Shown here: one piece after another, positions 1 through 64,000 of the stretch
How the letters are laid out: every line of letters starts with the position of its first letter
How positions within the stretch are numbered: the stretch's first letter is position 1
Origin: Rhodanobacteraceae bacterium
GTDB taxonomy: Bacteria > Pseudomonadota > Gammaproteobacteria > Xanthomonadales > Rhodanobacteraceae
Length of the DNA stretch: 64,000 nucleotides
NCBI GenBank assembly: GCA_030123585.1
Contig: CP126120.1
Span: forward strand, 744,001-808,000
Reading direction: 5' to 3'
Translations under genes and position numbers: made by a program
The notes under the pieces: generated by a model
What the model was told of the DNA's origin: nothing
The model's input: the letters and a program-made list of their open reading frames with translations, nothing else
Database searches by the model: none

Positions 1-1015
1 CGTGATCCTCGCGCTGTACACGTATTCCAGCGGCCTGCGCGCGCCGGCGCTGATCGCGTTCGTGAAGGACGCGATGCTGTACATCACCGTGATCGCGGCG
101 GTGGTGATCATCCCGGTCAAGCTGGGCGGCTACGGCGCGGTGTTCGCGGCCGCCGAAAAGGCCTTCGCCGCCAAGGGCGGCGACACCGGCATCCTGTTGA
201 AGCCGGATCAATACTGGTCGTTCGCGACGCTGGCGCTGGGGTCCGCGTTCGCGCTGTTCCTGTACCCGCACGCGACCACCGCGACGTTGAGCGCGTCCGG
301 CCCCGAAACGATTCGCCGCAACGCGGTGTGGCTGCCCGCGTACAGCGTGATGCTGGGCCTGGTCGCGTTGCTCGGCTACATGGCACTGGCCGCGCACGTG
401 GACGTGAAGGACGGTTCGATGGCGGTGCCCGCGCTGATCAACGCCAGCTTCCCGCCGTGGTTCACCGGTTTCTGCTTCGCCGCGATCGCACTGGGTGCGC
501 TGGTGCCGGCAGCGATCATGTCGATCGGCGCGGCCAATCTGTTCACCCGCAACATCTGGCGGCCTTACGTCAATGACCGGTTGAGCAACGCGCAGGAATC
601 GCGCATCGCCAAGAACATTTCGCTGCTGGTGAAGTTCGGTGCATTGCTCGCCGTGTTGTACCTGCCCACGAAATTCGCGATCGACCTGCAACTGCTGGGC
701 GGCATCTGGATGCTGCAGATTTTCCCGGCGGTGATCTGCGGCCTGTACACCCGCTGGCTGCGCGCGTCGGCGCTGCTGCTCGGCTGGATCGCGGGCATGG
801 CGCTGGGCAGCGCGCTGGCGTACCACCAGGGATTGAAGCCGGTGTACACCTTCGTGTTCGGTGACGCGCACTACGGCATCTACATCGGGCTGCTGGCGCT
901 GGCGGTGAATTTCGTTGTGTCGATCGTCGCGACGCCTTTGGCTGCGATGTTCAAGCGCGAAGCGCCGCATGACCGCACGCAGGCGATCGATTATCACGAT
1001 GCCCTTCCGGATTGA
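1..1015 (+). CDS. Sodium:solute symporter, MctP-like monocarboxylate permease (5' truncated)
   Basis: This is the C-terminal part of a sodium/solute symporter family (SSS) permease of the inner membrane. The reading frame is open at the left window edge, so the real start lies outside. About 337 residues are visible and hold roughly eight hydrophobic membrane segments separated by short polar loops. The 'KFAIDLQLLGGIWMLQIFPA' segment and the 'ALLLGWIAGMALG' segment near the end resemble MctP-type monocarboxylate (pyruvate, lactate, acetate) uptake permeases. The substrate is inferred from this resemblance only. The polar tail ends in IDYHDALPD. The next gene is convergent, separated by a palindromic repeat. 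Confidence 0.8.
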   Translation, partial: VILALYTYSSGLRAPALIAFVKDAMLYITVIAAVVIIPVKLGGYGAVFAAAEKAFAAKGGDTGILLKPDQYWSFATLALGSAFALFLYPHATTATLSASGPETIRRNAVWLPAYSVMLGLVALLGYMALAAHVDVKDGSMAVPALINASFPPWFTGFCFAAIALGALVPAAIMSIGAANLFTRNIWRPYVNDRLSNAQESRIAKNISLLVKFGALLAVLYLPTKFAIDLQLLGGIWMLQIFPAVICGLYTRWLRASALLLGWIAGMALGSALAYHQGLKPVYTFVFGDAHYGIYIGLLALAVNFVVSIVATPLAAMFKREAPHDRTQAIDYHDALPD

Positions 1016-1048
1016 TGGCACTCTGTGAGTGCAGTGTCGTAGTGTTTT

Positions 1049-1163
1049 GTAGGTTGGCGCTGAGCGCAGCGAAGCCCAACAAGAGTCGCGGCCCCCACCC
1101 GCCTACGATTCGACGGCTGTTGGGCTTCTCCCGGAACAAGTTCCGGGATCAGCCCAACCTACA
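1049..1163. repeat. Intergenic palindromic repeat, GTAGGTTGG family, copy 1
   Basis: The element begins with GTAGGTTGG and ends with CCAACCTAC, forming terminal inverted repeats. Inside are shorter hairpins built from GAAGCCCAAC and GTTGGGCTTC and a 'GGAACAAGTTCC' palindrome. A second copy of the same design lies at 16116-16220. It sits between two convergent genes, where it could also fold as a transcript end. No transposase is encoded. Confidence 0.75.
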
Positions 1164-1166
1164 GAA

Positions 1167-4100
1167 CTATTTACCCACGTCGATCGTGACGCCGTTACCG
1201 CGCATGGCCTGGTTGAACGCCGGCACGGTCGTGGACTTGAGCTTTTCGAACTCCGTGCGTGCAGTGTCCAGCTTTGCCTGAAGCTCGGCGAAGGTGTTGA
1301 GCTGGGCTACGGTGGGCGCGTAGTCGGAACCGCCAGCGGTGTTCTGGATGCCCTGCCCGACCCGGCCGGCCAGCCAGCGAAGGTTCCAGTACATCCGGAA
1401 TGGCGTGGAGTACTGCTTGTCATCGCTGAGCCGCGCTTCCGGGCTGACCAACTGGTTCTCGACCTCAAGAATCTGCGCATCGAGCTGTCGCAGCGCCTCC
1501 GCGGCAGCGCCCGACGCGTGGGTCTTCAATTGATCCTCGATCTGCTTGCGCCATTTTTCCATCGCGTTGACCATGTCCGACGTCGCGCTGATCGCGCCGG
1601 CGATCTGCACTTGCATCGCGGTCGAATCGTTCAACACCGCATCGCTGGTCTTGATCTTCGGATCCTTCACCACCTTGAACGGCTGCGTGTAACTGCGGCC
1701 GTCCACGGTCAGCCGCACCTGGTAGCTGCCCGGCGCTGCAATGGGCGTGCCGGTGTGCGGCGTCATGCCCCAGTGGATGATGGTGCGATACGTCTTGCCC
1801 TGATAGCGCGACTCGTCCCAGATGTGCGGGTTTTCGGGCGGTGTCGTGAGCAGCCGGACATCGGTCGGTTCGTCGTAGAAAAGATCCCAATAGGCACCAT
1901 TAAGGCCTTGGTGCGCCTCCAATTTCTCCGTGCGGATCGCCTTCCCCTGTGCGTCCAGGATCTGCAACTGCACCGGCTGTTTGGGCGCCTTCGCCAGATA
2001 GAACTGGAACTGCGGCCGCGCCGGCTGGGCTTCGGTCGGGTAGGCACCGCGCGCCTGCCGATACACCTCGCCCGGTTTGAACAGTCGCGTCGCTCCGCTG
2101 TTCGGTTGCTCGGGACTGCCGGTCTGCTCGAAGGTCGCGATGTTCGGCAGGATGTAATCGCCGCGGCCGTAGGTGGACACGTCCACGTCGTGCATGTGCG
2201 GCTGGATGTTGATCCAGGTCACTGGCGAGGGTGGCAAGCCCTTGTTGAAGCGGGTCCAGTGCCTGCCGTCGTCCATCGTGTAGTAGAACGCATGGCCGGT
2301 GCCCGCGAACAGCATGCCTTCGCGGTTCGGGTTTTCGGCCACACTCAGCGTGTAGTCCAGCGGATGGGCGGACGGCAGATCGCCGCTGATGTTCTTCCAG
2401 GTCTTGCCGTAATCGGTGGTCTTTAGGATGTACGGCTTGTGGTCGCCTTCACCCGCGAAGCGGAAATCCACCGCGATGTACGCGGTGCCCGCATGGAAAT
2501 GCGACGGCGCAATTTGGTTGATGTTGCCGCGCGGCGGCAAATGCAGGTTCGCGGTGACATCGATCCACTGCGGTTGCCCTTGCGACTCCGCGTCCCTCGT
2601 GTACCAGACCTTGCCGTCGTTGGTGCCGGCCCACAGCAGACCTTTCTCGATCGGCGAGTAGGCCAGCGACCACACCAGCGCGCCGAAGTACTGGCCGAGG
2701 TTGTCCTGCATCAGGCCACCACTCGGAACGATCAGCGACGGATCGCGCGTGGACAAATCCGGGCTGAACTCCGTCCACGAATGGCCCTTGTCGGTGGTGC
2801 GCAGCACTATCTGGCAGCCATACAACACGCTGTCGTGGTCGAACGGATCGATCGCCAGCGGCGGCGTCCAGTGGCAACGGTACTTGAGCTTGTCGGGCGG
2901 TGAATCCAGCCCGACGATCGACGGCGACACCGAATGCGGCGTGCCTTGCGCCAGGTCGAAGCGGTACAGCTCGTTGCCGTAGCACGAGGACCACACGATG
3001 TCCGGATTGCCCGGCTCGGGAATCGTGAATCCCGATTCGCAGGCGTTCGGAAAATACTGGTAGGTCGGCGGTTCTTCGTTCGGCCCTTCGAAACCGCCGC
3101 GATCGGGCGGCGTCTTCGGTTCGCCGCCCGGCCCGAGCGCCCAGCCTTTCGGCGGCGGCGCGGCTTTCGGATATTTTGCGAGCAGTTTCTTGTCGACCTT
3201 GGGTTTGCTTCCAGACCTGCCTTCGTCTTCGTCGAAGCGCTGTCTGGATTCGTTCCCTTGCGGCATGAATTCGCCTTCCGGCAGCAGGCCGTTGCCGCTC
3301 GGCTGCGAAAGGTCGCTGGAGATGCGCCAACCGCCGTCGTCCTGCCGGTTGCCGTAGAGCCAATACGGAACCTGATCATCGCTGGCGACGTGGTAGATCT
3401 GGCCGTTGGGCAGCGCGACGTGCAGCGCGGTTCCCGCGCCGGTGGCGATGTTGGCGCCGCCGTCGTCGGTCAATACGTAATGCGCGGGATCGGTGGGATC
3501 GATCCAGGCGTCGTGGCAATCGCCGCAGGATGCGGCGCCCAGCGGTTTCACCTTCTTGCCGCCTTCTCCCGAAAAGGTCTTTCCGCCGTCACTCGAATAA
3601 TGATCACCGCTGTTCAAGACCAGCACGCCGTCGGCGTCCCTGGGATTGGCTTCGATGAAGATGTAGTAGCCGGCGCGCATGATGAGGTTGCGATCCCAGC
3701 TCGTGACTTTCCAGTTCGCGCCGCCGTCGTCGCTGCGCCACACGGAGCCCTGGTCCTTCGTCTGGATCAGCGCGTACATGCGCTGCGGATTGGACGGCGC
3801 GATGGTCACGTCGATCTTGCCCAGCGGCGGCTTCGGCAGGCCGTTCGCGGTCGTCAGGTGCGTCCAGGTCTGGCCGTTGTCGTGCGAGAGGTACACGCCG
3901 CTGCCCGGGCCGCCGCTCAGCTCGGCCCAGGTGCGCACGCTGAATTGCCAGGTGCCGGCGAGCACGGTGTCGGGATTGCCGGGATCCATGCTGAGTCCAC
4001 TGCAGCCGGTCTCCGCATTCACGAACAGCGTCTGTTTCCAAGTCCTGCCGCCATCGGTGGTGCGGAACACGCCGCGCTCGTGTTGCGGCGCGGCGCCGGA

Positions 4101-4628
4101 ACCTTCGGCGCACACCAGCACGTTGTTCGTGTCCTTCGGATTGATGAGTATGCGCGCGATGCGCCCGGTCTTCGGCAACCCCATGTGCTGCCAGGTCACG
4201 CCACCGTCGGTGGACTTGTACACGCCGTCGCCCACGATGTCGCTGGGACGGATCGTCCAGGGTTCGCCGGTGCCCACCCACACCGTGTCGTGGTTGTCCG
4301 GCGCCACCGCGATCGCGCCGATCGCGGAAACATCCTGATCGTCGAAGATCGGTTTGAACGTGTGTCCGCCGTCGGTGGACTTCCACACGCCGCCCGAAGC
4401 CGCACCGAGGTAATACGTCGAATAATCGCCGGGAATCCCCGCGACCGAGGCGACCCGTCCGCCGGCCGGCGGCCCCATGTAATGGAACTGCAGCGGAGGC
4501 GGAGTCGTGGTCTTCGGCGCGTGCCCGGCGTGTCCGGATTGCGCGGACGCCGCCCCGGTCACCGCGACGCACATCGCGGCCGCAAGAATCGAAGAAAAGC
4601 TGAGCCCGCTCATTCGCACGCCACGCAT
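1167..4628 (-). CDS. Secreted Asp-box (BNR/VPS10-like) repeat protein, paralogue 1
   Basis: A 1153-residue secreted protein, the first of four related genes in the window. The start at 4628 is chosen because GGGGAG lies nine bases before the ATG and a signal peptide follows (hydrophobic stretch ending ASAQ). The body carries many Asp-box motifs of the form S-x-D-x-G-x-T-W (for example KSTDGGHTF, KSTDGGVTW, RTTDGGRTW, KTTDYGKTW), as in sortilin/VPS10-type beta-propellers often annotated 'glycosyl hydrolase'. The last 250 residues look like an FlgD-type Ig-like module ('GSYQVRLTVDGRSYTQPF') followed by a helical tail. Unlike its paralogues it has a CGDCH motif and several other cysteines. It is divergent from a TonB-dependent receptor. 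No catalytic activity can be assigned from sequence. Confidence 0.85.
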   Translation of the reverse strand: MRGVRMSGLSFSSILAAAMCVAVTGAASAQSGHAGHAPKTTTPPPLQFHYMGPPAGGRVASVAGIPGDYSTYYLGAASGGVWKSTDGGHTFKPIFDDQDVSAIGAIAVAPDNHDTVWVGTGEPWTIRPSDIVGDGVYKSTDGGVTWQHMGLPKTGRIARILINPKDTNNVLVCAEGSGAAPQHERGVFRTTDGGRTWKQTLFVNAETGCSGLSMDPGNPDTVLAGTWQFSVRTWAELSGGPGSGVYLSHDNGQTWTHLTTANGLPKPPLGKIDVTIAPSNPQRMYALIQTKDQGSVWRSDDGGANWKVTSWDRNLIMRAGYYIFIEANPRDADGVLVLNSGDHYSSDGGKTFSGEGGKKVKPLGAASCGDCHDAWIDPTDPAHYVLTDDGGANIATGAGTALHVALPNGQIYHVASDDQVPYWLYGNRQDDGGWRISSDLSQPSGNGLLPEGEFMPQGNESRQRFDEDEGRSGSKPKVDKKLLAKYPKAAPPPKGWALGPGGEPKTPPDRGGFEGPNEEPPTYQYFPNACESGFTIPEPGNPDIVWSSCYGNELYRFDLAQGTPHSVSPSIVGLDSPPDKLKYRCHWTPPLAIDPFDHDSVLYGCQIVLRTTDKGHSWTEFSPDLSTRDPSLIVPSGGLMQDNLGQYFGALVWSLAYSPIEKGLLWAGTNDGKVWYTRDAESQGQPQWIDVTANLHLPPRGNINQIAPSHFHAGTAYIAVDFRFAGEGDHKPYILKTTDYGKTWKNISGDLPSAHPLDYTLSVAENPNREGMLFAGTGHAFYYTMDDGRHWTRFNKGLPPSPVTWINIQPHMHDVDVSTYGRGDYILPNIATFEQTGSPEQPNSGATRLFKPGEVYRQARGAYPTEAQPARPQFQFYLAKAPKQPVQLQILDAQGKAIRTEKLEAHQGLNGAYWDLFYDEPTDVRLLTTPPENPHIWDESRYQGKTYRTIIHWGMTPHTGTPIAAPGSYQVRLTVDGRSYTQPFKVVKDPKIKTSDAVLNDSTAMQVQIAGAISATSDMVNAMEKWRKQIEDQLKTHASGAAAEALRQLDAQILEVENQLVSPEARLSDDKQYSTPFRMYWNLRWLAGRVGQGIQNTAGGSDYAPTVAQLNTFAELQAKLDTARTEFEKLKSTTVPAFNQAMRGNGVTIDVGK

Positions 4629-4780
4629 GGATCGGTACTCCCCACTCTCGTCGTCACCCGTCCGAATGGTAGCAACCCGGCACGCCAAGTCGTTGAAGTC
4701 AGCGGGTAAACGCATGGCCTATGGCATCTTGCTGCGATTTCGGCGACAAATGGGGTTTGATCCCGAGGCTTGAAGCCCTG

Positions 4781-6970
4781 ATGCCGACTCCAAGAAGCAG
4801 CCCGCTCGCCCTGACCATCGCACTGCTCCTCGCCTCCGGCGCCGCCGCCGCGCAAAGTTCGAGCACCGCCCCGGCCGGACAGGACAGCCAGGCGCAACAA
4901 ACGCTGCCGACCATCAACGTCAAGGGCAAGCAGCCTTACGACTGGCGCAAGTACGTCGCGGCCAAGCTGCTCCACCAGATGCCCGAGGTGTCCGACACCG
5001 AAATCACCGTGACCAAGAAGGCCACGGTCACGCATCTGGATCTGCAGCCCACCATCGTCGGCAACAACCTCACGCAACTGTTCGCGCGCTCGCCCGGCGT
5101 GCTGGTGTCGCAGCAGCCGACGCCGACGCAGTTCAACCTCAGCTATCGCGGCCTCGGCAATCCGCAGGAATCGGAATATGTGTTGGCGATGCAGGACGGC
5201 ATTCCGTTGGAATCGGACTGGATCGGTTTCCCCACGCTGTACGCGATGCCGCTCTCGTCGAGCATTGCCGACATCCAGTTGATCCGCGGCGGCGCGAGCC
5301 TGCTGTACGGCCCCGAACCTGCGCCGGTAATCAACCTCGTGTCGAAGCGCCCGAAGCCCGGCGCGCCGTTTTCGATCGGCACCGAACAGGTGATCGGCGA
5401 TCACGGGCTGTATTCGACGTACAACGTGCTGGAAGGCAGCGCCGGCAAGTGGACGTACCGCGCCGACGCGGGTTACGTGCGCAGCGACGGCACGCGCGCG
5501 AACGCGCAATCGCAGATGCGCCAGGCCGACCTGTACGTCGAATACCGTCCGAACGACATGCAGTACTCGTGGCTCAACGTGCACGCGATCGACGCCGATT
5601 CCGGCGACGCGGGCCGCATGAGTTATCCGCAGTGGCTCGCCAATCCGGATGCGACGCCGACGCCGTGGAACCGCGACTGGGTGGATCGCTACCAGATCGT
5701 GCTGGGCCACCAGCAGGAATGGAGCAACGGCTGGCTGTTCATCGGCAAGCTGTGGGCGGGCTACCAGGATCTCGCCAGCCGCGCGGCCGGCAGCGCGCTG
5801 CCGCCCCAACCGCCACCCGCGACCACGACGCTGCAGGATGAACAGTTCCGCACGCAAGGTGTGGACCTGCGTGTGCGCAAGAAGTGGGGACAAGGCAACG
5901 CCTTCACCGCGGGCGTGGTCGCGTTCCACGGCAACGATCCGTTCCGTCAGTGGACCGACACCGATCTGTACGTCGATCGCTACGACCGCAATGGCACGCC
6001 GCGCCTGCGCCAGAAACGGCAGTCGAATTACTACGCCGTGTTCGCGGAAAACGTGTTCCGGTTGCCGCACGAGATCCACGTCGTGCCATCAATCCGGCTG
6101 GAACGCGAACGCGTCGCTGTCGATGAAAGCGTGCGCCCGCCGTTCCTCACGCGCCCGCTGATCAACGAATCCGATTCGCGCACCGTGCCGCTGTTCGGGC
6201 TCGGCATCGGCAACGACTTCGGGCGCGGCAATGAAACCTACTTCAACGTGTCCAAGGGCTGGCGCCCGTTGCGCTACTTCGATATGGCGTCACCCTTCGC
6301 CAACGTGGTGCCCGGCCACGCGCCCGATCCCTCGAAGTCGCTGTCGTGGGAAGCCGGCGTGCACGGCGTGCCGGTGACCGGCCTGTACTACGACGTCAGC
6401 GTATTCTGGATCGACTTCAGGAACCGCATCGAGGCGCAGCACATCAACGCCACCGACGTGCTCGAAGTGAACTCGGGCGACACCCGCAGCCGCGGCTTCG
6501 AAGGACAAATCAACTACGACTTCTTCGCGCCGACCGCGCGCGCGGCAAAGGGCGAACACCTGGAAGCCTTCGCGAGCCTCAGCCTGTTGAACGCGCGTTT
6601 CACCCACAGCGTGATCCCGGGACAGGTCGGCAAGATTCCCGCCTACGCGCCGCGCTACCTCGCCAAGGCCGGCCTCACCTGGCGCGTGGACCAGCGCTAC
6701 AAGGCCAGCCTGACCGCGGTGTCGTCGGCCGCGCAGTACTGGCAGGACTCCAACCAGCCGTTCGGCAGCGGCGCGAGTTTCATCCCCGCCAAGATTCCCG
6801 CCTACACCGCCGTCGATTTCGCGAGCGACTGGCAGCTCACGCCGTGGCTGAAACTGCTCGCCGGCATCAGCAACCTCACCGACCGCCAGTACTACAACCG
6901 CGTCTGGCAGACCGGCCTCGAACCCGCCTACGGGCGCACGTGGTATGCGGGGTTCGAGTTGAAGATGTGA
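4781..6970 (+). CDS. TonB-dependent receptor, FecA-like
   Basis: A 729-residue outer-membrane gated-channel protein. The start at 4781 is preferred over 4721 because a signal peptide (MPTPRSSPLALTIALLLASG, cleaved after AAAAQ) begins there. The plug domain follows ('NNLTQLFARSPGVLVSQQ', 'IQLIRGGASLLYGPEPAPVI'), then a long beta-barrel rich in alternating aromatic strands. The plug resembles FecA-type siderophore or Fe-citrate receptors, but the ligand is not determined. The last residues are FELKM, so the usual terminal aromatic is missing. It is divergent from Asp-box paralogue 1 with 152 bases between starts, which suggests shared regulation of surface uptake functions. Confidence 0.85.
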   Translation: MPTPRSSPLALTIALLLASGAAAAQSSSTAPAGQDSQAQQTLPTINVKGKQPYDWRKYVAAKLLHQMPEVSDTEITVTKKATVTHLDLQPTIVGNNLTQLFARSPGVLVSQQPTPTQFNLSYRGLGNPQESEYVLAMQDGIPLESDWIGFPTLYAMPLSSSIADIQLIRGGASLLYGPEPAPVINLVSKRPKPGAPFSIGTEQVIGDHGLYSTYNVLEGSAGKWTYRADAGYVRSDGTRANAQSQMRQADLYVEYRPNDMQYSWLNVHAIDADSGDAGRMSYPQWLANPDATPTPWNRDWVDRYQIVLGHQQEWSNGWLFIGKLWAGYQDLASRAAGSALPPQPPPATTTLQDEQFRTQGVDLRVRKKWGQGNAFTAGVVAFHGNDPFRQWTDTDLYVDRYDRNGTPRLRQKRQSNYYAVFAENVFRLPHEIHVVPSIRLERERVAVDESVRPPFLTRPLINESDSRTVPLFGLGIGNDFGRGNETYFNVSKGWRPLRYFDMASPFANVVPGHAPDPSKSLSWEAGVHGVPVTGLYYDVSVFWIDFRNRIEAQHINATDVLEVNSGDTRSRGFEGQINYDFFAPTARAAKGEHLEAFASLSLLNARFTHSVIPGQVGKIPAYAPRYLAKAGLTWRVDQRYKASLTAVSSAAQYWQDSNQPFGSGASFIPAKIPAYTAVDFASDWQLTPWLKLLAGISNLTDRQYYNRVWQTGLEPAYGRTWYAGFELKM

Positions 6971-7001
6971 GGCGTGCGAACGAGCCGATTCGTTGCACGG
7001 C

Positions 7002-7030
7002 TTGAAGCTCTAAACGTTTTTGTTTACACT
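7002..7030 (+). promoter_or_regulatory. Probable sigma-70 promoter of hicAB
   Basis: TTGAAG at 7002-7007 and TACACT at 7025-7030 are separated by exactly 17 bases and lie about 30 bases before the hicA start. This is a good match to a housekeeping promoter. In E. coli hicAB the antitoxin binds near the promoter, but no clear dyad was identified here. Confidence 0.5.
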
Positions 7031-7059
7031 GTACCCGACCGAACCCGCAAGGATTCGCC

Positions 7060-7248
7060 GTGAAAGTCAGTGAATTCAAGCGGTGGCTTGCCGCGCAAGG
7101 CGTGCGCTTCGAGGAAGGCAAGCGGCACACCAAGCTGTACTACCGGGGCCGGCAGTCCACTTTGCCAAGACACGGCGGCCAGGAACTTGGAGACGGCTTG
7201 AGAAAGGCGATCCTGAAACAGCTCGGGCTGACCAGTTCAGTCCATTGA
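7060..7248 (+). CDS. hicA: HicA-type mRNA interferase toxin
   Basis: A 62-residue protein with the compact HicA double-stranded-RNA-binding-like fold. As I recall the E. coli K-12 HicA sequence, the match is close: 'SEFKRWLAAQGV' at the N-terminus, the central 'KLYYRGRQSTLPRHG' and the C-terminal 'LRKAILKQLGL'. The catalytic histidine is expected in the GKRHTK segment (about residue 23). HicA cleaves mRNA when not bound by HicB. The gene precedes the antitoxin by 17 bases, the usual toxin-first hicAB order. It lies in an AT-richer island between large conserved genes. Confidence 0.9.
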   Translation: MKVSEFKRWLAAQGVRFEEGKRHTKLYYRGRQSTLPRHGGQELGDGLRKAILKQLGLTSSVH

Positions 7249-7265
7249 TACCCGAGAGGCGAACC

Positions 7266-7682
7266 ATGCTGACTTATCCCGCCACGCTTGTCCCCGACGG
7301 CGATGGTTACTTCGTGCGGTTCCCCGACATCCCCGAGGCCCTCACCCAAGGCAGGACGCGTGAAGAGGCGCTCGACATGGCGGCCGACGCCCTGCGCACC
7401 GCCATGGACTTCTATTTCGAGGATGGGCGCCGCGTGCCGGTGCCGAGCCGCGTAAAGCGCGGCCAAGTTGGCATCGAACTGCCGCCGAGCGTCGCAGCGA
7501 AGGTGCTGCTGCTCAACACGATGCTGGAGCAACACGTGACCGCAGCGGAGTTGGCGCGACGTCTGCACACCAGCCCGCAGTCGGTCAACCGCCTCGTGGA
7601 CCTGGGCCACGCCACCAAAATCGACACCGTTGCCACGGCACTGAAAGCATTGGGCCGGCACATGGAATTGGTCGTCCGGTAA
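7266..7682 (+). CDS. hicB: HicB-type antitoxin
   Basis: A 138-residue antitoxin. The start at 7266 is supported by GAGAGG seven bases upstream and by the conserved N-terminus 'MLTYPATLVPDGDGYFVRFP'. Residues 1-60 form the degenerate RNase H-like HicB domain ('PDIPEALTQGRTREEALDMA', 'DFYFEDGRRVPVPS'). The C-terminal half carries a helix-turn-helix ('LARRLHTSPQSVNRLVDLGH') expected to bind the hicAB promoter. Both parts resemble E. coli K-12 HicB. It follows hicA directly and should be co-transcribed with it. Confidence 0.9.
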   Translation: MLTYPATLVPDGDGYFVRFPDIPEALTQGRTREEALDMAADALRTAMDFYFEDGRRVPVPSRVKRGQVGIELPPSVAAKVLLLNTMLEQHVTAAELARRLHTSPQSVNRLVDLGHATKIDTVATALKALGRHMELVVR

Positions 7683-7749
7683 TCGTCGCATCCGCAAGCC
7701 GTCGATCGGGTCGATCAAAGCACGCTGTGTGGGCATCGTGGTACCAGAG

Positions 7750-7774
7750 AATAAATGAACCTGACCCATTTATT
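7750..7774. repeat. Short AT-rich inverted repeat after hicB
   Basis: AATAAATG and CATTTATT form perfect 8-base arms around the loop AACCTGACC. It lies 67 bases after hicB. It could end the hicAB transcript, or be a remnant of a dispersed element. Sequences of the type 'AATAAATGAACCTGACCC' look familiar from proteobacterial intergenic repeats, but this was not checked. Confidence 0.45.
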
Positions 7775-7818
7775 TGAAACCATGTACGTCACATATGTAC
7801 ATTCTCATGGAGGAAATT

Positions 7819-8181
7819 TCATGTGGAAGCAGAACGTCCGTTTGCTACCCACCGCCACAGGGCCGGACAAATGGCGAGTACGAACCAAATGGCGATAATC
7901 GGAAGGGTGGTCGTAGACATCAGCCGAAATGTACTCAACTTGAAAACCTGCTTGCCATGCCAGAAAGTTATGGTACCCCACCAATGCGTAGGAATATCAC
8001 TGAATACATTACAAGATAGAAAGAATTTTTGAACCGACGGATCAAACCCAAGCTCTCGTAATAGCTTGTCCGGAGGAAACACGCACTGGTCCACGGAGAT
8101 GGTCATGTACTCCCATACCAGAAAGCCGGCTACCGCTGCCACCCAAAGAATACTCAGTACGATTGCCAGTCTCACATTCAT
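7819..8181 (-). CDS. Hypothetical membrane protein with two transmembrane segments
   Basis: A 120-residue protein of unrecognised family. The ATG at 8181 is chosen over the upstream TTG at 8220 because CGGAG sits seven bases before it. Hydrophobic segments at about residues 4-24 and 88-107 flank a polar loop with two cysteines ('VDQCVFPPDKLLRELGFDP', 'KFFLSCNVFSDIPTHWWG'), which probably faces the periplasm. Base composition is AT-richer than its surroundings. It follows another small membrane protein gene on the same strand with an 81-base gap, so the two may be co-transcribed. Confidence 0.6.
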   Translation of the reverse strand: MNVRLAIVLSILWVAAVAGFLVWEYMTISVDQCVFPPDKLLRELGFDPSVQKFFLSCNVFSDIPTHWWGTITFWHGKQVFKLSTFRLMSTTTLPIIAIWFVLAICPALWRWVANGRSAST

Positions 8182-8262
8182 TGGTAGCTCCGAAACAAAA
8201 CGCCTGAGGTAACCGCGCAAGCCCGCGTAGCGGATAAGCGTCCGGTTGATCGAATAGTTGAA

Positions 8263-8745
8263 TCAATGCTTCAACTCTAGGTAGGGCCCGCACAACCTGT
8301 CGAGCTCTTTGTGTTGCGCCATCAACCACTTCATGGTCTCCGCCCTGGCACGCACATGCTTATTGCGTTCATCACTCGGCGGCCCCTCGGACATTGTGTT
8401 GTGTAAGCCGAAGTCGACGATCTTGTGCCAGAGGGTCGTTTCCAAATATGCGGCGACCTCTGGGCTGAAGAGCCATTTGGCCGATTGTATGCCCGAAAGA
8501 TACATGACCTCGTCGCCGAGCCCCAACTTGCCTTGAGCGGTAATGGTGCCAAGTGTTTTTTGTACCGCTTCATAGATTTCGAACCGGCGATCGTAGAGGT
8601 CGAGCTTCAATTTATTGCGTGCAATCTGAGATTGCCGAAATGCAATCCATGCACCGATTAGCGCAATGACGGGCACGACCACGGCGGTCACGTATGCCGT
8701 CCAGTGCGGAGTGGTAGCTGCATCGAAGGCAACACTGATTGACAC
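8263..8745 (-). CDS. Hypothetical membrane-anchored protein
   Basis: A 160-residue protein starting with GTG, preceded by AGGGGC. One transmembrane segment lies at about residues 18-36, followed at once by an amphipathic helix 'RNKLKLDLYDRRFEIYEAVQ'. That arrangement is common in uncharacterised small bacterial membrane proteins, often near mobile elements. The rest is a soluble, probably helical domain on the cytoplasmic side. No function is assigned. Codon use and base composition are AT-richer than in the neighbouring conserved genes. Confidence 0.6.
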   Translation of the reverse strand: MSISVAFDAATTPHWTAYVTAVVVPVIALIGAWIAFRQSQIARNKLKLDLYDRRFEIYEAVQKTLGTITAQGKLGLGDEVMYLSGIQSAKWLFSPEVAAYLETTLWHKIVDFGLHNTMSEGPPSDERNKHVRARAETMKWLMAQHKELDRLCGPYLELKH

Positions 8746-9089
8746 TGGCTGAGCCCCTGTCGCCGTTGATCCAATTACAAGTCGGTTTCAAATGGAGCAT
8801 AGCTCCGCCGTCTAATCCAGGTCGCAAGCTGAAGGGCTGCGAAGGTTCCTCGATGAAACCATAACTCACGCAACTCGGGCCGCCTGATCCGGCCGCCACT
8901 CCCCAAAGCCGAAAATGGCTCCGTGCGATCTTCCCACCTGCAGACCACCTGCGCAAGCAAGAGCACCGCTGGGCACCTGCGTTGGCGATGGAATTCAAAG
9001 ACACTGGGTTCCGGGTTCCGCCGCAAAGAGCTGCGGCGGAACCGGAATGACGATCAAAAACGGATGATCGCTGGCGGCTCGAAGTCGCC
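8746..9089. other. Non-coding stretch with half-element of the GTCATTCC repeat family
   Basis: No convincing gene was found here. A minus-strand reading frame across 8612-9004 overlaps the real gene at 8263-8745 and shows no domain. At 9014-9043 there is a hairpin with perfect 12-base arms (GGTTCCGCCGCA / TGCGGCGGAACC) followed by GGAATGAC. This is the right-hand half of the repeat seen complete at 12410, 15981 and 53376. The rest shows nothing recognisable. Confidence 0.5.
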
Positions 9090-12000
9090 TCAAGATTTCA
9101 CCTTCTCCGATTCGACGCTGATTAGCTTCTTGCCCGCAGCTTTCAGCTTGGCGTTCAACGCCGGAAGTTCGTTCGTCTTGAGCGCACTCCACTTCTGCAG
9201 CGACGCATCCAGCATGCCGCTCAGCTTGGTGTAACCCGCTTGCGCGTCAGGCGACGGCGCGGCGTCGGCGCCGCCATCGACGGCCTGCATCAGCGACATG
9301 AATGCGCCGCCGAGGTAACGGAAGTTCTGGACGTTGTTGGGCGGGAAGGTCCAGGCGTTGTACGGGTTGGGCGCCTCGGTGATGTCAGCCGCAGCCACGA
9401 CTTTCGCGTCCAGCGCGTCGATGGATTTCGCAAGATCGCCGTTGGCGTCCTTGCGCGCTTTCTGCAACGCGGCGTGCAACGTGTGCGCCTCGCCTGTCGC
9501 GATTGCGAGTTTTGCCCCTTCGGCTTCGACCTTGCGCGCCAGTTCGAACTGCTGCTGGTAGGCCGTCTCAGGAATGGTGACGCGCGGATCGTGCGCGACG
9601 GTCAGCGGTTCGCTGAAGGTCTTGCCATCGACCGTGAGTTTCACGGTGTATTGCCCGGGCGGCGCCCACGCGCCCTCGGCGAAGGCGTCGCCGTGCGCCA
9701 GCGCCGCAGGTGGCGCGTAGCGCAGCGGCCACACGAAGCGGTGTAGGCCCGGCGTGGTTTCCAGCACCGACGGTTCGCGGAACCAGTCGGGCGTCATGTT
9801 GATCTTCGCGGGATCGGGCCTGGGCGCCTTGTCGGCGCTGGAATAGCTGCGCACCAGCTTGCCGTTCGCATCGAAGATCGAGAGTTCGATCGGCTTCGCG
9901 GGTGTCGATGCCAGCGAGTAATCGAGGTACGCGCCCCACGGCGGGTTCTCGGCGATGGGCTCGTCCTTGGGCAGCGGTGTGCCGGTGAACATCGGCATGC
10001 GCACGCGGTACGCGACCGCGGGCTGGTACAGGCGCGTGGCCCAGCTTGCCGGATACGCCGCCAACTGCCGCAGCGCCGAGACGTCGTCCATGATCCAGAA
10101 ACCGCGGCCGTGCGTGGCGATCACGAGATCGTCGTGCTTGACCTCGAGGTCGCGCACCGACACCGCGGGCAGGTTCTGTTGCAGCGAATGCCACTGGCCG
10201 CCGTTGTCGAACGACACGAACACGCCGAAATCGGTGCCGGCGTAGAGCATGCCTTTCTTCACCGGATCCTCGCGCACGACGTCGACGAAATCGCCGTCGG
10301 GAATGCCGGCGGTGATCAGTTGCCACGACTTGCCGCCATAGGTGGTGCGATAGATGTACGGCTTGCGGTCGTCCAGCCGGTGGCGATCGACGGACACGAA
10401 CGCGGTGTCCTGATCGAAATGCGAGGGCGAAATGCTGCCGACCTTGGACCACGCGCCGAGTTGCTTCGGCGTGACGTCGCTCCAGTGCGCGCCGGCATCG
10501 TCGGTGCGCCAGATCAGGCCATCGTCGGTGCCGGCCCACAAGAGCTTCGCATTCAGCGGCGACGAGCCGATCGAATACACCACGCCGCGGCGCGGGCCCT
10601 GGTGCAGGTTGTCGGCGACGGTCGGCGCATCGAGCGTCGCGGGCACCGCCGGATCGGGACGCGTGAGGTCCGGGCTGATCGCGGTCCAGTGTTCGCCGCC
10701 GTCGCGGGTCTGCCACAGCCGCTGGTTGCCGAAATACAAGGTGTCCTTGTCCACCGCGTTGAACACCAGCGGCAGCGTCCAGGTGCGGCGGTAGATGTCT
10801 GGACGGCTAAGCGTCGGATCGACGTCGCGCGTCTGCTGGGTCTTGAGGTCCAGTTTCTCGACGGTGCCGCCATACACGATGTCGGGGTCCTGCGGATCGG
10901 GCGCGATCATGCCGCTCTCGCCGCCCGCGGTGACCTCGTGGAACTGCATCATGTTGATCGTGGGGTAATAGGTCGAGCGGCTGGGCACGCCTGCCGCGCC
11001 GGAGTCCTGCTGCGCGCCGTACACGCGATACGGGAAACGGTTGTCGGTGCTGACGTGGTACATCTGCGCGGTCGGCTGGTTGAACCAGCTCGACCAGGTT
11101 CTGCCGCCATTGGTGGTGATGATCGCGCCCTGGTCCACGCCCATGATCTGGCGGTCCGGATCGTTCGGATCGATCCACAGCTCGTGGTAATCGTCGCCGG
11201 TCGGATCGCCCTTCATCGGCAGGAAGGTCTTGCCGCCGTCGTCCGAACGCAGTTCGATGGTGTTCATCGCGTAGATGCGGCCGGGATTCTTCGGATCGGC
11301 GGTGATCTGCCCGAAATACCAGCCGCGCTGCCAGATGCGCGGATCGCCGCTGGTCTTCTTCCAGGTCTTGCCCGCGTCGTCGGAACGGTACAGGCCGCCC
11401 TGCTCCGCATCGACGATCGCGTAGATGCGATCGGGCGCGGCGGCGGAAATCGCGAGGCCGATCCGGCCCAGGCCCTTGGACGGGAAGCCGTTGCCTTCGA
11501 TGTGCGTCCAGGTGCTGCCGCCGTCGGTGGATTTGTACAAGCCCGAACCCGGCCCGTTCGACGGCGGATACACGGCCCACGGCGGGCGCCGCGTCTGCCA
11601 CAGCGACGCGTAGATCACGTTGGCATCGCCGGGCTTGAAGATCAGGTCGATCGCGCCGGTGTCGGCGTTCGGGCCCAGCACCTTCTTCCAGGTCTGGCCG
11701 CCGTCCAGCGAACGGAACACGCCGCGTTCGGCATTCGGCCCATAGGGATGCCCCAGCGCCGCGACGAACACGCGATTCGGATTGTGCGGATCGACGCGGA
11801 TCATCGCGATCTGCTGCGAGTCGTTCAATCCGATGTGCGTCCAGGTCTTGCCGGCATCGACGGACTTGTACATGCCGTCGCCCTGCACGATGTCCGAACG
11901 CATGTCGGATTCGCCGGTGCCGACGTAGAGGATGTTCGGGTTGGAAGGCGCGACCGCGATCGCACCGATCGACTGCACGGGTTGGTCATCGAACAACGGC

Positions 12001-12275
12001 TGCCACGTGCGGCCGGTGTCGTGCGTTTCCCACACGCCGCCATCGACCGTGCCCATGTAGAAATGCGTTGGCTGGCCCGGCACACCGGTGACCGCCAGCG
12101 TGCGGCCGGCGCGGAACGGCCCGATCATGCGCCAGTGCAAAGCACCCCATGTGGACGCGGTGTTCGCATTGTCGTGCGCGGTGGCAGGCACAGCCGGCGC
12201 TGGAGCCGCAGCGGCGCCGGCCGACAAGGCGAGCATGAGTGAGGACGCAATCACCGACGCGCGAAAACGATGCAT
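9090..12275 (-). CDS. Secreted Asp-box (BNR/VPS10-like) repeat protein, paralogue 2
   Basis: A 1061-residue secreted protein. The start has a strong AGGAGGG six bases upstream and is followed by a signal peptide ending SAGAAAAP. Asp-box motifs run through the first 700 residues (KSVDAGKTW, RSLDGGQTW, KSTDGGSTW, RSDDAGKTW, RTTYGGKSW). The opening 'WRMIGPFRAGRTLAVTGVPG' and the block 'GTGESDMRSDIVQGDGMYKS' are shared with the other paralogues. An Ig-like module ('GQYTVKLTVDGKTFSEPL') and a helical C-terminal region complete it. It is probably exported and possibly surface-exposed. It shares orientation with paralogues 3 and 4 upstream. The enzymatic role is unknown despite the common 'glycosyl hydrolase' label. 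Confidence 0.85.
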   Translation of the reverse strand: MHRFRASVIASSLMLALSAGAAAAPAPAVPATAHDNANTASTWGALHWRMIGPFRAGRTLAVTGVPGQPTHFYMGTVDGGVWETHDTGRTWQPLFDDQPVQSIGAIAVAPSNPNILYVGTGESDMRSDIVQGDGMYKSVDAGKTWTHIGLNDSQQIAMIRVDPHNPNRVFVAALGHPYGPNAERGVFRSLDGGQTWKKVLGPNADTGAIDLIFKPGDANVIYASLWQTRRPPWAVYPPSNGPGSGLYKSTDGGSTWTHIEGNGFPSKGLGRIGLAISAAAPDRIYAIVDAEQGGLYRSDDAGKTWKKTSGDPRIWQRGWYFGQITADPKNPGRIYAMNTIELRSDDGGKTFLPMKGDPTGDDYHELWIDPNDPDRQIMGVDQGAIITTNGGRTWSSWFNQPTAQMYHVSTDNRFPYRVYGAQQDSGAAGVPSRSTYYPTINMMQFHEVTAGGESGMIAPDPQDPDIVYGGTVEKLDLKTQQTRDVDPTLSRPDIYRRTWTLPLVFNAVDKDTLYFGNQRLWQTRDGGEHWTAISPDLTRPDPAVPATLDAPTVADNLHQGPRRGVVYSIGSSPLNAKLLWAGTDDGLIWRTDDAGAHWSDVTPKQLGAWSKVGSISPSHFDQDTAFVSVDRHRLDDRKPYIYRTTYGGKSWQLITAGIPDGDFVDVVREDPVKKGMLYAGTDFGVFVSFDNGGQWHSLQQNLPAVSVRDLEVKHDDLVIATHGRGFWIMDDVSALRQLAAYPASWATRLYQPAVAYRVRMPMFTGTPLPKDEPIAENPPWGAYLDYSLASTPAKPIELSIFDANGKLVRSYSSADKAPRPDPAKINMTPDWFREPSVLETTPGLHRFVWPLRYAPPAALAHGDAFAEGAWAPPGQYTVKLTVDGKTFSEPLTVAHDPRVTIPETAYQQQFELARKVEAEGAKLAIATGEAHTLHAALQKARKDANGDLAKSIDALDAKVVAAADITEAPNPYNAWTFPPNNVQNFRYLGGAFMSLMQAVDGGADAAPSPDAQAGYTKLSGMLDASLQKWSALKTNELPALNAKLKAAGKKLISVESEKVKS

Positions 12276-12409
12276 GTCATTCCCTCCTGACGAATCCCGA
12301 AATGATAGCCCGCGCAGATGCGCGGGCGTGGATCAGAAAAACGGACGCGTGACGCGAGCGGTGCGCCAAGCGCGCGAACCATTGTCGTGTACCGCAAAGT
12401 CTTTTCTTT

Positions 12410-12525
12410 GTCATTCCGGGGCCCGTGCCGGCAAGCCGGCGCGGGAACCCGGAATCGGTTTCACTACGCGTGTCAATTCTTTAAACCGATTCCGGATTCG
12501 GGCCTGCGGCCCGCTCCGGAACGAC
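12410..12525. repeat. Bipartite palindromic repeat, GTCATTCC family, copy 1
   Basis: About 116 bases bounded by GTCATTCCGG and CCGGAACGAC. It consists of two hairpins (CCCGTGCCGGC... and GGGCCTGCGGCCC) joined by a spacer whose ends, AATCGGTTT and AAACCGATT, also pair. Near-identical designs lie at 15981-16095 and 53376-53467. It fills most of the gap between paralogues 2 and 3 and encodes no protein. Confidence 0.75.
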
Positions 12526-12545
12526 GACCTAAACAGAACGCCGCA

Positions 12546-15500
12546 TCAATTGTCCGCCGCCAACAGCTTCGGATCGCCAACCTTGACCGGCTCGCCGATG
12601 GGCAACGTTGGCATGCCCGCGTGCTTCGCGTCCGCATTGAACTTCTCCACGGCTTGCCGCACGGAGCCATTGAAGCGGTCGAGCAGCGGCTGCAGGCCGG
12701 CTTCCTTCTGCGCGATGTATTCGCGCTGGTTCGCGTTCGGCGCCTGATCCGGGCCCATCCGCGAAGCGCTGCGATACACGTCGAAGAAACTCATGCCCCA
12801 CGGCGCGAGCTGGTGCAGGTCGTCTTCCGGCACCTTGTACTGGATGCTCGGGTCGTAGAGGTTCTTCGCGAAGTCGCCGAGCTGTTGCTTCAGGGTTTCG
12901 GCACGCGCGTGCAGGTTGGCCTTGGCGCTGCCCGCCGCGGCGTCCCTGGTCGAATCCAGAACCTTGTCGAGCGTCTGCATCATGCCGTAGGTGCGGCCGA
13001 TCATCGCTACGTCCGCGGCGGCTTCGCCGCGCAGTCGCATCGCGGTGTCGAACGCAGCGCGCTGCACGTCCATCGGCGGATTGACGCGTGGATCGGCAGC
13101 CACCTGCACGGTCTGGCTCTCGGCGTGGCCGTTCGCTTCCACCTTCACCCGATAACTGCCCGGCAACGCGAGCGGGCCCTTGGGCTGGTCGTTCTCGTCG
13201 GGACGTTCTTCCGCACGCAGCGACTTCGGCAGTTCGACGCCGGTGTAGCGCATGTTCCACGACGCCACGTTGATGCCGGCCTTGCCGGGCGCATGGAAAC
13301 GCGCGACCGGCTTGCCGGTGCTGTCGGTCACGGTGACGACGACCGGGTTGCACTGTTCGAACGAAGGCTTGTGCGCCTTTTCCTTGGCGGGTTTCTTCGC
13401 GCCCTGCGCGGGCTGCGCCGATTCGTCGCCGTTCTTGTTCTCTTCCTTGGCGCAGGCCTTGGGCACATTGATCGCCTTCGCCAGCGAATACACGATGGTC
13501 GGTCCGCTCGGCGGATTGGACGTCTTGAACTCGCCCGGTGCGGGGCCGATGTGGCGGCCGCCGAACTCGATCCACTCGGTGCCCTGCGCGCTCGGGAACA
13601 GATGGAAGCTGTCGTCCGCCAGTTTCGGCTGCCACTGCTCCAACGCCTCGATGTTGTCGAGGATCCACAGGCCGTAGCCGTGCGTCGCCAGCACCAGGTC
13701 ATGCGGCGACTTGGTGAACTTGATGTCGAACACCGCCATCGTCGGCAGGTTGCCGGTCATCGCGTGCCAGTGCGCGCCGTCGTCGAACGACAGGTACAGC
13801 CCGTGCATCGTGCCGAGCGCGAGCAGGCCCTTGCGATTGGGATCCTCGCGCACCACCACCGCGGCGGCATTGTCCGGCAGGCCGTTGGCGATGCTCTGCC
13901 AGTGCGCGCCGTAGTCGCGGGTCTTCAGCACGTACGGGTGTTCGTCGCCCAGCATGTGGCCGTCCACCGCGATGTAGGCGGTGCCGGCATCGAACGGCGA
14001 TACGCCGATCTGGTAGATGCGGCCGAGCTTCACCGCCTGCGGCAGGCCGGCGGAAACATTGGTCCAGTTGGCGCCGCCGTCCTTGCTGACCCACACCAGG
14101 CCGTCGTCGGTGCCGACCCAGATCACGTTCGGGTCAGTATCCGCCAACGAGATCGAGAGGATGGTGTCGGTGTTCTCCGCACTGGAGATGTCGTGAAACA
14201 CCGGACCGCCCGCGACGGGCTGGTGTTCCTTGATGTCGCGCGTGAGGTCCTTCGAGATCGGCTGCCAGTTGGCGCCGCCGTCGGTGGACTTGAACACCAC
14301 GTTGGCGCCGATGTAGAGCGTGTTGGGATCGGTCGGCGACACCGCGATCGGCGAACTCCAGTTGAAGCGGTACTGGAGTTTCGAGATCGGCGTGTCGCCC
14401 ATGCTCGTCATCACCGGACGGATGAACTTGCGCGTCCAGTTTTTGGTATCGATGCGCGAGGTGAAACCGTTCTGCGACGCGGCATACACGATTGAAGGAT
14501 CGGAAGGCGCGGGCACCACGTAGGTGCCGTCGCCGCCCGACGGATTCCACCAGTCCGCACCCCAGATGCCGGAGCCGGCGAGACTGTTGGACGGCCCGCA
14601 CGCCGCGTTGTCGTCCTGGATGCCGCCGCACACGCCGAACGGCACCGTGTTGGAAATCGCGACGGTGTAGAACTCCTCGATCGGCATGTTGTTGAACGAG
14701 CGCCAGCTCTTGCCGCCGTCCACGCTCTCGAACGCGCCGCCGTCGTTGCCCTGGATCATGCGCTCGGGATTCTTCGGATCGATCCATATCGAGTGGTGAT
14801 CCACGTGCACGCCGCGATCGATCACCCTGGCGGTCTTGCCGCCGTCGGTGGACTTCATCAGGTTGAAGGAACTGAAGTAGATCGTCTTGGGATCGTTCGG
14901 CGCTACCGCGAACGAACTGAAGTAGAACATCCGTACCGCGAGCTCGTGGTTGTTGCTGATGCACTTCCAGTGGTCGCCGGAATCGATGCTGCTCCACAGG
15001 ATGCAATGCTGTGTCGGCATCGTCGCGTACACGATGTTCGGCGACGACGGCGCGAACCCGATCTTGACGCGGTCCGTGGGATCGGTCGTCGGCAAGCCGC
15101 CGGCGAGTTTGTTCCAGGTCCGGCCGCCGTCGGTCGATTTCCAGATGCCGCCGTCGGTGCTGCCGTTGATCTGCGTCCACGGCCTGCGCTGCTCGGTCCA
15201 CATGCCGGCCAGCAGCACGTTCGGGTTGGACGGATCGATCTCGATGTCGCTGGCGCCCGTGGTGTCGTTGACGTACAGCACCTTCTTCCAGTTCCTACCG
15301 CCGTCGGTGGTCATGAACACGCCGCGCGTCTCGCTGGGCTTCCACGGATTGCCCAACACCGCGACGTAAACGGTATTCGGATCTTTCGGGCTGACGACGA
15401 TGTTCGAGATCAATCCCGCGTCGGCGAGTCCCTTGAACTGCCAGGTCTTGCCGTCGTCGGGCGAGAAATACACGCCGTGGCCAAGCAGCACGTCGTTGCG

Positions 15501-15833
15501 CGGATTGGCTTCGCCGGTGCCGAGCCAGATGTCTTTCGGATTCGAGGGCGCCAGTGCGACCGCGCCGATCGATGCCGCATCGCCGTGCTTGAACACGTTG
15601 TCCCACTTGATGCCGTCGTCGGTGGTTTTCCACAAACCGGCGCCGGCGGTGCCGACGTAATACACGCCCGGCTTGCCCGGCACGCCGATCGTCGCGCTCA
15701 CGCGACCGCCCGACACGGCCGGCCCGAGATTGCGGAATTTGAGATTGGCGAACGGGCCAGCGGGCTTGTCGGCGGCCAGCGCGGCCCCGGCGAAGGTCAG
15801 CAACAACAGCGCTGCAACGAGTCGTGCTTTCAC
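12546..15833 (-). CDS. Secreted Asp-box (BNR/VPS10-like) repeat protein, paralogue 3
   Basis: A 1095-residue secreted protein. The GTG at 15833 is chosen because GGAGG lies five bases upstream and the signal peptide (KARLVAALLLLTFAGAALAA) starts there; extending to 16007 adds unlikely sequence. Asp-box motifs include KTTDDGIKW, TTDGGRNW, KSTDGGRTW and KSTDGGANW. The propeller-like region opens with 'LKFRNLGPAVSGGRVSATIG'. About residue 790 there is a charged Lys/Ala-rich insert between two cysteines that the paralogues lack. The C-terminus has an Ig-like module ('GSYRVKVEANGHAESQTV') and a helical tail. A cysteine pair in 'VCGGIQDDNAACG' is shared with paralogue 4 only. Confidence 0.85.
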   Translation of the reverse strand: MKARLVAALLLLTFAGAALAADKPAGPFANLKFRNLGPAVSGGRVSATIGVPGKPGVYYVGTAGAGLWKTTDDGIKWDNVFKHGDAASIGAVALAPSNPKDIWLGTGEANPRNDVLLGHGVYFSPDDGKTWQFKGLADAGLISNIVVSPKDPNTVYVAVLGNPWKPSETRGVFMTTDGGRNWKKVLYVNDTTGASDIEIDPSNPNVLLAGMWTEQRRPWTQINGSTDGGIWKSTDGGRTWNKLAGGLPTTDPTDRVKIGFAPSSPNIVYATMPTQHCILWSSIDSGDHWKCISNNHELAVRMFYFSSFAVAPNDPKTIYFSSFNLMKSTDGGKTARVIDRGVHVDHHSIWIDPKNPERMIQGNDGGAFESVDGGKSWRSFNNMPIEEFYTVAISNTVPFGVCGGIQDDNAACGPSNSLAGSGIWGADWWNPSGGDGTYVVPAPSDPSIVYAASQNGFTSRIDTKNWTRKFIRPVMTSMGDTPISKLQYRFNWSSPIAVSPTDPNTLYIGANVVFKSTDGGANWQPISKDLTRDIKEHQPVAGGPVFHDISSAENTDTILSISLADTDPNVIWVGTDDGLVWVSKDGGANWTNVSAGLPQAVKLGRIYQIGVSPFDAGTAYIAVDGHMLGDEHPYVLKTRDYGAHWQSIANGLPDNAAAVVVREDPNRKGLLALGTMHGLYLSFDDGAHWHAMTGNLPTMAVFDIKFTKSPHDLVLATHGYGLWILDNIEALEQWQPKLADDSFHLFPSAQGTEWIEFGGRHIGPAPGEFKTSNPPSGPTIVYSLAKAINVPKACAKEENKNGDESAQPAQGAKKPAKEKAHKPSFEQCNPVVVTVTDSTGKPVARFHAPGKAGINVASWNMRYTGVELPKSLRAEERPDENDQPKGPLALPGSYRVKVEANGHAESQTVQVAADPRVNPPMDVQRAAFDTAMRLRGEAAADVAMIGRTYGMMQTLDKVLDSTRDAAAGSAKANLHARAETLKQQLGDFAKNLYDPSIQYKVPEDDLHQLAPWGMSFFDVYRSASRMGPDQAPNANQREYIAQKEAGLQPLLDRFNGSVRQAVEKFNADAKHAGMPTLPIGEPVKVGDPKLLAADN

Positions 15834-15980
15834 GGTTGCCTCCGGCTGGCGGAACAGATCCCCGTGACCGTAATCCTCCGTTGGAACACCCGGGGAGTGC
15901 CGGAAGTCAGGGTGGTGCGGTAAGTTGCATGAAGGTTGGGTCAACGCGCGGCTCAACGTGCGGACCGACCAACACTTCTC

Positions 15981-16095
15981 GTCATTCCGGGGCATCGCCG
16001 GCTTCATCGGCGATGAACCCGGAATCCATTTTGCTGTTCATTGAAAACCGATTCCGGGTTCCGCCCGCAAACAGCGCGGGCGGCCCCGGAATGAC
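15981..16095. repeat. Bipartite palindromic repeat, GTCATTCC family, copy 2
   Basis: Bounded by GTCATTCCGGGG and CCCCGGAATGAC, a perfect 12-base terminal inverted repeat. It has two internal hairpins: ATCGCCG...CGGCGAT and CCGCCCGC...GCGGGCGG. The central spacer is flanked by GGAATC and GATTCC. The layout is the same as at 12410-12525 and 53376-53467. Confidence 0.8.
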
Positions 16096-16115
16096 GACAA
16101 ATAGCGTCCGGTGCG

Positions 16116-16220
16116 GTAGGTTGGGCTGAACCCGGAGCGTGCTCCGGGGAAGCCCAACGTCACGCCGTTTCGTGCCAGCGTTGGGCTTCCGCCGATAAAG
16201 CTGGCGTCAGCCCAACCTAC
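16116..16220. repeat. Intergenic palindromic repeat, GTAGGTTGG family, copy 2
   Basis: Bounded by GTAGGTTGGGCTGA and TCAGCCCAACCTAC, a perfect 14-base terminal inverted repeat. Internal pairs are GGAGCGTGCTCC and AAGCCCAACG/CGTTGGGCTT. It ends 13 bases after the paralogue 4 stop codon (reading the minus strand) and may act as its transcript end. Confidence 0.8.
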
Positions 16221-16233
16221 AGACTCTGCACCT

Positions 16234-19200
16234 TCATTGTTCTTCCTGATCGCGGTTGGTGGTGATCCATCCGGCGTTCCACCCGGCCGGCGCGACCGCT
16301 TTCGCGAGCGCCAGCGGCGGCTGCTTCGCCTGCCGCAATGCGCGGTTCAGGTCCGCCAGCGGTTGTCCCTTGAGTGTGTTCCAGCGATCCATCAGCGACT
16401 TCAATTCCGCGCTGGTCTTGTCCAGCGCCGCGAGGTCCGCCGCCGTCGGCGCCTGGTCCGCGCCCTGCATCCGGACCATCAGCATCTGCAGTTCGCCGCC
16501 CACGCTGCCGAGATTCGGCGGGCCGTGGCGGAAGAAGAACTCGAACATCGAACCGGCCTTGGCGCCGGACAGCGCTTCGAGTTGTTTCCGATAACCCGCA
16601 AGCTTGGCATCCGATTTGTTTCCCGCTTCGCGCGCGGCGATCTGTTTCTCCAGATCACGCACCTGACCGAGCGCACGGCTCGCGGCCATCGCCTGCGCAT
16701 ACGCCTGCATTGATGCATCGAACTGCTTCTGCAAGTCCGCTGTCGAGGTTTTCACGCGCGGATCCATCTGCACCACCAGCGGTTGCGTGTACGTCTTGCC
16801 GCCAACCGCAAGCTTGAGCGTGTAGTGGCCCGGCATCACCCAGGGCGAACTCGCCATCACAGGCGTGTCGTGCTCGACCGCCTGGTTCATGTCCAGGAAC
16901 TGCAACGCACCCGGCATCGGCGACCAGTGCATGTCCCACACGAAGCGATGCATCCCGGCTTGCGTGGACAAGTTCATCGGCGGACGCGGCCACCAGTCCG
17001 GCACGTCGAGCTTCGCCGGATCGAGCGGCTTTTCGGGATCGGCGCTCGAGTAGTGCCGTACCAGCTTGCCATCGGCCGTATAGACGTCCAGCGTCACCGG
17101 CCCGCTGGCGTTGTGCGCGAGGTAGTAATCGACAATCGCGCCCGGCGGCGGATTCGGCAGCGAGGGCACGCGCCACGGCGTCGGCGGATTCATGTCCCAG
17201 CGCACGCGCACCGCGGTTTCCGGCTTGTACAGCGTCACGCGTGCCTTCGCGACCTGCGCGTCGATCTGGCGCAGCGGCGTGATGTCGTCCAGCACCTGGA
17301 AGCCGCGGCCGTGCGTCGCGGCAATCAGGTCATCGCCGTGCACCGCAAGGTCGCGCACCGACACCGCCGGCATGTTGAGCCGCAGCGATTGCCAGTGGTC
17401 GCCGTTGTCGAACGACACCCACGTTTGCGTTTCGGTGCCCGCAAACAGCAGGCCCTTGCGCTCGGGGTCCTCGCGGATCACGTTGGTCGCGGCGTCAGGC
17501 GTGATGCCGTTGTCGATCTCGGTCCAGTGCTTGCCGCCATCCTCGGTGCGGAACAGGTGCGGACGCATTTCGTCCAGCCACATCGTGTTGATCGCCGCGT
17601 ACGCGACCTTCGGATCGAAGTGGCTGGCTTCCAGCGAGAACACGCGCCACCACGGCTTCAACTCGGGCGGCGTGACGTTGTCCCAGTGCCCGCCGCCGTC
17701 GTGCGTTACCCAGATCAGGCCATCGTCGGTGCCGGCCCAAAGCAGGTTCTTGTCCAGCGGCGAAGGCGCCAGCGCATACACCACGCCGCGGTCAGTCGGC
17801 TTGGCATCGGGATCATCCTTGTACTTGCCGACGCTCGCCGGCACCGTCCAGGTCTTGCGCGTGAGATCCGGGCTGATCTGTTTCCAGTCCTGTCCGCCGT
17901 TGTCGCTCTGCCACACCGTATTCGAGGTGAAGTACAAACGCTGCGGATCGACCGGCGAAAACAGGATCGGCATCGTGCGCACCGTGCGGTAATCGGGATC
18001 GCGCGAAGCCATCGGCCCAACGTCCGCGATCTGTCCGGTGTCGCGGTCGTAGCGCGTCACGCCGCTGCGGGAACCGCCGTAAACCAGGTTCGGGTGCAGC
18101 GGATCGATCGCGGCGCCGCCGTATTCCTCGATGCCGGCCGGATGCCAGTCGTGCGCGGTCAGCTCACCGTCGTTGCCGCGCGACAGCACGCACGCGGAAC
18201 CCGAATCCTGCTGGCCGCCGCACACGCGGTACGGCCAGGTGTTGTCGATGCCGACCTTGTACATCGCGGCGGTCGGCTGGTTGTACCAGGAACTCCAGGT
18301 CTTGCCGCCGTTGACGGTGACGATCGCGCCTTGGTCGCTGTTGACCGCGATGATGTCGGGATTGTTCGGGTTGATCCAGGTCTGCTGGTAGTCATCGCCG
18401 CCCGGTGCGCCGCGGAATCCCGTCCAGGTCTTGCCGCCGTCCACGGATTTCCACAGCACCGGCGTGTCGCTGTACACGATGTCGGGGTTCTTCGGGTCGA
18501 TCGCCAGCATCGGCAGGTCGCCGCCGCCGATGCGCGAGGCCGGACGCGGATCCCTGGTGATCGTGAACCAGCTTGCGCCCGCATCGTTCGATCGATAGAG
18601 GGTAACGTCGCCATCGGGCGCACCCTTGCCGCTCGACACCGCCGCATACAGGATGTCCGGATTGCTCGGCGCGATCCGCAGCAGCGCCTGCTGCACGTCC
18701 GGCAATCCTTTCGTCAGCTTGGTCCAGGTGTTGCCGCCATCGGTCGATTTGAAAATGCCGCCGTCGGTGCCGCCGAACTGCCCGTTCTCCCACGGTGCCT
18801 GCTGCTGTTGCCACAGCGTCGCGTACACGATGTCGGGGTTCGCGGGATCGATTTCGACGTCGTCACCACTCACGTATTCATTGACATACAAGACCTTCTT
18901 CCACGTCTTTCCGCCATCCAGCGAACGGAAGATCCCGCGTTCCGCGTTCGGCCCGTACACATGCCCCATCGCCGCCGCGAACACGCGGTCCGGATTCTTC
19001 GGGTCCACCGCGATCATCGCGATGTCCTGCGTTTCCTTGAGGCCAATGAACCGCCAGGTCTTGCCGGCATCGGTGGACTTGTACATGCCCATGCCGGTGG
19101 CCTGGTCGGGGCGGATGGTGCTTTCGCCGGTGCCGACGTAGATCACGTCCGGATTGGAGTCCGCCACCGCAATCGCGCCAATCGAGCTGGTCGGCTGCTG

Positions 19201-19461
19201 GTCGAAGATCGGCTGCCAACTGTTGCCGTAGTCGGTGGACTTCCACACCCCGCCGTCGTCGTTGCCGATGTAGAACACGTTCGGCTGGCTCGGCACGCCC
19301 GCGATCGCGCGACCGCGGCCGCCGCGCAGCGGGCCGATCGGCCGCCATTGCATCTGCGCAAACAAGCCTTCGTCGTACGTCCGCGCGTGCGCCCCGGTTG
19401 CCCAGGACACGCCACAACCCGCCACGGCCACGATCCCCAACGCCAGCAGAAAGCGCTTCAT
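16234..19461 (-). CDS. Secreted Asp-box (BNR/VPS10-like) repeat protein, paralogue 4
   Basis: A 1075-residue secreted protein. The ATG has GGAGGGG six bases upstream and heads a signal peptide (MKRFLLALGIVAVAGCGVSW). A cysteine inside that segment, in VAGCG, could make it a lipoprotein, though cleavage at ATGAHA is also possible. Asp-box motifs include KSTDYGNSW, KSTDAGKTW, RSLDGGKTW, KSTDGGNTW and RTEDGGKHW. The opening 'WRPIGPLRGGRGRAIAGVPS' and the block 'ERGIFRSLDGGKTWKKVLYV' match paralogues 2 and 3. An Ig-like module ('GHYTLKLAVGGKTYTQPL') and a long helical tail follow. It lies 145 bases downstream of the TonB-domain lipoprotein on the same strand, so it could belong to the BlaI-controlled transcript. 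Confidence 0.85.
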   Translation of the reverse strand: MKRFLLALGIVAVAGCGVSWATGAHARTYDEGLFAQMQWRPIGPLRGGRGRAIAGVPSQPNVFYIGNDDGGVWKSTDYGNSWQPIFDQQPTSSIGAIAVADSNPDVIYVGTGESTIRPDQATGMGMYKSTDAGKTWRFIGLKETQDIAMIAVDPKNPDRVFAAAMGHVYGPNAERGIFRSLDGGKTWKKVLYVNEYVSGDDVEIDPANPDIVYATLWQQQQAPWENGQFGGTDGGIFKSTDGGNTWTKLTKGLPDVQQALLRIAPSNPDILYAAVSSGKGAPDGDVTLYRSNDAGASWFTITRDPRPASRIGGGDLPMLAIDPKNPDIVYSDTPVLWKSVDGGKTWTGFRGAPGGDDYQQTWINPNNPDIIAVNSDQGAIVTVNGGKTWSSWYNQPTAAMYKVGIDNTWPYRVCGGQQDSGSACVLSRGNDGELTAHDWHPAGIEEYGGAAIDPLHPNLVYGGSRSGVTRYDRDTGQIADVGPMASRDPDYRTVRTMPILFSPVDPQRLYFTSNTVWQSDNGGQDWKQISPDLTRKTWTVPASVGKYKDDPDAKPTDRGVVYALAPSPLDKNLLWAGTDDGLIWVTHDGGGHWDNVTPPELKPWWRVFSLEASHFDPKVAYAAINTMWLDEMRPHLFRTEDGGKHWTEIDNGITPDAATNVIREDPERKGLLFAGTETQTWVSFDNGDHWQSLRLNMPAVSVRDLAVHGDDLIAATHGRGFQVLDDITPLRQIDAQVAKARVTLYKPETAVRVRWDMNPPTPWRVPSLPNPPPGAIVDYYLAHNASGPVTLDVYTADGKLVRHYSSADPEKPLDPAKLDVPDWWPRPPMNLSTQAGMHRFVWDMHWSPMPGALQFLDMNQAVEHDTPVMASSPWVMPGHYTLKLAVGGKTYTQPLVVQMDPRVKTSTADLQKQFDASMQAYAQAMAASRALGQVRDLEKQIAAREAGNKSDAKLAGYRKQLEALSGAKAGSMFEFFFRHGPPNLGSVGGELQMLMVRMQGADQAPTAADLAALDKTSAELKSLMDRWNTLKGQPLADLNRALRQAKQPPLALAKAVAPAGWNAGWITTNRDQEEQ

Positions 19462-19606
19462 CGCACACCCCTCCGAAACGTGGAATGCACCGGCTCCCGG
19501 ACGGAGTCAGGCAGCCGGCCATTCATACCACGTCGGGGCGTTCGGCTCACCTGCCATCGGTTGGGGGCGCGCGGATTGGTTCGGGAGGCGCGCGTCGAGC
19601 ACAGCT

Positions 19607-20104
19607 TCAGCGCTTGACGGTTTCGACGATCGGCTTGCCGTCCACGATTTTGAAGTGAAACACGTACCACAAGCTGAAGGGCTTCGTGGTCTGTTCATAG
19701 GTGCCGTCCGGATTCGGCTTCCGCATCCACAGCGGCGTGAACGTCCATTGCATCGCGGCGTGTTCGACCGCCGACTCGAACAACGCGCGGTCGGCGGGCG
19801 CGCCCGTATCGGAAAGCGGATACACGCCCTCGACACGCCCGTCCTTGTCCATCACGAGTTGCGCGACCACCGTCACCGGCGCGGCGCCCGGATGCACCAG
19901 CGACGGCGGATAAACCGGCGCGACCTGCTTGTCCGGCAACGGCTGCACCGCCGTCTCGCCGGGTTCCAGCGTGTAGCGCGGCGCGCTTTCCGGCACGACC
20001 ATCTCGTAGCTGGTCTTCGGCTGCGGGTTCGGCTTCAGCACGGTTCGTGTACTGCAGGCCGCAAGTAAAACGGACGCAAGGACGAAGACCGGGAGACAAC
20101 GCAC
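19607..20104 (-). CDS. Lipoprotein with TonB C-terminal-like domain
   Basis: A 165-residue protein. The GTG at 20104 is preferred over the TTG at 20122 because GGAG lies nine bases before it and the signal sequence is then normal. The lipobox LLAAC puts the lipidated cysteine at residue 17. The mature part has a TonB/TolA C-terminal pattern ('KQVAPVYPPSLVHPGAAPVT', 'VAQLVMDKDGRVEGVYPLS', then 'FESAVEHAAMQWTFTP'). Full TonB needs an N-terminal membrane helix and proline-rich linker to reach ExbB/ExbD, and both are absent. It is therefore more likely an envelope accessory protein than an energy transducer. It follows the blaR1-like gene by 51 bases. Confidence 0.75.
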   Translation of the reverse strand: MRCLPVFVLASVLLAACSTRTVLKPNPQPKTSYEMVVPESAPRYTLEPGETAVQPLPDKQVAPVYPPSLVHPGAAPVTVVAQLVMDKDGRVEGVYPLSDTGAPADRALFESAVEHAAMQWTFTPLWMRKPNPDGTYEQTTKPFSLWYVFHFKIVDGKPIVETVKR

Positions 20105-20155
20105 GGTTCGGGTCTCCGCCAACGCCGAATCAGTTCCGCTTCCGATCGCTCGAAC

Positions 20156-21487
20156 TCAAGCCGACGAACCCGGCTGCAGCTTCACGCACTGCGACGAACG
20201 GGGTTCGTACACGTTTCCGATCGGACAAGGCTTGGGTGCGTGTTCGTGACCATAGTTCTCGTCGAGCGAGAATCTGACGGGCACCTGTATCACGCCCCCG
20301 ACCGCCTTCCCGTTCCTGCGCCCCGGATTGAACTTCCAGTTCGCCGCTGCCTGCAGGGCCGCAACCTGCAGCACCGCAGGGGCATCGGTTCCACGTTGAT
20401 CGACCTGCACGCCCGTCACCTTGCCAGCCGCATCGACCGTGATGTCCAGCACGACATTGCCCTGCTCGCCCTGCTTGATGGCCTCGGCCGGATAGTGGGG
20501 CGGGTTGCGGTTCTTGTAGGTGATGTCCACCGATGGCGGCACGGCGCTTGCGTGTTTGCCCGAGGATGTCTCTGCCTGCACCGGCGTTTGCCCACCGGCG
20601 ATCAACAAACCACCCGTCAGCAGCGTTGCAACGGCGACAACGCCTGCGCGACGGCGCAGGGCGTTGGGCTGGATGCGCGTGATCATGGCGATCCTCTCCT
20701 TGAGTTGCGGCTCGGCGAGCCAGGGAATCAAAGCAGGCGCGGGATGCACCGCCACGCTGTCCAGCAGCGCGCGTGCGTAATTCGCCGTGTGCTCGGGCAG
20801 CGTGCGCAGCGAGGCCGCATCGCAGGCGAGTTCCTGATCCAGCCGGAAGCGCGGGCGCGCGATCCACGCCAGCGGATGGAACCACAGCAGCGCGGAGGCG
20901 ATTTCCATCGCGAGACTCCACCACGCATCACCGCGGCCCGCGTGGGTGAGTTCGTGGCGCAACACCAGTTCGCGCGTCGCCGCATGGTCGAAACGTTCCG
21001 GGAAATCTTCCGGCAGCAGGATCAGCGAACGCGGCAGCGCCCACAACACCGCGGGGCCGGCTGCGTGGAGGCGTACGCGATCCGGATCGAGATCGGGTGC
21101 GGCATCCGCCAGCATGTGCATCCACGTGTCAGGTGCGGCACGCATGCCGCGCAGCAGCCTGAAGTAATGCAGCGCGAGCCGCAGCAATCCGATCGCCGTG
21201 CCGAGCAGCCACAGCGCCGTCCAGCCATGCGCCCCATCGATTGCGGGGATCGGTGATGTCGCGTTCGCCGCGACGTGCGGCGTCACAGTCAAACCCGGCA
21301 GCACCACCATCGCCGTGGGCGCAAGTTCGCGCGGCAGCAACGGCGCCAGCGCCAACACGATCGGCAGCAGCCACAACGTGAACGCCGGGCCGGCACCGAA
21401 TACGCGGCGCACTGGACGGCGCAACAGCAGCACCAGCACAAGTCCGAGCGTCACGCCCAGCAGCATCCGCAGCAGGACATCAATCAT
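20156..21487 (-). CDS. BlaR1-like M56 metallopeptidase fused to a TonB C-terminal domain
   Basis: A 443-residue inner-membrane protein. The ATG at 21487 has AAGGAG upstream and overlaps the end of the BlaI gene by eight bases, which implies coupled translation. Membrane segments lie at about 2-22, 34-52, 89-108 and 282-300. The M56 peptidase core has the zinc motif HELTH at 178-182 and the downstream 'LDQELACDA' (216-224). BlaR1 of staphylococci ends in a penicillin-sensing domain. Here residues about 326-405 instead form a TonB C-terminal domain ('PPHYPAEAIKQGEQGNVVLD', 'AALQAAANWKFNPG'). It presumably senses an envelope signal and cleaves the BlaI-type repressor, but the signal is unknown. 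Confidence 0.85.
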   Translation of the reverse strand: MIDVLLRMLLGVTLGLVLVLLLRRPVRRVFGAGPAFTLWLLPIVLALAPLLPRELAPTAMVVLPGLTVTPHVAANATSPIPAIDGAHGWTALWLLGTAIGLLRLALHYFRLLRGMRAAPDTWMHMLADAAPDLDPDRVRLHAAGPAVLWALPRSLILLPEDFPERFDHAATRELVLRHELTHAGRGDAWWSLAMEIASALLWFHPLAWIARPRFRLDQELACDAASLRTLPEHTANYARALLDSVAVHPAPALIPWLAEPQLKERIAMITRIQPNALRRRAGVVAVATLLTGGLLIAGGQTPVQAETSSGKHASAVPPSVDITYKNRNPPHYPAEAIKQGEQGNVVLDITVDAAGKVTGVQVDQRGTDAPAVLQVAALQAAANWKFNPGRRNGKAVGGVIQVPVRFSLDENYGHEHAPKPCPIGNVYEPRSSQCVKLQPGSSA

Positions 21488-21878
21488 GGCGGCGCTCCTT
21501 CTTTTCCAGTTGATCAATCAGCTTGCGCAGTTCGGCCAGATCCTTCGCGCTCAATCTCTCGTTGCGGCTGAAATGCACCAGCAGCGGCGCGACCTTGCCG
21601 CCGAACACGCGGTCCAGCAGGCTGCGGCTTTCCTGCGTCTGCCACGCCTCGCGCGTCAGCACCGGCGAATACAGATAGCGCCGGCCTTCGCGCTCGGCGC
21701 GCACCGCGCCCTTGCGGACGAGACGGTTCAACAACGTCCGCACCGTGTTCTCGTGCCAGCCGGTGGCGCCGTGCAATTGCGTGGCCAGTTCCTCGGAGCC
21801 TTGCGGCGCGCGTCGCCACAGGATTTCCATCACACGGCTTTCGGCTTCGCTGATGGCGGGATTGACGGGCTTCGGCAT
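21480..21878 (-). CDS. BlaI/MecI/CopY family transcriptional repressor
   Basis: A 132-residue winged-helix repressor. The start at 21878 is chosen over the ORF extension to 21977 because GAGAGG lies just upstream and the family N-terminus 'ISEAESRVMEILWRRAPQGS' follows directly. Residues about 10-75 form the DNA-binding domain ('GWHENTVRTLLNRLVRKGAV'). The C-terminal helices should dimerise and carry the site cut by the partner peptidase. Two operators of the family type lie just upstream, so it very likely represses its own operon. Confidence 0.9.
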   Translation of the reverse strand: MPKPVNPAISEAESRVMEILWRRAPQGSEELATQLHGATGWHENTVRTLLNRLVRKGAVRAEREGRRYLYSPVLTREAWQTQESRSLLDRVFGGKVAPLLVHFSRNERLSAKDLAELRKLIDQLEKKERRHD

Positions 21879-21893
21879 GGGTTGCACCCTCTC

Positions 21894-21907
21894 ACTACAT
21901 ACGTAGT
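21894..21907. promoter_or_regulatory. BlaI-type operator, proximal dyad
   Basis: ACTACATACGTAGT, an ACTAC-N4-GTAGT dyad, fits the TACA-N2-TGTA-like core bound by BlaI/MecI repressors. It lies 16 bases before the blaI start and downstream of the predicted transcription start. Confidence 0.75.
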
Positions 21908-21915
21908 TGAATTGA

Positions 21916-21943
21916 ATACTACGCGTGTAGTTGAAGATGTCAA
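21916..21943 (-). promoter_or_regulatory. Promoter of the BlaI operon with overlapping distal operator
   Basis: Reading the minus strand, a perfect TTGACA (-35, plus-strand 21938-21943) is followed after 16 bases by TAGTAT (-10, 21916-21921). A second ACTAC-N4-GTAGT dyad at 21918-21931 overlaps the -10 and the spacer. Its centre is 24 bases from the proximal dyad. Repressor bound here would block RNA polymerase directly. Confidence 0.7.
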
Positions 21944-21973
21944 GTGCCGGGTCACCGCGGTCATCGTGCCGTA

Positions 21974-22822
21974 TCAACCGTTGTGGGCAGAAACCAACCT
22001 GCCTCCGCTCACCCTTTCCCGCCGCTCGATATCAGGCACGGTGAACACGTCCGCATAGCCGTGCGCGCCCAACAGTTCGCGCACGACGGCGCCTTGCTCG
22101 AACCCGTGCTCGAACAGCAGCCATCCACCGGCATGCAGATGCTGGCGCGCATCGCGCACGATGGTGCGGATCGCATCGAGGCCATCCATGCCGGAAGCCA
22201 GCGCGGCACGCGGCTCGAAGCGCAAATCGCCTTCGCGCAGGTGGGGATCGCCTTCGGCGATGTATGGCGGGTTGGAAACGATGATGTCGAACGTGTGATT
22301 GCCCAAGGCCGCGCACCAGTCGCCCTGCACGAACTCGACGTTGCGCAGAGCAAGCCGCTCCGCGTTGCCTCGTGCCATGCGCAGGGCGGCTTCGCTGGCA
22401 TCGGTCGCGACGACCTGCGCGCGCGGACGTGCCTTGGCGATCACCAGCGCGATCGCGCCCGAGCCGGTGCCGAGGTCGGCAACACTGAATTCCGCATCGG
22501 CCGGAATCCGCTGCAACGCCAACTCGACCAGCAACTCCGTCTCGGGGCGCGGGATCAACACGTCCGGCGTGACGTGCAAATCCAGCGCGTGGAATCCACG
22601 CGTGCCGACGAGATACGCCACGGGTTCGCCGCGCGCACGGCGTTCGATCAGCGCCAAAAAGGTCGCGGCTTTCGCTGGTTCTACCGCGTCATCCGCATGC
22701 GCGATGAGCCACGTTTCGGATACACCAAGCGCGTGTCGCAACAGAAGCGCGGCTTCGCGCCGCGCTTCCTCGCCGGGCAGTGCGCGCGCGCCCTCGACCA
22801 GCAATTCACGCACACATGGCAT
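21974..22822 (-). CDS. prmC: Peptide chain release factor N5-glutamine methyltransferase
   Basis: A 282-residue cytoplasmic enzyme that methylates the GGQ glutamine of release factors RF1 and RF2 using S-adenosylmethionine. The ATG at 22822 has AGGCGG five bases upstream. The SAM-binding motif 'VADLGTGSGAIAL' lies at about 114-126 and the diagnostic NPPY at 184-187. The N-terminal helical domain contains 'PVAYLVGTRGF', typical for PrmC/HemK. Length matches the family. It is often next to prfA, but prfA is not in this window. Confidence 0.93.
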   Translation of the reverse strand: MPCVRELLVEGARALPGEEARREAALLLRHALGVSETWLIAHADDAVEPAKAATFLALIERRARGEPVAYLVGTRGFHALDLHVTPDVLIPRPETELLVELALQRIPADAEFSVADLGTGSGAIALVIAKARPRAQVVATDASEAALRMARGNAERLALRNVEFVQGDWCAALGNHTFDIIVSNPPYIAEGDPHLREGDLRFEPRAALASGMDGLDAIRTIVRDARQHLHAGGWLLFEHGFEQGAVVRELLGAHGYADVFTVPDIERRERVSGGRLVSAHNG

Positions 22823-22874
22823 ATCGACCGCCTGTGATCGAAGCCTGCGCAAGACCCGAACCCTCACCCCCCCG

Positions 22875-22897
22875 CCCCTCTCCCGAAGGGAGAGGGG
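22875..22897. repeat. Inverted repeat CCCCTCTCCC, between prmC and the M1 peptidase
   Basis: Perfect 10-base arms CCCCTCTCCC / GGGAGAGGGG around a GAA loop. The same stem opens the larger element at 50695-50808. It lies just past the M1 peptidase stop on the minus strand and may help end that transcript, though no T-run follows. Confidence 0.6.
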
Positions 22898-22907
22898 TTC
22901 ATTTTCT

Positions 22908-25628
22908 TCATTGCGTGATCGACGCCGGGTTCTGGTGCGCTTTCAGGGCGCTGCACAGCACGATCGACTCGTGCGTCTGCGCGAGGCCGCGTTTCACGCC
23001 GGGCACCTGACCCAACTTGGGCTTGAAGTAGTCCTCGACACGCGCGGCCTCGGCATCGGAGCAACCGCCGCCCGCCGCAATCATCGGCAGGTAGCCTCCC
23101 GAGAACACGCCGGTGCGCGCGACGATCTGCGGGTAGTGCGCGGTGAACCAGTTCCACAACCCATCGCGCTCGGCCCGGGTGTCGCGATTGTCTCGAAGCA
23201 GCATGCCCATCTCGCCGACTTTCACCTGCGGCGACAGCGCGAAATCGCGCACCACGTCGGCTTCGGCGCCTTGCGCGTGGGAGAGCGCTCCCAGCATCGC
23301 GTTGCGCTTGACCGGGTCGGTGGTCTTCGGGATCGCAGCGATCAACTCATCGACCGCCGGCTTGCCCTGGTCTTCCACCGCCACCGACAATGCGGTGCGC
23401 AGCAGGTCGGGGTTCGCGGCCATCAGGTCGGGCAGGCCATCCTTGCCGATTTTCAACGCGGCTTCACCCTGTTTCAGCAAGGCCGCACGCACCTGCGGAA
23501 CCTTGAAGTCGAGGCCGAGGGACATGGCAAGGTCGCTGCGCATCAGCACATCGTCGGCGGACTCGCCCGTGCGGCGCTGGTAACCCAACGCTTCCATTCG
23601 CGGCAAATAGGCCTTGGTCACGGCGTCGCGAACCGCCGTCTTCTGCGCATCGGTACGCGCTTCGTGGTCATAAATCCACTTGACGGTGTCGAGCGGCGCC
23701 AATGCGATCAGGCGCACCTTCGAAGGCGCCAGTTCGCGCATCGCCGCCAGCACTTCGCCGGCATCGAGATCGCCGCGCCGGAAGCCGGCGGTGATCGAAT
23801 CGGCATAGGCAAACTGCTCGCCGTCGTTGCGCTGGGCGATCACCTTGGCGAGCGCGGCGCGATCGGCTTTCGCCATCTCATAGCGGTAGTAGCCATCGCC
23901 GTCGGCGTTGGGCATGTACCACGCCGGGCACTGTCCGCCATCGACTTTCATGTCGGAGGATTTCTGGTCGAACATCTGGCACTGCACGCCGTTCGGGAAG
24001 CGCACGCACACCGGGATGCCCCACAGGCGGTTCGGATCGCCGGTGGAACCCAGCGGCAGGTAGCGGCTTTGCGTCAACTCCAGCACCGCACCGCCCTTGG
24101 CACCGCAATCCAGTTTGGTCGCGACCAGCGGCACGCCGTTCTGGTCGAGGAAGCTCTTGAACGCCTTCTTGAACGTCTCGCCCTTGCCGGCGGCAGTCGC
24201 GATCGCATCCACCAGGTCATCGGCATTCGCATTGCCGAACGCGTGCGCCTTGATGTACGCCTGCATGCCCTTCTGGAACACCTTGGGACCGACGAAGTTC
24301 TCGAACATGCCGATCACCGCCGCGCCTTTCTGATACGTGATGCCGTCGAACGCGGTCTCGATGTCGCCGTTGCCGGTGATCGGCTGGCGGATCATGCGCG
24401 CGCTGACCAGGCTGTCGTTCCGCATCGCGCCCTGCCCGCCCTCGATGCGGTCGAGGTGCGCATGCCAGTCGGGATGGATCTCGCCCTCGACCTTCTGCTG
24501 CATCCAGGTGGCGAAGGCCTCGTTGAGCCAGATGTCGTTCCACCAGTCCAGCGTGACGGTGTCGCCGGTCCATTGGTGCGCCAGTTCGTGCGCGATCACG
24601 TTGAAGCTGCTGCGCACCGCGCTGGGCGCGGAATCCTTGTCGAGCAGCAGCAGCCAGTCGCGGAAGGTCACGAGGCCCGCGTTCTCCATCGCGCCGGCCG
24701 AGAAATCGGGCAGCGCGGCGAGATCGAGCTTGCCGAACGGATAGCCGAAACCGTAATAGGCTTCCTCGTGCTCGATGATGCCCGGCACCATCGCCAGCGC
24801 GCGCTGCATCTTCGCGCCGTTGCCCCTGGTCGCGATGCCGCGCACCGGCACGGGCGTCGAACGCCACGGGTTCGGTGGAATCGTCGGGCCATTGACGATG
24901 TCCCACGGACCCACCGCCCACGCGTACAGATAGGTCGGCAACGGCCTGGTCTGCCGGAACGTGACCGTCTTCCAACCCTTGCCGGCCGGCTTGTCGCTGG
25001 CCTCCGCGGCGTTCGCGACCGCCTTGTCGGCATCGGGAATCGTCAGCGACAGATCCAACGGCGCCTTGAAGCCGGGTTCATCGAAGCACGGGAACGCGAG
25101 ACGCGCGCTGATCGGCTCCATCTGCGTCATCGCGTAGGCGTTGCCCGCAAACACGACCTTGTAATAGCCCTGCAGGGTCTTGTTGTATGGCGCAGTGAAA
25201 TCGAACTTCAGCCTGAGTTTCTGCGGCGGAAGCGTCGCCCCGAAATCCACGCGCGCCACGCCGGCCTGCTCGGCTTCCTGCGTGACCGCGCCGTCGTATT
25301 TTCCGGTGTGCACCTTGCCGTGCGCATCGGTGATGGTGACGGACGAGACCTTCAGGTCCTTGCCGTGCAGCCACACATGGTTCGAGGCCCGCTTCAGATC
25401 CACCGCGATCGTGACCGTGCCGCTGTAGCCGGGCTGGCCGGGATCGCTCTTGATCGAAAGCTCGTAGGACTGCGGCACCGCCCAATCGGGCAGCCGCGTC
25501 ATCGGCGGCGCCTCGGCGGACTTCGCCGCGACGGCCGCATGTTTTGCCGCCGCGTGCGGCGGTTTCGCCAGGGCCACGCCGGCAAACGCCAGCAGGCCCG
25601 CCATCACGAATACGGGGAACACGCGCAT
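22908..25628 (-). CDS. Secreted M1 family zinc aminopeptidase
   Basis: A 906-residue exported aminopeptidase that removes N-terminal residues from peptides. AAGGAG lies nine bases before the ATG. A signal peptide (MRVFPVFVMAGLLAFAGVAL, cleaved near LAK) is followed by an Ala/Lys-rich linker. M1 hallmarks are the exopeptidase motif GAMEN at 312-316, the zinc site HELAH at 347-351 and the third zinc ligand E370 in LNEAF. The C-terminal half is the helical ERAP1-like domain. It is more similar in organisation to periplasmic M1 peptidases of xanthomonads than to cytoplasmic PepN. It is divergent from the TonB-dependent receptor at 25840, so together they may serve peptide use. Confidence 0.9.
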   Translation of the reverse strand: MRVFPVFVMAGLLAFAGVALAKPPHAAAKHAAVAAKSAEAPPMTRLPDWAVPQSYELSIKSDPGQPGYSGTVTIAVDLKRASNHVWLHGKDLKVSSVTITDAHGKVHTGKYDGAVTQEAEQAGVARVDFGATLPPQKLRLKFDFTAPYNKTLQGYYKVVFAGNAYAMTQMEPISARLAFPCFDEPGFKAPLDLSLTIPDADKAVANAAEASDKPAGKGWKTVTFRQTRPLPTYLYAWAVGPWDIVNGPTIPPNPWRSTPVPVRGIATRGNGAKMQRALAMVPGIIEHEEAYYGFGYPFGKLDLAALPDFSAGAMENAGLVTFRDWLLLLDKDSAPSAVRSSFNVIAHELAHQWTGDTVTLDWWNDIWLNEAFATWMQQKVEGEIHPDWHAHLDRIEGGQGAMRNDSLVSARMIRQPITGNGDIETAFDGITYQKGAAVIGMFENFVGPKVFQKGMQAYIKAHAFGNANADDLVDAIATAAGKGETFKKAFKSFLDQNGVPLVATKLDCGAKGGAVLELTQSRYLPLGSTGDPNRLWGIPVCVRFPNGVQCQMFDQKSSDMKVDGGQCPAWYMPNADGDGYYRYEMAKADRAALAKVIAQRNDGEQFAYADSITAGFRRGDLDAGEVLAAMRELAPSKVRLIALAPLDTVKWIYDHEARTDAQKTAVRDAVTKAYLPRMEALGYQRRTGESADDVLMRSDLAMSLGLDFKVPQVRAALLKQGEAALKIGKDGLPDLMAANPDLLRTALSVAVEDQGKPAVDELIAAIPKTTDPVKRNAMLGALSHAQGAEADVVRDFALSPQVKVGEMGMLLRDNRDTRAERDGLWNWFTAHYPQIVARTGVFSGGYLPMIAAGGGCSDAEAARVEDYFKPKLGQVPGVKRGLAQTHESIVLCSALKAHQNPASITQ

Positions 25629-25752
25629 CGGGCTTCACTCCTTCGCCGAGGGGACAACCCGCGAGTCCAGCACGCACGATGGCGCGTGACAAGTGACGGA
25701 AGTCCCGGCCAACCCGTCGTCCGAGCGCGCGCGGCAATCGGGATATTCGTTT

Positions 25753-25798
25753 TGATACTGAAATATCATTGACAACCAAATGTGATCGTAGTATCACA
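25753..25798 (+). promoter_or_regulatory. Regulated promoter of the TonB-dependent receptor with two dyads
   Basis: TTGACA at 25769-25774 and TATCAC at 25792-25797 are separated by exactly 17 bases. A perfect dyad TGATA-N6-TATCA (25753-25768) abuts the -35 on its upstream side. A second perfect dyad TGTGAT-N6-ATCACA (25781-25798) covers the spacer and -10. The outer halves, TGATACT and AGTATCA, also form an inverted pair spanning the whole region. This looks like a repressor pair or a looping site. The regulator is not known, and RpiR at the end of the locus is one candidate. Confidence 0.65.
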
Positions 25799-25839
25799 CG
25801 CGCCATCGGCTCCAGTGCACGCAATCGGGAGGGGTGGTC

Positions 25840-28164
25840 ATGCACGGCACGCAGCGCGGATTCATGATTCGGGGTCTCTCGTTCGCCATTGCCGCAGCGC
25901 TCTGGTGCGCACCGCCGGTGCACGCGCAGGACGCCGCGCCACCGCCGGCATCCAAGCCGGCGGATCAGGCGAAGGCGACCCCGACTACGCTGGGCACCGT
26001 CATCGTCACCGCGAGCCGGCGCGACGAATCCCTGCAGAAGGTGGCGATGCCGGTGTCGGTGCTGACCTACCACGACATCGAGCGGCAACACCTGCAGGAT
26101 TTCGCGGACTACGCCGCCACGGTTCCGGGGCTCAACGCGGTCTCGGCGGGACCGGGACTCACCGAGGTGAGCATCCGCGGCATCGCTTCAGGCTCGTCAC
26201 AGCCCAGCGCGTCGGTCGGCATTTACGTGGACGAAACCCCGTACGGCTCCAGCAGCGTATTCGCCGAAGGTTCGCTGGTGACGCCGGACATCGATCCCGC
26301 CGATCTGGAACGCATCGAGGTGCTGCGCGGTCCGCAGGGCACACTGTACGGCGCCGGCGCGTTGGGCGGCGTGATCCGGTTCATCACCATCCCACCCGAT
26401 ACCCACGACTACGCCGGACGTCTGCAACTCGACGGCACCAGCGTCAGCGGCGGCGGCAACGGCTTCGGCGTGCACGGCATGGCCAACCTGCCGCTGGTCA
26501 CCGACAAACTGGCGGTCCGCGTCAACGTGTACGACCGCACCGATCCCGGCTTCATCGACGATGCCGGCCGCGGCAAGACCGACGTCAACGAAAGCCGGGT
26601 CAAGGGCGGCCGCGCATCGCTGCTGTGGACGCCGACGGCCACGACCTCGCTGCGCATCACCGCGATGGCGCAAAACCTCAGCAGCGACGGCAGCCCGTCC
26701 GAGGCGCTGGACCCGGACACGCTGCAGCCGGTTTACGGCAACCTGCAGCAACGCGTCGCCGCCGGCACGGGCAGCTTCGATGGACGCTATCGGCTCTACA
26801 ACGCGACCTTCAAGACCGATTTCGGCTGGTCGACGCTGACGGCGTCGAGCAGCTACAGCACCCTCGACAGCCTCAACAACCTGGATGCGACACCGCTGCT
26901 GTATCTCGGCCCCCAGGCCAATGGCCAGCCCTATGCCACCTTCGAGCAGGATCTGACGCACCAGACCAAGGCGACCCAGGAAATCCGCCTGCAATCCGCG
27001 GCGTCGCAAACGGTGGAGTGGCTGGGTGGCATCTTCTACACCCACGAAACCGCCAACCATCCGCAGCACATCTATCCCACCGATTACTTCACCGGGACGC
27101 CGCTTCCCTCGCCGTTCGGCATGTCCATCGGCGATGACGACCAACCGAGCACCTACGATGCCTGGGCCGCGTATGGAAGCCTCACCTGGCACATCACCGA
27201 CCGCTTCGACGTGGAAGCAGGCCTGCGCTACAGCCACGACAAGCAGCACTACACCGAAATCGGCAGCGGGCTGTTGTTCGGCACGCCGGCGCCGACGGTG
27301 CTGCTCGACAAGCATTCTTCCGACAGCAGCACCACGTTCTCGTTGACGCCGCGCTACAAGATCAACGACACGACCATGCTCTACGCGCGGGCGGCATCCG
27401 GTTTCCTGCCCGGCGGCCCCAACATCGTCACCGTCGCCATTCCGGGCGTGCCGAAAACCTTCAGCCCGACCAAGCTGACCGACTACGAAGTGGGCCTCAA
27501 GGCGACCTCGGCCGACCATCGCGTCATGGCCGATCTTTCCGCGTACTACATCGACTGGACCAAGATTCCGCTGGTCACGTTCATCAATCCGTTCACGTTC
27601 CTGGGCAACGGCGGACAGGCCAAGAGCAAGGGATTGGAAGCCACCGTCGCGGTGATTCCGGCACAGGGTCTGAAACTGTCGCTCAATGCCGCGTACAACG
27701 ACGCCACGCTGACCAAGGACGCTCCGTTTCCATCCAACGGCAAGCGCGGCGATCCGCTGCCCTACGCGCCGCAATTCACCCTCAGCCTGAATGGTGATTA
27801 CGACTTCGCGCTGACCGCAGGCTGGCATGGCTACGTCGGGGCGAGCTACCACTACATCGGCGAGCGCTCGACCGACTTCGCGTTCAACTATCCGATCGCG
27901 GGCGTGCTGCCTGCACTTCCGTCGAGCCCGACCATCCCCGGTTACGGCACCATCGACCTGCGCGCCGGGGTGAACCGCGACCAGTGGAGCATCGACGCCT
28001 GGGTCAAGAACGCGACCAACCAGCGCGGCATCGTGCTGGCGAGCACCTTCGCCAACTACGTGCCCATCGCCGGCCAGGTCAATCCCGTCACCGGGAAGAT
28101 GGAAGACAACGCCACCATCATCACGCCGCGGATGTTCGGCATATCGGTCAGCAGGAGTTTCTGA
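25840..28164 (+). CDS. TonB-dependent receptor
   Basis: A 774-residue outer-membrane active transporter. The ATG at 25840 is favoured over the GTG at 25834 because GGGAGGGG lies five bases before it. A signal peptide ends VHAQ. A TonB-box-like segment 'TLGTVIVTASRRDE' (about residues 49-62) precedes the plug ('DYAATVPGLNAVSAGPGL', 'LERIEVLRGPQGTLYGAGAL'). The barrel ends in the expected aromatic residue (SRSF). The ligand is not known. Position upstream of two hydrolases, a permease and a dipeptide epimerase suggests uptake of a peptide-like substrate. It is divergent from the M1 aminopeptidase. Confidence 0.88.
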   Translation: MHGTQRGFMIRGLSFAIAAALWCAPPVHAQDAAPPPASKPADQAKATPTTLGTVIVTASRRDESLQKVAMPVSVLTYHDIERQHLQDFADYAATVPGLNAVSAGPGLTEVSIRGIASGSSQPSASVGIYVDETPYGSSSVFAEGSLVTPDIDPADLERIEVLRGPQGTLYGAGALGGVIRFITIPPDTHDYAGRLQLDGTSVSGGGNGFGVHGMANLPLVTDKLAVRVNVYDRTDPGFIDDAGRGKTDVNESRVKGGRASLLWTPTATTSLRITAMAQNLSSDGSPSEALDPDTLQPVYGNLQQRVAAGTGSFDGRYRLYNATFKTDFGWSTLTASSSYSTLDSLNNLDATPLLYLGPQANGQPYATFEQDLTHQTKATQEIRLQSAASQTVEWLGGIFYTHETANHPQHIYPTDYFTGTPLPSPFGMSIGDDDQPSTYDAWAAYGSLTWHITDRFDVEAGLRYSHDKQHYTEIGSGLLFGTPAPTVLLDKHSSDSSTTFSLTPRYKINDTTMLYARAASGFLPGGPNIVTVAIPGVPKTFSPTKLTDYEVGLKATSADHRVMADLSAYYIDWTKIPLVTFINPFTFLGNGGQAKSKGLEATVAVIPAQGLKLSLNAAYNDATLTKDAPFPSNGKRGDPLPYAPQFTLSLNGDYDFALTAGWHGYVGASYHYIGERSTDFAFNYPIAGVLPALPSSPTIPGYGTIDLRAGVNRDQWSIDAWVKNATNQRGIVLASTFANYVPIAGQVNPVTGKMEDNATIITPRMFGISVSRSF

Positions 28165-28271
28165 GCGCAGCGTGTCCGCTGACGTGGACACGCCGCCTCC
28201 CTGCGCGCCACGAGGTCGCAGCGGGCGATGAACGGCACATTCCGAACCAACCCTTGCACAGGACCCGAGCC

Positions 28272-30299
28272 ATGTTGAAGCGTCTCGTTCCGCTGTTGCT
28301 GGCCGCAGCCGCCTGCGTGCCGTGTTTCGCCATCGCGCAGACATCGCTTGCACCGGCTGCATCCGCGCCGCCCGCCGCCGCGACCTCTTCCGCAAACCCT
28401 GCACTGCCCGTCACGGACACCGCGCCGGCCGCTACGGCGCCGACGCTCGACGCGCAGGATCTGCACGCGTTCCTCGACGGGCTGGTGCCGTACATGCTGA
28501 AGCGCAACGACATCGCTGGCGGCGTGGTCGCGGTGGTCAAGGACGGGCAGTTGATCTTCGCGCAAGGTTACGGCTACGCGGACGTCGCCAAGCGTACGCC
28601 GGTGGTCGCGGACAAGACGCTGTTCCGGATCGGCTCGGTGTCCAAGCTGTTCACCTGGACCGCGGTAATGCAGCTGGTCGCCGCGAACAAGCTCGATCTC
28701 GACACCGACATCAACAAGTATCTCGACTTCAAGATTCCGGAGAAATTCGGCAAGCCGATCACGCTGCGCGACCTGATGACGATGACGCCCGGCTTCGCCG
28801 AGGGGATTCGCGACCTGATCTTCGCCGCGCCGCGGCAACCGTTCCCGTTGCGCCAATACCTGATCGAAAGGATGCCGCCGCGGATCTTCCCGCCCGGCGA
28901 AGTCGTCGCGTATTCGAACTACGGCGCCACGCTGGCGGGCTACATCGTGCAGCGCGTGTCGGGTGAACCGTTCGACCAGTACGTCGAGGTGCACATCCTC
29001 AAGCCGCTGCAGATGGCCCACTCCACGTTCGTGCAGCCGCTGCCGTCCGCGCTGGCCGGCGATCTCGCGACCGGCTACATCACGGCCACCGGCAAGACCA
29101 CAGTTCCGTTCGAAATAGTCGAGCCCTATCCCGCAGGCTCGTTCACTTCCAGCGCGACCGACATGGCGAAGTTCATGATCGCGCAGTTGCAGGAAGGGCA
29201 GTTCGACGGCGCATCCATCCTGCCGCCGGCGACCGTGCAACTGATGCATTCGCCCCACTACAACGCCGCGCCGGACATGAACGGCTACGACTTCGGTTTC
29301 TATCGCGAAAACCGCAATGGCCTGCGCATCATCGGCCACGGCGGCGACACCCTCGCCTTCCATTCGGACCTGCACCTGCTGCTCGACAAGAACGTCGGCC
29401 TGTTCATGTCGTTCAACAGCGCCGGCAAGGCGCCGAACGGCACCGCCGAAGGCGTGCGCACGGAATTGTTCCGCGCCTTCCTCGATCGCTACTTCCCCTA
29501 CGCGGCTCCGGCGCAGCCGACAGTGGCATCCGCCAAGACAGACGCGGCACGCGTCGCCGGCTGGTACTGGGCCAGCCGCCGCGAAGAGAGCGCGCTACGG
29601 CTGATCTTCAGCCTGGGCCAGGCGAAGGTCGCGGCGCTGCCGAATGGCGAGATCACCGTCAGCATGCTGAAGGATCCTTCCGGCACCGTGAAGCACTGGC
29701 GCGAGATTGGCCCGCTGCTGTACCAGGAAGTCAACGGGCAATCGCGGCTACGCTTCGTCACCAATCCCGACGGTTCGATCAAGTGGTGGACCACCGATGA
29801 TTTCCCGCCCGTGGAACTGTTCCAGCCGGTGCACGGCCTGCAGCAACACGGCTGGTTCGTCCTGCTGACCAACATCGCGATCGCGGTGTTCGTGTTGACC
29901 GTGCTGGTCTGGATCGGCGGCGCGATTGCGCGGCGGCGTTTCGGACGCAGGCCGCTGATGGCAACCACGGATCGATTCGCACTGAACCTTGCATCGCGGA
30001 TCGGCGTGTGCCTGATGCTGGCGGTCGTGATCGGCTGGCTGCTGTTGCTGACGGCGTTCTCGAAACCGATGGCGCTGATGTACAGCGATTTCACGAGCTG
30101 GCTGGTCGTGCTGTACGTGCTTGGCGTGCTGGGCATCCTCGGCGGCATCGCGATCGTGCTGGAGACGATTTCGCGCATTGTGCGCGGCCCGGGCGGCTGG
30201 CTGGTGCGCATCTCCGAGTTCGTGTTGGGCCTGTGCGCGCTGTATGGCATCTGGGCGATCGTCGCGTACGGCCTGGCCAACTTCAATCTGCAGTATTGA
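28272..30299 (+). CDS. Beta-lactamase-family serine hydrolase with C-terminal membrane domain, copy 1
   Basis: A 675-residue protein of the class C beta-lactamase / D-alanyl-D-alanine peptidase fold. The ATG at 28272 heads a signal peptide (MLKRLVPLLLAAAACVPCFA). Catalytic motifs are complete: S122-V-S-K125 (nucleophile and general base), Y214-S-N216 and H356-G-G358. The periplasmic domain is followed by about four membrane segments in the last 160 residues, so the enzyme is anchored in the inner membrane. Family members hydrolyse D-amino-acid peptides, esters or beta-lactams, so the substrate cannot be fixed from sequence. It ends three bases before the permease gene. A second copy of the same architecture follows that permease. 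Confidence 0.88.
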   Translation: MLKRLVPLLLAAAACVPCFAIAQTSLAPAASAPPAAATSSANPALPVTDTAPAATAPTLDAQDLHAFLDGLVPYMLKRNDIAGGVVAVVKDGQLIFAQGYGYADVAKRTPVVADKTLFRIGSVSKLFTWTAVMQLVAANKLDLDTDINKYLDFKIPEKFGKPITLRDLMTMTPGFAEGIRDLIFAAPRQPFPLRQYLIERMPPRIFPPGEVVAYSNYGATLAGYIVQRVSGEPFDQYVEVHILKPLQMAHSTFVQPLPSALAGDLATGYITATGKTTVPFEIVEPYPAGSFTSSATDMAKFMIAQLQEGQFDGASILPPATVQLMHSPHYNAAPDMNGYDFGFYRENRNGLRIIGHGGDTLAFHSDLHLLLDKNVGLFMSFNSAGKAPNGTAEGVRTELFRAFLDRYFPYAAPAQPTVASAKTDAARVAGWYWASRREESALRLIFSLGQAKVAALPNGEITVSMLKDPSGTVKHWREIGPLLYQEVNGQSRLRFVTNPDGSIKWWTTDDFPPVELFQPVHGLQQHGWFVLLTNIAIAVFVLTVLVWIGGAIARRRFGRRPLMATTDRFALNLASRIGVCLMLAVVIGWLLLLTAFSKPMALMYSDFTSWLVVLYVLGVLGILGGIAIVLETISRIVRGPGGWLVRISEFVLGLCALYGIWAIVAYGLANFNLQY

Positions 30300-30302
30300 T
30301 CG

Positions 30303-31673
30303 ATGCACGGAACCGCGAATGAAAGCGCCAGCGCCGAACTCGACGCGGCCGGCTACACGCAGCAGCTCGACCGCCGTCTGAAACTGCGGCACCTGCTGGT
30401 GTACGGCATGGTGTTCATCGTGCCGATCGCGCCGGTCGCGGTGTACGGCTTCGTCGCGCATGCCAGTCAGGGCATGGTCCCGCTGGTGTACCTGGTCGGC
30501 ATGGTCGCGATGTTCTTCACCGCGATGAGCTACAAGCAGTTGAGCGCGGAGTTTCCGTTCGCGGGCTCGGTGTACGCGTATGTGCGGCGCGGCATGAATC
30601 CGTTTCTCGGCTTCATCGCGGGCTGGATGATCCTGGCGGATTACTTGCTGGTGCCGGCAGTGATCTACATCTTCGTGTCGAACTGGCTCGGCGGCCTCGT
30701 GCCCGGCATGCCGCACTGGGTGTGGATCGTGGCGTTGCTGTCGGTCAACACCGCGATCAACCTGCTGGGCGTGCGCCTGCAATCGCACGCGCACTTCGTG
30801 CTGCTGGCACTCGAGTTGCTCGCCCTGGCGATCTTCCTGGTACTCGCGATCCGTTTCGTGTTCGTCCTGGGCCAAGGCACCGGCGGTTTTTCATGGGCGC
30901 CGCTGTACCAACCCGGACACCTGAGCTGGAGCTTCATCGCGACGGCCACCACCATCGCGGCGCTGAGTTTCCTCGGCTTCGATGCGATCAGCACCTTGGC
31001 CGAAGAATCGCGTGAACCACGCCGCGACATCGGCACGGCGACGGTGCTGACGCTGCTGGTGCTCGGTGCGTTGTTCGTGCTGCAGACCTGGCTGGCCGCG
31101 CTGGCGCATCCCGACTACGCCAACCTCGACGACAACCTCGGGTTTTTCCAGATCGCACGCGAGGTCGGCGGCACCGCGCTGTTCGTGCTGTTCATCGCGG
31201 TGAAGGCCTTGGCGACCGGCGTGGCCAGCGCGCTGGCGTCGCAGTCGGCGATCTCGCGCATCCTGTTCGCGATGGGCCGCGATCGCGCCCTGCCCTTTGG
31301 CGGATTCCTCGCGAAGGTGGACGCACGCTTCAAGACACCCACCAACGCGATCCTGTTCGTCGCGGTGATTTCGCTGGTGCTTTCGCTCAGCGTACCCATC
31401 GTGGTGCTGTTGCACCTGGTCAATTTCGGCGCACTGACTTCGTTCCTGCTGCTCAACCTTTCGGTGCCCACCTATTTCTGGCTGCGTCGCGGGGAACGCA
31501 CGCGACCGCTGCGCCATCTGGTGCTGCCTGTCTGTGGCCTGATCGTGGTCGGTTTCATCTTCACCGGCTTCGATCACATGACGTTTCTGTTCGGCGGCGC
31601 ATGGCTGGTGGTCGGACTGCTGATGGCGATTTTCAGGCGGCAAAGTTCCCTGCCGCTCGGGGTTTCGCCATGA
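30303..31673 (+). CDS. APC family amino acid/polyamine permease
   Basis: A 456-residue inner-membrane permease with about twelve hydrophobic segments. It shows APC-superfamily features: an N-terminal cytoplasmic lead 'LDRRLKLRHLLVYGMVFIVP', 'FPFAGSVYAYVRRGMNPFLG' after helix 2, and 'AALSFLGFDAISTLAEE' in the sixth-helix region. Overall it resembles PuuP/amino acid importers. It lies between two serine hydrolases: three bases after the first, overlapping the second by four bases (ATGA). It probably imports amino acids or dipeptides released by those hydrolases. Confidence 0.85.
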   Translation: MHGTANESASAELDAAGYTQQLDRRLKLRHLLVYGMVFIVPIAPVAVYGFVAHASQGMVPLVYLVGMVAMFFTAMSYKQLSAEFPFAGSVYAYVRRGMNPFLGFIAGWMILADYLLVPAVIYIFVSNWLGGLVPGMPHWVWIVALLSVNTAINLLGVRLQSHAHFVLLALELLALAIFLVLAIRFVFVLGQGTGGFSWAPLYQPGHLSWSFIATATTIAALSFLGFDAISTLAEESREPRRDIGTATVLTLLVLGALFVLQTWLAALAHPDYANLDDNLGFFQIAREVGGTALFVLFIAVKALATGVASALASQSAISRILFAMGRDRALPFGGFLAKVDARFKTPTNAILFVAVISLVLSLSVPIVVLLHLVNFGALTSFLLLNLSVPTYFWLRRGERTRPLRHLVLPVCGLIVVGFIFTGFDHMTFLFGGAWLVVGLLMAIFRRQSSLPLGVSP

Positions 31674-33640
31674 AACGCATCGTGCAAGCCGCGTTCGTGC
31701 TCGCTTGTGCGTTCGGCTCGGCCATCGCGCAGATGCCACAGCCCACACCGCACTCACGTGCCGCGGAGAATCCACCGCCTGCTGTCTTGTCGCATGCAAT
31801 GACCGGGGAAGATCTCTCGACGTTCTTCGGTGGCATGCTGCCGTACATGCTGGCGCGCGGCGACATCGCCGGCGGCACCGTCGTTGTGGTGAAAGATGGC
31901 AAGGTGATGTTTGCCCACGGCTACGGTTACGCGGACCTCGAAACCCGCGCACCGGTATTCCCGGTCACCACGCTGTTCCGGATCGGTTCCGTCTCGAAGC
32001 TCTTCACCTGGACCGCGGTGATGCAACTGGTCGAGCAGCACAAGCTCGACCTCGATCGTGACATCAATGCCTATCTCGATTTCAGGATCCCGCCGCGCTT
32101 TGGCAAGCCGATCACGCTGCGCGACCTGATGACGCACACGCCCGGCTTCGAGGACACCGCGCGCGACCTGCTGCCCGCCACGCCTGCGAGCACCAACCTC
32201 GAACACTATCTCAAGGCGCACCTGCCCGCGCGCATCTTCCCACCCGGGACAATCGTGGCCTATTCCAACTACGGCGCAGGGCTGGCGGGTTACATCGTGC
32301 AGCGTGTGTCGGGCGAGTCGTTCGACGCATACATCCAGCGCCACATCCTCGAACCGCTGGACATGCACCACTCCACCTTCGCGCAACCCTTGCCGGCAAA
32401 CCTGGCGCCGCTGCTCGCGAAAGGTTATGTATCGGCTTCGGATGGCGATGCCAAACCCTTCGAGCTGGCGAATCCCGCGCCCGCGGGCGCGATGACGTCG
32501 TCCGCGCTGGACATGGCGAACTTCATGATCGCGCAGTTGCAGGACGGCCGCTTCGGCAGCACACGCATCTTGTCGCAACAAACCGCCCAGCTGATGCACA
32601 GCCCACAGCACACGTCTGCACCCGGCCTGAACGGGTTCGACCTCGGCTTCTACCAGGAAAACTGCAACGGCCAGCGCATCATCGGCCACGGCGGTGACAC
32701 CATCGTGTTCCACAGCGACCTGCACCTGTTGCTGGACGCGAACGTCGGCGTGTTCATGAGTTTCAACTCCGCGGGCAAGAATGGCGCGGTCAACGACGTG
32801 CGCAGCGCGATCTTCCGTGCGTTCCTCGATCGCTATTTTCCGTGGCAGGTTGCATCGGAACCGACCTGGAAAGACGCGAAAGTCGATGCCGCACGCGTCG
32901 CGGGTTCGTACGAATCCAGCCGCCGCATCCAGAGTGCGCTGCGATTCCTGTATCTGCTGGGACAGGCCAACGTGCAGGCGCAGCCCGACGGAACCATCAC
33001 GGTTTCAGCGATCAATGATGCCGCCGGCAACCCCGTCCACTGGCGTGAAATCGGGCCGCTGCGTTACCGCGAAGTCAACGGCCAGGCGCTGCTGGATTTC
33101 GTTGCGGACAGGCAGGGCCACATCATGTATTTGGCCACCAGCGAAAACCCGGCGTCGATCCTGCAGCGCATGCCGGCGCGCTTGAGCCCGACAACCTTCG
33201 GGCCGTTGCTTGGCATCACGCTCGTGATCCTGCTGGCCACGCTGCTGGCCTGGTTCGGCGGCTGGCGCATCCGCCGTCATTACGGTGGCACGCTGGCGCT
33301 TTCCCGCGCGCGACGCATCACGCGGATGTTGTCTCGACTCGGTGTGCTGACGTGCGTCGCCGTGGCATTCGGATGGTGCGCATTTGTCGCCGCGATTTCC
33401 GCCAACGAATTGTTGCTGGTACGCGGCGGCCTGACCCCGTGGATGTACCTGCTTTATGCGCTGGGCGTGTTCGCCTTGCTGGGCGTGTTCACGGTGGTCG
33501 CGAATACGGCGATCGCATGGTTCGCACCGCGTCGCAGCCGCTGGGTGCGTACCGGCGAATGCCTGCTGGCACTGGCCGCGATTTACCTCGCATGGTTCAT
33601 CGTGGCATTCGGACTGGTCAGCTTCGACGTGCGCTTCTGA
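31670..33640 (+). CDS. Beta-lactamase-family serine hydrolase with C-terminal membrane domain, copy 2
   Basis: A 656-residue paralogue of the hydrolase at 28272. The ATG overlaps the permease stop codon (ATGA), so translation is coupled. A signal peptide (MKRIVQAAFVLACAFGSAIA) is followed by the catalytic domain with S107-V-S-K110, Y198-S-N200 and H340-G-G342. The last 150 residues hold about four membrane helices. Large blocks match copy 1, for example 'LFRIGSVSKLFTWTAVMQLV' and 'IIGHGGDT'. A tandem duplication around the permease is likely. Two copies may differ in substrate preference. Confidence 0.88.
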   Translation: MKRIVQAAFVLACAFGSAIAQMPQPTPHSRAAENPPPAVLSHAMTGEDLSTFFGGMLPYMLARGDIAGGTVVVVKDGKVMFAHGYGYADLETRAPVFPVTTLFRIGSVSKLFTWTAVMQLVEQHKLDLDRDINAYLDFRIPPRFGKPITLRDLMTHTPGFEDTARDLLPATPASTNLEHYLKAHLPARIFPPGTIVAYSNYGAGLAGYIVQRVSGESFDAYIQRHILEPLDMHHSTFAQPLPANLAPLLAKGYVSASDGDAKPFELANPAPAGAMTSSALDMANFMIAQLQDGRFGSTRILSQQTAQLMHSPQHTSAPGLNGFDLGFYQENCNGQRIIGHGGDTIVFHSDLHLLLDANVGVFMSFNSAGKNGAVNDVRSAIFRAFLDRYFPWQVASEPTWKDAKVDAARVAGSYESSRRIQSALRFLYLLGQANVQAQPDGTITVSAINDAAGNPVHWREIGPLRYREVNGQALLDFVADRQGHIMYLATSENPASILQRMPARLSPTTFGPLLGITLVILLATLLAWFGGWRIRRHYGGTLALSRARRITRMLSRLGVLTCVAVAFGWCAFVAAISANELLLVRGGLTPWMYLLYALGVFALLGVFTVVANTAIAWFAPRRSRWVRTGECLLALAAIYLAWFIVAFGLVSFDVRF

Positions 33641-33677
33641 AGGCAATCCGCGTGCGTACCGACAACAAGGAGACGAC

Positions 33678-34694
33678 ATGAGCACCCCTCGTTCCATGAA
33701 GTTGCACGCCGCCATCGAAAGTCGGCCGATGAAGGCACCCCTCCATATCACCGGTTACACCTTCACCGGCTTCGATGCGCTGGTGGTGACACTGCACGAG
33801 GGCGGCTGGATCGGCCGCGGCGAGGCGCAGGGCGTGTACTACAAGCACGACAATCCTCCCGAAATGCTGGCACAGGTCGAAGCGTTGCGCGGCACCATCG
33901 AACGCGGCATCACGCGCGGCGAATTGCTGGATTGCCTGCCGCCCGGCGGCGCGCGCCACGCCATCGACGCCGCATTGTGGGATCTGGAAGCCAAGCGCAA
34001 GGGCATGCCGGTGTGGAAGTTGGCGGGTTCCGATCCGCCACGTCCGCTCACGACCACCTTCACGATCGGCGCCGACGAACCCGCCACGATGGCCGATCAT
34101 GCGCGCACGTTCGTCGATGCGCGCGCACTCAAGTTGAAACTGACCGACGATGATCTCAATGCCGAACGTGTGCGCGCGGTGCGCGCGGCGCGGCCGGACG
34201 TCTGGATGATGGTGGATGCCAACCAGGGCTTCACCCGCGATTCTCTGGCGCGGCTGGTGCCGACGCTGCAGCAATGCCGGGTTTCGTTGATCGAACAGCC
34301 GTTTCCCGTCGGCAAGGAGGGCTGGCTCGACGAACTCGATTGCCCGATCCACATCGCGGCCGACGAAAGTGTGCAGGACCACACCGATCTCGCGCGTGTC
34401 GCCGGCCGCGTCGACACCATCAACATCAAACTGGACAAGTGCGGCGGCCTCACCGAAGCGCTGGCGATGGCGCAACAGGCACACGCGATGGGGTTCGACC
34501 TGATGGTGGGCAACATGTCCGGCTCGTCGCTGGCGATGGCGCCGGCGTTCGTGCTCGGCCAGCAATGCGCGGTGGTCGACCTGGATGGCCCGTTGTACCT
34601 GCGCGAAGATTGTTCACCGGGCGCCCGTTATCAGGATGGCACGATCTGGTGTCCGGACGAACTTTGGGGCGGTCCGCTGCCGGCTGCGGCATGA
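33678..34694 (+). CDS. Dipeptide epimerase, enolase superfamily (L-Ala-D/L-Glu epimerase type)
   Basis: A 338-residue cytoplasmic enzyme that interconverts epimers of a dipeptide such as L-Ala-D-Glu and L-Ala-L-Glu. AAGGAG lies five bases before the ATG at 33678. The muconate-lactonising subgroup signature is complete: catalytic K152-L-K154, metal ligands D180 (VDAN), E206 (EQP) and D229 (ADES), and the NIKLDKCGG segment at 249-257 with the second catalytic lysine. Lacking the usual N-terminal length of sugar-acid dehydratases, it fits dipeptide epimerases better. Exact dipeptide specificity is not predictable by eye. It sits downstream of the hydrolase-permease-hydrolase block. Confidence 0.85.
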   Translation: MSTPRSMKLHAAIESRPMKAPLHITGYTFTGFDALVVTLHEGGWIGRGEAQGVYYKHDNPPEMLAQVEALRGTIERGITRGELLDCLPPGGARHAIDAALWDLEAKRKGMPVWKLAGSDPPRPLTTTFTIGADEPATMADHARTFVDARALKLKLTDDDLNAERVRAVRAARPDVWMMVDANQGFTRDSLARLVPTLQQCRVSLIEQPFPVGKEGWLDELDCPIHIAADESVQDHTDLARVAGRVDTINIKLDKCGGLTEALAMAQQAHAMGFDLMVGNMSGSSLAMAPAFVLGQQCAVVDLDGPLYLREDCSPGARYQDGTIWCPDELWGGPLPAAA

Positions 34695-34724
34695 CACCCG
34701 GCGTTGCCCGATAATTCCACCCCG

Positions 34725-35630
34725 ATGGCCCAGGAACTGCAAAAAAAGCTCAAGAGCCGCTGGGCGACCTTCACCCCGTCGGAACAGCGGATCGCCGGTT
34801 ACCTGCTGCAGAACCTCAGCGGCCTGCCCTTCGAAACCGCAGCGTCGCTGGGTCAGCGCGTGGGCGTCAGCGCGATGACCGTCGGCCGCTTCCTGCGCAA
34901 GCTCGGCTACGCGGGTGTGGCCGAAATGAAGGAAGAACTGCGCGGCGACACGGCTTGGCTGAAGCTCTACCACAGCCTGGCGCCCGCAGAGGGACCGGGC
35001 GCCCGCGACGAAAGCCTCGAAGCCGAAATCCGCGCGGTGTCTGCGGTCCACGCGCTAACGCGCGGCGAGGAATGGCAAGCCATCGCGCGCCTGCTGGCCT
35101 CGGCCGACCGGGTTTCCGTCGCCAGTTTCCAACTCGGCCGTTTCCTGGGCCTGATGTTCGCGACGCTGCTGCAGCAGATCCGCCCGCACGTCGCATTTGC
35201 ATCCGGCGTGGACGGCGCCTATACCGACGTGCTGGTCGACTCGACCGAAAAGAGCTGCGTGGTGCTGATCGACGAGCGCCGCTACTCGCGGCACTTCCGG
35301 ATTCTCGCCGAAGAAGTGGCGGCCCGCGGCATCCCGCTCGTGATCCTCACCGATTCCGAATGTTATTGGGCGCGCCCGTTGACGCCACACGTGCTGATGC
35401 TGCCCATCCAGCCGGAACGTGCGTGGCACAGCTTCACCGCGTTCAGCACGCTGTTCAACCTGCTGCTGGGCACGGTGATCCGCGTGCGCGGCAGCGACGC
35501 GGTGTACCAGCGCGTCGAGCAGATTACCGCGATGCGCCAGCAATTCATCGGATTCAGCGGATCCTCGCCATCACCGGAGCCCGCCGGCGCCGCGGCGGCG
35601 CGGCGTCCTCGCAAGCGCCGCAACGGCTGA
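34725..35630 (+). CDS. MurR/RpiR family transcriptional regulator
   Basis: A 301-residue regulator. The ATG at 34725 is chosen over a TTG at 34704, though neither has a clear ribosome binding site. Residues 15-75 form the RpiR helix-turn-helix ('FTPSEQRIAGYLLQNLSGLP', 'VGVSAMTVGRFLRKLGYAG'). Residues about 115-255 are a SIS-like sugar-phosphate-binding domain ('RVSVASFQLGRFLGLMFATL', 'VLIDERRYSRHFRILAEEVA'). Family members such as MurR sense amino-sugar phosphates. It lies 30 bases after the epimerase and is the likely regulator of the locus. Its stop codon directly touches the convergent ahpD stop. Confidence 0.85.
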   Translation: MAQELQKKLKSRWATFTPSEQRIAGYLLQNLSGLPFETAASLGQRVGVSAMTVGRFLRKLGYAGVAEMKEELRGDTAWLKLYHSLAPAEGPGARDESLEAEIRAVSAVHALTRGEEWQAIARLLASADRVSVASFQLGRFLGLMFATLLQQIRPHVAFASGVDGAYTDVLVDSTEKSCVVLIDERRYSRHFRILAEEVAARGIPLVILTDSECYWARPLTPHVLMLPIQPERAWHSFTAFSTLFNLLLGTVIRVRGSDAVYQRVEQITAMRQQFIGFSGSSPSPEPAGAAAARRPRKRRNG

Positions 35631-36194
35631 TCAGGCGGCTTCGCGCGTCGTGGTCCGGCGCGTGGCCTCTTGCTGCTCAAGCACCACGGCCACCGCGTGG
35701 ACCACCGCGGCGATGCGCACGGCGCTCTGCACGGCCTGCGCCGGGACATCGTGCTTGCGCAACGCGCGCTCGTGCGACGCCACGCAACTGCCGCAGCCGT
35801 TGATCGCCGACACCGCCACCGACGCAAGATCGAAATCGATCTTGTCGCAGCCGGGGTTGGCCATCGCGTTCATGCGCAGCCCGGTGCGGAGCGTGCGGTA
35901 CTCGTCGTTTTCGACCAGGTGCAGGAAGCGGTAATAGATGTTGGTCATGCCCATCAGCGCCGCCGCGGTGCGCGCGCCGTCAAGTTCCTTCGCATCGGCA
36001 TGTTGCGCCGCGAAGGCCGCGATGGCGTCGGTCAACGGCGGGTGCCGCGACGCGATCGCCGAGGCCAGCGCGACCAGCGCGATCTGCTTCTGCGAAAGCC
36101 CCGGCGCACCGCCTTCGGTCAACACCGATTCGAGGTTGAGGCGGAGATCCTTGGCGTAATCTGGAAGTTGTGTTTTCAGGTGTTCAATGGTCAT
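35631..36194 (-). CDS. ahpD: AhpD-type alkylhydroperoxidase
   Basis: A 187-residue protein of the carboxymuconolactone decarboxylase/AhpD fold. AAGGA lies six bases before the ATG at 36194. The redox pair is C134-G-S-C137 with H141, matching the CxxC-x3-H centre of mycobacterial AhpD, which passes electrons to AhpC. Length matches the family. It lies 209 bases downstream of ahpC on the same strand and is probably co-transcribed, supplying the reductant that AhpF supplies elsewhere. Confidence 0.9.
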   Translation of the reverse strand: MTIEHLKTQLPDYAKDLRLNLESVLTEGGAPGLSQKQIALVALASAIASRHPPLTDAIAAFAAQHADAKELDGARTAAALMGMTNIYYRFLHLVENDEYRTLRTGLRMNAMANPGCDKIDFDLASVAVSAINGCGSCVASHERALRKHDVPAQAVQSAVRIAAVVHAVAVVLEQQEATRRTTTREAA

Positions 36195-36274
36195 AGCGAT
36201 TCCTTTATGCGAGGACTCCCTTCTTCCGCGTTCGGGGGAAGAGCCTGCCCCCGAAGCGCTTCTGATCGGGGGTG

Positions 36275-36390
36275 GCCGCAGGGCCGGCCCCGGACTTGAT
36301 CCGGGGCCGGATGGGGGGAAACCAGGCAAGATCGCCCCCACCCAGCGCTACGCGCTCGGCCTGCGGCCGCCTCCCCCGCAAGCGGGGGAG
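36275..36390. repeat. GC-rich hairpins between ahpC and ahpD
   Basis: CCGGCCCCGGA and TCCGGGGCCGG form an 11-base inverted repeat, and CTCCCCCGC / GCGGGGGAG another just after the ahpC stop. They lie within the likely ahpC-ahpD transcript and could attenuate or stabilise it. No T-run is present, so they are not a clear terminator. Confidence 0.55.
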
Positions 36391-36403
36391 GGAGAACAAC
36401 ACG

Positions 36404-36943
36404 TCACGCGGCCTTGAGGGTTTCCTCGCCCTTGGTCCAGTTGCACGGGCACAGTTCATCCGTTTGCAGCGCATCGAGCACGCGCAGCACTTCCGACGGA
36501 TTGCGGCCAACCGAACCTTCGGTGACGTACACGAAACGGATCACGCCGTCCGGATCGATCAGGAACGTGGCGCGCCTGGCCACGCCTTCGTCGTCGAGGA
36601 TGCCGAGCGCGCGGGTGAGATCCTTGTTGATGTCGGCCAGCATCGGGAACGGCAGGTCGCGGAGGTCCTTGTGGTCCTTGCGCCACGCCAGATGCACGAA
36701 CTCGGAGTCGGTGCTGGCGGCGAGGATCTGGCAATCGCGATCCCGGAACTGCCTGTCGAGATCGGCGAAACCCTTGATCTCGGTCGGGCACACGAAGGTG
36801 AAGTCCTTCGGATAGAAGAACACGCACAGCCACTTGCCTGCGTAGGTCTTGTTGTCGATGTTCGTGAAAGCCTTGTCCAGGCTCGCGATCGACACGGTGG
36901 CCTTGAGGTTGAAGTGCGGGAAGGTGTTGCCGACGGTAAGCAT
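36404..36943 (-). CDS. ahpC: Alkyl hydroperoxide reductase subunit C (peroxiredoxin)
   Basis: A 179-residue two-cysteine peroxiredoxin that reduces hydrogen peroxide and organic peroxides. AAGGAG lies six bases before the ATG. The peroxidatic cysteine is C52 in FVCPTE, and the resolving region 'DELCPCNWTKGEE' holds C165 and C167, as in AhpC of actinobacteria and related proteobacteria. The promoter carries an OxyR box. It is divergent from oxyR and followed by ahpD. Confidence 0.95.
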   Translation of the reverse strand: MLTVGNTFPHFNLKATVSIASLDKAFTNIDNKTYAGKWLCVFFYPKDFTFVCPTEIKGFADLDRQFRDRDCQILAASTDSEFVHLAWRKDHKDLRDLPFPMLADINKDLTRALGILDDEGVARRATFLIDPDGVIRFVYVTEGSVGRNPSEVLRVLDALQTDELCPCNWTKGEETLKAA

Positions 36944-37004
36944 GTGAAGCTCCTTGTGGTGGTTGAGATTGTTGGACAAGCGGCACGCGCCGCGGTTCAA
37001 ACAA

Positions 37005-37033
37005 AAGATAGGGTCCCGTGACCAATAACTCAA
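37005..37033 (-). promoter_or_regulatory. ahpC promoter
   Basis: On the minus strand TTGAGT (-35, plus 37028-37033) and TATCTT (-10, plus 37005-37010) are 17 bases apart. Both boxes are imperfect, as expected for an activator-dependent promoter. The OxyR box directly abuts the -35. Confidence 0.7.
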
Positions 37034-37070
37034 ATCGATTGCTGCAATTGATGCAATAGGCCATATATAT
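37034..37070. promoter_or_regulatory. OxyR binding site in the ahpC-oxyR intergenic region
   Basis: Reading towards ahpC the site is ATAT-N7-CTAT-N7-ATTG-N7-CGAT. It follows the tetrameric OxyR pattern ATAG-N7-CTAT-N7-ATAG-N7-CTAT with the correct 7-base spacings and one mismatch in three of the four blocks. It ends at the ahpC -35 and lies 29 bases before the oxyR start, so it could activate ahpC and autoregulate oxyR. Confidence 0.7.
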
Positions 37071-37099
37071 TGTTTCCCGTCATCGTCATCCGGGTCGAG

Positions 37100-38059
37100 A
37101 TGAATCTTCGGGATCTCCACTACCTCGTCGCGCTGGCCGACCACAAGCACTTCGGCCGCGCCGCCGAAGCCAGCTTCGTGAGCCAGCCGACCCTGTCCAC
37201 CCAGATCAAAAAGCTGGAGGACGAACTGGGCGTGACGCTGGTCGAGCGCACGCCGCGCAAGGTGCTGCTGACGGAGGTCGGCCGGCAGATCGTCGCGCGC
37301 GCCCGCGAGGTGCTGAACGAGATCGACCAGATCAAGCGCATCGCGCGCCGAGACCGCGACCCCGAAGCCGGCTCGCTGCGACTCGGCATCTTCCCCACGC
37401 TGGGCCCCTACCTGCTGCCGCACGTACTGGGCGCGATCCGCAAACGTTTCCCGCGGCTGGAGTTGTTGCTGGTCGAGGAAAAAACCGCCGAATTGGTGCA
37501 GCGCCTGCGCGAGGGCAAGCTGGATGCCGCGATCCTTGCGCTGCCGGTGCACGACGACACCCTGCACGCCGAATTCCTGTTCGAGGAACCGTTCCTGCTG
37601 GCAGCACCGGATGCGCATCCACTGGCGGGACGCAAACGCCTCAAGCTGGCCGATCTCGAAGACCAACACCTGCTGTTGCTGGAAGACGGCCATTGCCTGC
37701 GCGACCAGGCACTCGAGGTTTGCAGGATGTCCGGCGCGAATGAAAAACAGGGATTCCGCGCCACCAGCCTCGAAACCCTGCGGCAGATGGTCGCCGCCAA
37801 CGTCGGCGTGACCCTGCTGCCGGTGCTCGCGGTGCAGCCGCCGATCGCGCCCACCGCCAACGTGCACCTGACGTCGTTCCGCGGCCGCGCGCCCAGCCGC
37901 CGCATCGCGATGTGCTGGCGCAAGAGTTCGGCGAGCCACGAATTCCTGCTGCAACTGTCGGAGGTGTTCAAACGCCTTCCGCCGCGCCTGCTCGATCCCG
38001 CCGCCTTGCCCCACCGCCCATTGAGAAACCGCCGCGCCGTCGGTATGTTGGGGGAATGA
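37100..38059 (+). CDS. oxyR: OxyR, peroxide-sensing LysR-type regulator
   Basis: A 319-residue activator. The ATG at 37100 gives the conserved start 'MNLRDLHYLVALADHKHFGR'. The winged helix-turn-helix occupies residues 1-60, and the substrate-binding-like domain about 90-300. The redox cysteines fall at C199 (in GHCLRDQ) and C208, identical to the E. coli numbering, so hydrogen peroxide should form a disulfide that switches the protein to an activator. It is divergent from ahpC with an OxyR box between. Confidence 0.95.
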   Translation: MNLRDLHYLVALADHKHFGRAAEASFVSQPTLSTQIKKLEDELGVTLVERTPRKVLLTEVGRQIVARAREVLNEIDQIKRIARRDRDPEAGSLRLGIFPTLGPYLLPHVLGAIRKRFPRLELLLVEEKTAELVQRLREGKLDAAILALPVHDDTLHAEFLFEEPFLLAAPDAHPLAGRKRLKLADLEDQHLLLLEDGHCLRDQALEVCRMSGANEKQGFRATSLETLRQMVAANVGVTLLPVLAVQPPIAPTANVHLTSFRGRAPSRRIAMCWRKSSASHEFLLQLSEVFKRLPPRLLDPAALPHRPLRNRRAVGMLGE

Positions 38060-38077
38060 ACCGCGCGAAGGACTGAC

Positions 38078-38491
38078 ATGGCAACCCGTTCACCCATCAC
38101 CCTCTCCAGACTGGACGTCGAGCGCATCGAGGCGCTGCTGGAGGCGCCTGCACTGCGCGATTCGCCCATGGCGGCGCGGCTGCGCGAGGAATTCGACCGC
38201 GCGGACATCGTCGAACCGGCCGCGATGCCGCATGACGTGGTCAGCATGAACTCGTCCGCCGACTGCATCGACGAGTCCAGCAACAAGCGCTACACGCTGA
38301 CGCTGGTGTACCCCAAGGACGCCGATGCCGACGCCGGCAGGATTTCCGTGCTGGCGCCGGTCGGCAGCGCGCTGCTGGGCTTGCGCGTGGGCCAGAGCAT
38401 CGACTGGCCGGGACATGCCGGCAAGACGCACCGGCTCAAGGTCACCGCGATCCACTACCAGCCGGAAGCCGCGGGCGATCTGCATCGTTAG
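38078..38491 (+). CDS. rnk: Nucleoside diphosphate kinase regulator, GreA/GreB C-terminal domain
   Basis: A 137-residue Rnk-type protein. AAGGA lies upstream of the ATG. A short N-terminal coiled-coil-like stretch ('LDVERIEALLEAPALRD') is followed by the GreA/GreB C-terminal FKBP-like domain ('YTLTLVYPKDADADAGRIS', 'PVGSALLGLRVGQSIDWPG'). Rnk-type proteins bind RNA polymerase near the secondary channel but lack the long coiled coil of GreA. It follows oxyR by 18 bases on the same strand and may share its transcript. Confidence 0.88.
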   Translation: MATRSPITLSRLDVERIEALLEAPALRDSPMAARLREEFDRADIVEPAAMPHDVVSMNSSADCIDESSNKRYTLTLVYPKDADADAGRISVLAPVGSALLGLRVGQSIDWPGHAGKTHRLKVTAIHYQPEAAGDLHR

Positions 38492-38728
38492 TGCGATCAT
38501 CCCTGATCGCTGCTTCGTTGCAGTCACCGTTCAACCGGACCGCTCCAAACCCAGTTTGACCAGAACGGCCTTCCATGGCCTGATTTTCCACCACAGCCGC
38601 TTCGAATCAACCCTTACCTCCACGCGATAGCCTCCAGCTATCGGATTCATCCAATCAATCAATTTGCAGTTTGCAGGGACAAGGCGTACGGTGCATTGAC
38701 TATCCACCACCCACGAGGAGACACGGTC

Positions 38729-39346
38729 ATGGCGAAGGCAGCGAAAGAAATCCAGGGTCCGCAGGCGCTGGGGCCATTGACCTGGCTGGTCGGCGAGTGG
38801 GAAGGCAACGTCGGCGTCGACCTCTCCTACCACAACAAGGACGACGAAACGTCCGAAACGGGTTACTTCGAGCGGTTCCGCTTCCACCCGATCCCGAAAC
38901 AGGAAAACGGCAAGCAGGAAATCGAGGGGCTGAAGTACGAGAACACCGCGTGGCGCCACGGCGAGGAAGCCATGAACCCGTTCCACGACGAAGTCGGCTA
39001 CATGCTGTGGGACAAGGCCATGGGCCAGGTCATGCGCGTGGTGGTATTCGGACGCGGCATCGCGATCCTTGCCGGCGGTGATGCCAAGCCGCGCGACAAG
39101 AAGATCCAGTTCAAGGCCAAGCCGGGCGATGCCAACTACGGCATCCTGCAGAACAAGTACCTGTCGCAGCGCGCGGAACTGAAGGGATTCGAAGGCGCGT
39201 TCTGGCTCAACGATGACGGCACCTTCAGCTACGAGCAGACCCTGACGCTGAAACTCGCGGCCATCGGCGGCAAGGAAATGAAGCACACCGACCGCAACAC
39301 GCTGCACCTGGTCAAGCGCTACCACCCGAGCGCCGAAAACACCTGA
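38729..39346 (+). CDS. Heme-binding beta-barrel (nitrobindin-like/FABP-type) protein
   Basis: A 205-residue soluble protein. The ATG at 38729 has GAGGAG upstream. It starts with 'LGPLTWLVGEWEGNVGVD', the characteristic first strand of the THAP4/nitrobindin heme-binding beta-barrel family. It continues with beta-strand-rich sequence ('GYFERFRFHPIP', 'VMRVVVFGRGIAILAGG'). Family members bind heme or act as lipocalin-like scavengers. The C-terminal 'HLVKRY' strand closes the barrel. It is probably monocistronic, ending at a strong terminator. Confidence 0.75.
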   Translation: MAKAAKEIQGPQALGPLTWLVGEWEGNVGVDLSYHNKDDETSETGYFERFRFHPIPKQENGKQEIEGLKYENTAWRHGEEAMNPFHDEVGYMLWDKAMGQVMRVVVFGRGIAILAGGDAKPRDKKIQFKAKPGDANYGILQNKYLSQRAELKGFEGAFWLNDDGTFSYEQTLTLKLAAIGGKEMKHTDRNTLHLVKRYHPSAENT

Positions 39347-39366
39347 CAAGACGGACACTACGTCAC

Positions 39367-39396
39367 ACAAAAAGGCCCCTGCAGGGGCCTTTTTGT
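39367..39396. terminator. Strong bidirectional rho-independent terminator
   Basis: A perfect 30-base palindrome: AGGCCCCTG / CAGGGGCCT stem with A-runs before and T-runs after (TTTTTGT). It begins 20 bases after the heme-binding protein stop codon. Confidence 0.92.
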
Positions 39397-39470
39397 TGCC
39401 CGGCGCATTCGCGTGGCGCGCCGCGGATTGCCGCTGACGTATGCTTGTGCCGCAGACACAGGGGTTCCCG

Positions 39471-40073
39471 ATGCGACACTGGAAGACATGGGTGTTGTGC
39501 GCGCTCGCGCTATGGGCCGGCTGGTGGTGGTGGAGCAGCCGTCCGGTCGCGCACGCCGACGGGATCGTCGCGCCGGATGATCCGGTGCAAATCGATTTCG
39601 ACACGCCGCAGCCGACGATTCCGTTCAGGGACGCGGCGCTGCACCCGCTTGCCAGATTCTCCCTGGCCGCGCGGGTGTTGTCGCGCGACGACTACCGTTT
39701 CGACGCCGAAGCGGACCTCTCGCCCACCGATCTCGCGTTCGGCTGGGGCCGCATGTCCGACAGCGCGGTGTTGCGCCGGATCGACATCAGCCAGGGCAAC
39801 CGCTTCTACTACTGGCGAACGCGCGCGTTTCCCATTCCGCGGCGGGAAATCGAGACGCACAGCGCCAACATGCACTTGCTTCCGGCGAACCGGCTGGTCG
39901 CTTACGAACTGAAGCGCGTGCGCGTGGGCGACGTGGTCACCCTCGACGGCCTGCTGGTCGAGGCCGACAAGCCAAACGGCTGGCGCTGGCGCAGTTCCAT
40001 GACGCGCGACGACACCGGCGACGGCGCCTGCGAGGTGGTGTACGTGGAAGACCTGAGCATCGGCGCGCGTTGA
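39471..40073 (+). CDS. Conserved hypothetical protein with N-terminal membrane anchor
   Basis: A 200-residue protein of unrecognised family. The ATG at 39471 has AGGGG seven bases upstream. A hydrophobic, tryptophan-rich segment (about residues 5-22, LCALALWAGWWWW) acts as signal or anchor. The remaining soluble domain is rich in charged residues with 'LSPTDLAFGWGRMSDSAVLR' and 'NMHLLPANRLVAYELKRV' as distinctive blocks. The likely location is periplasmic. It lies convergent to the rhomboid protease gene. Confidence 0.75.
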   Translation: MRHWKTWVLCALALWAGWWWWSSRPVAHADGIVAPDDPVQIDFDTPQPTIPFRDAALHPLARFSLAARVLSRDDYRFDAEADLSPTDLAFGWGRMSDSAVLRRIDISQGNRFYYWRTRAFPIPRREIETHSANMHLLPANRLVAYELKRVRVGDVVTLDGLLVEADKPNGWRWRSSMTRDDTGDGACEVVYVEDLSIGAR

Positions 40074-40093
40074 AGCGCCGCATCGCGACGCGC

Positions 40094-40738
40094 TCAGCGC
40101 GTCAGGACGCGCCGGGGTTTGATCGGCAACTTGCCGCGCCAGTACTGCAGCAGCAGGAACCCGCCGACCGCGCCGCCGAGGTGTGCGAAGTGCGCGACAC
40201 CCTCCTGCGTGCCGGTCACGCCCAGGAACAGCTCCAGCAGGACGTAGCCGATCACGAACACCCACGCCGGCATCGGGATCGGCAGGAAGATCAGGAACAT
40301 CTTCATGCGCGGATACATCACCCCGAACGCCACCAGCAGGCCGAAGATCGCGCCCGACGCACCAAGCGTCGGATAGAACCCGTGCATGAAGAACTGTGCG
40401 ACCAGCAGGTGCGCCGCGGCCGCCGTGACCGCGCAGAAGAAGTAGTAGAACGCGTAATGCTTTGCGCCCAGCAGGTGCTCGATCGGGCCGCCGAACATCC
40501 ACAGCGCGAACATGTTGAAGAAGATGTGCATCCAGCTTCCGTGCAGGAACGCGTACGTGACGATCTGCCAGACATGGAACCCGATCCCGTACGCGGCGAA
40601 CTCGGGGGGGACGGGACCGACCGGCCACAACGCGCCCCAGGCGATCAGCAACGGGTGCAGCGAGGGCACCAGTTCCAGCAGGAAGACCACCACGTTGGCG
40701 ATCAAGAGGGCGCGCGTGACGGGGGGCAGGTCATACAT
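40094..40738 (-). CDS. Rhomboid family intramembrane serine protease
   Basis: A 214-residue polytopic protease. Six hydrophobic segments are visible. The catalytic dyad is S128 in GASG (126-129) and H186 in 'VAHFAHLGGAVGG'. The conserved 'HGSWMHIFFNMFALWMFG' loop/helix (about 66-83) precedes them. It cleaves transmembrane segments of unknown substrates. No strong ribosome binding site was seen at the chosen ATG, but the conserved 'LPPVTRALLIANVVVFLLE' follows closely. Confidence 0.9.
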   Translation of the reverse strand: MYDLPPVTRALLIANVVVFLLELVPSLHPLLIAWGALWPVGPVPPEFAAYGIGFHVWQIVTYAFLHGSWMHIFFNMFALWMFGGPIEHLLGAKHYAFYYFFCAVTAAAAHLLVAQFFMHGFYPTLGASGAIFGLLVAFGVMYPRMKMFLIFLPIPMPAWVFVIGYVLLELFLGVTGTQEGVAHFAHLGGAVGGFLLLQYWRGKLPIKPRRVLTR

Positions 40739-40791
40739 GACGCGGGATGTCCGATGGAAAACCCGGCAAGGGTAACGGTGGCCGCGCGGAA

Positions 40792-41220
40792 TTACAGCCG
40801 CTTCAGGAAAACCGCCTGCCGCTTCCGCTCGGCATAACCTTCGCGCAGATAGAAGCGATGCGCGCGCTCGCGGAGCACGTTCGAACGCACGCGCACGCCC
40901 GCGATGCCTTGCCCGCGCGTCCACGTTTCCACCGCCGCGAGCAAGGCCGCGCCCGCACCCGAACCGCGCGCTGTTTCCGACACGACCAGCGCCGCGAGTT
41001 CGACGAACGGTTCCGCAATCAGCAGACGCCGCGGCTCCGCGTGCGCGAAGCCGCACACCGCGCCGCGCGGATCGACCGCCACCAGCACGACGCCACGATC
41101 GGCGATGTCGGCCAGACGCCGCAGGATCGCGGGCGCGTCCGCGGGATAGCCAAGCTGGCCGGACAACACGGCCAGCGCTTCGGCATCGGCGGGCGTTGCT
41201 TCGCGAATGCGCGTCACCAC
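40792..41220 (-). CDS. GNAT family N-acetyltransferase
   Basis: A 142-residue acetyl-CoA-dependent acetyltransferase. The start is GTG at 41220 or the next GTG at 41217, ten bases past the M20 peptidase stop. GNAT motifs are visible: 'IREATPADAEALAVLSGQLG' at the N-terminus, 'ALVVSETARGSGAGAALLAA' (acetyl-CoA binding V-x5-G-x-G-like loop) and 'ERAHRFYLREGYAERKRQ' at the C-terminus. The substrate is unknown. It is probably co-transcribed with the M20 peptidase. Confidence 0.82.
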   Translation of the reverse strand: MVTRIREATPADAEALAVLSGQLGYPADAPAILRRLADIADRGVVLVAVDPRGAVCGFAHAEPRRLLIAEPFVELAALVVSETARGSGAGAALLAAVETWTRGQGIAGVRVRSNVLRERAHRFYLREGYAERKRQAVFLKRL

Positions 41221-41230
41221 ACGCGTCCGA

Positions 41231-42676
<1,446 letters not shown>

Positions 42677-42877
42677 TGCGCACTCCAGAAGCAAATTGAA
42701 ACGCGCAGTCTAACAGCCGTGGGAAAACGGCAGCGCGGTCAGACGATTCCGACACACCGCATCCACGCAAGCCGACAGATCCGCGCAGCGCACGCCGGCA
42801 TCGCCCGCGCGCCGCGGACCGCAAACTTCATCCACGCGCCGCATCGGGCGGTGCGAACCACCACGAGGGACCTTCAT

Positions 42878-43213
42878 ATGTTCAAGCGCACACTCACCGC
42901 ACTCGCACTCTGCCTCGCCATCGCGCTGCCGGCACTGGCCGCGACGCCGGTCAACGTCAACAAGGCCGATGCGCAAACCATCGCCACGTCGCTGGACGGC
43001 GTCGGCATGAGCAAGGCCCAAGCCATCGTCGCCTACCGCGACGCGCACGGCCCGTTCAAGAGCGTGGACGATGTCGGCAACGTCAAGGGCATCGGTGCCA
43101 AGACCCTGGCGCGCAACCGCGACGCGATCCGCCTGACCGGCAGTGTCGCCGCCAAGGCCGACGCCGGCACAGCCGCCAAGCCGAAGCCCGCGAAGCGTAC
43201 ACGCAAGCACTGA
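42878..43213 (+). CDS. Secreted helix-hairpin-helix protein, ComEA-like
   Basis: A 111-residue protein. AGGGA lies before the ATG. A signal peptide (MFKRTLTALALCLAIALPAL, cut at ALA) leads into 'PVNVNKADAQTIATSLDGVG', then two helix-hairpin-helix motifs ('GVGMSKAQAIVAYR', 'VKGIGAKTLARNRDAI'). The tail is Lys/Ala-rich and basic. ComEA-type proteins bind DNA in the periplasm during natural transformation. Single-domain relatives are common and their role is often untested. Confidence 0.82.
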   Translation: MFKRTLTALALCLAIALPALAATPVNVNKADAQTIATSLDGVGMSKAQAIVAYRDAHGPFKSVDDVGNVKGIGAKTLARNRDAIRLTGSVAAKADAGTAAKPKPAKRTRKH

Positions 43214-43230
43214 CGCGTTCGCGGTCATCG

Positions 43231-43256
43231 AAACCTCCCCTGCCAAGGGGAGGTTT
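43231..43256. terminator. Probable terminator after the ComEA-like gene
   Basis: Perfect 10-base arms AAACCTCCCC / GGGGAGGTTT with loop TGCCAA, starting 17 bases after the stop codon. The downstream T-run is short (TTT), so strength is uncertain. Confidence 0.65.
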
Positions 43257-43314
43257 CACTAGGTGCGCCACGCGCTGCATTACACTCGCGCGCTTTCCGC
43301 GCCCGAGTCCGCCC

Positions 43315-43776
43315 TTGATCCTGCCCCGCTATCGTATCGCCCCTTCCACCATCCCCGGCGCCGGCAAGGGCGTGTTCCTGGAACAACCGCTGCGGAAGGG
43401 GTGCATCGCGGTCGCGCCGGACGCGATCGACCGCACCTGGACATTTGCCGAGATCCTGTCCGACCCCGAACGCGCCGCGCTGCTGCACACCTCGGTGCGC
43501 TGGTTCGAGGACCGCTACACGCTGTCGCCCGACTGGCCCGACGAATGCTACGTCAACCACAGCTTCGAGCCTTCGGGCTTGTGGCTGCTGGGTTTCATCT
43601 TCGCCGCGCGCGACCTCGCGGCCGGCGACGAACTGACGGTAGATTACCGCCATCTGCTGGCGCCGGGGCAGGAAGAGAGTTTCCGCGACGCGCACACCGG
43701 CGAAGCCATCGTGGGCTACGCGTGGCGGGACAGCCTGCGCCTGGGCCTCGACACGCTGCGCGGGCTGCTCGACTGA
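43315..43776 (+). CDS. SET domain protein
   Basis: A 153-residue protein made only of a SET domain, the S-adenosylmethionine-dependent lysine methyltransferase fold. The start is TTG. Typical motifs are 'STIPGAGKGVFLEQPLRKG' at the N-terminus, 'YVNHSFEPSG' (the NH-S motif) and 'AGDELTVDYRHL' (the GE-x-L-x-x-DY motif). Bacterial single-domain SET proteins have few known substrates. It lies 30 bases before the HutD/Ves gene and may be co-transcribed. Confidence 0.8.
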   Translation: MILPRYRIAPSTIPGAGKGVFLEQPLRKGCIAVAPDAIDRTWTFAEILSDPERAALLHTSVRWFEDRYTLSPDWPDECYVNHSFEPSGLWLLGFIFAARDLAAGDELTVDYRHLLAPGQEESFRDAHTGEAIVGYAWRDSLRLGLDTLRGLLD

Positions 43777-43806
43777 CCGGGCGCTGCGTGTCGCTATCAT
43801 TGCGCG

Positions 43807-44373
43807 ATGCCTTCGATCGTGGCCATTCCGCGCGGCGTCCAACGCGACGAGGCGTGGGCCAACGGCGCCGGCAGCACCACGGTGATCCTGCGCGAACCCG
43901 ACGACGCGAACTGGCGGGTGCGCGTCAGCGTCGCCAAGGTCGACCGCGACGGTCCGTTTTCGGAACTGCCCGGCACGCGGCGCACGCTGCTGCCGCTGGA
44001 CGCGGCGATGTCGCTGCGGTTTCCCGACGGCTGCGGACTGCACGCCGCGCGTCTCGGCACGCTGCAGTTTGATGGCTCGCCCGCTCCGTACGGACTGCTG
44101 CCCGAAGGCCCCACCCGTGACTTCAACCTGATGCTGCGCGGTGGCGCTCGCGGCGAGGCAACGGCGCATGTCCTGCGCGATCCGGCACCGCTGATCCTCG
44201 ACACCAGCCCGCGCTGGCTCGTGTACCTGGACAGCGGCCGCGCCGCGATCCGCATCGACGGCCAGCCGGCGCTCGCGTTGAACCCGCACGACGCCGCGCT
44301 GGTCATACCGGAAGACGACCCGGCCCGGGTCGAGGGCGCAGGCGAAATCATCCTCGTCAAGTTGTACGCTTGA
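43807..44373 (+). CDS. HutD/Ves family protein
   Basis: A 188-residue cupin-fold protein. It starts with 'VAIPRGVQRDEAWANGAGST' and contains 'LPLDAAMSLRFPDGCGLHA' and 'PEGPTRDFNLMLRGG', the hallmark blocks of the HutD/Ves family. HutD is linked to histidine utilisation and Ves to a cold-related factor, but biochemical function is poorly defined and no hut genes are in the window. Length matches the family. Confidence 0.82.
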   Translation: MPSIVAIPRGVQRDEAWANGAGSTTVILREPDDANWRVRVSVAKVDRDGPFSELPGTRRTLLPLDAAMSLRFPDGCGLHAARLGTLQFDGSPAPYGLLPEGPTRDFNLMLRGGARGEATAHVLRDPAPLILDTSPRWLVYLDSGRAAIRIDGQPALALNPHDAALVIPEDDPARVEGAGEIILVKLYA

Positions 44374-44403
44374 CGCACTTCCATTCCCTTGGCGGGGTCA
44401 CGC

Positions 44404-45078
44404 ATGCGGATGCTGGTAATCGAAGACGATGCGGCGATCGCCGACGCGGTCTGCGACTCGCTGCAACGCGCTGGCCACGTGGTCGACCACCTCGCCAACG
44501 GCAAGGCCGCGATCGCGGCCCTGCAGGAGCACGCCTTCGCGCTGGTGGTGCTGGACCTCGGCCTGCCCGGCGAGAGCGGCAGCGAGGTGCTGCGCAAGCT
44601 TCGCAGCGCCCACGACGGCGTCCCGGTGCTGGTGATCACCGCGCGCGAGGAGGTGGACCTGCGCGTGCGTACGCTCGATCTGGGCGCCGACGATTACCTG
44701 GTGAAACCCTTCACCCTCGCCGAATTTGACGCGCGGGTGCGCGCGTTGCTGCGCCGCCAGAGCAACAGCGGCGTCCCGACCCTGCAGCTCGGCAGGCTGT
44801 CCATCGACCTGGCCGGGCGGCGGGCCATGCTCGGCGACCAGCCGCTGGAATTGACCGCGCGCGAATTCGCGTTGCTGGAAGTGCTGGCCTCGCACCGCAA
44901 CCGGGTGACGTCGCGCGAACACGTGATCGAGGCCTTGTGCACCTGGAACGACGCGCTCACCGACAACGGCCTCGACATCGCGGTCCATCGCCTGCGCCGC
45001 AAGCTCGCGGACAGCGGCGTCAACCTGCGCACCGTGCGCGGGCTCGGCTACCTGCTCGAGGCCGACGATGGTCCGTAA
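44404..45078 (+). CDS. OmpR-family response regulator
   Basis: A 224-residue DNA-binding regulator. The ATG at 44404 is the best start ('MRMLVIEDDAAIADAVCDSL'). The receiver domain holds the acidic pair in IEDD, phospho-acceptor D51 in VVLDLGLPG and the lysine in 'DDYLVKPFTLAEFDARV'. The winged-helix effector domain follows ('PLELTAREFALLEVLASH', 'VHRLRRKLADSGVNLRTVRG'). It is closest in style to the QseB/PmrA/TctD group. It overlaps the sensor kinase gene by 11 bases. Confidence 0.93.
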   Translation: MRMLVIEDDAAIADAVCDSLQRAGHVVDHLANGKAAIAALQEHAFALVVLDLGLPGESGSEVLRKLRSAHDGVPVLVITAREEVDLRVRTLDLGADDYLVKPFTLAEFDARVRALLRRQSNSGVPTLQLGRLSIDLAGRRAMLGDQPLELTAREFALLEVLASHRNRVTSREHVIEALCTWNDALTDNGLDIAVHRLRRKLADSGVNLRTVRGLGYLLEADDGP

Positions 45079-46456
45079 CCCCAGCCTGCGCCGGCGTCTG
45101 CTGCTGTTCGTGGCGGTGCCGCTGCTGGCGGTGCTGGTGTGCGGCGGCATCATCAACTACGTGATCGGCCTGCACTACGCGAACAAGGTGTACGACCGCT
45201 GGCTGCTGGACAGCGCCAACGCGATGGCCGACCTGGTGAACAGCGACGCCGGCCGCAACGAACTGAGCGCGCAGGCCCGCATCCTGCTGCAGTTCTCGGT
45301 CAAGGACCGCAATGAATTTGCGGTGCGCAGCCTGCACTACGGCGTGCTGGCCGGCGACCAGGACCTGCCGCAGCCGACGCCCAAGTCGGCGCACGCCAGC
45401 CAGGTCTTCACCAACTTCACCGACCACGGCCTCGCCATGCGCATGGCGTCGGTGTTCGTCGCCAACAAAGCCGACCCCGGCGACGTGCTGGTCATCTCGA
45501 CGGCGGAAACCGTACACAAGCGGCAGGCGCTGGCGCGCGAACTGCTGGTTTCCACCGTGCCCATCGAACTGCTGCTGATCAGCGTGGCGATGGCGCTGGT
45601 GTGGTTCGGCATCAACCGCGGCCTGCGCGTGCTCGATCCGCTGGCGCATGAACTGCGGATGCGCGACGCGGGCGACCTGTCGCCGTTGCGCACCATCGAC
45701 GCGCCGCTCGAAGTCCAGCCGCTGGTCGCGACCATCGACGCGCTGCTGTCGCGGCTGGACCGCATGCTGCGCCAGCAGCAGCGTTTCATCGCCGACGCCG
45801 CGCACCAGTTGCGCACGCCGCTGGCGGGCCTGCGTCTGCAGGCCGAACGCGCCTTGGCTGATCCCAGTCCCGATACGGTGCGCGAAGCGCTGGTCCATGT
45901 GGAACGATTGTCCGCCGGCACCGCGCGAGCGGCGGGACAACTGCTTGCACTCGCACGTGCGCAAGCACCCGACGAAGCGCTGGGCGCGGCGGCCCCGCTC
46001 GATCTCGCCCGGCTGGTGCGCGACGAGGTGGCGTCGCGCGTGCCCGACGCCATCTCGCGCGGCATCGACCTCGGCTACCGCGGCCCGGAGCACGGCGTCG
46101 TCGTGATCGGCGATGCGGTATTACTGCGCGAACTGCTCGGCAACCTGGTCGACAACGCGGCGCGCTACGGCAGCCGCGGCAACGGCATGATCACTGTCGG
46201 CGTGCAGGCCGACGACGCCGGCGGCTGTGTGCTGAGCGTGCAGGACAACGGACCGGGCGTGGCGCCGGAGCTGATCCCGCGCCTCGGCGAACGCTTCTTC
46301 CGCGCGGTCGGCAATGGCCACGAAGGCACCGGGCTGGGACTCGCAATCGTGCGCGAGATCGCCGAGCGCCACGGCGCCGACCTCGCCTTCGCCAACCATT
46401 CGGATCCGCACGGCTTGCGCGTGGAAATCCGGTTTCCGCCAATCGCCAACGCGTGA
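45068..46456 (+). CDS. Sensor histidine kinase
   Basis: A 462-residue inner-membrane kinase. Transmembrane segments at about 10-34 and 162-182 enclose a periplasmic sensor region. A HAMP-like stretch leads to the phospho-acceptor H246 in 'FIADAAHQLRTPLAGLRLQA'. ATP-binding boxes follow: 'LLGNLVDNAARYG', 'VQDNGPGVAPELIP' and 'GHEGTGLGLAIVREIAERHG'. The layout is that of QseC/TctE-type kinases. It is translated with its response regulator through the overlap. The signal is unknown. Confidence 0.93.
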   Translation: MVRNPSLRRRLLLFVAVPLLAVLVCGGIINYVIGLHYANKVYDRWLLDSANAMADLVNSDAGRNELSAQARILLQFSVKDRNEFAVRSLHYGVLAGDQDLPQPTPKSAHASQVFTNFTDHGLAMRMASVFVANKADPGDVLVISTAETVHKRQALARELLVSTVPIELLLISVAMALVWFGINRGLRVLDPLAHELRMRDAGDLSPLRTIDAPLEVQPLVATIDALLSRLDRMLRQQQRFIADAAHQLRTPLAGLRLQAERALADPSPDTVREALVHVERLSAGTARAAGQLLALARAQAPDEALGAAAPLDLARLVRDEVASRVPDAISRGIDLGYRGPEHGVVVIGDAVLLRELLGNLVDNAARYGSRGNGMITVGVQADDAGGCVLSVQDNGPGVAPELIPRLGERFFRAVGNGHEGTGLGLAIVREIAERHGADLAFANHSDPHGLRVEIRFPPIANA

Positions 46457-46463
46457 ACCGTGC

Positions 46464-46781
46464 TCAGCGATCGTCGCGGGTATAGATCACGCCGCCTTCC
46501 ACGCGCACAGGAAAACTCGCGATCGGTTCGGTCGCGGGCGCTTCCCTGACCTCGCCCGTCCGCACGTCGAAACGCGCGCCGTGCCGCGGACACTCGATCT
46601 CGAACCCGCACACCTCGCCGCCCGCGAGCTCGCCACCGTCGTGGGTGCAGGTGTCCTCGATCGCGTACAGATTGCCCTCGAGGTTGTAGACCGCAATCGC
46701 GGTGTCGCCGTCCCAGACGACCTTGAATTCGCCCGGAAGCAGCTCGTCCTGTGCGCAAACTTCCACCCACTGTTCGGACAC
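46464..46781 (-). CDS. Rieske [2Fe-2S] ferredoxin-type protein, last gene of the suf operon
   Basis: A 105-residue small Rieske protein. The GTG at 46781 is chosen because it lies eight bases after the upstream stop and gives a normal N-terminus (SEQWVEVCAQDELLPGE). The iron-sulfur site is C45-T-H47 and C64-P-R-H67 with 16 residues between, the classic Rieske spacing. It resembles ferredoxin subunits of non-heme oxygenases (NirD/BphF type). Its place at the end of the suf operon suggests an electron-transfer role in, or use as a client of, iron-sulfur assembly. Confidence 0.85.
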   Translation of the reverse strand: MSEQWVEVCAQDELLPGEFKVVWDGDTAIAVYNLEGNLYAIEDTCTHDGGELAGGEVCGFEIECPRHGARFDVRTGEVREAPATEPIASFPVRVEGGVIYTRDDR

Positions 46782-46788
46782 ACCCACC

Positions 46789-47349
46789 TCACCGCGATGA
46801 CGAAGATTGAAATTCCTTGACCAGCCATTCGAAGCGCAAGTCGTCGCGTTTCGGAATCCCGAAACGCGGATCGCCATACGGAAACGGGCGATGCTCGCCG
46901 GTGCGCCGGTAGCCGCGCCGTTCGTACCACGCGATCAGTTCGTCGCGCACGTCGATCACCGTCATGCGCATCGCGCGGCACTGCCACTGCTCGCGCGCGA
47001 TGCGTTCGGCCTCGGCCAGCAGCGCGCGGCCGGTGCCGTTGCCCTGCACGTCGGGACGCACCGAAAACATCCCGAAGTAGGCGCTGTCGCCCTGCCGTTC
47101 GATATGACAGCAGGCCAGCAAGTCTTGCGATGCACCGGCATCCGCCTCGGCAAGCACGATCAGGCTGCCCGGCCGCACGATCAATTCCGCGACTTCGCGT
47201 GAATCGGTGCGCTGACCATCCAGCAGGTCGGCCTCGGTGGTCCAGCCGGTGCGGCTGGCGTCGCCGCGATAAGCGGATTCGGTAAGCGCAACGACCGCGT
47301 CGACATCGGCCGGTGTCGCGGCACGGAAACGCAACACCGTCGCACTCAT
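46789..47349 (-). CDS. GNAT family N-acetyltransferase within the suf operon
   Basis: A 186-residue acetyltransferase. Its ATG overlaps the sufS stop codon (ATGA). GNAT features are 'FRAATPADVDAVVALTESAY', 'FGMFSVRPDVQGNGTGRALL' (acetyl-CoA loop R-x-x-G-x-G-like) and 'ELIAWYERRGYRRTGEHRPF'. The substrate is unknown. Tight coupling with sufS suggests a link to iron-sulfur metabolism, but this is inference from position only. Confidence 0.85.
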   Translation of the reverse strand: MSATVLRFRAATPADVDAVVALTESAYRGDASRTGWTTEADLLDGQRTDSREVAELIVRPGSLIVLAEADAGASQDLLACCHIERQGDSAYFGMFSVRPDVQGNGTGRALLAEAERIAREQWQCRAMRMTVIDVRDELIAWYERRGYRRTGEHRPFPYGDPRFGIPKRDDLRFEWLVKEFQSSSSR

Positions 47350-48596
47350 GCAAGCAGTTTCCGCACGCGGCCGATCGCGTCGACGAACGCGTCGATCTCG
47401 GCTTCGGTATTCCAGAACGCCAGCGACGCCCGGCAGGTTCCGGCGACACCGTAGAACTGCATCAAGGGATGCGCGCAGTGGTGACCCGAACGCACCGCCA
47501 CGCCTTCCTGGTCCAACAGCGTCGCGAGGTCGTGCGCGTGCGCGCCGTCGACCAGGAACGAGATGACCGCGGCCTTGTTGGGCGCGGTGCCGAAGATGCG
47601 CAGGCCGGGAACGGCTTCGAGGCGCGGTGCCGCGTAATCGAGCAATTCGCGCTCGCGCGCGGCGATGTTGGCCATGCCGATGCCGGACAGGTAATCGATT
47701 GCGGCGCCGAGTCCGGCGAAGCCCGCCGTGTTGGGCGTACCGGCCTCGAACTTGCGCGGTGAATCGGCAAACGTGGTGCCGTCGAACGACACCGTCTTGA
47801 TCATCTCGCCGCCGCCGAAGAACGGCGGCATCGCCTCCAGCAATTCGCGCCGCGCCCACAACGCGCCGGTGCCGGTCGGGCCGCACATCTTGTGGCCGGT
47901 GATGCAATAGAAATCGCAGCCGATCGACTTCACGTCCAGCGGCAGGTGCGGCGCGGCCTGCGAGCCATCGACCAGCAGCGGGATGCCGCGCTTGCGGCAT
48001 TCGCGCGCCAGTTCCTTCACCGGATTGATGGTGCCGAGCACGTTGGAGACATGCACCACGCCGGCGAATTTCACTTCCGGCGTCAGCGCCTCGATGAACT
48101 TCTCGACGATGAGTTCGCCGGACTCGGTGATCGGCGCGACCTTCAGGTGCGCTCCAGTCAACTTGCAGATCAACTGCCACGGCACGATGTCGGCGTGGTG
48201 TTCCATCGCGGTCACCAGCACCGCGTCGCCGGGCTTCAGCCGCGGCAGCAGGAAACTGTAGGCGACCAGGTTGGTCGCCATGGTGGTGCCCGAGGTCAGC
48301 ACGATCTCGTCGCGGTGGTTGGCGCCGAGGAAGGCCGCAAGCTTGCCGCGCGCGCCCTCGTAAAGCGCGGTCGCCTCCTCACCCAACTGGTGCACCGCGC
48401 GCGAAACGTTGGCATTGTGCTCGCGGTAGAAGGCGTCGACAGCCTCGATCACCTGCCTCGGCTTCTGGGAGGTGTTGGCGCTGTCGAGATAGACCAACGG
48501 CTTGCCGTGCACCTTGCGCGCGAGGATCGGAAAGTCCGCGCGCACCTTCGCCCAATCGACCTGCGCCGGAAATGCAGCCCTGGTTGCCACGTTCAT
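47346..48596 (-). CDS. sufS: Cysteine desulfurase SufS
   Basis: A 416-residue PLP enzyme that takes sulfur from L-cysteine for Fe-S cluster assembly. The ATG overlaps the sufD stop (ATGA). The PLP lysine is K236 in ITGHKMCGPTG, and the persulfide-forming cysteine is C374 in 'SGHHCAHPLMQFYG', typical of group II (SufS) desulfurases. Other blocks are 'YLDSANTSQKPRQVIEAVDA' and 'LTSGTTMATNLVA'. The usual activator SufE is not in the window. Confidence 0.95.
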   Translation of the reverse strand: MNVATRAAFPAQVDWAKVRADFPILARKVHGKPLVYLDSANTSQKPRQVIEAVDAFYREHNANVSRAVHQLGEEATALYEGARGKLAAFLGANHRDEIVLTSGTTMATNLVAYSFLLPRLKPGDAVLVTAMEHHADIVPWQLICKLTGAHLKVAPITESGELIVEKFIEALTPEVKFAGVVHVSNVLGTINPVKELARECRKRGIPLLVDGSQAAPHLPLDVKSIGCDFYCITGHKMCGPTGTGALWARRELLEAMPPFFGGGEMIKTVSFDGTTFADSPRKFEAGTPNTAGFAGLGAAIDYLSGIGMANIAARERELLDYAAPRLEAVPGLRIFGTAPNKAAVISFLVDGAHAHDLATLLDQEGVAVRSGHHCAHPLMQFYGVAGTCRASLAFWNTEAEIDAFVDAIGRVRKLLA

Positions 48597-49912
48597 GCCG
48601 ACGCCTCCGGCAACTGGGCGGAGAGCAGCGCCTCGCAATGCTCGCGCAACGGTGCGGGCTCGATGCCATCCAGCGTCACCGCGCAGAACGCGCGCACCAG
48701 CATCCGCCGCGCCACCTCCAGCGGAATCCCGCGCGAACGCAGGTAGAACAACACGTTCTCGTCGAGCTGGCCCACCGTCGCGCCGTGGTTGGCCTTGACC
48801 TCGTCGGCGTAGATTTCCAGCGCGGGACGGGTGTCGATCTCGGCATCCGGCGAAAGCAAAAGATTCTTGTTGTAGAAGCCGCCATCCGCGCTGTCCGCAC
48901 CCGGCAGTACCAGGATGCGGCCATGCGCCACGCCGCGCGCATGTCCATCGGCGACCCCGCGCCACAGCGAATCGCTGACGGTATCGCGACCACGATGGGT
49001 GACCAGCACTTCGGTATCCGCGTGCTGGCGGTCGTGCAGCACGAACGCACCGCGGCTCTGGAATCGGGAGCGCGCGCCAGCGAGTTCCACGCGCAGCTCG
49101 TGGCGCGCCAGCTTGACGCCCAGCTCCAGCGCGTGGAAATCCAGCACGGCATCTTCGCCGAGCCGGCAGTCGCTGCGCCGGAGCAGTACCGTTGCGGCGC
49201 CCGCGGTCTGGATCGCCGTCCAGCCGAGCCGTGCCTTGTCACGCAGGTTGACGTCGCGCACCAGGTTCGCCAGATGTCCGGCCTCGGGGTCGCCGACGTG
49301 ATGCTCCACGATGTCGAGGCTCGCGCCCTCGCCCACTTCAACCAGACTGCGCAGGTGCCACGCCATTTCGCGTTCGCCGGCGAGCCCGATGTGCACGATG
49401 TGCAGCGGCGCCGCGGCCTTGATTCCGGCTTCGACGCGCAGGATCACGCCGTCCGAGGCCAGCGCGCGGTTCAACAACGTGAAACCGTCATCCTCGTCGC
49501 CGTGCGCACCCAACAGGAAACGCAGCGGCTCGGGTTGTTCGCGCAGCGCCAGCGAAAGCGGTTGCAGCGTGATGCCATTGGGCAGGTTGTCGAGTCTGGA
49601 CAGATCGGCCCGGAACGCGCCGTTCACGAACACCACGCGCACGGCATCTTCGATCACTTCCGGAAGCAACACGCTCGGCACCGGACGCGTCGCGGCTTCG
49701 TCATCACCGGCCTGGAAGCGGCGTTGCGCCAACGCGCGCAAGGCGGTGTACTTCCACAACTCGTTGCGGGTATCAGGCAAACCGCGCTGCACGAACGCCT
49801 GCAGCGCGGCGGCGCGCGCGTGGTCCAGCCACGCCAGCCCACTGCCCGGCAACCGCAGTACCGCCGCGGCTGCCTGCATCGATTCGGTGAATGGCGTCAG
49901 CGCGACCTTCAC
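48593..49912 (-). CDS. sufD: Fe-S cluster assembly scaffold protein SufD
   Basis: A 439-residue SufD subunit of the SufBC2D scaffold complex. The start is GTG at 49912, overlapping the sufC stop (GTGA). The beta-helix core shows 'VSDSLWRGVADGHARGVAHG' and 'GADSADGGFYNKNLLLSPDA', and the family C-terminal block 'TVGQLDENVLFYLRSRGIPL' contains the histidine-region helices. The N-terminus is helical with 'GLPDTRNELWKYTALRALA', a SufD signature. Confidence 0.93.
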   Translation of the reverse strand: MKVALTPFTESMQAAAAVLRLPGSGLAWLDHARAAALQAFVQRGLPDTRNELWKYTALRALAQRRFQAGDDEAATRPVPSVLLPEVIEDAVRVVFVNGAFRADLSRLDNLPNGITLQPLSLALREQPEPLRFLLGAHGDEDDGFTLLNRALASDGVILRVEAGIKAAAPLHIVHIGLAGEREMAWHLRSLVEVGEGASLDIVEHHVGDPEAGHLANLVRDVNLRDKARLGWTAIQTAGAATVLLRRSDCRLGEDAVLDFHALELGVKLARHELRVELAGARSRFQSRGAFVLHDRQHADTEVLVTHRGRDTVSDSLWRGVADGHARGVAHGRILVLPGADSADGGFYNKNLLLSPDAEIDTRPALEIYADEVKANHGATVGQLDENVLFYLRSRGIPLEVARRMLVRAFCAVTLDGIEPAPLREHCEALLSAQLPEASA

Positions 49913-50673
49913 GCGTGCGCCTCCGCGGGCGTGCGCTCGCGGACCCATGCGTAGCCGTGCGCTTCCAGTTCGCGCGCGAGTTGCGCATCGCCGCTCTCGA
50001 CGATGCGGCCGTCGGCCAGCACGTGCACGAAATCCGGCTCGATGTAATCCAGAAGACGCTGGTAGTGCGTGATAACGATGAACGCGCGCTCGGGCGAGCG
50101 CAGCGCATTCACGCCTTCGGCGACCTGTTTGAGCGCATCGATGTCGAGGCCGGAATCGGTTTCGTCCAGGACCGCGAGGCGCGGTTCCAGCAACGCCATC
50201 TGGAACACCTCGTTGCGCTTCTTCTCGCCCCCGCTGAACCCTTCGTTGACCGCGCGGTTCAGGAGTTCGGGCGTCATGCCCATTTCCTTGACCTTGCCGC
50301 GCACCAGTTTCAGGAACTGCATCGAATCGAGTTCGGCCTCGCCGCGCGCCTTGCGCTGCGCGTTCAACGCCGCGCGCAGGAAATAGGTGTTGTTGACGCC
50401 GGGGATTTCGACCGGGTACTGGAATGCCAGGAACACGCCTGCCGCGGCGCGCGCTTCGGGTTCCATCGCCAGCAGATCCTGGCCGTCGAACGTCGCAGTG
50501 CCGGCGGTGACTTCATAGCCGGGTTTGCCCGCCAGCACGTTGCCGAGCGTGGACTTGCCCGCGCCGTTCGGGCCCATGATCGCGTGCACTTCGCCGGCCT
50601 TCACTTCCAGCGAAAGGCCTTTCAGGATTTCCTTGCCGGCCACACGGGCGTGCAGGTTTTCGATTTTCAGCAT
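49909..50673 (-). CDS. sufC: Fe-S cluster assembly ATPase SufC
   Basis: A 254-residue ABC-type ATPase that drives conformational change of SufB-SufD. AAAGGA lies six bases before the ATG. Walker A is GPNGAGKST at 34-42. The ABC signature appears as 'NEGFSGGEKKRNE', Walker B as 'LAVLDETDSGLDID', and the H-loop as ITHYQRLL. It is separated from sufB by a 138-base gap filled by a palindromic repeat. Confidence 0.96.
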   Translation of the reverse strand: MLKIENLHARVAGKEILKGLSLEVKAGEVHAIMGPNGAGKSTLGNVLAGKPGYEVTAGTATFDGQDLLAMEPEARAAAGVFLAFQYPVEIPGVNNTYFLRAALNAQRKARGEAELDSMQFLKLVRGKVKEMGMTPELLNRAVNEGFSGGEKKRNEVFQMALLEPRLAVLDETDSGLDIDALKQVAEGVNALRSPERAFIVITHYQRLLDYIEPDFVHVLADGRIVESGDAQLARELEAHGYAWVRERTPAEAHA

Positions 50674-50694
50674 CTTGATTCCTTTGCTTCTGAG

Positions 50695-50808
50695 CCCCTC
50701 TCCCACCGGGAGAGGGGTTGGGGTGAGGGTTCGGTCCACATGGAACTCTCTGCGTAAATCGAACCCTCATCCGGCGCTTCGCGCCACCTTCTCCCGGAGG
50801 GAGAAGGG
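50695..50808. repeat. Composite palindromic repeat inside the suf operon
   Basis: It starts with the CCCCTCTCCC / GGGAGAGGGG hairpin (50695-50717). A long-range 10-base pair TGAGGGTTCG (50724-50733) / CGAACCCTCA (50760-50769) follows, then GGCGC-TTC-GCGCC, and CCTTCTCCC-GGA-GGGAGAAGG (50787-50807). It fills nearly all of the sufB-sufC gap. It may limit read-through or set an mRNA processing point. Confidence 0.75.
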
Positions 50809-50811
50809 AAA

Positions 50812-52251
50812 TCAGCCAATGGCGCCTTCCAGCGAAACTTCCAGCAGCTTCTTGGCTTCCACCGCGAACTCCATCGGCAACTCGCGGAACACTTGCTTGC
50901 AGAAACCGTCGACGATCATCGATACCGCGTCTTCCTCGCCGATCCCGCGCGAGCGGCAGTAGAACAGCTGGTCGTCGGAAATCTTGGAGGTGGTCGCTTC
51001 GTGCTCGACGATCGCGGTGGGGTTCTTCACTTCCATGTACGGGAAGGTGTGCGAACCGCACAGCTCGCCGATCAGGATGGAATCGCAGCGGGTGTGGTTG
51101 CGCGCGTTCACGGCACCCTTCTCCACCTTGACCAGTCCGCGATAGCTGTTCTGGCTGCGACCGGCGCTGATGCCCTTCGAGACGATCTTCGACTTGGTGT
51201 CGCGGCCGATGTGGATCATCTTGGTGCCGGTATCGGCCTGCTGGAAATGATTGGTCAGCGCGACCGAGTGGAACTCGCCGACCGAACGGTCGCCGCGCAG
51301 CACGCAGCTCGGGTACTTCCAGGTGATCGCCGAACCCGTTTCGACCTGGGTCCAGGTGATCCGCGAATCGTCGCCGCGGCATTCGCCGCGCTTGGTGACG
51401 AAGTTGTAGATGCCGCCCTTGCCGTTCTCGTCGCCGGGATACCAGTTCTGCACCGTCGAGTACTTGATGTTGGCGCGCGCCAGCGCCACCAGTTCCACCA
51501 CCGCGGCGTGCAGCTGGTTCTCGTCGCGCATCGGTGCGGTGCAGCCCTCCAGATACGAAACCACCGCGTCTTCTTCGGCGATGATCAGCGTGCGTTCGAA
51601 CTGGCCGGTGTGGCCGGCGTTGATGCGGAAGTACGTGGACAACTCCATCGGGCAGCGCACGCCCCTGGGGATGAACACGAACGAGCCGTCCGAGAACACG
51701 GCCGAATTCAGCGCCGCAAAAAAGTTGTCGCCCTGCGGCACCACGCTGCCGAGATATTGCCGCACCAGGTCGCCATGCTCGCGGATGGCTTCCGACATCG
51801 AGCAGAAAATCACGCCGACCTTCGCGAGCTGCTCGCGTGCGGTGTTGGCGACCGAAACCGAGTCGAACACCGCATCCACCGCCACGCCCGCAAGCTTGGC
51901 GCGCTCGTGCAGCGGCACGCCCAGCTTGTCGTAGGTTTCGAGCAGCTTCGGATCGACCTCGTCCAGCGATTTCGGCTTGTTCTTGGGCGCCGAGTAATAG
52001 CTGATCGCCTGGAAATCGATGGGACCGAGTTTCACGTGCGCCCAGTTGGGCGGCGTCATCTTCAGCCAGCGGCGATACGCGGCCAGCCGCCACTCGGTCA
52101 TCCACTCGGGCTCTTCCTTGATCGCGGAAAGCGCGCGGATGGTGTCCTCGTCGAGTCCCGGCGGCAGGCTGTGCGATTCGATGTCGGTGACGAAGCCGGC
52201 GCCATAACGACGCGACAGCGCGGCCTGGACTTCGCCCGGTTGGGTTGCCAT
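50812..52251 (-). CDS. sufB: Fe-S cluster assembly scaffold protein SufB
   Basis: A 479-residue core scaffold of the SUF system, on which clusters are built. AAGGAGG lies five bases before the ATG. Characteristic blocks are '[18 protein letters not shown]', '[20 protein letters not shown]', '[20 protein letters not shown]' and '[20 protein letters not shown]'. Several conserved cysteines are retained (for example in RGECRGDDS and TRCDSILIG). It lies 11 bases after the Rrf2 regulator gene. Confidence 0.96.
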
Positions 52252-52262
52252 GCGGTCCTCCT

Positions 52263-52694
52263 TCACACCCTCGCGACGTGCGCGCGTGCCGGCTGACGCC
52301 GCAGCATGTCGGCGAGGCTGACCCCGCGCAGCGCGTTGTCGATGGCCGCGCCCACACCCTGCCAGTCGTGCGCCACCGCGCAATATGCGCGCCGCTCGCA
52401 ACCGGCGTGGCCGACGCTGCACTCGGTCAGGCCGATCGGGCCGTCCAGCGCCTCGATGATTTCCGCCAGTGAAATGTCCTGCGCGGATTTCGCCAGACGA
52501 TAGCCGCCGGTCGCGCCGCGGAACGATTCCACCAGGCCGGCACGCGCGAGTTGCTTCAGCAGCTTGCTGACCGTCGGCGCTTCGAGACGCGTCTCCTCGC
52601 CCACCTGCGCCGCCGGCAGCACTTCATCCGGATGGCGGGCAAGGCAGGCCATCACCACGGAAGCGTAATCGGCAAGGCGGCTGACGCGGATCAT
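52263..52694 (-). CDS. Rrf2-family SUF regulator (IscR/SufR-like)
   Basis: A 143-residue winged-helix regulator at the head of the suf operon. The N-terminal DNA-binding domain ('[20 protein letters not shown]', '[20 protein letters not shown]') is followed by three cysteines, C92, C99 and C105 ([16 protein letters not shown]), the usual ligands of a [2Fe-2S] cluster in IscR-type sensors. It should repress suf when holding a cluster. A dyad overlaps its own promoter. Confidence 0.92.
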
Positions 52695-52716
52695 TTCGGG
52701 CGGGGATCTTCAATAC

Positions 52717-52753
52717 GTACCAATATGGTACTGATTCAGGGCGTCCACCGCAA
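52717..52753 (-). promoter_or_regulatory. suf operon promoter with overlapping dyad operator
   Basis: On the minus strand TTGCGG (-35, plus 52748-52753) and TACCAT (-10, plus 52725-52730) are 17 bases apart. The perfect 15-base dyad GTACCAATATGGTAC at 52717-52731 covers the -10. It is the obvious site for the Rrf2 regulator encoded 22 bases downstream, giving negative feedback. Confidence 0.7.
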
Positions 52754-52801
52754 GAAATTGGCAGTTCATCGTCATGAGCGCTTCACGCGCCGCGCAAACA
52801 A

Positions 52802-52824
52802 AACGGGCGCCCGAGGCGCCCGTT
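52802..52824 (-). terminator. Terminator of the rpsF-rpsR-rplI transcript
   Basis: Arms AACGGGCGCC / GGCGCCCGTT around a 3-base loop, followed on the minus strand by TTTGTTTG. It starts 25 bases after the rplI stop codon. Confidence 0.85.
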
Positions 52825-52849
52825 CCAGTCGTCAACTGGCATGCCTGGG

Positions 52850-53299
52850 TCAGGCACCGGCAGTGACGCGTACCTTCACCGGCACCTTCACGTCGGCGTG
52901 CAGCGAGACTTCGACGGCGTACTCGCCGACGTTGTGGATCGCGCCTTCGGGCATGATCACCTCGCTCTTTTCCAGCGCCAGACCTTGCGCGCTGAAGGCT
53001 TCGGCGATGTCGCGCGGGCCGACCGAGCCGAACAGCTTGCCCTCGGGGCTGGCATTGGCGGTGATGGTGGCTTCGGCGTTCTCGAACTTCGCGCCACGCG
53101 CCTGCGCGTCGGCCAGCAGCTTGTCGGCCTTGGCCTGGTATTCGGCGCGCTTGGCCTCGAACTGTTCGAGGTTGGCCTTGCTGGCCGGCACGGCCTTGCC
53201 CTGCGGCACCAGGTAGTTGCGGCCGTAGCCAGGCTTCACGCGAACCTTGTCGCCGAGTGCGCCGAGGTTCTTCACTTTTTCAAGCAGGATGACTTCCAT
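52850..53299 (-). CDS. rplI: 50S ribosomal protein L9
   Basis: A 149-residue large-subunit protein. GGAG lies six bases before the ATG at 53299, which gives the conserved start '[20 protein letters not shown]' and '[20 protein letters not shown]'. The long connecting helix and C-terminal domain ('[19 protein letters not shown]') follow. It is the last gene of the S6-S18-L9 operon. A palindromic repeat lies between rpsR and rplI. Confidence 0.97.
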
Positions 53300-53375
53300 G
53301 GGATTCTCCGATTCGTTAGCGCCGGAAGACCGACGCAACCGTGGTGGGTGTCCGAATGAGTTTCGTTTCGGGTCC

Positions 53376-53467
53376 GTCATTCCCGCGAAAGCGGGGATCC
53401 AGTGACTTCAATCGACGCTTGAAAGGCACTGGATTCCGGATCGCCGCTGCGCGGCGTCCGGAATGAC
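53376..53467. repeat. Palindromic repeat, GTCATTCC family, copy 3 (inside a ribosomal protein operon)
   Basis: Bounded by GTCATTCC and GGAATGAC. The left hairpin is CCCGC-GAAA-GCGGG, the right one is GGATCGCCGC...GCGGCGTCC, and the spacer ends CCAGTG / CACTGG pair. It is shorter (92 bases) than the copies at 12410 and 15981 but has the same layout. It fills half of the rpsR-rplI gap. Confidence 0.75.
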
Positions 53468-53482
53468 GAGCATGTAATGTTT

Positions 53483-53713
53483 CTAGACGAAATGGTTGTC
53501 GCTGTACGGCAACAAGGCGAGAAACCGCGCCCGCTGCACCGCCGTGGACAACTGGCGCTGGTAACGCGCCTTGGTGCCGGTGATGCGGCTGGGAACGATC
53601 TTGCCGGTTTCGGTGATGTACTGCTTCAGCATCGCGAGGTCCTTGTAATCGATGTGCTCGATGCCCTCGGCGCTGAAGCGGCAGAATTTGCGGCGGCGGA
53701 AAAACTTGGACAT
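53483..53713 (-). CDS. rpsR: 30S ribosomal protein S18
   Basis: A 76-residue small-subunit protein. The ATG at 53713 gives '[20 protein letters not shown]'. The conserved '[20 protein letters not shown]' and '[20 protein letters not shown]' follow. S18 binds 16S rRNA as a pair with S6, encoded 38 bases upstream. Length is normal. Confidence 0.98.
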
Positions 53714-53751
53714 GTTGGAGTCTCCAGTCTTCTTTCTGGTCAGGCGAGGCA

Positions 53752-54135
53752 TCAGGCGGCTTCTTCGCGGTCGTCGTCGATGTCGTCATCGCGGCGGCGG
53801 GACGGTTTCTCGTCCTTGCCGGCCTTCATGATCATGGACGGCTCGGTCTCGGGACCGTGCCATTGCATGATCAGATGACGCAGGACCGCATCGTTGAAAC
53901 GGAAGCCCGACTTCAGCTCGGCGACCGCCTTCGGCCCGCACTCGATGTTCATCAGCGCGTAGTGGGCCTTGGCGAGGTGCTGGATCGGATACGCGAGCGG
54001 GCGGCGGCCCCAGTCCTCGACGCGATGGACCTTGCCGCCTTCGGCCTCGACCAGCGCCTTGTAGCGCTCGATCATGCCGGGCACCTGCTCGCTCTGGTCC
54101 GGATGGACCAGGAACACGACTTCATAGTGACGCAT
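53752..54135 (-). CDS. rpsF: 30S ribosomal protein S6
   Basis: A 127-residue small-subunit protein. GAGGAA lies six bases before the ATG. The conserved start '[20 protein letters not shown]' and the block '[20 protein letters not shown]' are diagnostic. The tail is acidic and Arg-rich ('[15 protein letters not shown]'), as in proteobacterial S6 that is glutamylated by RimK in E. coli. It is the first gene of the S6-S18-L9 operon. No priB lies between rpsF and rpsR. Confidence 0.97.
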
Positions 54136-54154
54136 TGTGATTCCTCGTGGGTGT

Positions 54155-54177
54155 CGCCAGGGCGAAAGCGCCTGGCG
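54155..54177 (-). promoter_or_regulatory. Leader hairpin upstream of rpsF
   Basis: Arms CGCCAGG / CCTGGCG with an inner GC pair and a single bulged base, ending 19 bases before rpsF. The rpsF leader is known in many bacteria to bind the S6:S18 complex for autoregulation. This hairpin is a candidate, but the diagnostic motif was not verified. Confidence 0.35.
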
Positions 54178-54250
54178 GGGCAGCCTCCCGACCCTGATCC
54201 GGCGGTGAGGCGAGGGCCTGCATGACCACATCGGTCGTGCAGGACCGCGA

Positions 54251-54280
54251 ATTGTAAAGGCAATCAGGGTTTTGACGCAA
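54251..54280 (-). promoter_or_regulatory. rpsF operon promoter
   Basis: On the minus strand TTGCGT (plus 54275-54280) and TACAAT (plus 54251-54256, five of six consensus bases) are 18 bases apart. The implied leader is about 110 bases long. The promoter overlaps the 3' end of the upstream membrane protein gene. Confidence 0.6.
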
Positions 54281-55022
54281 CGGGCGTGGAACCGGGCGCT
54301 GGCTTGAGCACGCTAACGGGGCGCAGGTTACCCACGGCGTTCACGGGCACAACCAGCGGCTGCCGGTTCGCGTGGTCGTACAAGAACACGTAGTTGGATA
54401 CCGCACCCAGATAGCTCCAAGTCGACGTCCCACCCGCGGTGAGGTCGGCAGCAGCACCGGTCAGCCGCACTGCTACCGGCGACGCGCCGCCCCGTTTGAC
54501 TTCATTGACACGGTATTTGGCGTAGAGCCCCACGAAGAACCAGCCGTAAACGAAAATGACCAACAAATATCCAACATGCATGATCCACAGGTTGTCGAGG
54601 TACCAATCCAGGTAGCGCAGGTGCAGCGCCTGCCATCGACCCCTCCCCGGCAGGGCACGCAGACGATCGCGCCGTATCGCATCACGACGGTGGTAACGGG
54701 TACTGAAAAGGTCCATCAGCCAGCACAGCGGCAGCGTCGCTGCCACCAGCGCGATGGCCATGGGACGCTGCAAGCCGGCGACCAGGTAGTCACCGATCTG
54801 CGCCAAACTAAGGATCGGTATGCCGAAACCCTTCTGGAAATAACCGTAATCGAAATAGATGCCCGCCAACGACACCATCAGGTAGGCCACTGTCAGCGCC
54901 AAGGCCGGCTCGCGCCGGAAGGTGCCGAGCACGTGCGGCAGAACCAGTGCCAGTGCCGAGTACCGGTCCGGCTCGGAGACAGTGGATGGATCGTGATTTC
55001 CGGCGGCGCGGTCGTCGCTCAC
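54264..55022 (-). CDS. Hypothetical membrane protein
   Basis: A 252-residue protein of unrecognised family starting with GTG, seven bases after the A-type carrier stop codon. Hydrophobic segments lie at about residues 42-58, 88-104 and 148-170. Between the last two is an Arg-rich cytoplasmic loop ('[20 protein letters not shown]'). The C-terminal 75 residues ('[20 protein letters not shown]', '[20 protein letters not shown]') look like a soluble beta domain. Position right after the Fe-S carrier suggests one transcript, with no functional clue. Confidence 0.72.
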
Positions 55023-55029
55023 GGGAGGC

Positions 55030-55371
55030 TCAGCCGCGCGATTCGACGGTGAAGCTTTCCCCGCAACCGCATTCGCCGGTGGCGTTCGGGTTGTGGAACA
55101 CGAACGCGGCGCTCAGCCCCTCGCGGGCGTAGTCGATGCGGGTGCCGTCCACCAACGGCAGCGCCTTGGCATCCACCACCAGCTTCACGCCATCCAGGTC
55201 GAACACCTTGTCCTCGCCGGTGACGTCCTTGGCGAGGTCGACCGTATAGCCGAAGCCGGAGCAACCGGTGCGCTTGATGCCGAAGCGCACGCCGGGCGCG
55301 GCCGGATTCTTCGCGAGGAAATCGCGCATGCGCGCGGAAGCGGCGGGGGTGAGTTCGATGGCCATGTGCAT
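55030..55371 (-). CDS. A-type Fe-S carrier protein (IscA/ErpA/SufA family)
   Basis: A 113-residue HesB/IscA-fold protein that receives Fe-S clusters and passes them to apoproteins. The three ligand cysteines are present in GCSG ('IKRTGCSGFGYTVDL') and CGCG ('NATGECGCGESFTVES'). The start is ATG at 55371 or the in-frame ATG at 55365, and neither has a clear ribosome binding site. It is separate from the suf operon but only a few kilobases away. Whether it acts as ErpA, IscA or SufA cannot be decided by eye. Confidence 0.88.
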   Translation of the reverse strand: MHMAIELTPAASARMRDFLAKNPAAPGVRFGIKRTGCSGFGYTVDLAKDVTGEDKVFDLDGVKLVVDAKALPLVDGTRIDYAREGLSAAFVFHNPNATGECGCGESFTVESRG

Positions 55372-55452
55372 GTCGGATTACGGTGAGTGCTGCGTTATTA
55401 TCGCGCGTTCGTCTTTCCCATACATGGCCCATCGCGGGCACGGTTTCAAGCC

Positions 55453-56853
<1,401 letters not shown>

Positions 56854-57061
56854 CGCGCGCCGCCGCGGAACTTGGCCGGCGCCGGCGAGTCAATCGACCA
56901 GGCGACGGCCCGCGGGAGGCCTGACCGCGACGGGGATCAGACACTCCCGCCACGGCCGACCCGAAGCACGACTTCCGGGCCACGAAATCGCCAGAATCCG
57001 AAACTACACTCCAAGCCTCACCCGCCTGGTCCCATCTGCCGCCGTCAACAAACGTTCCGCC

Positions 57062-57856
57062 GTGCGCCATCTCTTCCGCATCACCATCCCGTTGCTGGCG
57101 ATCGCGAGCCTCGCCGGCTGCTCACACGCCGTCCGGATTCCGCTCCCGGAATTCGACAACACCCCGCCGCCTTCCCGCAAAGCCGCGCTGCAGCGGCTGA
57201 AGGACGCCACGCCGTGTTGCCATGCATGGGCCGACCTGCCGTTCCACGACGCCCTGCCCGACCAGCCGCGCGAGTTCACCGTTGACAAATTCACCCCGGT
57301 CGCCGACATCGCCGGGGAGCGCACGCACTTCATCACCTTCGTGTTGCCCAAGTTCAAGCAGCCTTACCGGGTGGTGTTCCAGGCCCAGCCGAGCGCGCGC
57401 CATCTGGGCAACAGCTTTCTCTTCGCGCCCACGGTCACCTTGCTGAACGCGGATTACCAGCCGCTGTCCAGCACCGACGTATCGCTGTGCGTGTACATCA
57501 ACTGGCGACCCAGCATGTCGGGCGGATTCGGCGCGGTAAAGGTCGACGATCCCAACGCGCAATACCTGGTCGTCACGACCTCGGAGAAACAACTGAAGGC
57601 AACCACCTACTGGGCGCAATCGCCGACCAGCTTCAGCAACATCAACGTGCCGTCGGCCTCGGCCTTCGCCAGCGTCAAGCCCGATGCGCCCGTCACCAGC
57701 GGCAACTTCAACGTGCCGCACAGCCCGGAAGGCACGCTCTATCTCGGCATGATGACGCCCGCCTACGCCAGCGCGGTGGACAATGGCTTGTGCGGCAAGC
57801 CGGCAACCGGCGCGGGGTTGTTGCCGGAACTCAAGCATGCGTTGCAAAATCGGTAG
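57062..57856 (+). CDS. MalM-like lipoprotein
   Basis: A 264-residue protein. The GTG at 57062 heads a lipoprotein signal peptide with lipobox SLAGC. The early 'DATPCCHAWADLPFHDAL' and 'FTPVADIAGERTHFITFVLP' blocks resemble the MalM (maltose operon periplasmic protein) family. The rest is beta-rich, ending with 'GTLYLGMMTPAYASAVDNG'. No maltose genes are nearby. There is no clear ribosome binding site, so the exact start is uncertain. MalM function itself is not well defined. Confidence 0.65.
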   Translation: MRHLFRITIPLLAIASLAGCSHAVRIPLPEFDNTPPPSRKAALQRLKDATPCCHAWADLPFHDALPDQPREFTVDKFTPVADIAGERTHFITFVLPKFKQPYRVVFQAQPSARHLGNSFLFAPTVTLLNADYQPLSSTDVSLCVYINWRPSMSGGFGAVKVDDPNAQYLVVTTSEKQLKATTYWAQSPTSFSNINVPSASAFASVKPDAPVTSGNFNVPHSPEGTLYLGMMTPAYASAVDNGLCGKPATGAGLLPELKHALQNR

Positions 57857-57960
57857 GAGGGCCCGAAGACCACGGAACTCTGGGCCATGGCTGGCGGTGC
57901 CTGGACGTGTGTCGCGGCTGCCACCACTCCTGCAACAAAACTCGATCAGGGAGCACACCG

Positions 57961-58055
57961 TGGACCTGGATCTGACCGGCCGCCACGCGTTGGTTTGCGG
58001 CGCCTCGCAGGGCATCGGCCGTGCCCGTACGCTGGAAACGGGCGACGCCGCCTGA
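57961..58055 (+). pseudogene. Decayed 5' fragment of a short-chain dehydrogenase gene
   Basis: A GTG-initiated frame reads 'VDLDLTGRHALVCGASQGIG' then RARTLETGDAA before a stop. The first 22 residues match the start of the intact SDR at 59577 ('MDLDLTGKHALVCGASQGIG'), but the DNA differs at many codon positions, so this is an old paralogue rather than a recent duplication. The catalytic and C-terminal parts are missing. It lies just upstream of the permease that separates the two copies. Confidence 0.75.
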
Positions 58056-58100
58056 CCACGCCTCCGCGCTGCTAGACTCGCGCCGCACACCGAGGCGCCT

Positions 58101-59558
58101 ATGCCAAACGATGTCGCGGGTGGTTCAGTTCCGAAGCTGCAGCGTGCGCTCGGCCTGCGCGACCTGGTGTTGTTCAACATCGCCGCCGTGCTCGGCCTGC
58201 GCTGGCTTTCGGTCGCCGCCCAGATCGGGCCGTCCAGCCTGGTCTTGTGGGCACTCGCGCTGCTGGTGTTCTTCCTGCCGCTCGCCCTGACCGTGGTCGA
58301 GGCAAGTTCGCGCTTGCCTGGCGAAGGCGGGTTCTACCTCTGGTCGAAGGCTGCATTCGGTGACCTGCACGCCTTCATCGCGGGCTGGAGCTACTGGATC
58401 GGCAACCTGGTGTTCTTTCCCTCGTTGTTGTTGTTCGGCGCCGGCATCGCCGTGTACGTGCCCGGGGACCGCTGGTTGTCCCTGGGCAGCAACCCCGTCT
58501 ACAACGGTGTGTTCTGCCTGGCGGTGCTATGGGGCACGACCCTGCTCAACATCTACGGCCTGCAACGCGCAAAATGGCTGCAGAACGTCGGCGCCAGCGC
58601 CACGTGGATCATCGCCGCGGCGATCGTGCTGGCCGGGATCGCGGCATGGTTCCGGTTCGGCGCGGCCACGCCGATCACCGTATCGAACCTGAAGCCCGAT
58701 TTCGGCTCGTTCGCGGCTTTGGCGACCTTTGCAACAATCGCGCTGGCCTACGAAGGGATGGAACTGGGGCCCGTCCTCGGCGGGGAAATCCGCGAGCCAC
58801 GCAAGACCATTCCCCGCGCCGTCATCATCGCCGGTGCATTCGTTGCCCTGGCCTACATCGCCGGCACGGCAGCGTTGCTGGTTGCCTTGCCGGGCAAGCG
58901 CATCGACCTGATCGCCGGCATTCCGCAGGCACTGGCGAGCGTCGGCGACCGCCTCGGCCTCGTCTGGTTCGGCGTGGCGGCGGCGGTGCTGCTCACGTTG
59001 TCGCAACTCGGCGGACTCGGCGCCTGGATCACCGGCACCGCGCGCCTGCCGTTCGTGGTCGGCATCGACCGCTACCTGCCCAAACCGATGGCAAGACTGC
59101 ATCCGAAACACGCCACTCCGCACGTCGCGTTGCTGACCCAAGGCGTGCTCGTGTCGCTCGTCCTGGTCGGCGCGCTGTCCGGCAGCACGATCCACCAGTC
59201 GTACCTGGTCCTGATCGACATGACCCAGATCCTGACCTTCATCCCGCTCTTGTACATCTTCGCGTCGTTGCCGGTATTGCGGCGCAGCCGTATCGGCGAT
59301 GGTGACGGGGTGATCAGGGCGATTCCCGGTGGACAGGCGGGCTGCTGGCTGGTTTGCGGCGTCGGCTTTGCGATCACCCTGCTCGCGCTGGTCACCTCGC
59401 TCGCGCCGCCCGCGCACGATCGGCATCCAGGCTTGTTCTTTTTCAAGGTCGGCGGCGGTTGCGCCCTGCTGCTCGGTATCGGGATGGTGTTTTATCTGCG
59501 CGGCCGTCTGGACTGGCGTGCAAATCGCCCGATGCCTGATATCGTCGGGCCTCCGTGA
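58101..59558 (+). CDS. APC family amino acid permease
   Basis: A 485-residue inner-membrane transporter with about twelve hydrophobic segments. GAGG lies five bases before the ATG. APC features are 'LGLRDLVLFNIAAVLGLRWL', 'SSRLPGEGGFYLWSKAAFGD' and 'ATIALAYEGMELGPVLGGEI' followed by REPRKTIPRAV. It differs clearly from the APC permease at 30303 and resembles amino acid antiporters/permeases of the AGT-like group. The substrate is unknown. It ends 18 bases before the SDR gene, suggesting one transcript. Confidence 0.85.
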   Translation: MPNDVAGGSVPKLQRALGLRDLVLFNIAAVLGLRWLSVAAQIGPSSLVLWALALLVFFLPLALTVVEASSRLPGEGGFYLWSKAAFGDLHAFIAGWSYWIGNLVFFPSLLLFGAGIAVYVPGDRWLSLGSNPVYNGVFCLAVLWGTTLLNIYGLQRAKWLQNVGASATWIIAAAIVLAGIAAWFRFGAATPITVSNLKPDFGSFAALATFATIALAYEGMELGPVLGGEIREPRKTIPRAVIIAGAFVALAYIAGTAALLVALPGKRIDLIAGIPQALASVGDRLGLVWFGVAAAVLLTLSQLGGLGAWITGTARLPFVVGIDRYLPKPMARLHPKHATPHVALLTQGVLVSLVLVGALSGSTIHQSYLVLIDMTQILTFIPLLYIFASLPVLRRSRIGDGDGVIRAIPGGQAGCWLVCGVGFAITLLALVTSLAPPAHDRHPGLFFFKVGGGCALLLGIGMVFYLRGRLDWRANRPMPDIVGPP

Positions 59559-59576
59559 TTGCGCGAGGCCGTTTCG

Positions 59577-60365
59577 ATGGATCTGGATTTGACCGGAAAA
59601 CACGCGCTGGTGTGCGGTGCTTCGCAGGGGATCGGCCGCGCCTGCGCCATCGAACTGGCGAACCTCGGCGCGAACGTCACTGTCCTCGCCCGCCGCGCGG
59701 ATGTGTTGAAGCAATTCGTCACGGAACTGCCGCGCACGCACGCATCGCAGACACACGATTTTGTGGTCGCGGACTCCGGCGATACCGAAGCGTTGCGCGC
59801 GGCCGTGCTGAAACTCGTCGCCGCGCAACCCGTGCACATCCTCGTCAACAACTCCGGCGGACCGCCACCGGGGCCCGCGCACGGTGCCGAGGTCGAAGCG
59901 TTCCTCGATGCCTATCGCAAGCACCTCATTGCCAATCACGTGCGAACGGAAATCGTCATCCCCGGCATGCAGGCCGCGGGTTACGGCCGCATCGTCAACA
60001 TCATCTCGACGTCGGTGAAGGAACCCATCGCGGGGCTCGGTGTTTCCAACACCACGCGCTGGGCGGTGGCGAGCTGGGCCAAGACCCTTGCGACCGAACT
60101 CGCGCCGTTCGGCATCACCGTCAACAACGTGCTGCCCGGCTCCACCAGAACCCCGCGCATCGAACAGATCGTGCGGACGCGCGCGGAAAAGACCGGCACA
60201 AGCGTCGAAGCCATGCAGCATGAGATGGAATCGGAAGTGCCGATGCGCCGCTTCGCCGATCCGTCCGAGATCGCGGCCGCGGTGGCGTTCCTCGCCTCCC
60301 CCGCCGCCGGCTACATCAGCGGCATCAACCTGCCCGTCGATGGCGGGCGCCTGCGATCGCTGTAA
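59577..60365 (+). CDS. SDR family oxidoreductase with altered catalytic residues
   Basis: A 262-residue Rossmann-fold protein. The ATG at 59577 has GAGG upstream. The cofactor motif GASQGIG is at about 14-20 and NNSGG at 91-95. The active-site serine is S144, but 13 residues on, where the catalytic tyrosine belongs, there is S157, and the lysine four later is R161 ('SNTTRWAVASWAKTL'). This fits the BKR-like SDR subgroup (cd05344-type, as recalled), which lacks the standard Y-x3-K. Activity as a dehydrogenase is therefore uncertain. The C-terminus 'GYISGINLPVDGGRLRSL' is normal. Confidence 0.85.
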   Translation: MDLDLTGKHALVCGASQGIGRACAIELANLGANVTVLARRADVLKQFVTELPRTHASQTHDFVVADSGDTEALRAAVLKLVAAQPVHILVNNSGGPPPGPAHGAEVEAFLDAYRKHLIANHVRTEIVIPGMQAAGYGRIVNIISTSVKEPIAGLGVSNTTRWAVASWAKTLATELAPFGITVNNVLPGSTRTPRIEQIVRTRAEKTGTSVEAMQHEMESEVPMRRFADPSEIAAAVAFLASPAAGYISGINLPVDGGRLRSL

Positions 60366-60393
60366 TCACGGCGACGCGTCGGTAGCAAGCGGT

Positions 60394-63305
<2,912 letters not shown>

Positions 63306-63309
<4 letters not shown>

Positions 63310-64000
63310 GCGGTGACTCCGGGGGAAACGGGGGTGTCGGCAAGAATCCGCCGCGCGGCGGCGGCATCGAGGTCCATCTGCGCGCGCAGCGCATCCAGAC
63401 CGTCGAATTTTTCCTCGTCGCGCAATTTGGCGACGAACTCGACCTCGATGCGCTGGCCATAGAGGTCGCCATTGAAATCGAACAGGTGCGCTTCCAGCAA
63501 GGGCTCGCCGCCGCCCGCGATGGTGGGACGCACGCCGAGGCTGGCGACGCCCGGCCACGATTTGTCGCCGACGTGCACCCGCACCGCGAAGATTCCGCTG
63601 ACAGGCGACACGCGCTTGCCGAGCCGGATGTTCGCGGTGGGATAGCCGAGCTTGTGGCCCATGCGCTGGCCGCGCACCACGCGCCCGCTGATCGCGAACG
63701 GCCGGCCCAGCAGCGCCTCGGCATGCGCGAAATCGCCCGCAGCCAGCGCGCCGCGTATCCGCGACGCCGACACCCGCTCGCCGTCGCCGTTCGAGACCGC
63801 GTCCAGCACCCGCACCTCGTAGGGGCCCTCGCCCTGCATCGCCTCCAGCAGCTCCGCGTCACCAGTGCGGTTGTGGCCGAAGCGGAAATCCTTGCCAACC
63901 CAGATTTCGCGCGCGCCCATCCGCGCGACCAGCACCTCGCGCACGAAGTCTTCCGCGCTCATCGCGACCAGACACGCATTGAACCGCAGCAGTAGCAACT
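63306..64000 (-). CDS. ribF: Bifunctional riboflavin kinase/FAD synthetase (5' truncated by window edge)
   Basis: The C-terminal 230 residues of RibF, which makes FMN and FAD from riboflavin; the start lies beyond position 64000. The end of the nucleotidyltransferase domain is visible ('[17 protein letters not shown]', '[20 protein letters not shown]'). The riboflavin kinase domain follows ('[20 protein letters not shown]', '[20 protein letters not shown]'). Its stop overlaps the ileS start by four bases, the standard ribF-ileS coupling of gammaproteobacteria. Confidence 0.94.

Follow-up and report, generated by a model that had tools for sequence, protein, structure and literature searches.

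A conserved Rhodanobacteraceae operon with a probable role in the use of D-amino-acid peptides other than murein L-Ala-D-Glu

Six genes of a Rhodanobacteraceae bacterium, encoding a TonB-dependent receptor, two membrane-anchored S12 hydrolases, a permease, an epimerase, and an RpiR-family regulator, form an operon whose probable role is the use of peptides containing D residues. We consider it rather likely that the operon is dedicated to this purpose and that it processes dipeptides whose D residue is non-acidic rather than murein L-Ala-D-Glu. The use of D-residue peptides is well supported because the gene order is conserved, the relatives carry a POT peptide symporter, and the operator is conserved. 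The original prediction had proposed a route of outer-membrane capture, periplasmic cleavage, import, and epimerization, possibly of murein peptides. The part concerning D-amino-acid peptides is strengthened by the conserved order, by the POT symporter of the relatives, and by the proximity of the S12 enzymes to D-peptidases and of the epimerase to dipeptide epimerases, whereas the part concerning murein L-Ala-D-Glu is not upheld. A literature search found no paper on this operon.

The stretch that we analyzed (the window, 64,000 nucleotides) corresponds to C1:744001-808000 of a closed 3.29-Mb genome. The six genes occupy positions 25840-35630, all on the + strand, with gaps of 107, 3, −4, 37, and 9 bases between consecutive genes, and they constitute one operon. 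All six products pass the Pfam cut-offs for their families, and the coordinates, strand, gaps, and families agree with the original prediction. The first gene (25840..28164) encodes the TonB-dependent receptor P0001, with plug and barrel domains (PF07715/PF00593, 79.8 and 136 bits); no SusD-like partner gene was found by ORF and Pfam analysis between 25840 and 35630. It is followed by the genes for the S12 serine hydrolase P0002 (28272..30299; PF00144, 205 bits), the APC-superfamily permease P0003 (30303..31673; PF00324/PF13520, approximately 124 bits), and the second S12 hydrolase, P0004 (31670..33640; PF00144, 217 bits). P0005, a DgcA/YcjG-like dipeptide epimerase of the enolase superfamily, is encoded at 33678..34694 (MR_MLE N- and C-terminal domains, 33 and 108 bits), with an ambiguous start at either 33678 or 33696. 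The last gene, for the RpiR-family regulator P0006, spans 34704..35630 and likewise has two possible starts, a TTG at 34704 and an ATG at 34725.

The neighborhoods of 74 epimerase relatives were gene-called by a custom script and then clustered. The exact six-gene order was found in five loci of the genus (the window, L038, L048, L049, and L050), and the order receptor, membrane-anchored S12 hydrolase, epimerase, POT, RpiR in 19 loci from other genera of the family, these being counts of loci, many mutually related and hence not independent events. The outer flanks of the 19 loci vary. Given these recurrences, the gene set is not a product of chance; conservation of neighbor order had been named in the original prediction as a point on which it could fail, and the order proved to be conserved. 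In sister families (L118-L127), the same epimerase clade resides in the arrangement anchored S12 hydrolase, epimerase, POT, (amidohydrolase), receptor, DgcN, S12 hydrolase, transcribed away from an HTH-cupin regulator, and a Caulobacteraceae MAG (L043) carries POT, RpiR, receptor, epimerase, and anchored S12 genes together in yet another arrangement. At the protein level, the relatives include those of the named Rhodanobacteraceae Fulvimonas soli and Dyella nitratireducens.

Judged by its modeled fold and catalytic residues, P0005 appears to be a dipeptide epimerase and would catalyze the corresponding reaction. The catalytic set is intact, with K153 and K155 of the KxK motif, the metal ligands D181, E207, and D230, the second lysine K255, and D302-L-D304; the KxK, D-E-D, K, and DLDGP elements are invariant among the aligned epimerases. 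The AlphaFold model (pLDDT 92.8) has as its Foldseek neighbors the dipeptide epimerases 4gfi, 1jpd, 3jva, and 3rit, and its TM score against the E. coli YcjG structure (1jpd) is 0.86-0.92. The substrate put forward in the original prediction, murein L-Ala-D-Glu, is nevertheless unlikely on sequence grounds. Arg24 of YcjG, which, from the YcjG and YkfB structures, we take to hold the Glu side chain of the substrate, has no equivalent in P0005, where the position is Gly27; it is Gly, Ser, or Asn across the clade, and the YcjG-type loop PYPRYGE reads GVYYxxD/E there. In a tree of 67 epimerases, all of the sequences without this Arg, with the exception of one distant row, form one clade of 50 (SH-aLRT 95), and the tree requires two changes in all from Arg to another residue at this position. 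The YcjG model for L-Ala-D/L-Glu epimerases (NF011708) gives P0005 226.4 bits against a cut-off of 343, and the top NCBIfam model, DgcA (NF042940), gives 366.0 bits against a cut-off of 400. The score below the cut-off, together with the existence of operon-bearing genomes that lack DgcN (see below), ruled out the identification of P0005 as a plain DgcA. Within six genes of the 58 epimerases without the Arg, an anchored S12 hydrolase was found in 51 cases, a TonB-dependent receptor in 50, and a POT symporter in 35; none of the three was found within this distance of any of the 14 Arg-type epimerases, and all 14 have DgcN there. We infer that P0005 acts on dipeptides whose D residue is not acidic, such as those derived from soil nonribosomal peptides.

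P0002 and P0004 are 54% identical, and each consists of a signal peptide, a periplasmic S12 domain, and four C-terminal membrane helices. The AlphaFold model of P0004 has the S12 fold and places the helices at residues 507-538, 546-578, 589-617, and 624-646; those of P0002 were deduced from the sequence. Both proteins carry the active-site motifs SVSK, YSN, and HGG, and SxxK, YSN, and HxG are retained in all of the aligned anchored S12 proteins. The nearest matches by sequence and fold include Pab87 (2qmi), the DL-peptidase Lip3 (PDB 9sn1), and alkaline D-peptidase (4y7p), with Pab87 and Lip3 at the top of the Foldseek matches of the P0004 model; esterases and beta-lactamases are also found among the fold neighbors. 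Alkaline D-peptidase has the same SxxK-YxN-HxG motif set, and the dipeptides that it releases invariably terminate in D-Phe (PMC4570186). Pab87 specifically degrades D-amino-acid peptides, and enzymes of its type are also able to act on muropeptides (PMC2651629). Lip3, which equals P0002 and P0004 in overall length, is reported to be a lipopeptide-induced peptidase that cuts DL-amide bonds in the lipopeptide syringafactin (PMC13188892). Identity to these three enzymes in the fold alignment is approximately 20-23%, however, and the four C-terminal membrane helices belong to P0002 and P0004. ClbP-type prodrug peptidases likewise combine a periplasmic S12 domain with a membrane domain at the C terminus and, by analogy, may share a D residue at the cleavage site, but ClbP has three membrane helices, resides in biosynthesis clusters, and is not among the best matches. 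By analogy with the D-peptidases, P0002 and P0004 may cleave the bond that follows a D residue and leave products that end in that residue. Since such products are what a dipeptide epimerase can invert, the two activities would be linked mechanistically.

The permease is the component in which the genus departs from its relatives. In most of the relatives' operons the permease is a POT protein, identified by the TIGR00924 oligopeptide:H+ symporter model at 271 bits (cut-off, 130); the window operon has in its place the APC permease P0003, which scores below every NCBIfam cut-off and whose nearest solved structures are 5oqt/6f34, annotated as 'Amino acid transporter'. We rejected the idea that the POT gene was merely relocated, as the genus has elsewhere only generic POTs that are approximately 40% identical (at C1:1.971-1.974 Mb in the window genome). 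If the APC permease imports free amino acids, P0005 would be left without an obvious substrate, and the generic POTs would have to import the dipeptide.

Upstream of the receptor gene lie a promoter-like element at 25769..25797 on the + strand (−35 TTGACA at 25769-25774, a 17-bp spacer, and the −10-like TATCAC at 25792-25797) and two candidate operator palindromes. O1, TGATA-N6-TATCA (TGATACTGAAATATCA), is positioned at 25753..25768 and is conserved upstream of the receptor gene; O2, TGTGAT-N6-ATCACA, at 25781..25798, overlaps the −10 element; in the alignment of upstream regions it is conserved, as TGNTA...TANCA, with its distance unchanged. The two-palindrome operator and the TTGACA promoter precede the receptor gene in 23 of 27 RpiR-type loci (conservation being scored at 12 or more of 16 positions), and TTGACA is near-invariant in the 23 aligned regions. 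In the 3.29-Mb genome the operator has a single match with three or fewer mismatches, and in the HTH-cupin loci no operator was found beyond one weak case (L055, 12 of 16). A generic promoter and terminator scan called nothing, missing this promoter because its −10 is weak; the promoter emerged only from the comparison of upstream regions. These patterns imply that a dedicated local regulator, most simply P0006, would act on the predicted sites. Both domains of P0006, HTH_6 (PF01418, 39.3 bits) and a divergent SIS domain (PF01380, 33.6 bits), score above the cut-off. Sugar-phosphate regulators usually carry a Ser/Thr motif at the corresponding stretches of the SIS domain; in the RpiR-type orthologues, these stretches read VASFQ-like and LID.RRY. 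The analogy to MurR, whose sensing of amino-sugar phosphates the original prediction had cited, is weak because of this replacement, and the MurR model gives P0006 20.7 bits against 408, so that MurR-like sensing is not supported; the score with the SapR model (NF046014) is 158 bits against a cut-off of 500.

The following route would account for these observations. The TonB-dependent receptor, as is expected of its family, would capture the peptide at the outer membrane, and the two anchored, periplasm-facing S12 peptidases, if their motifs, fold neighbors, and the cleavage rule of alkaline D-peptidase are a guide, would cut it C-terminally to D residues into short D-ended peptides. Import of the fragments would follow. 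Most relatives would rely on the POT symporter for this, and the window genome on its APC permease or on a general POT, APC-mediated import being the weakest step of the route. In the cytoplasm, the epimerase would convert the dipeptide's C-terminal residue from D to L, leaving ordinary peptidases to finish the degradation, and P0006 would control transcription from the one promoter via the pair of palindromes bracketing it. A more specific version, which we advance tentatively, concerns D-residue peptides such as nonribosomal lipopeptides: anchored DL-peptidases would cleave them, and a non-Glu epimerase would invert the D-ended dipeptides in place with no N-acetylation step, while the operon's own RpiR would not be a sugar-phosphate sensor. 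Such a route would be previously undescribed. The APC permease in place of POT in the genus, the presence of DgcN within six genes of 22 of the 58 epimerases, which suits an N-acyl-D-amino-acid route, and the esterases and beta-lactamases among the S12 fold neighbors count against the main reading.

One could envision three other scenarios. If the operon served murein peptide use, cell-wall L-Ala-D-Glu would be imported and epimerized by an L-Ala-D/L-Glu epimerase, and the RpiR protein would sense amino-sugar phosphates. The structural proximity of P0005 to YcjG, its retained DLDGP motif, and the reach of Pab87-type enzymes to muropeptides would suit such a role, but it is improbable in view of the lost Arg and rewired loop, the NF011708 score, and the atypical SIS motif. 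Moreover, the operon contains no muramidase, amidase, or LD-carboxypeptidase, and a separate LysR-linked locus at C1:338-350 kb carries GGT, DAP decarboxylase, a VanX-like dipeptidase, DgcN, and DgcA. That locus is a better candidate for muropeptide or D-Glu use than the six-gene operon, and the murein reading was rejected on the loss of Arg24, the model scores, and this better-equipped locus. It falls outside the window and was therefore missed in the original prediction. Another scenario is detoxification: D-residue antibiotics or lipopeptides that enter the periplasm would be inactivated there by the S12 enzymes, and the resulting fragments would be salvaged by means of the permease and epimerase. 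The kinship with Lip3, reported to be lipopeptide-induced (PMC13188892), and the ClbP-like membrane anchoring (PMC9889268) fit this scenario; we regard it as highly improbable, given that a TonB receptor importing the compound would be odd for pure defense and that the peptidase is conserved together with the epimerase and a peptide symporter.

The remaining scenario is that D-amino acids freed by the S12 enzymes enter via the APC permease, undergo N-acetylation by DgcN, and are then racemized by P0005 acting as a DgcA relative of broad specificity. It is unlikely, though less so than the other two. DgcA is the best model of P0005, an APC permease suits free amino acids, and DgcN neighbors the epimerase in some of the clade (L118-L127, for example). 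The window genome also encodes one DgcN above the cut-off (521 bits, C1:346 kb), but this protein adjoins its own canonical DgcA (C1:345-347 kb; 431.9 bits against the cut-off of 400) outside the operon. Furthermore, DgcN (PF07755) is missing from nine near-complete genomes of six genera that keep the RpiR-type operon (G007, G019, G035, G055, G063, G093, G107, G126, and G136), G035 and G107 having only matches below the cut-off, and the linked permease in the DgcN-free genomes is POT, a peptide transporter. The epimerase in these nine genomes thus cannot depend on DgcN, which suggests that the operon need not rely on N-acetylated D-Glu.

P0005 is 39% identical to the genome's canonical DgcA but differs from the DgcN-DgcA D-glutamate pathway (NF041892, NF042940) in lacking the Arg motif and an operon-borne DgcN and in its receptor/S12/permease/RpiR context, as opposed to LysR/GGT. 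The L-Ala-D/L-Glu epimerases of murein peptide use, E. coli YcjG and B. subtilis YkfB, share with it the fold, catalytic lysines, metal ligands, and DLDGP-type motif, but not the Arg, the loop, or the neighbors. The epimerases of E. faecalis (3jva), M. capsulatus (3rit), and T. maritima (3deq), whose family accepts cationic and hydrophobic dipeptides, have the same fold but are approximately 25-31% identical to P0005, and to our knowledge none of them is known from an operon with a TonB-dependent receptor, S12, and POT. In Pyrococcus abyssi, the gene for the S12 D-peptidase Pab87 adjoins those for a D-aminoacylase and a dipeptide transporter (PMC2651629); unlike in the window operon, no epimerase, receptor, or RpiR is reported there. 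Bacterial recycling of non-murein D-residue peptides is poorly mapped, and this small operon, with a single promoter, two candidate operators, and three enzymes amenable to purification, would open the question to direct experiment. It would also set apart, by its distinct specificity, a clade whose enzymes are at present easily annotated as 'DgcA' or 'L-Ala-D/L-Glu epimerase', and it might supply D-specific peptidases and epimerases for nonribosomal peptide analysis.

The trees also bear on how the operon arose. The receptor P0001 clusters with receptors of HTH-cupin-controlled modules (support 100), and the receptor and first S12 hydrolase of the window group with the HTH-cupin-controlled receptor-S12 modules of L055 and L056 (support 99-100); the second S12 hydrolase, the epimerase, and the regulator group with the RpiR-type operons. 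In L055-L057, the two modules are direct neighbors, and DgcN and an M19 dipeptidase are part of the second. The window operon looks like a fusion of an HTH-cupin-type and an RpiR-type module, with the APC permease replacing POT.

The genome also carries, at C1:338-350 kb (positions 6154-19501 of neighbourhood L003), a locus separate from the operon in the window. This locus encodes a LysR regulator and a TonB receptor together with DgcN, the canonical DgcA, an S58 aminopeptidase, a gamma-glutamyltransferase, two S12 enzymes, a VanX-like dipeptidase and a diaminopimelate decarboxylase, a gene set that almost amounts to a complete kit for muropeptide stems and D-glutamate. Neighbourhood comparison showed that the locus is kept in L080 and L081, from the same genus.

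In sister families and in one genus of the family, epimerases of the P0005 clade, to which the operon's epimerase belongs, are encoded alongside DgcN and an HTH-cupin regulator (L075, positions 2624-14132; L078; L118-L127; L133; L134), and M19 dipeptidases and an amidohydrolase are frequent members of these loci. The arrangement suggests a larger, undescribed D-amino-acid utilisation locus. A conserved protein of about 375 residues (cluster c28), encoded at L075 11434-12561 and in related loci, had no match in Pfam or NCBIfam.

Abutting the operon is a divergent gene (window 22908-25628; cluster 19), whose product looks like an M1-type aminopeptidase and which several other members of the genus keep in this place beside the operon. 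The epimerase gene itself is apparently broken into two overlapping pieces, possibly by a frameshift, in a pair of genomes that belong to a single genus (G077:C16:18678-19724 and G102:C1:887916-888977).
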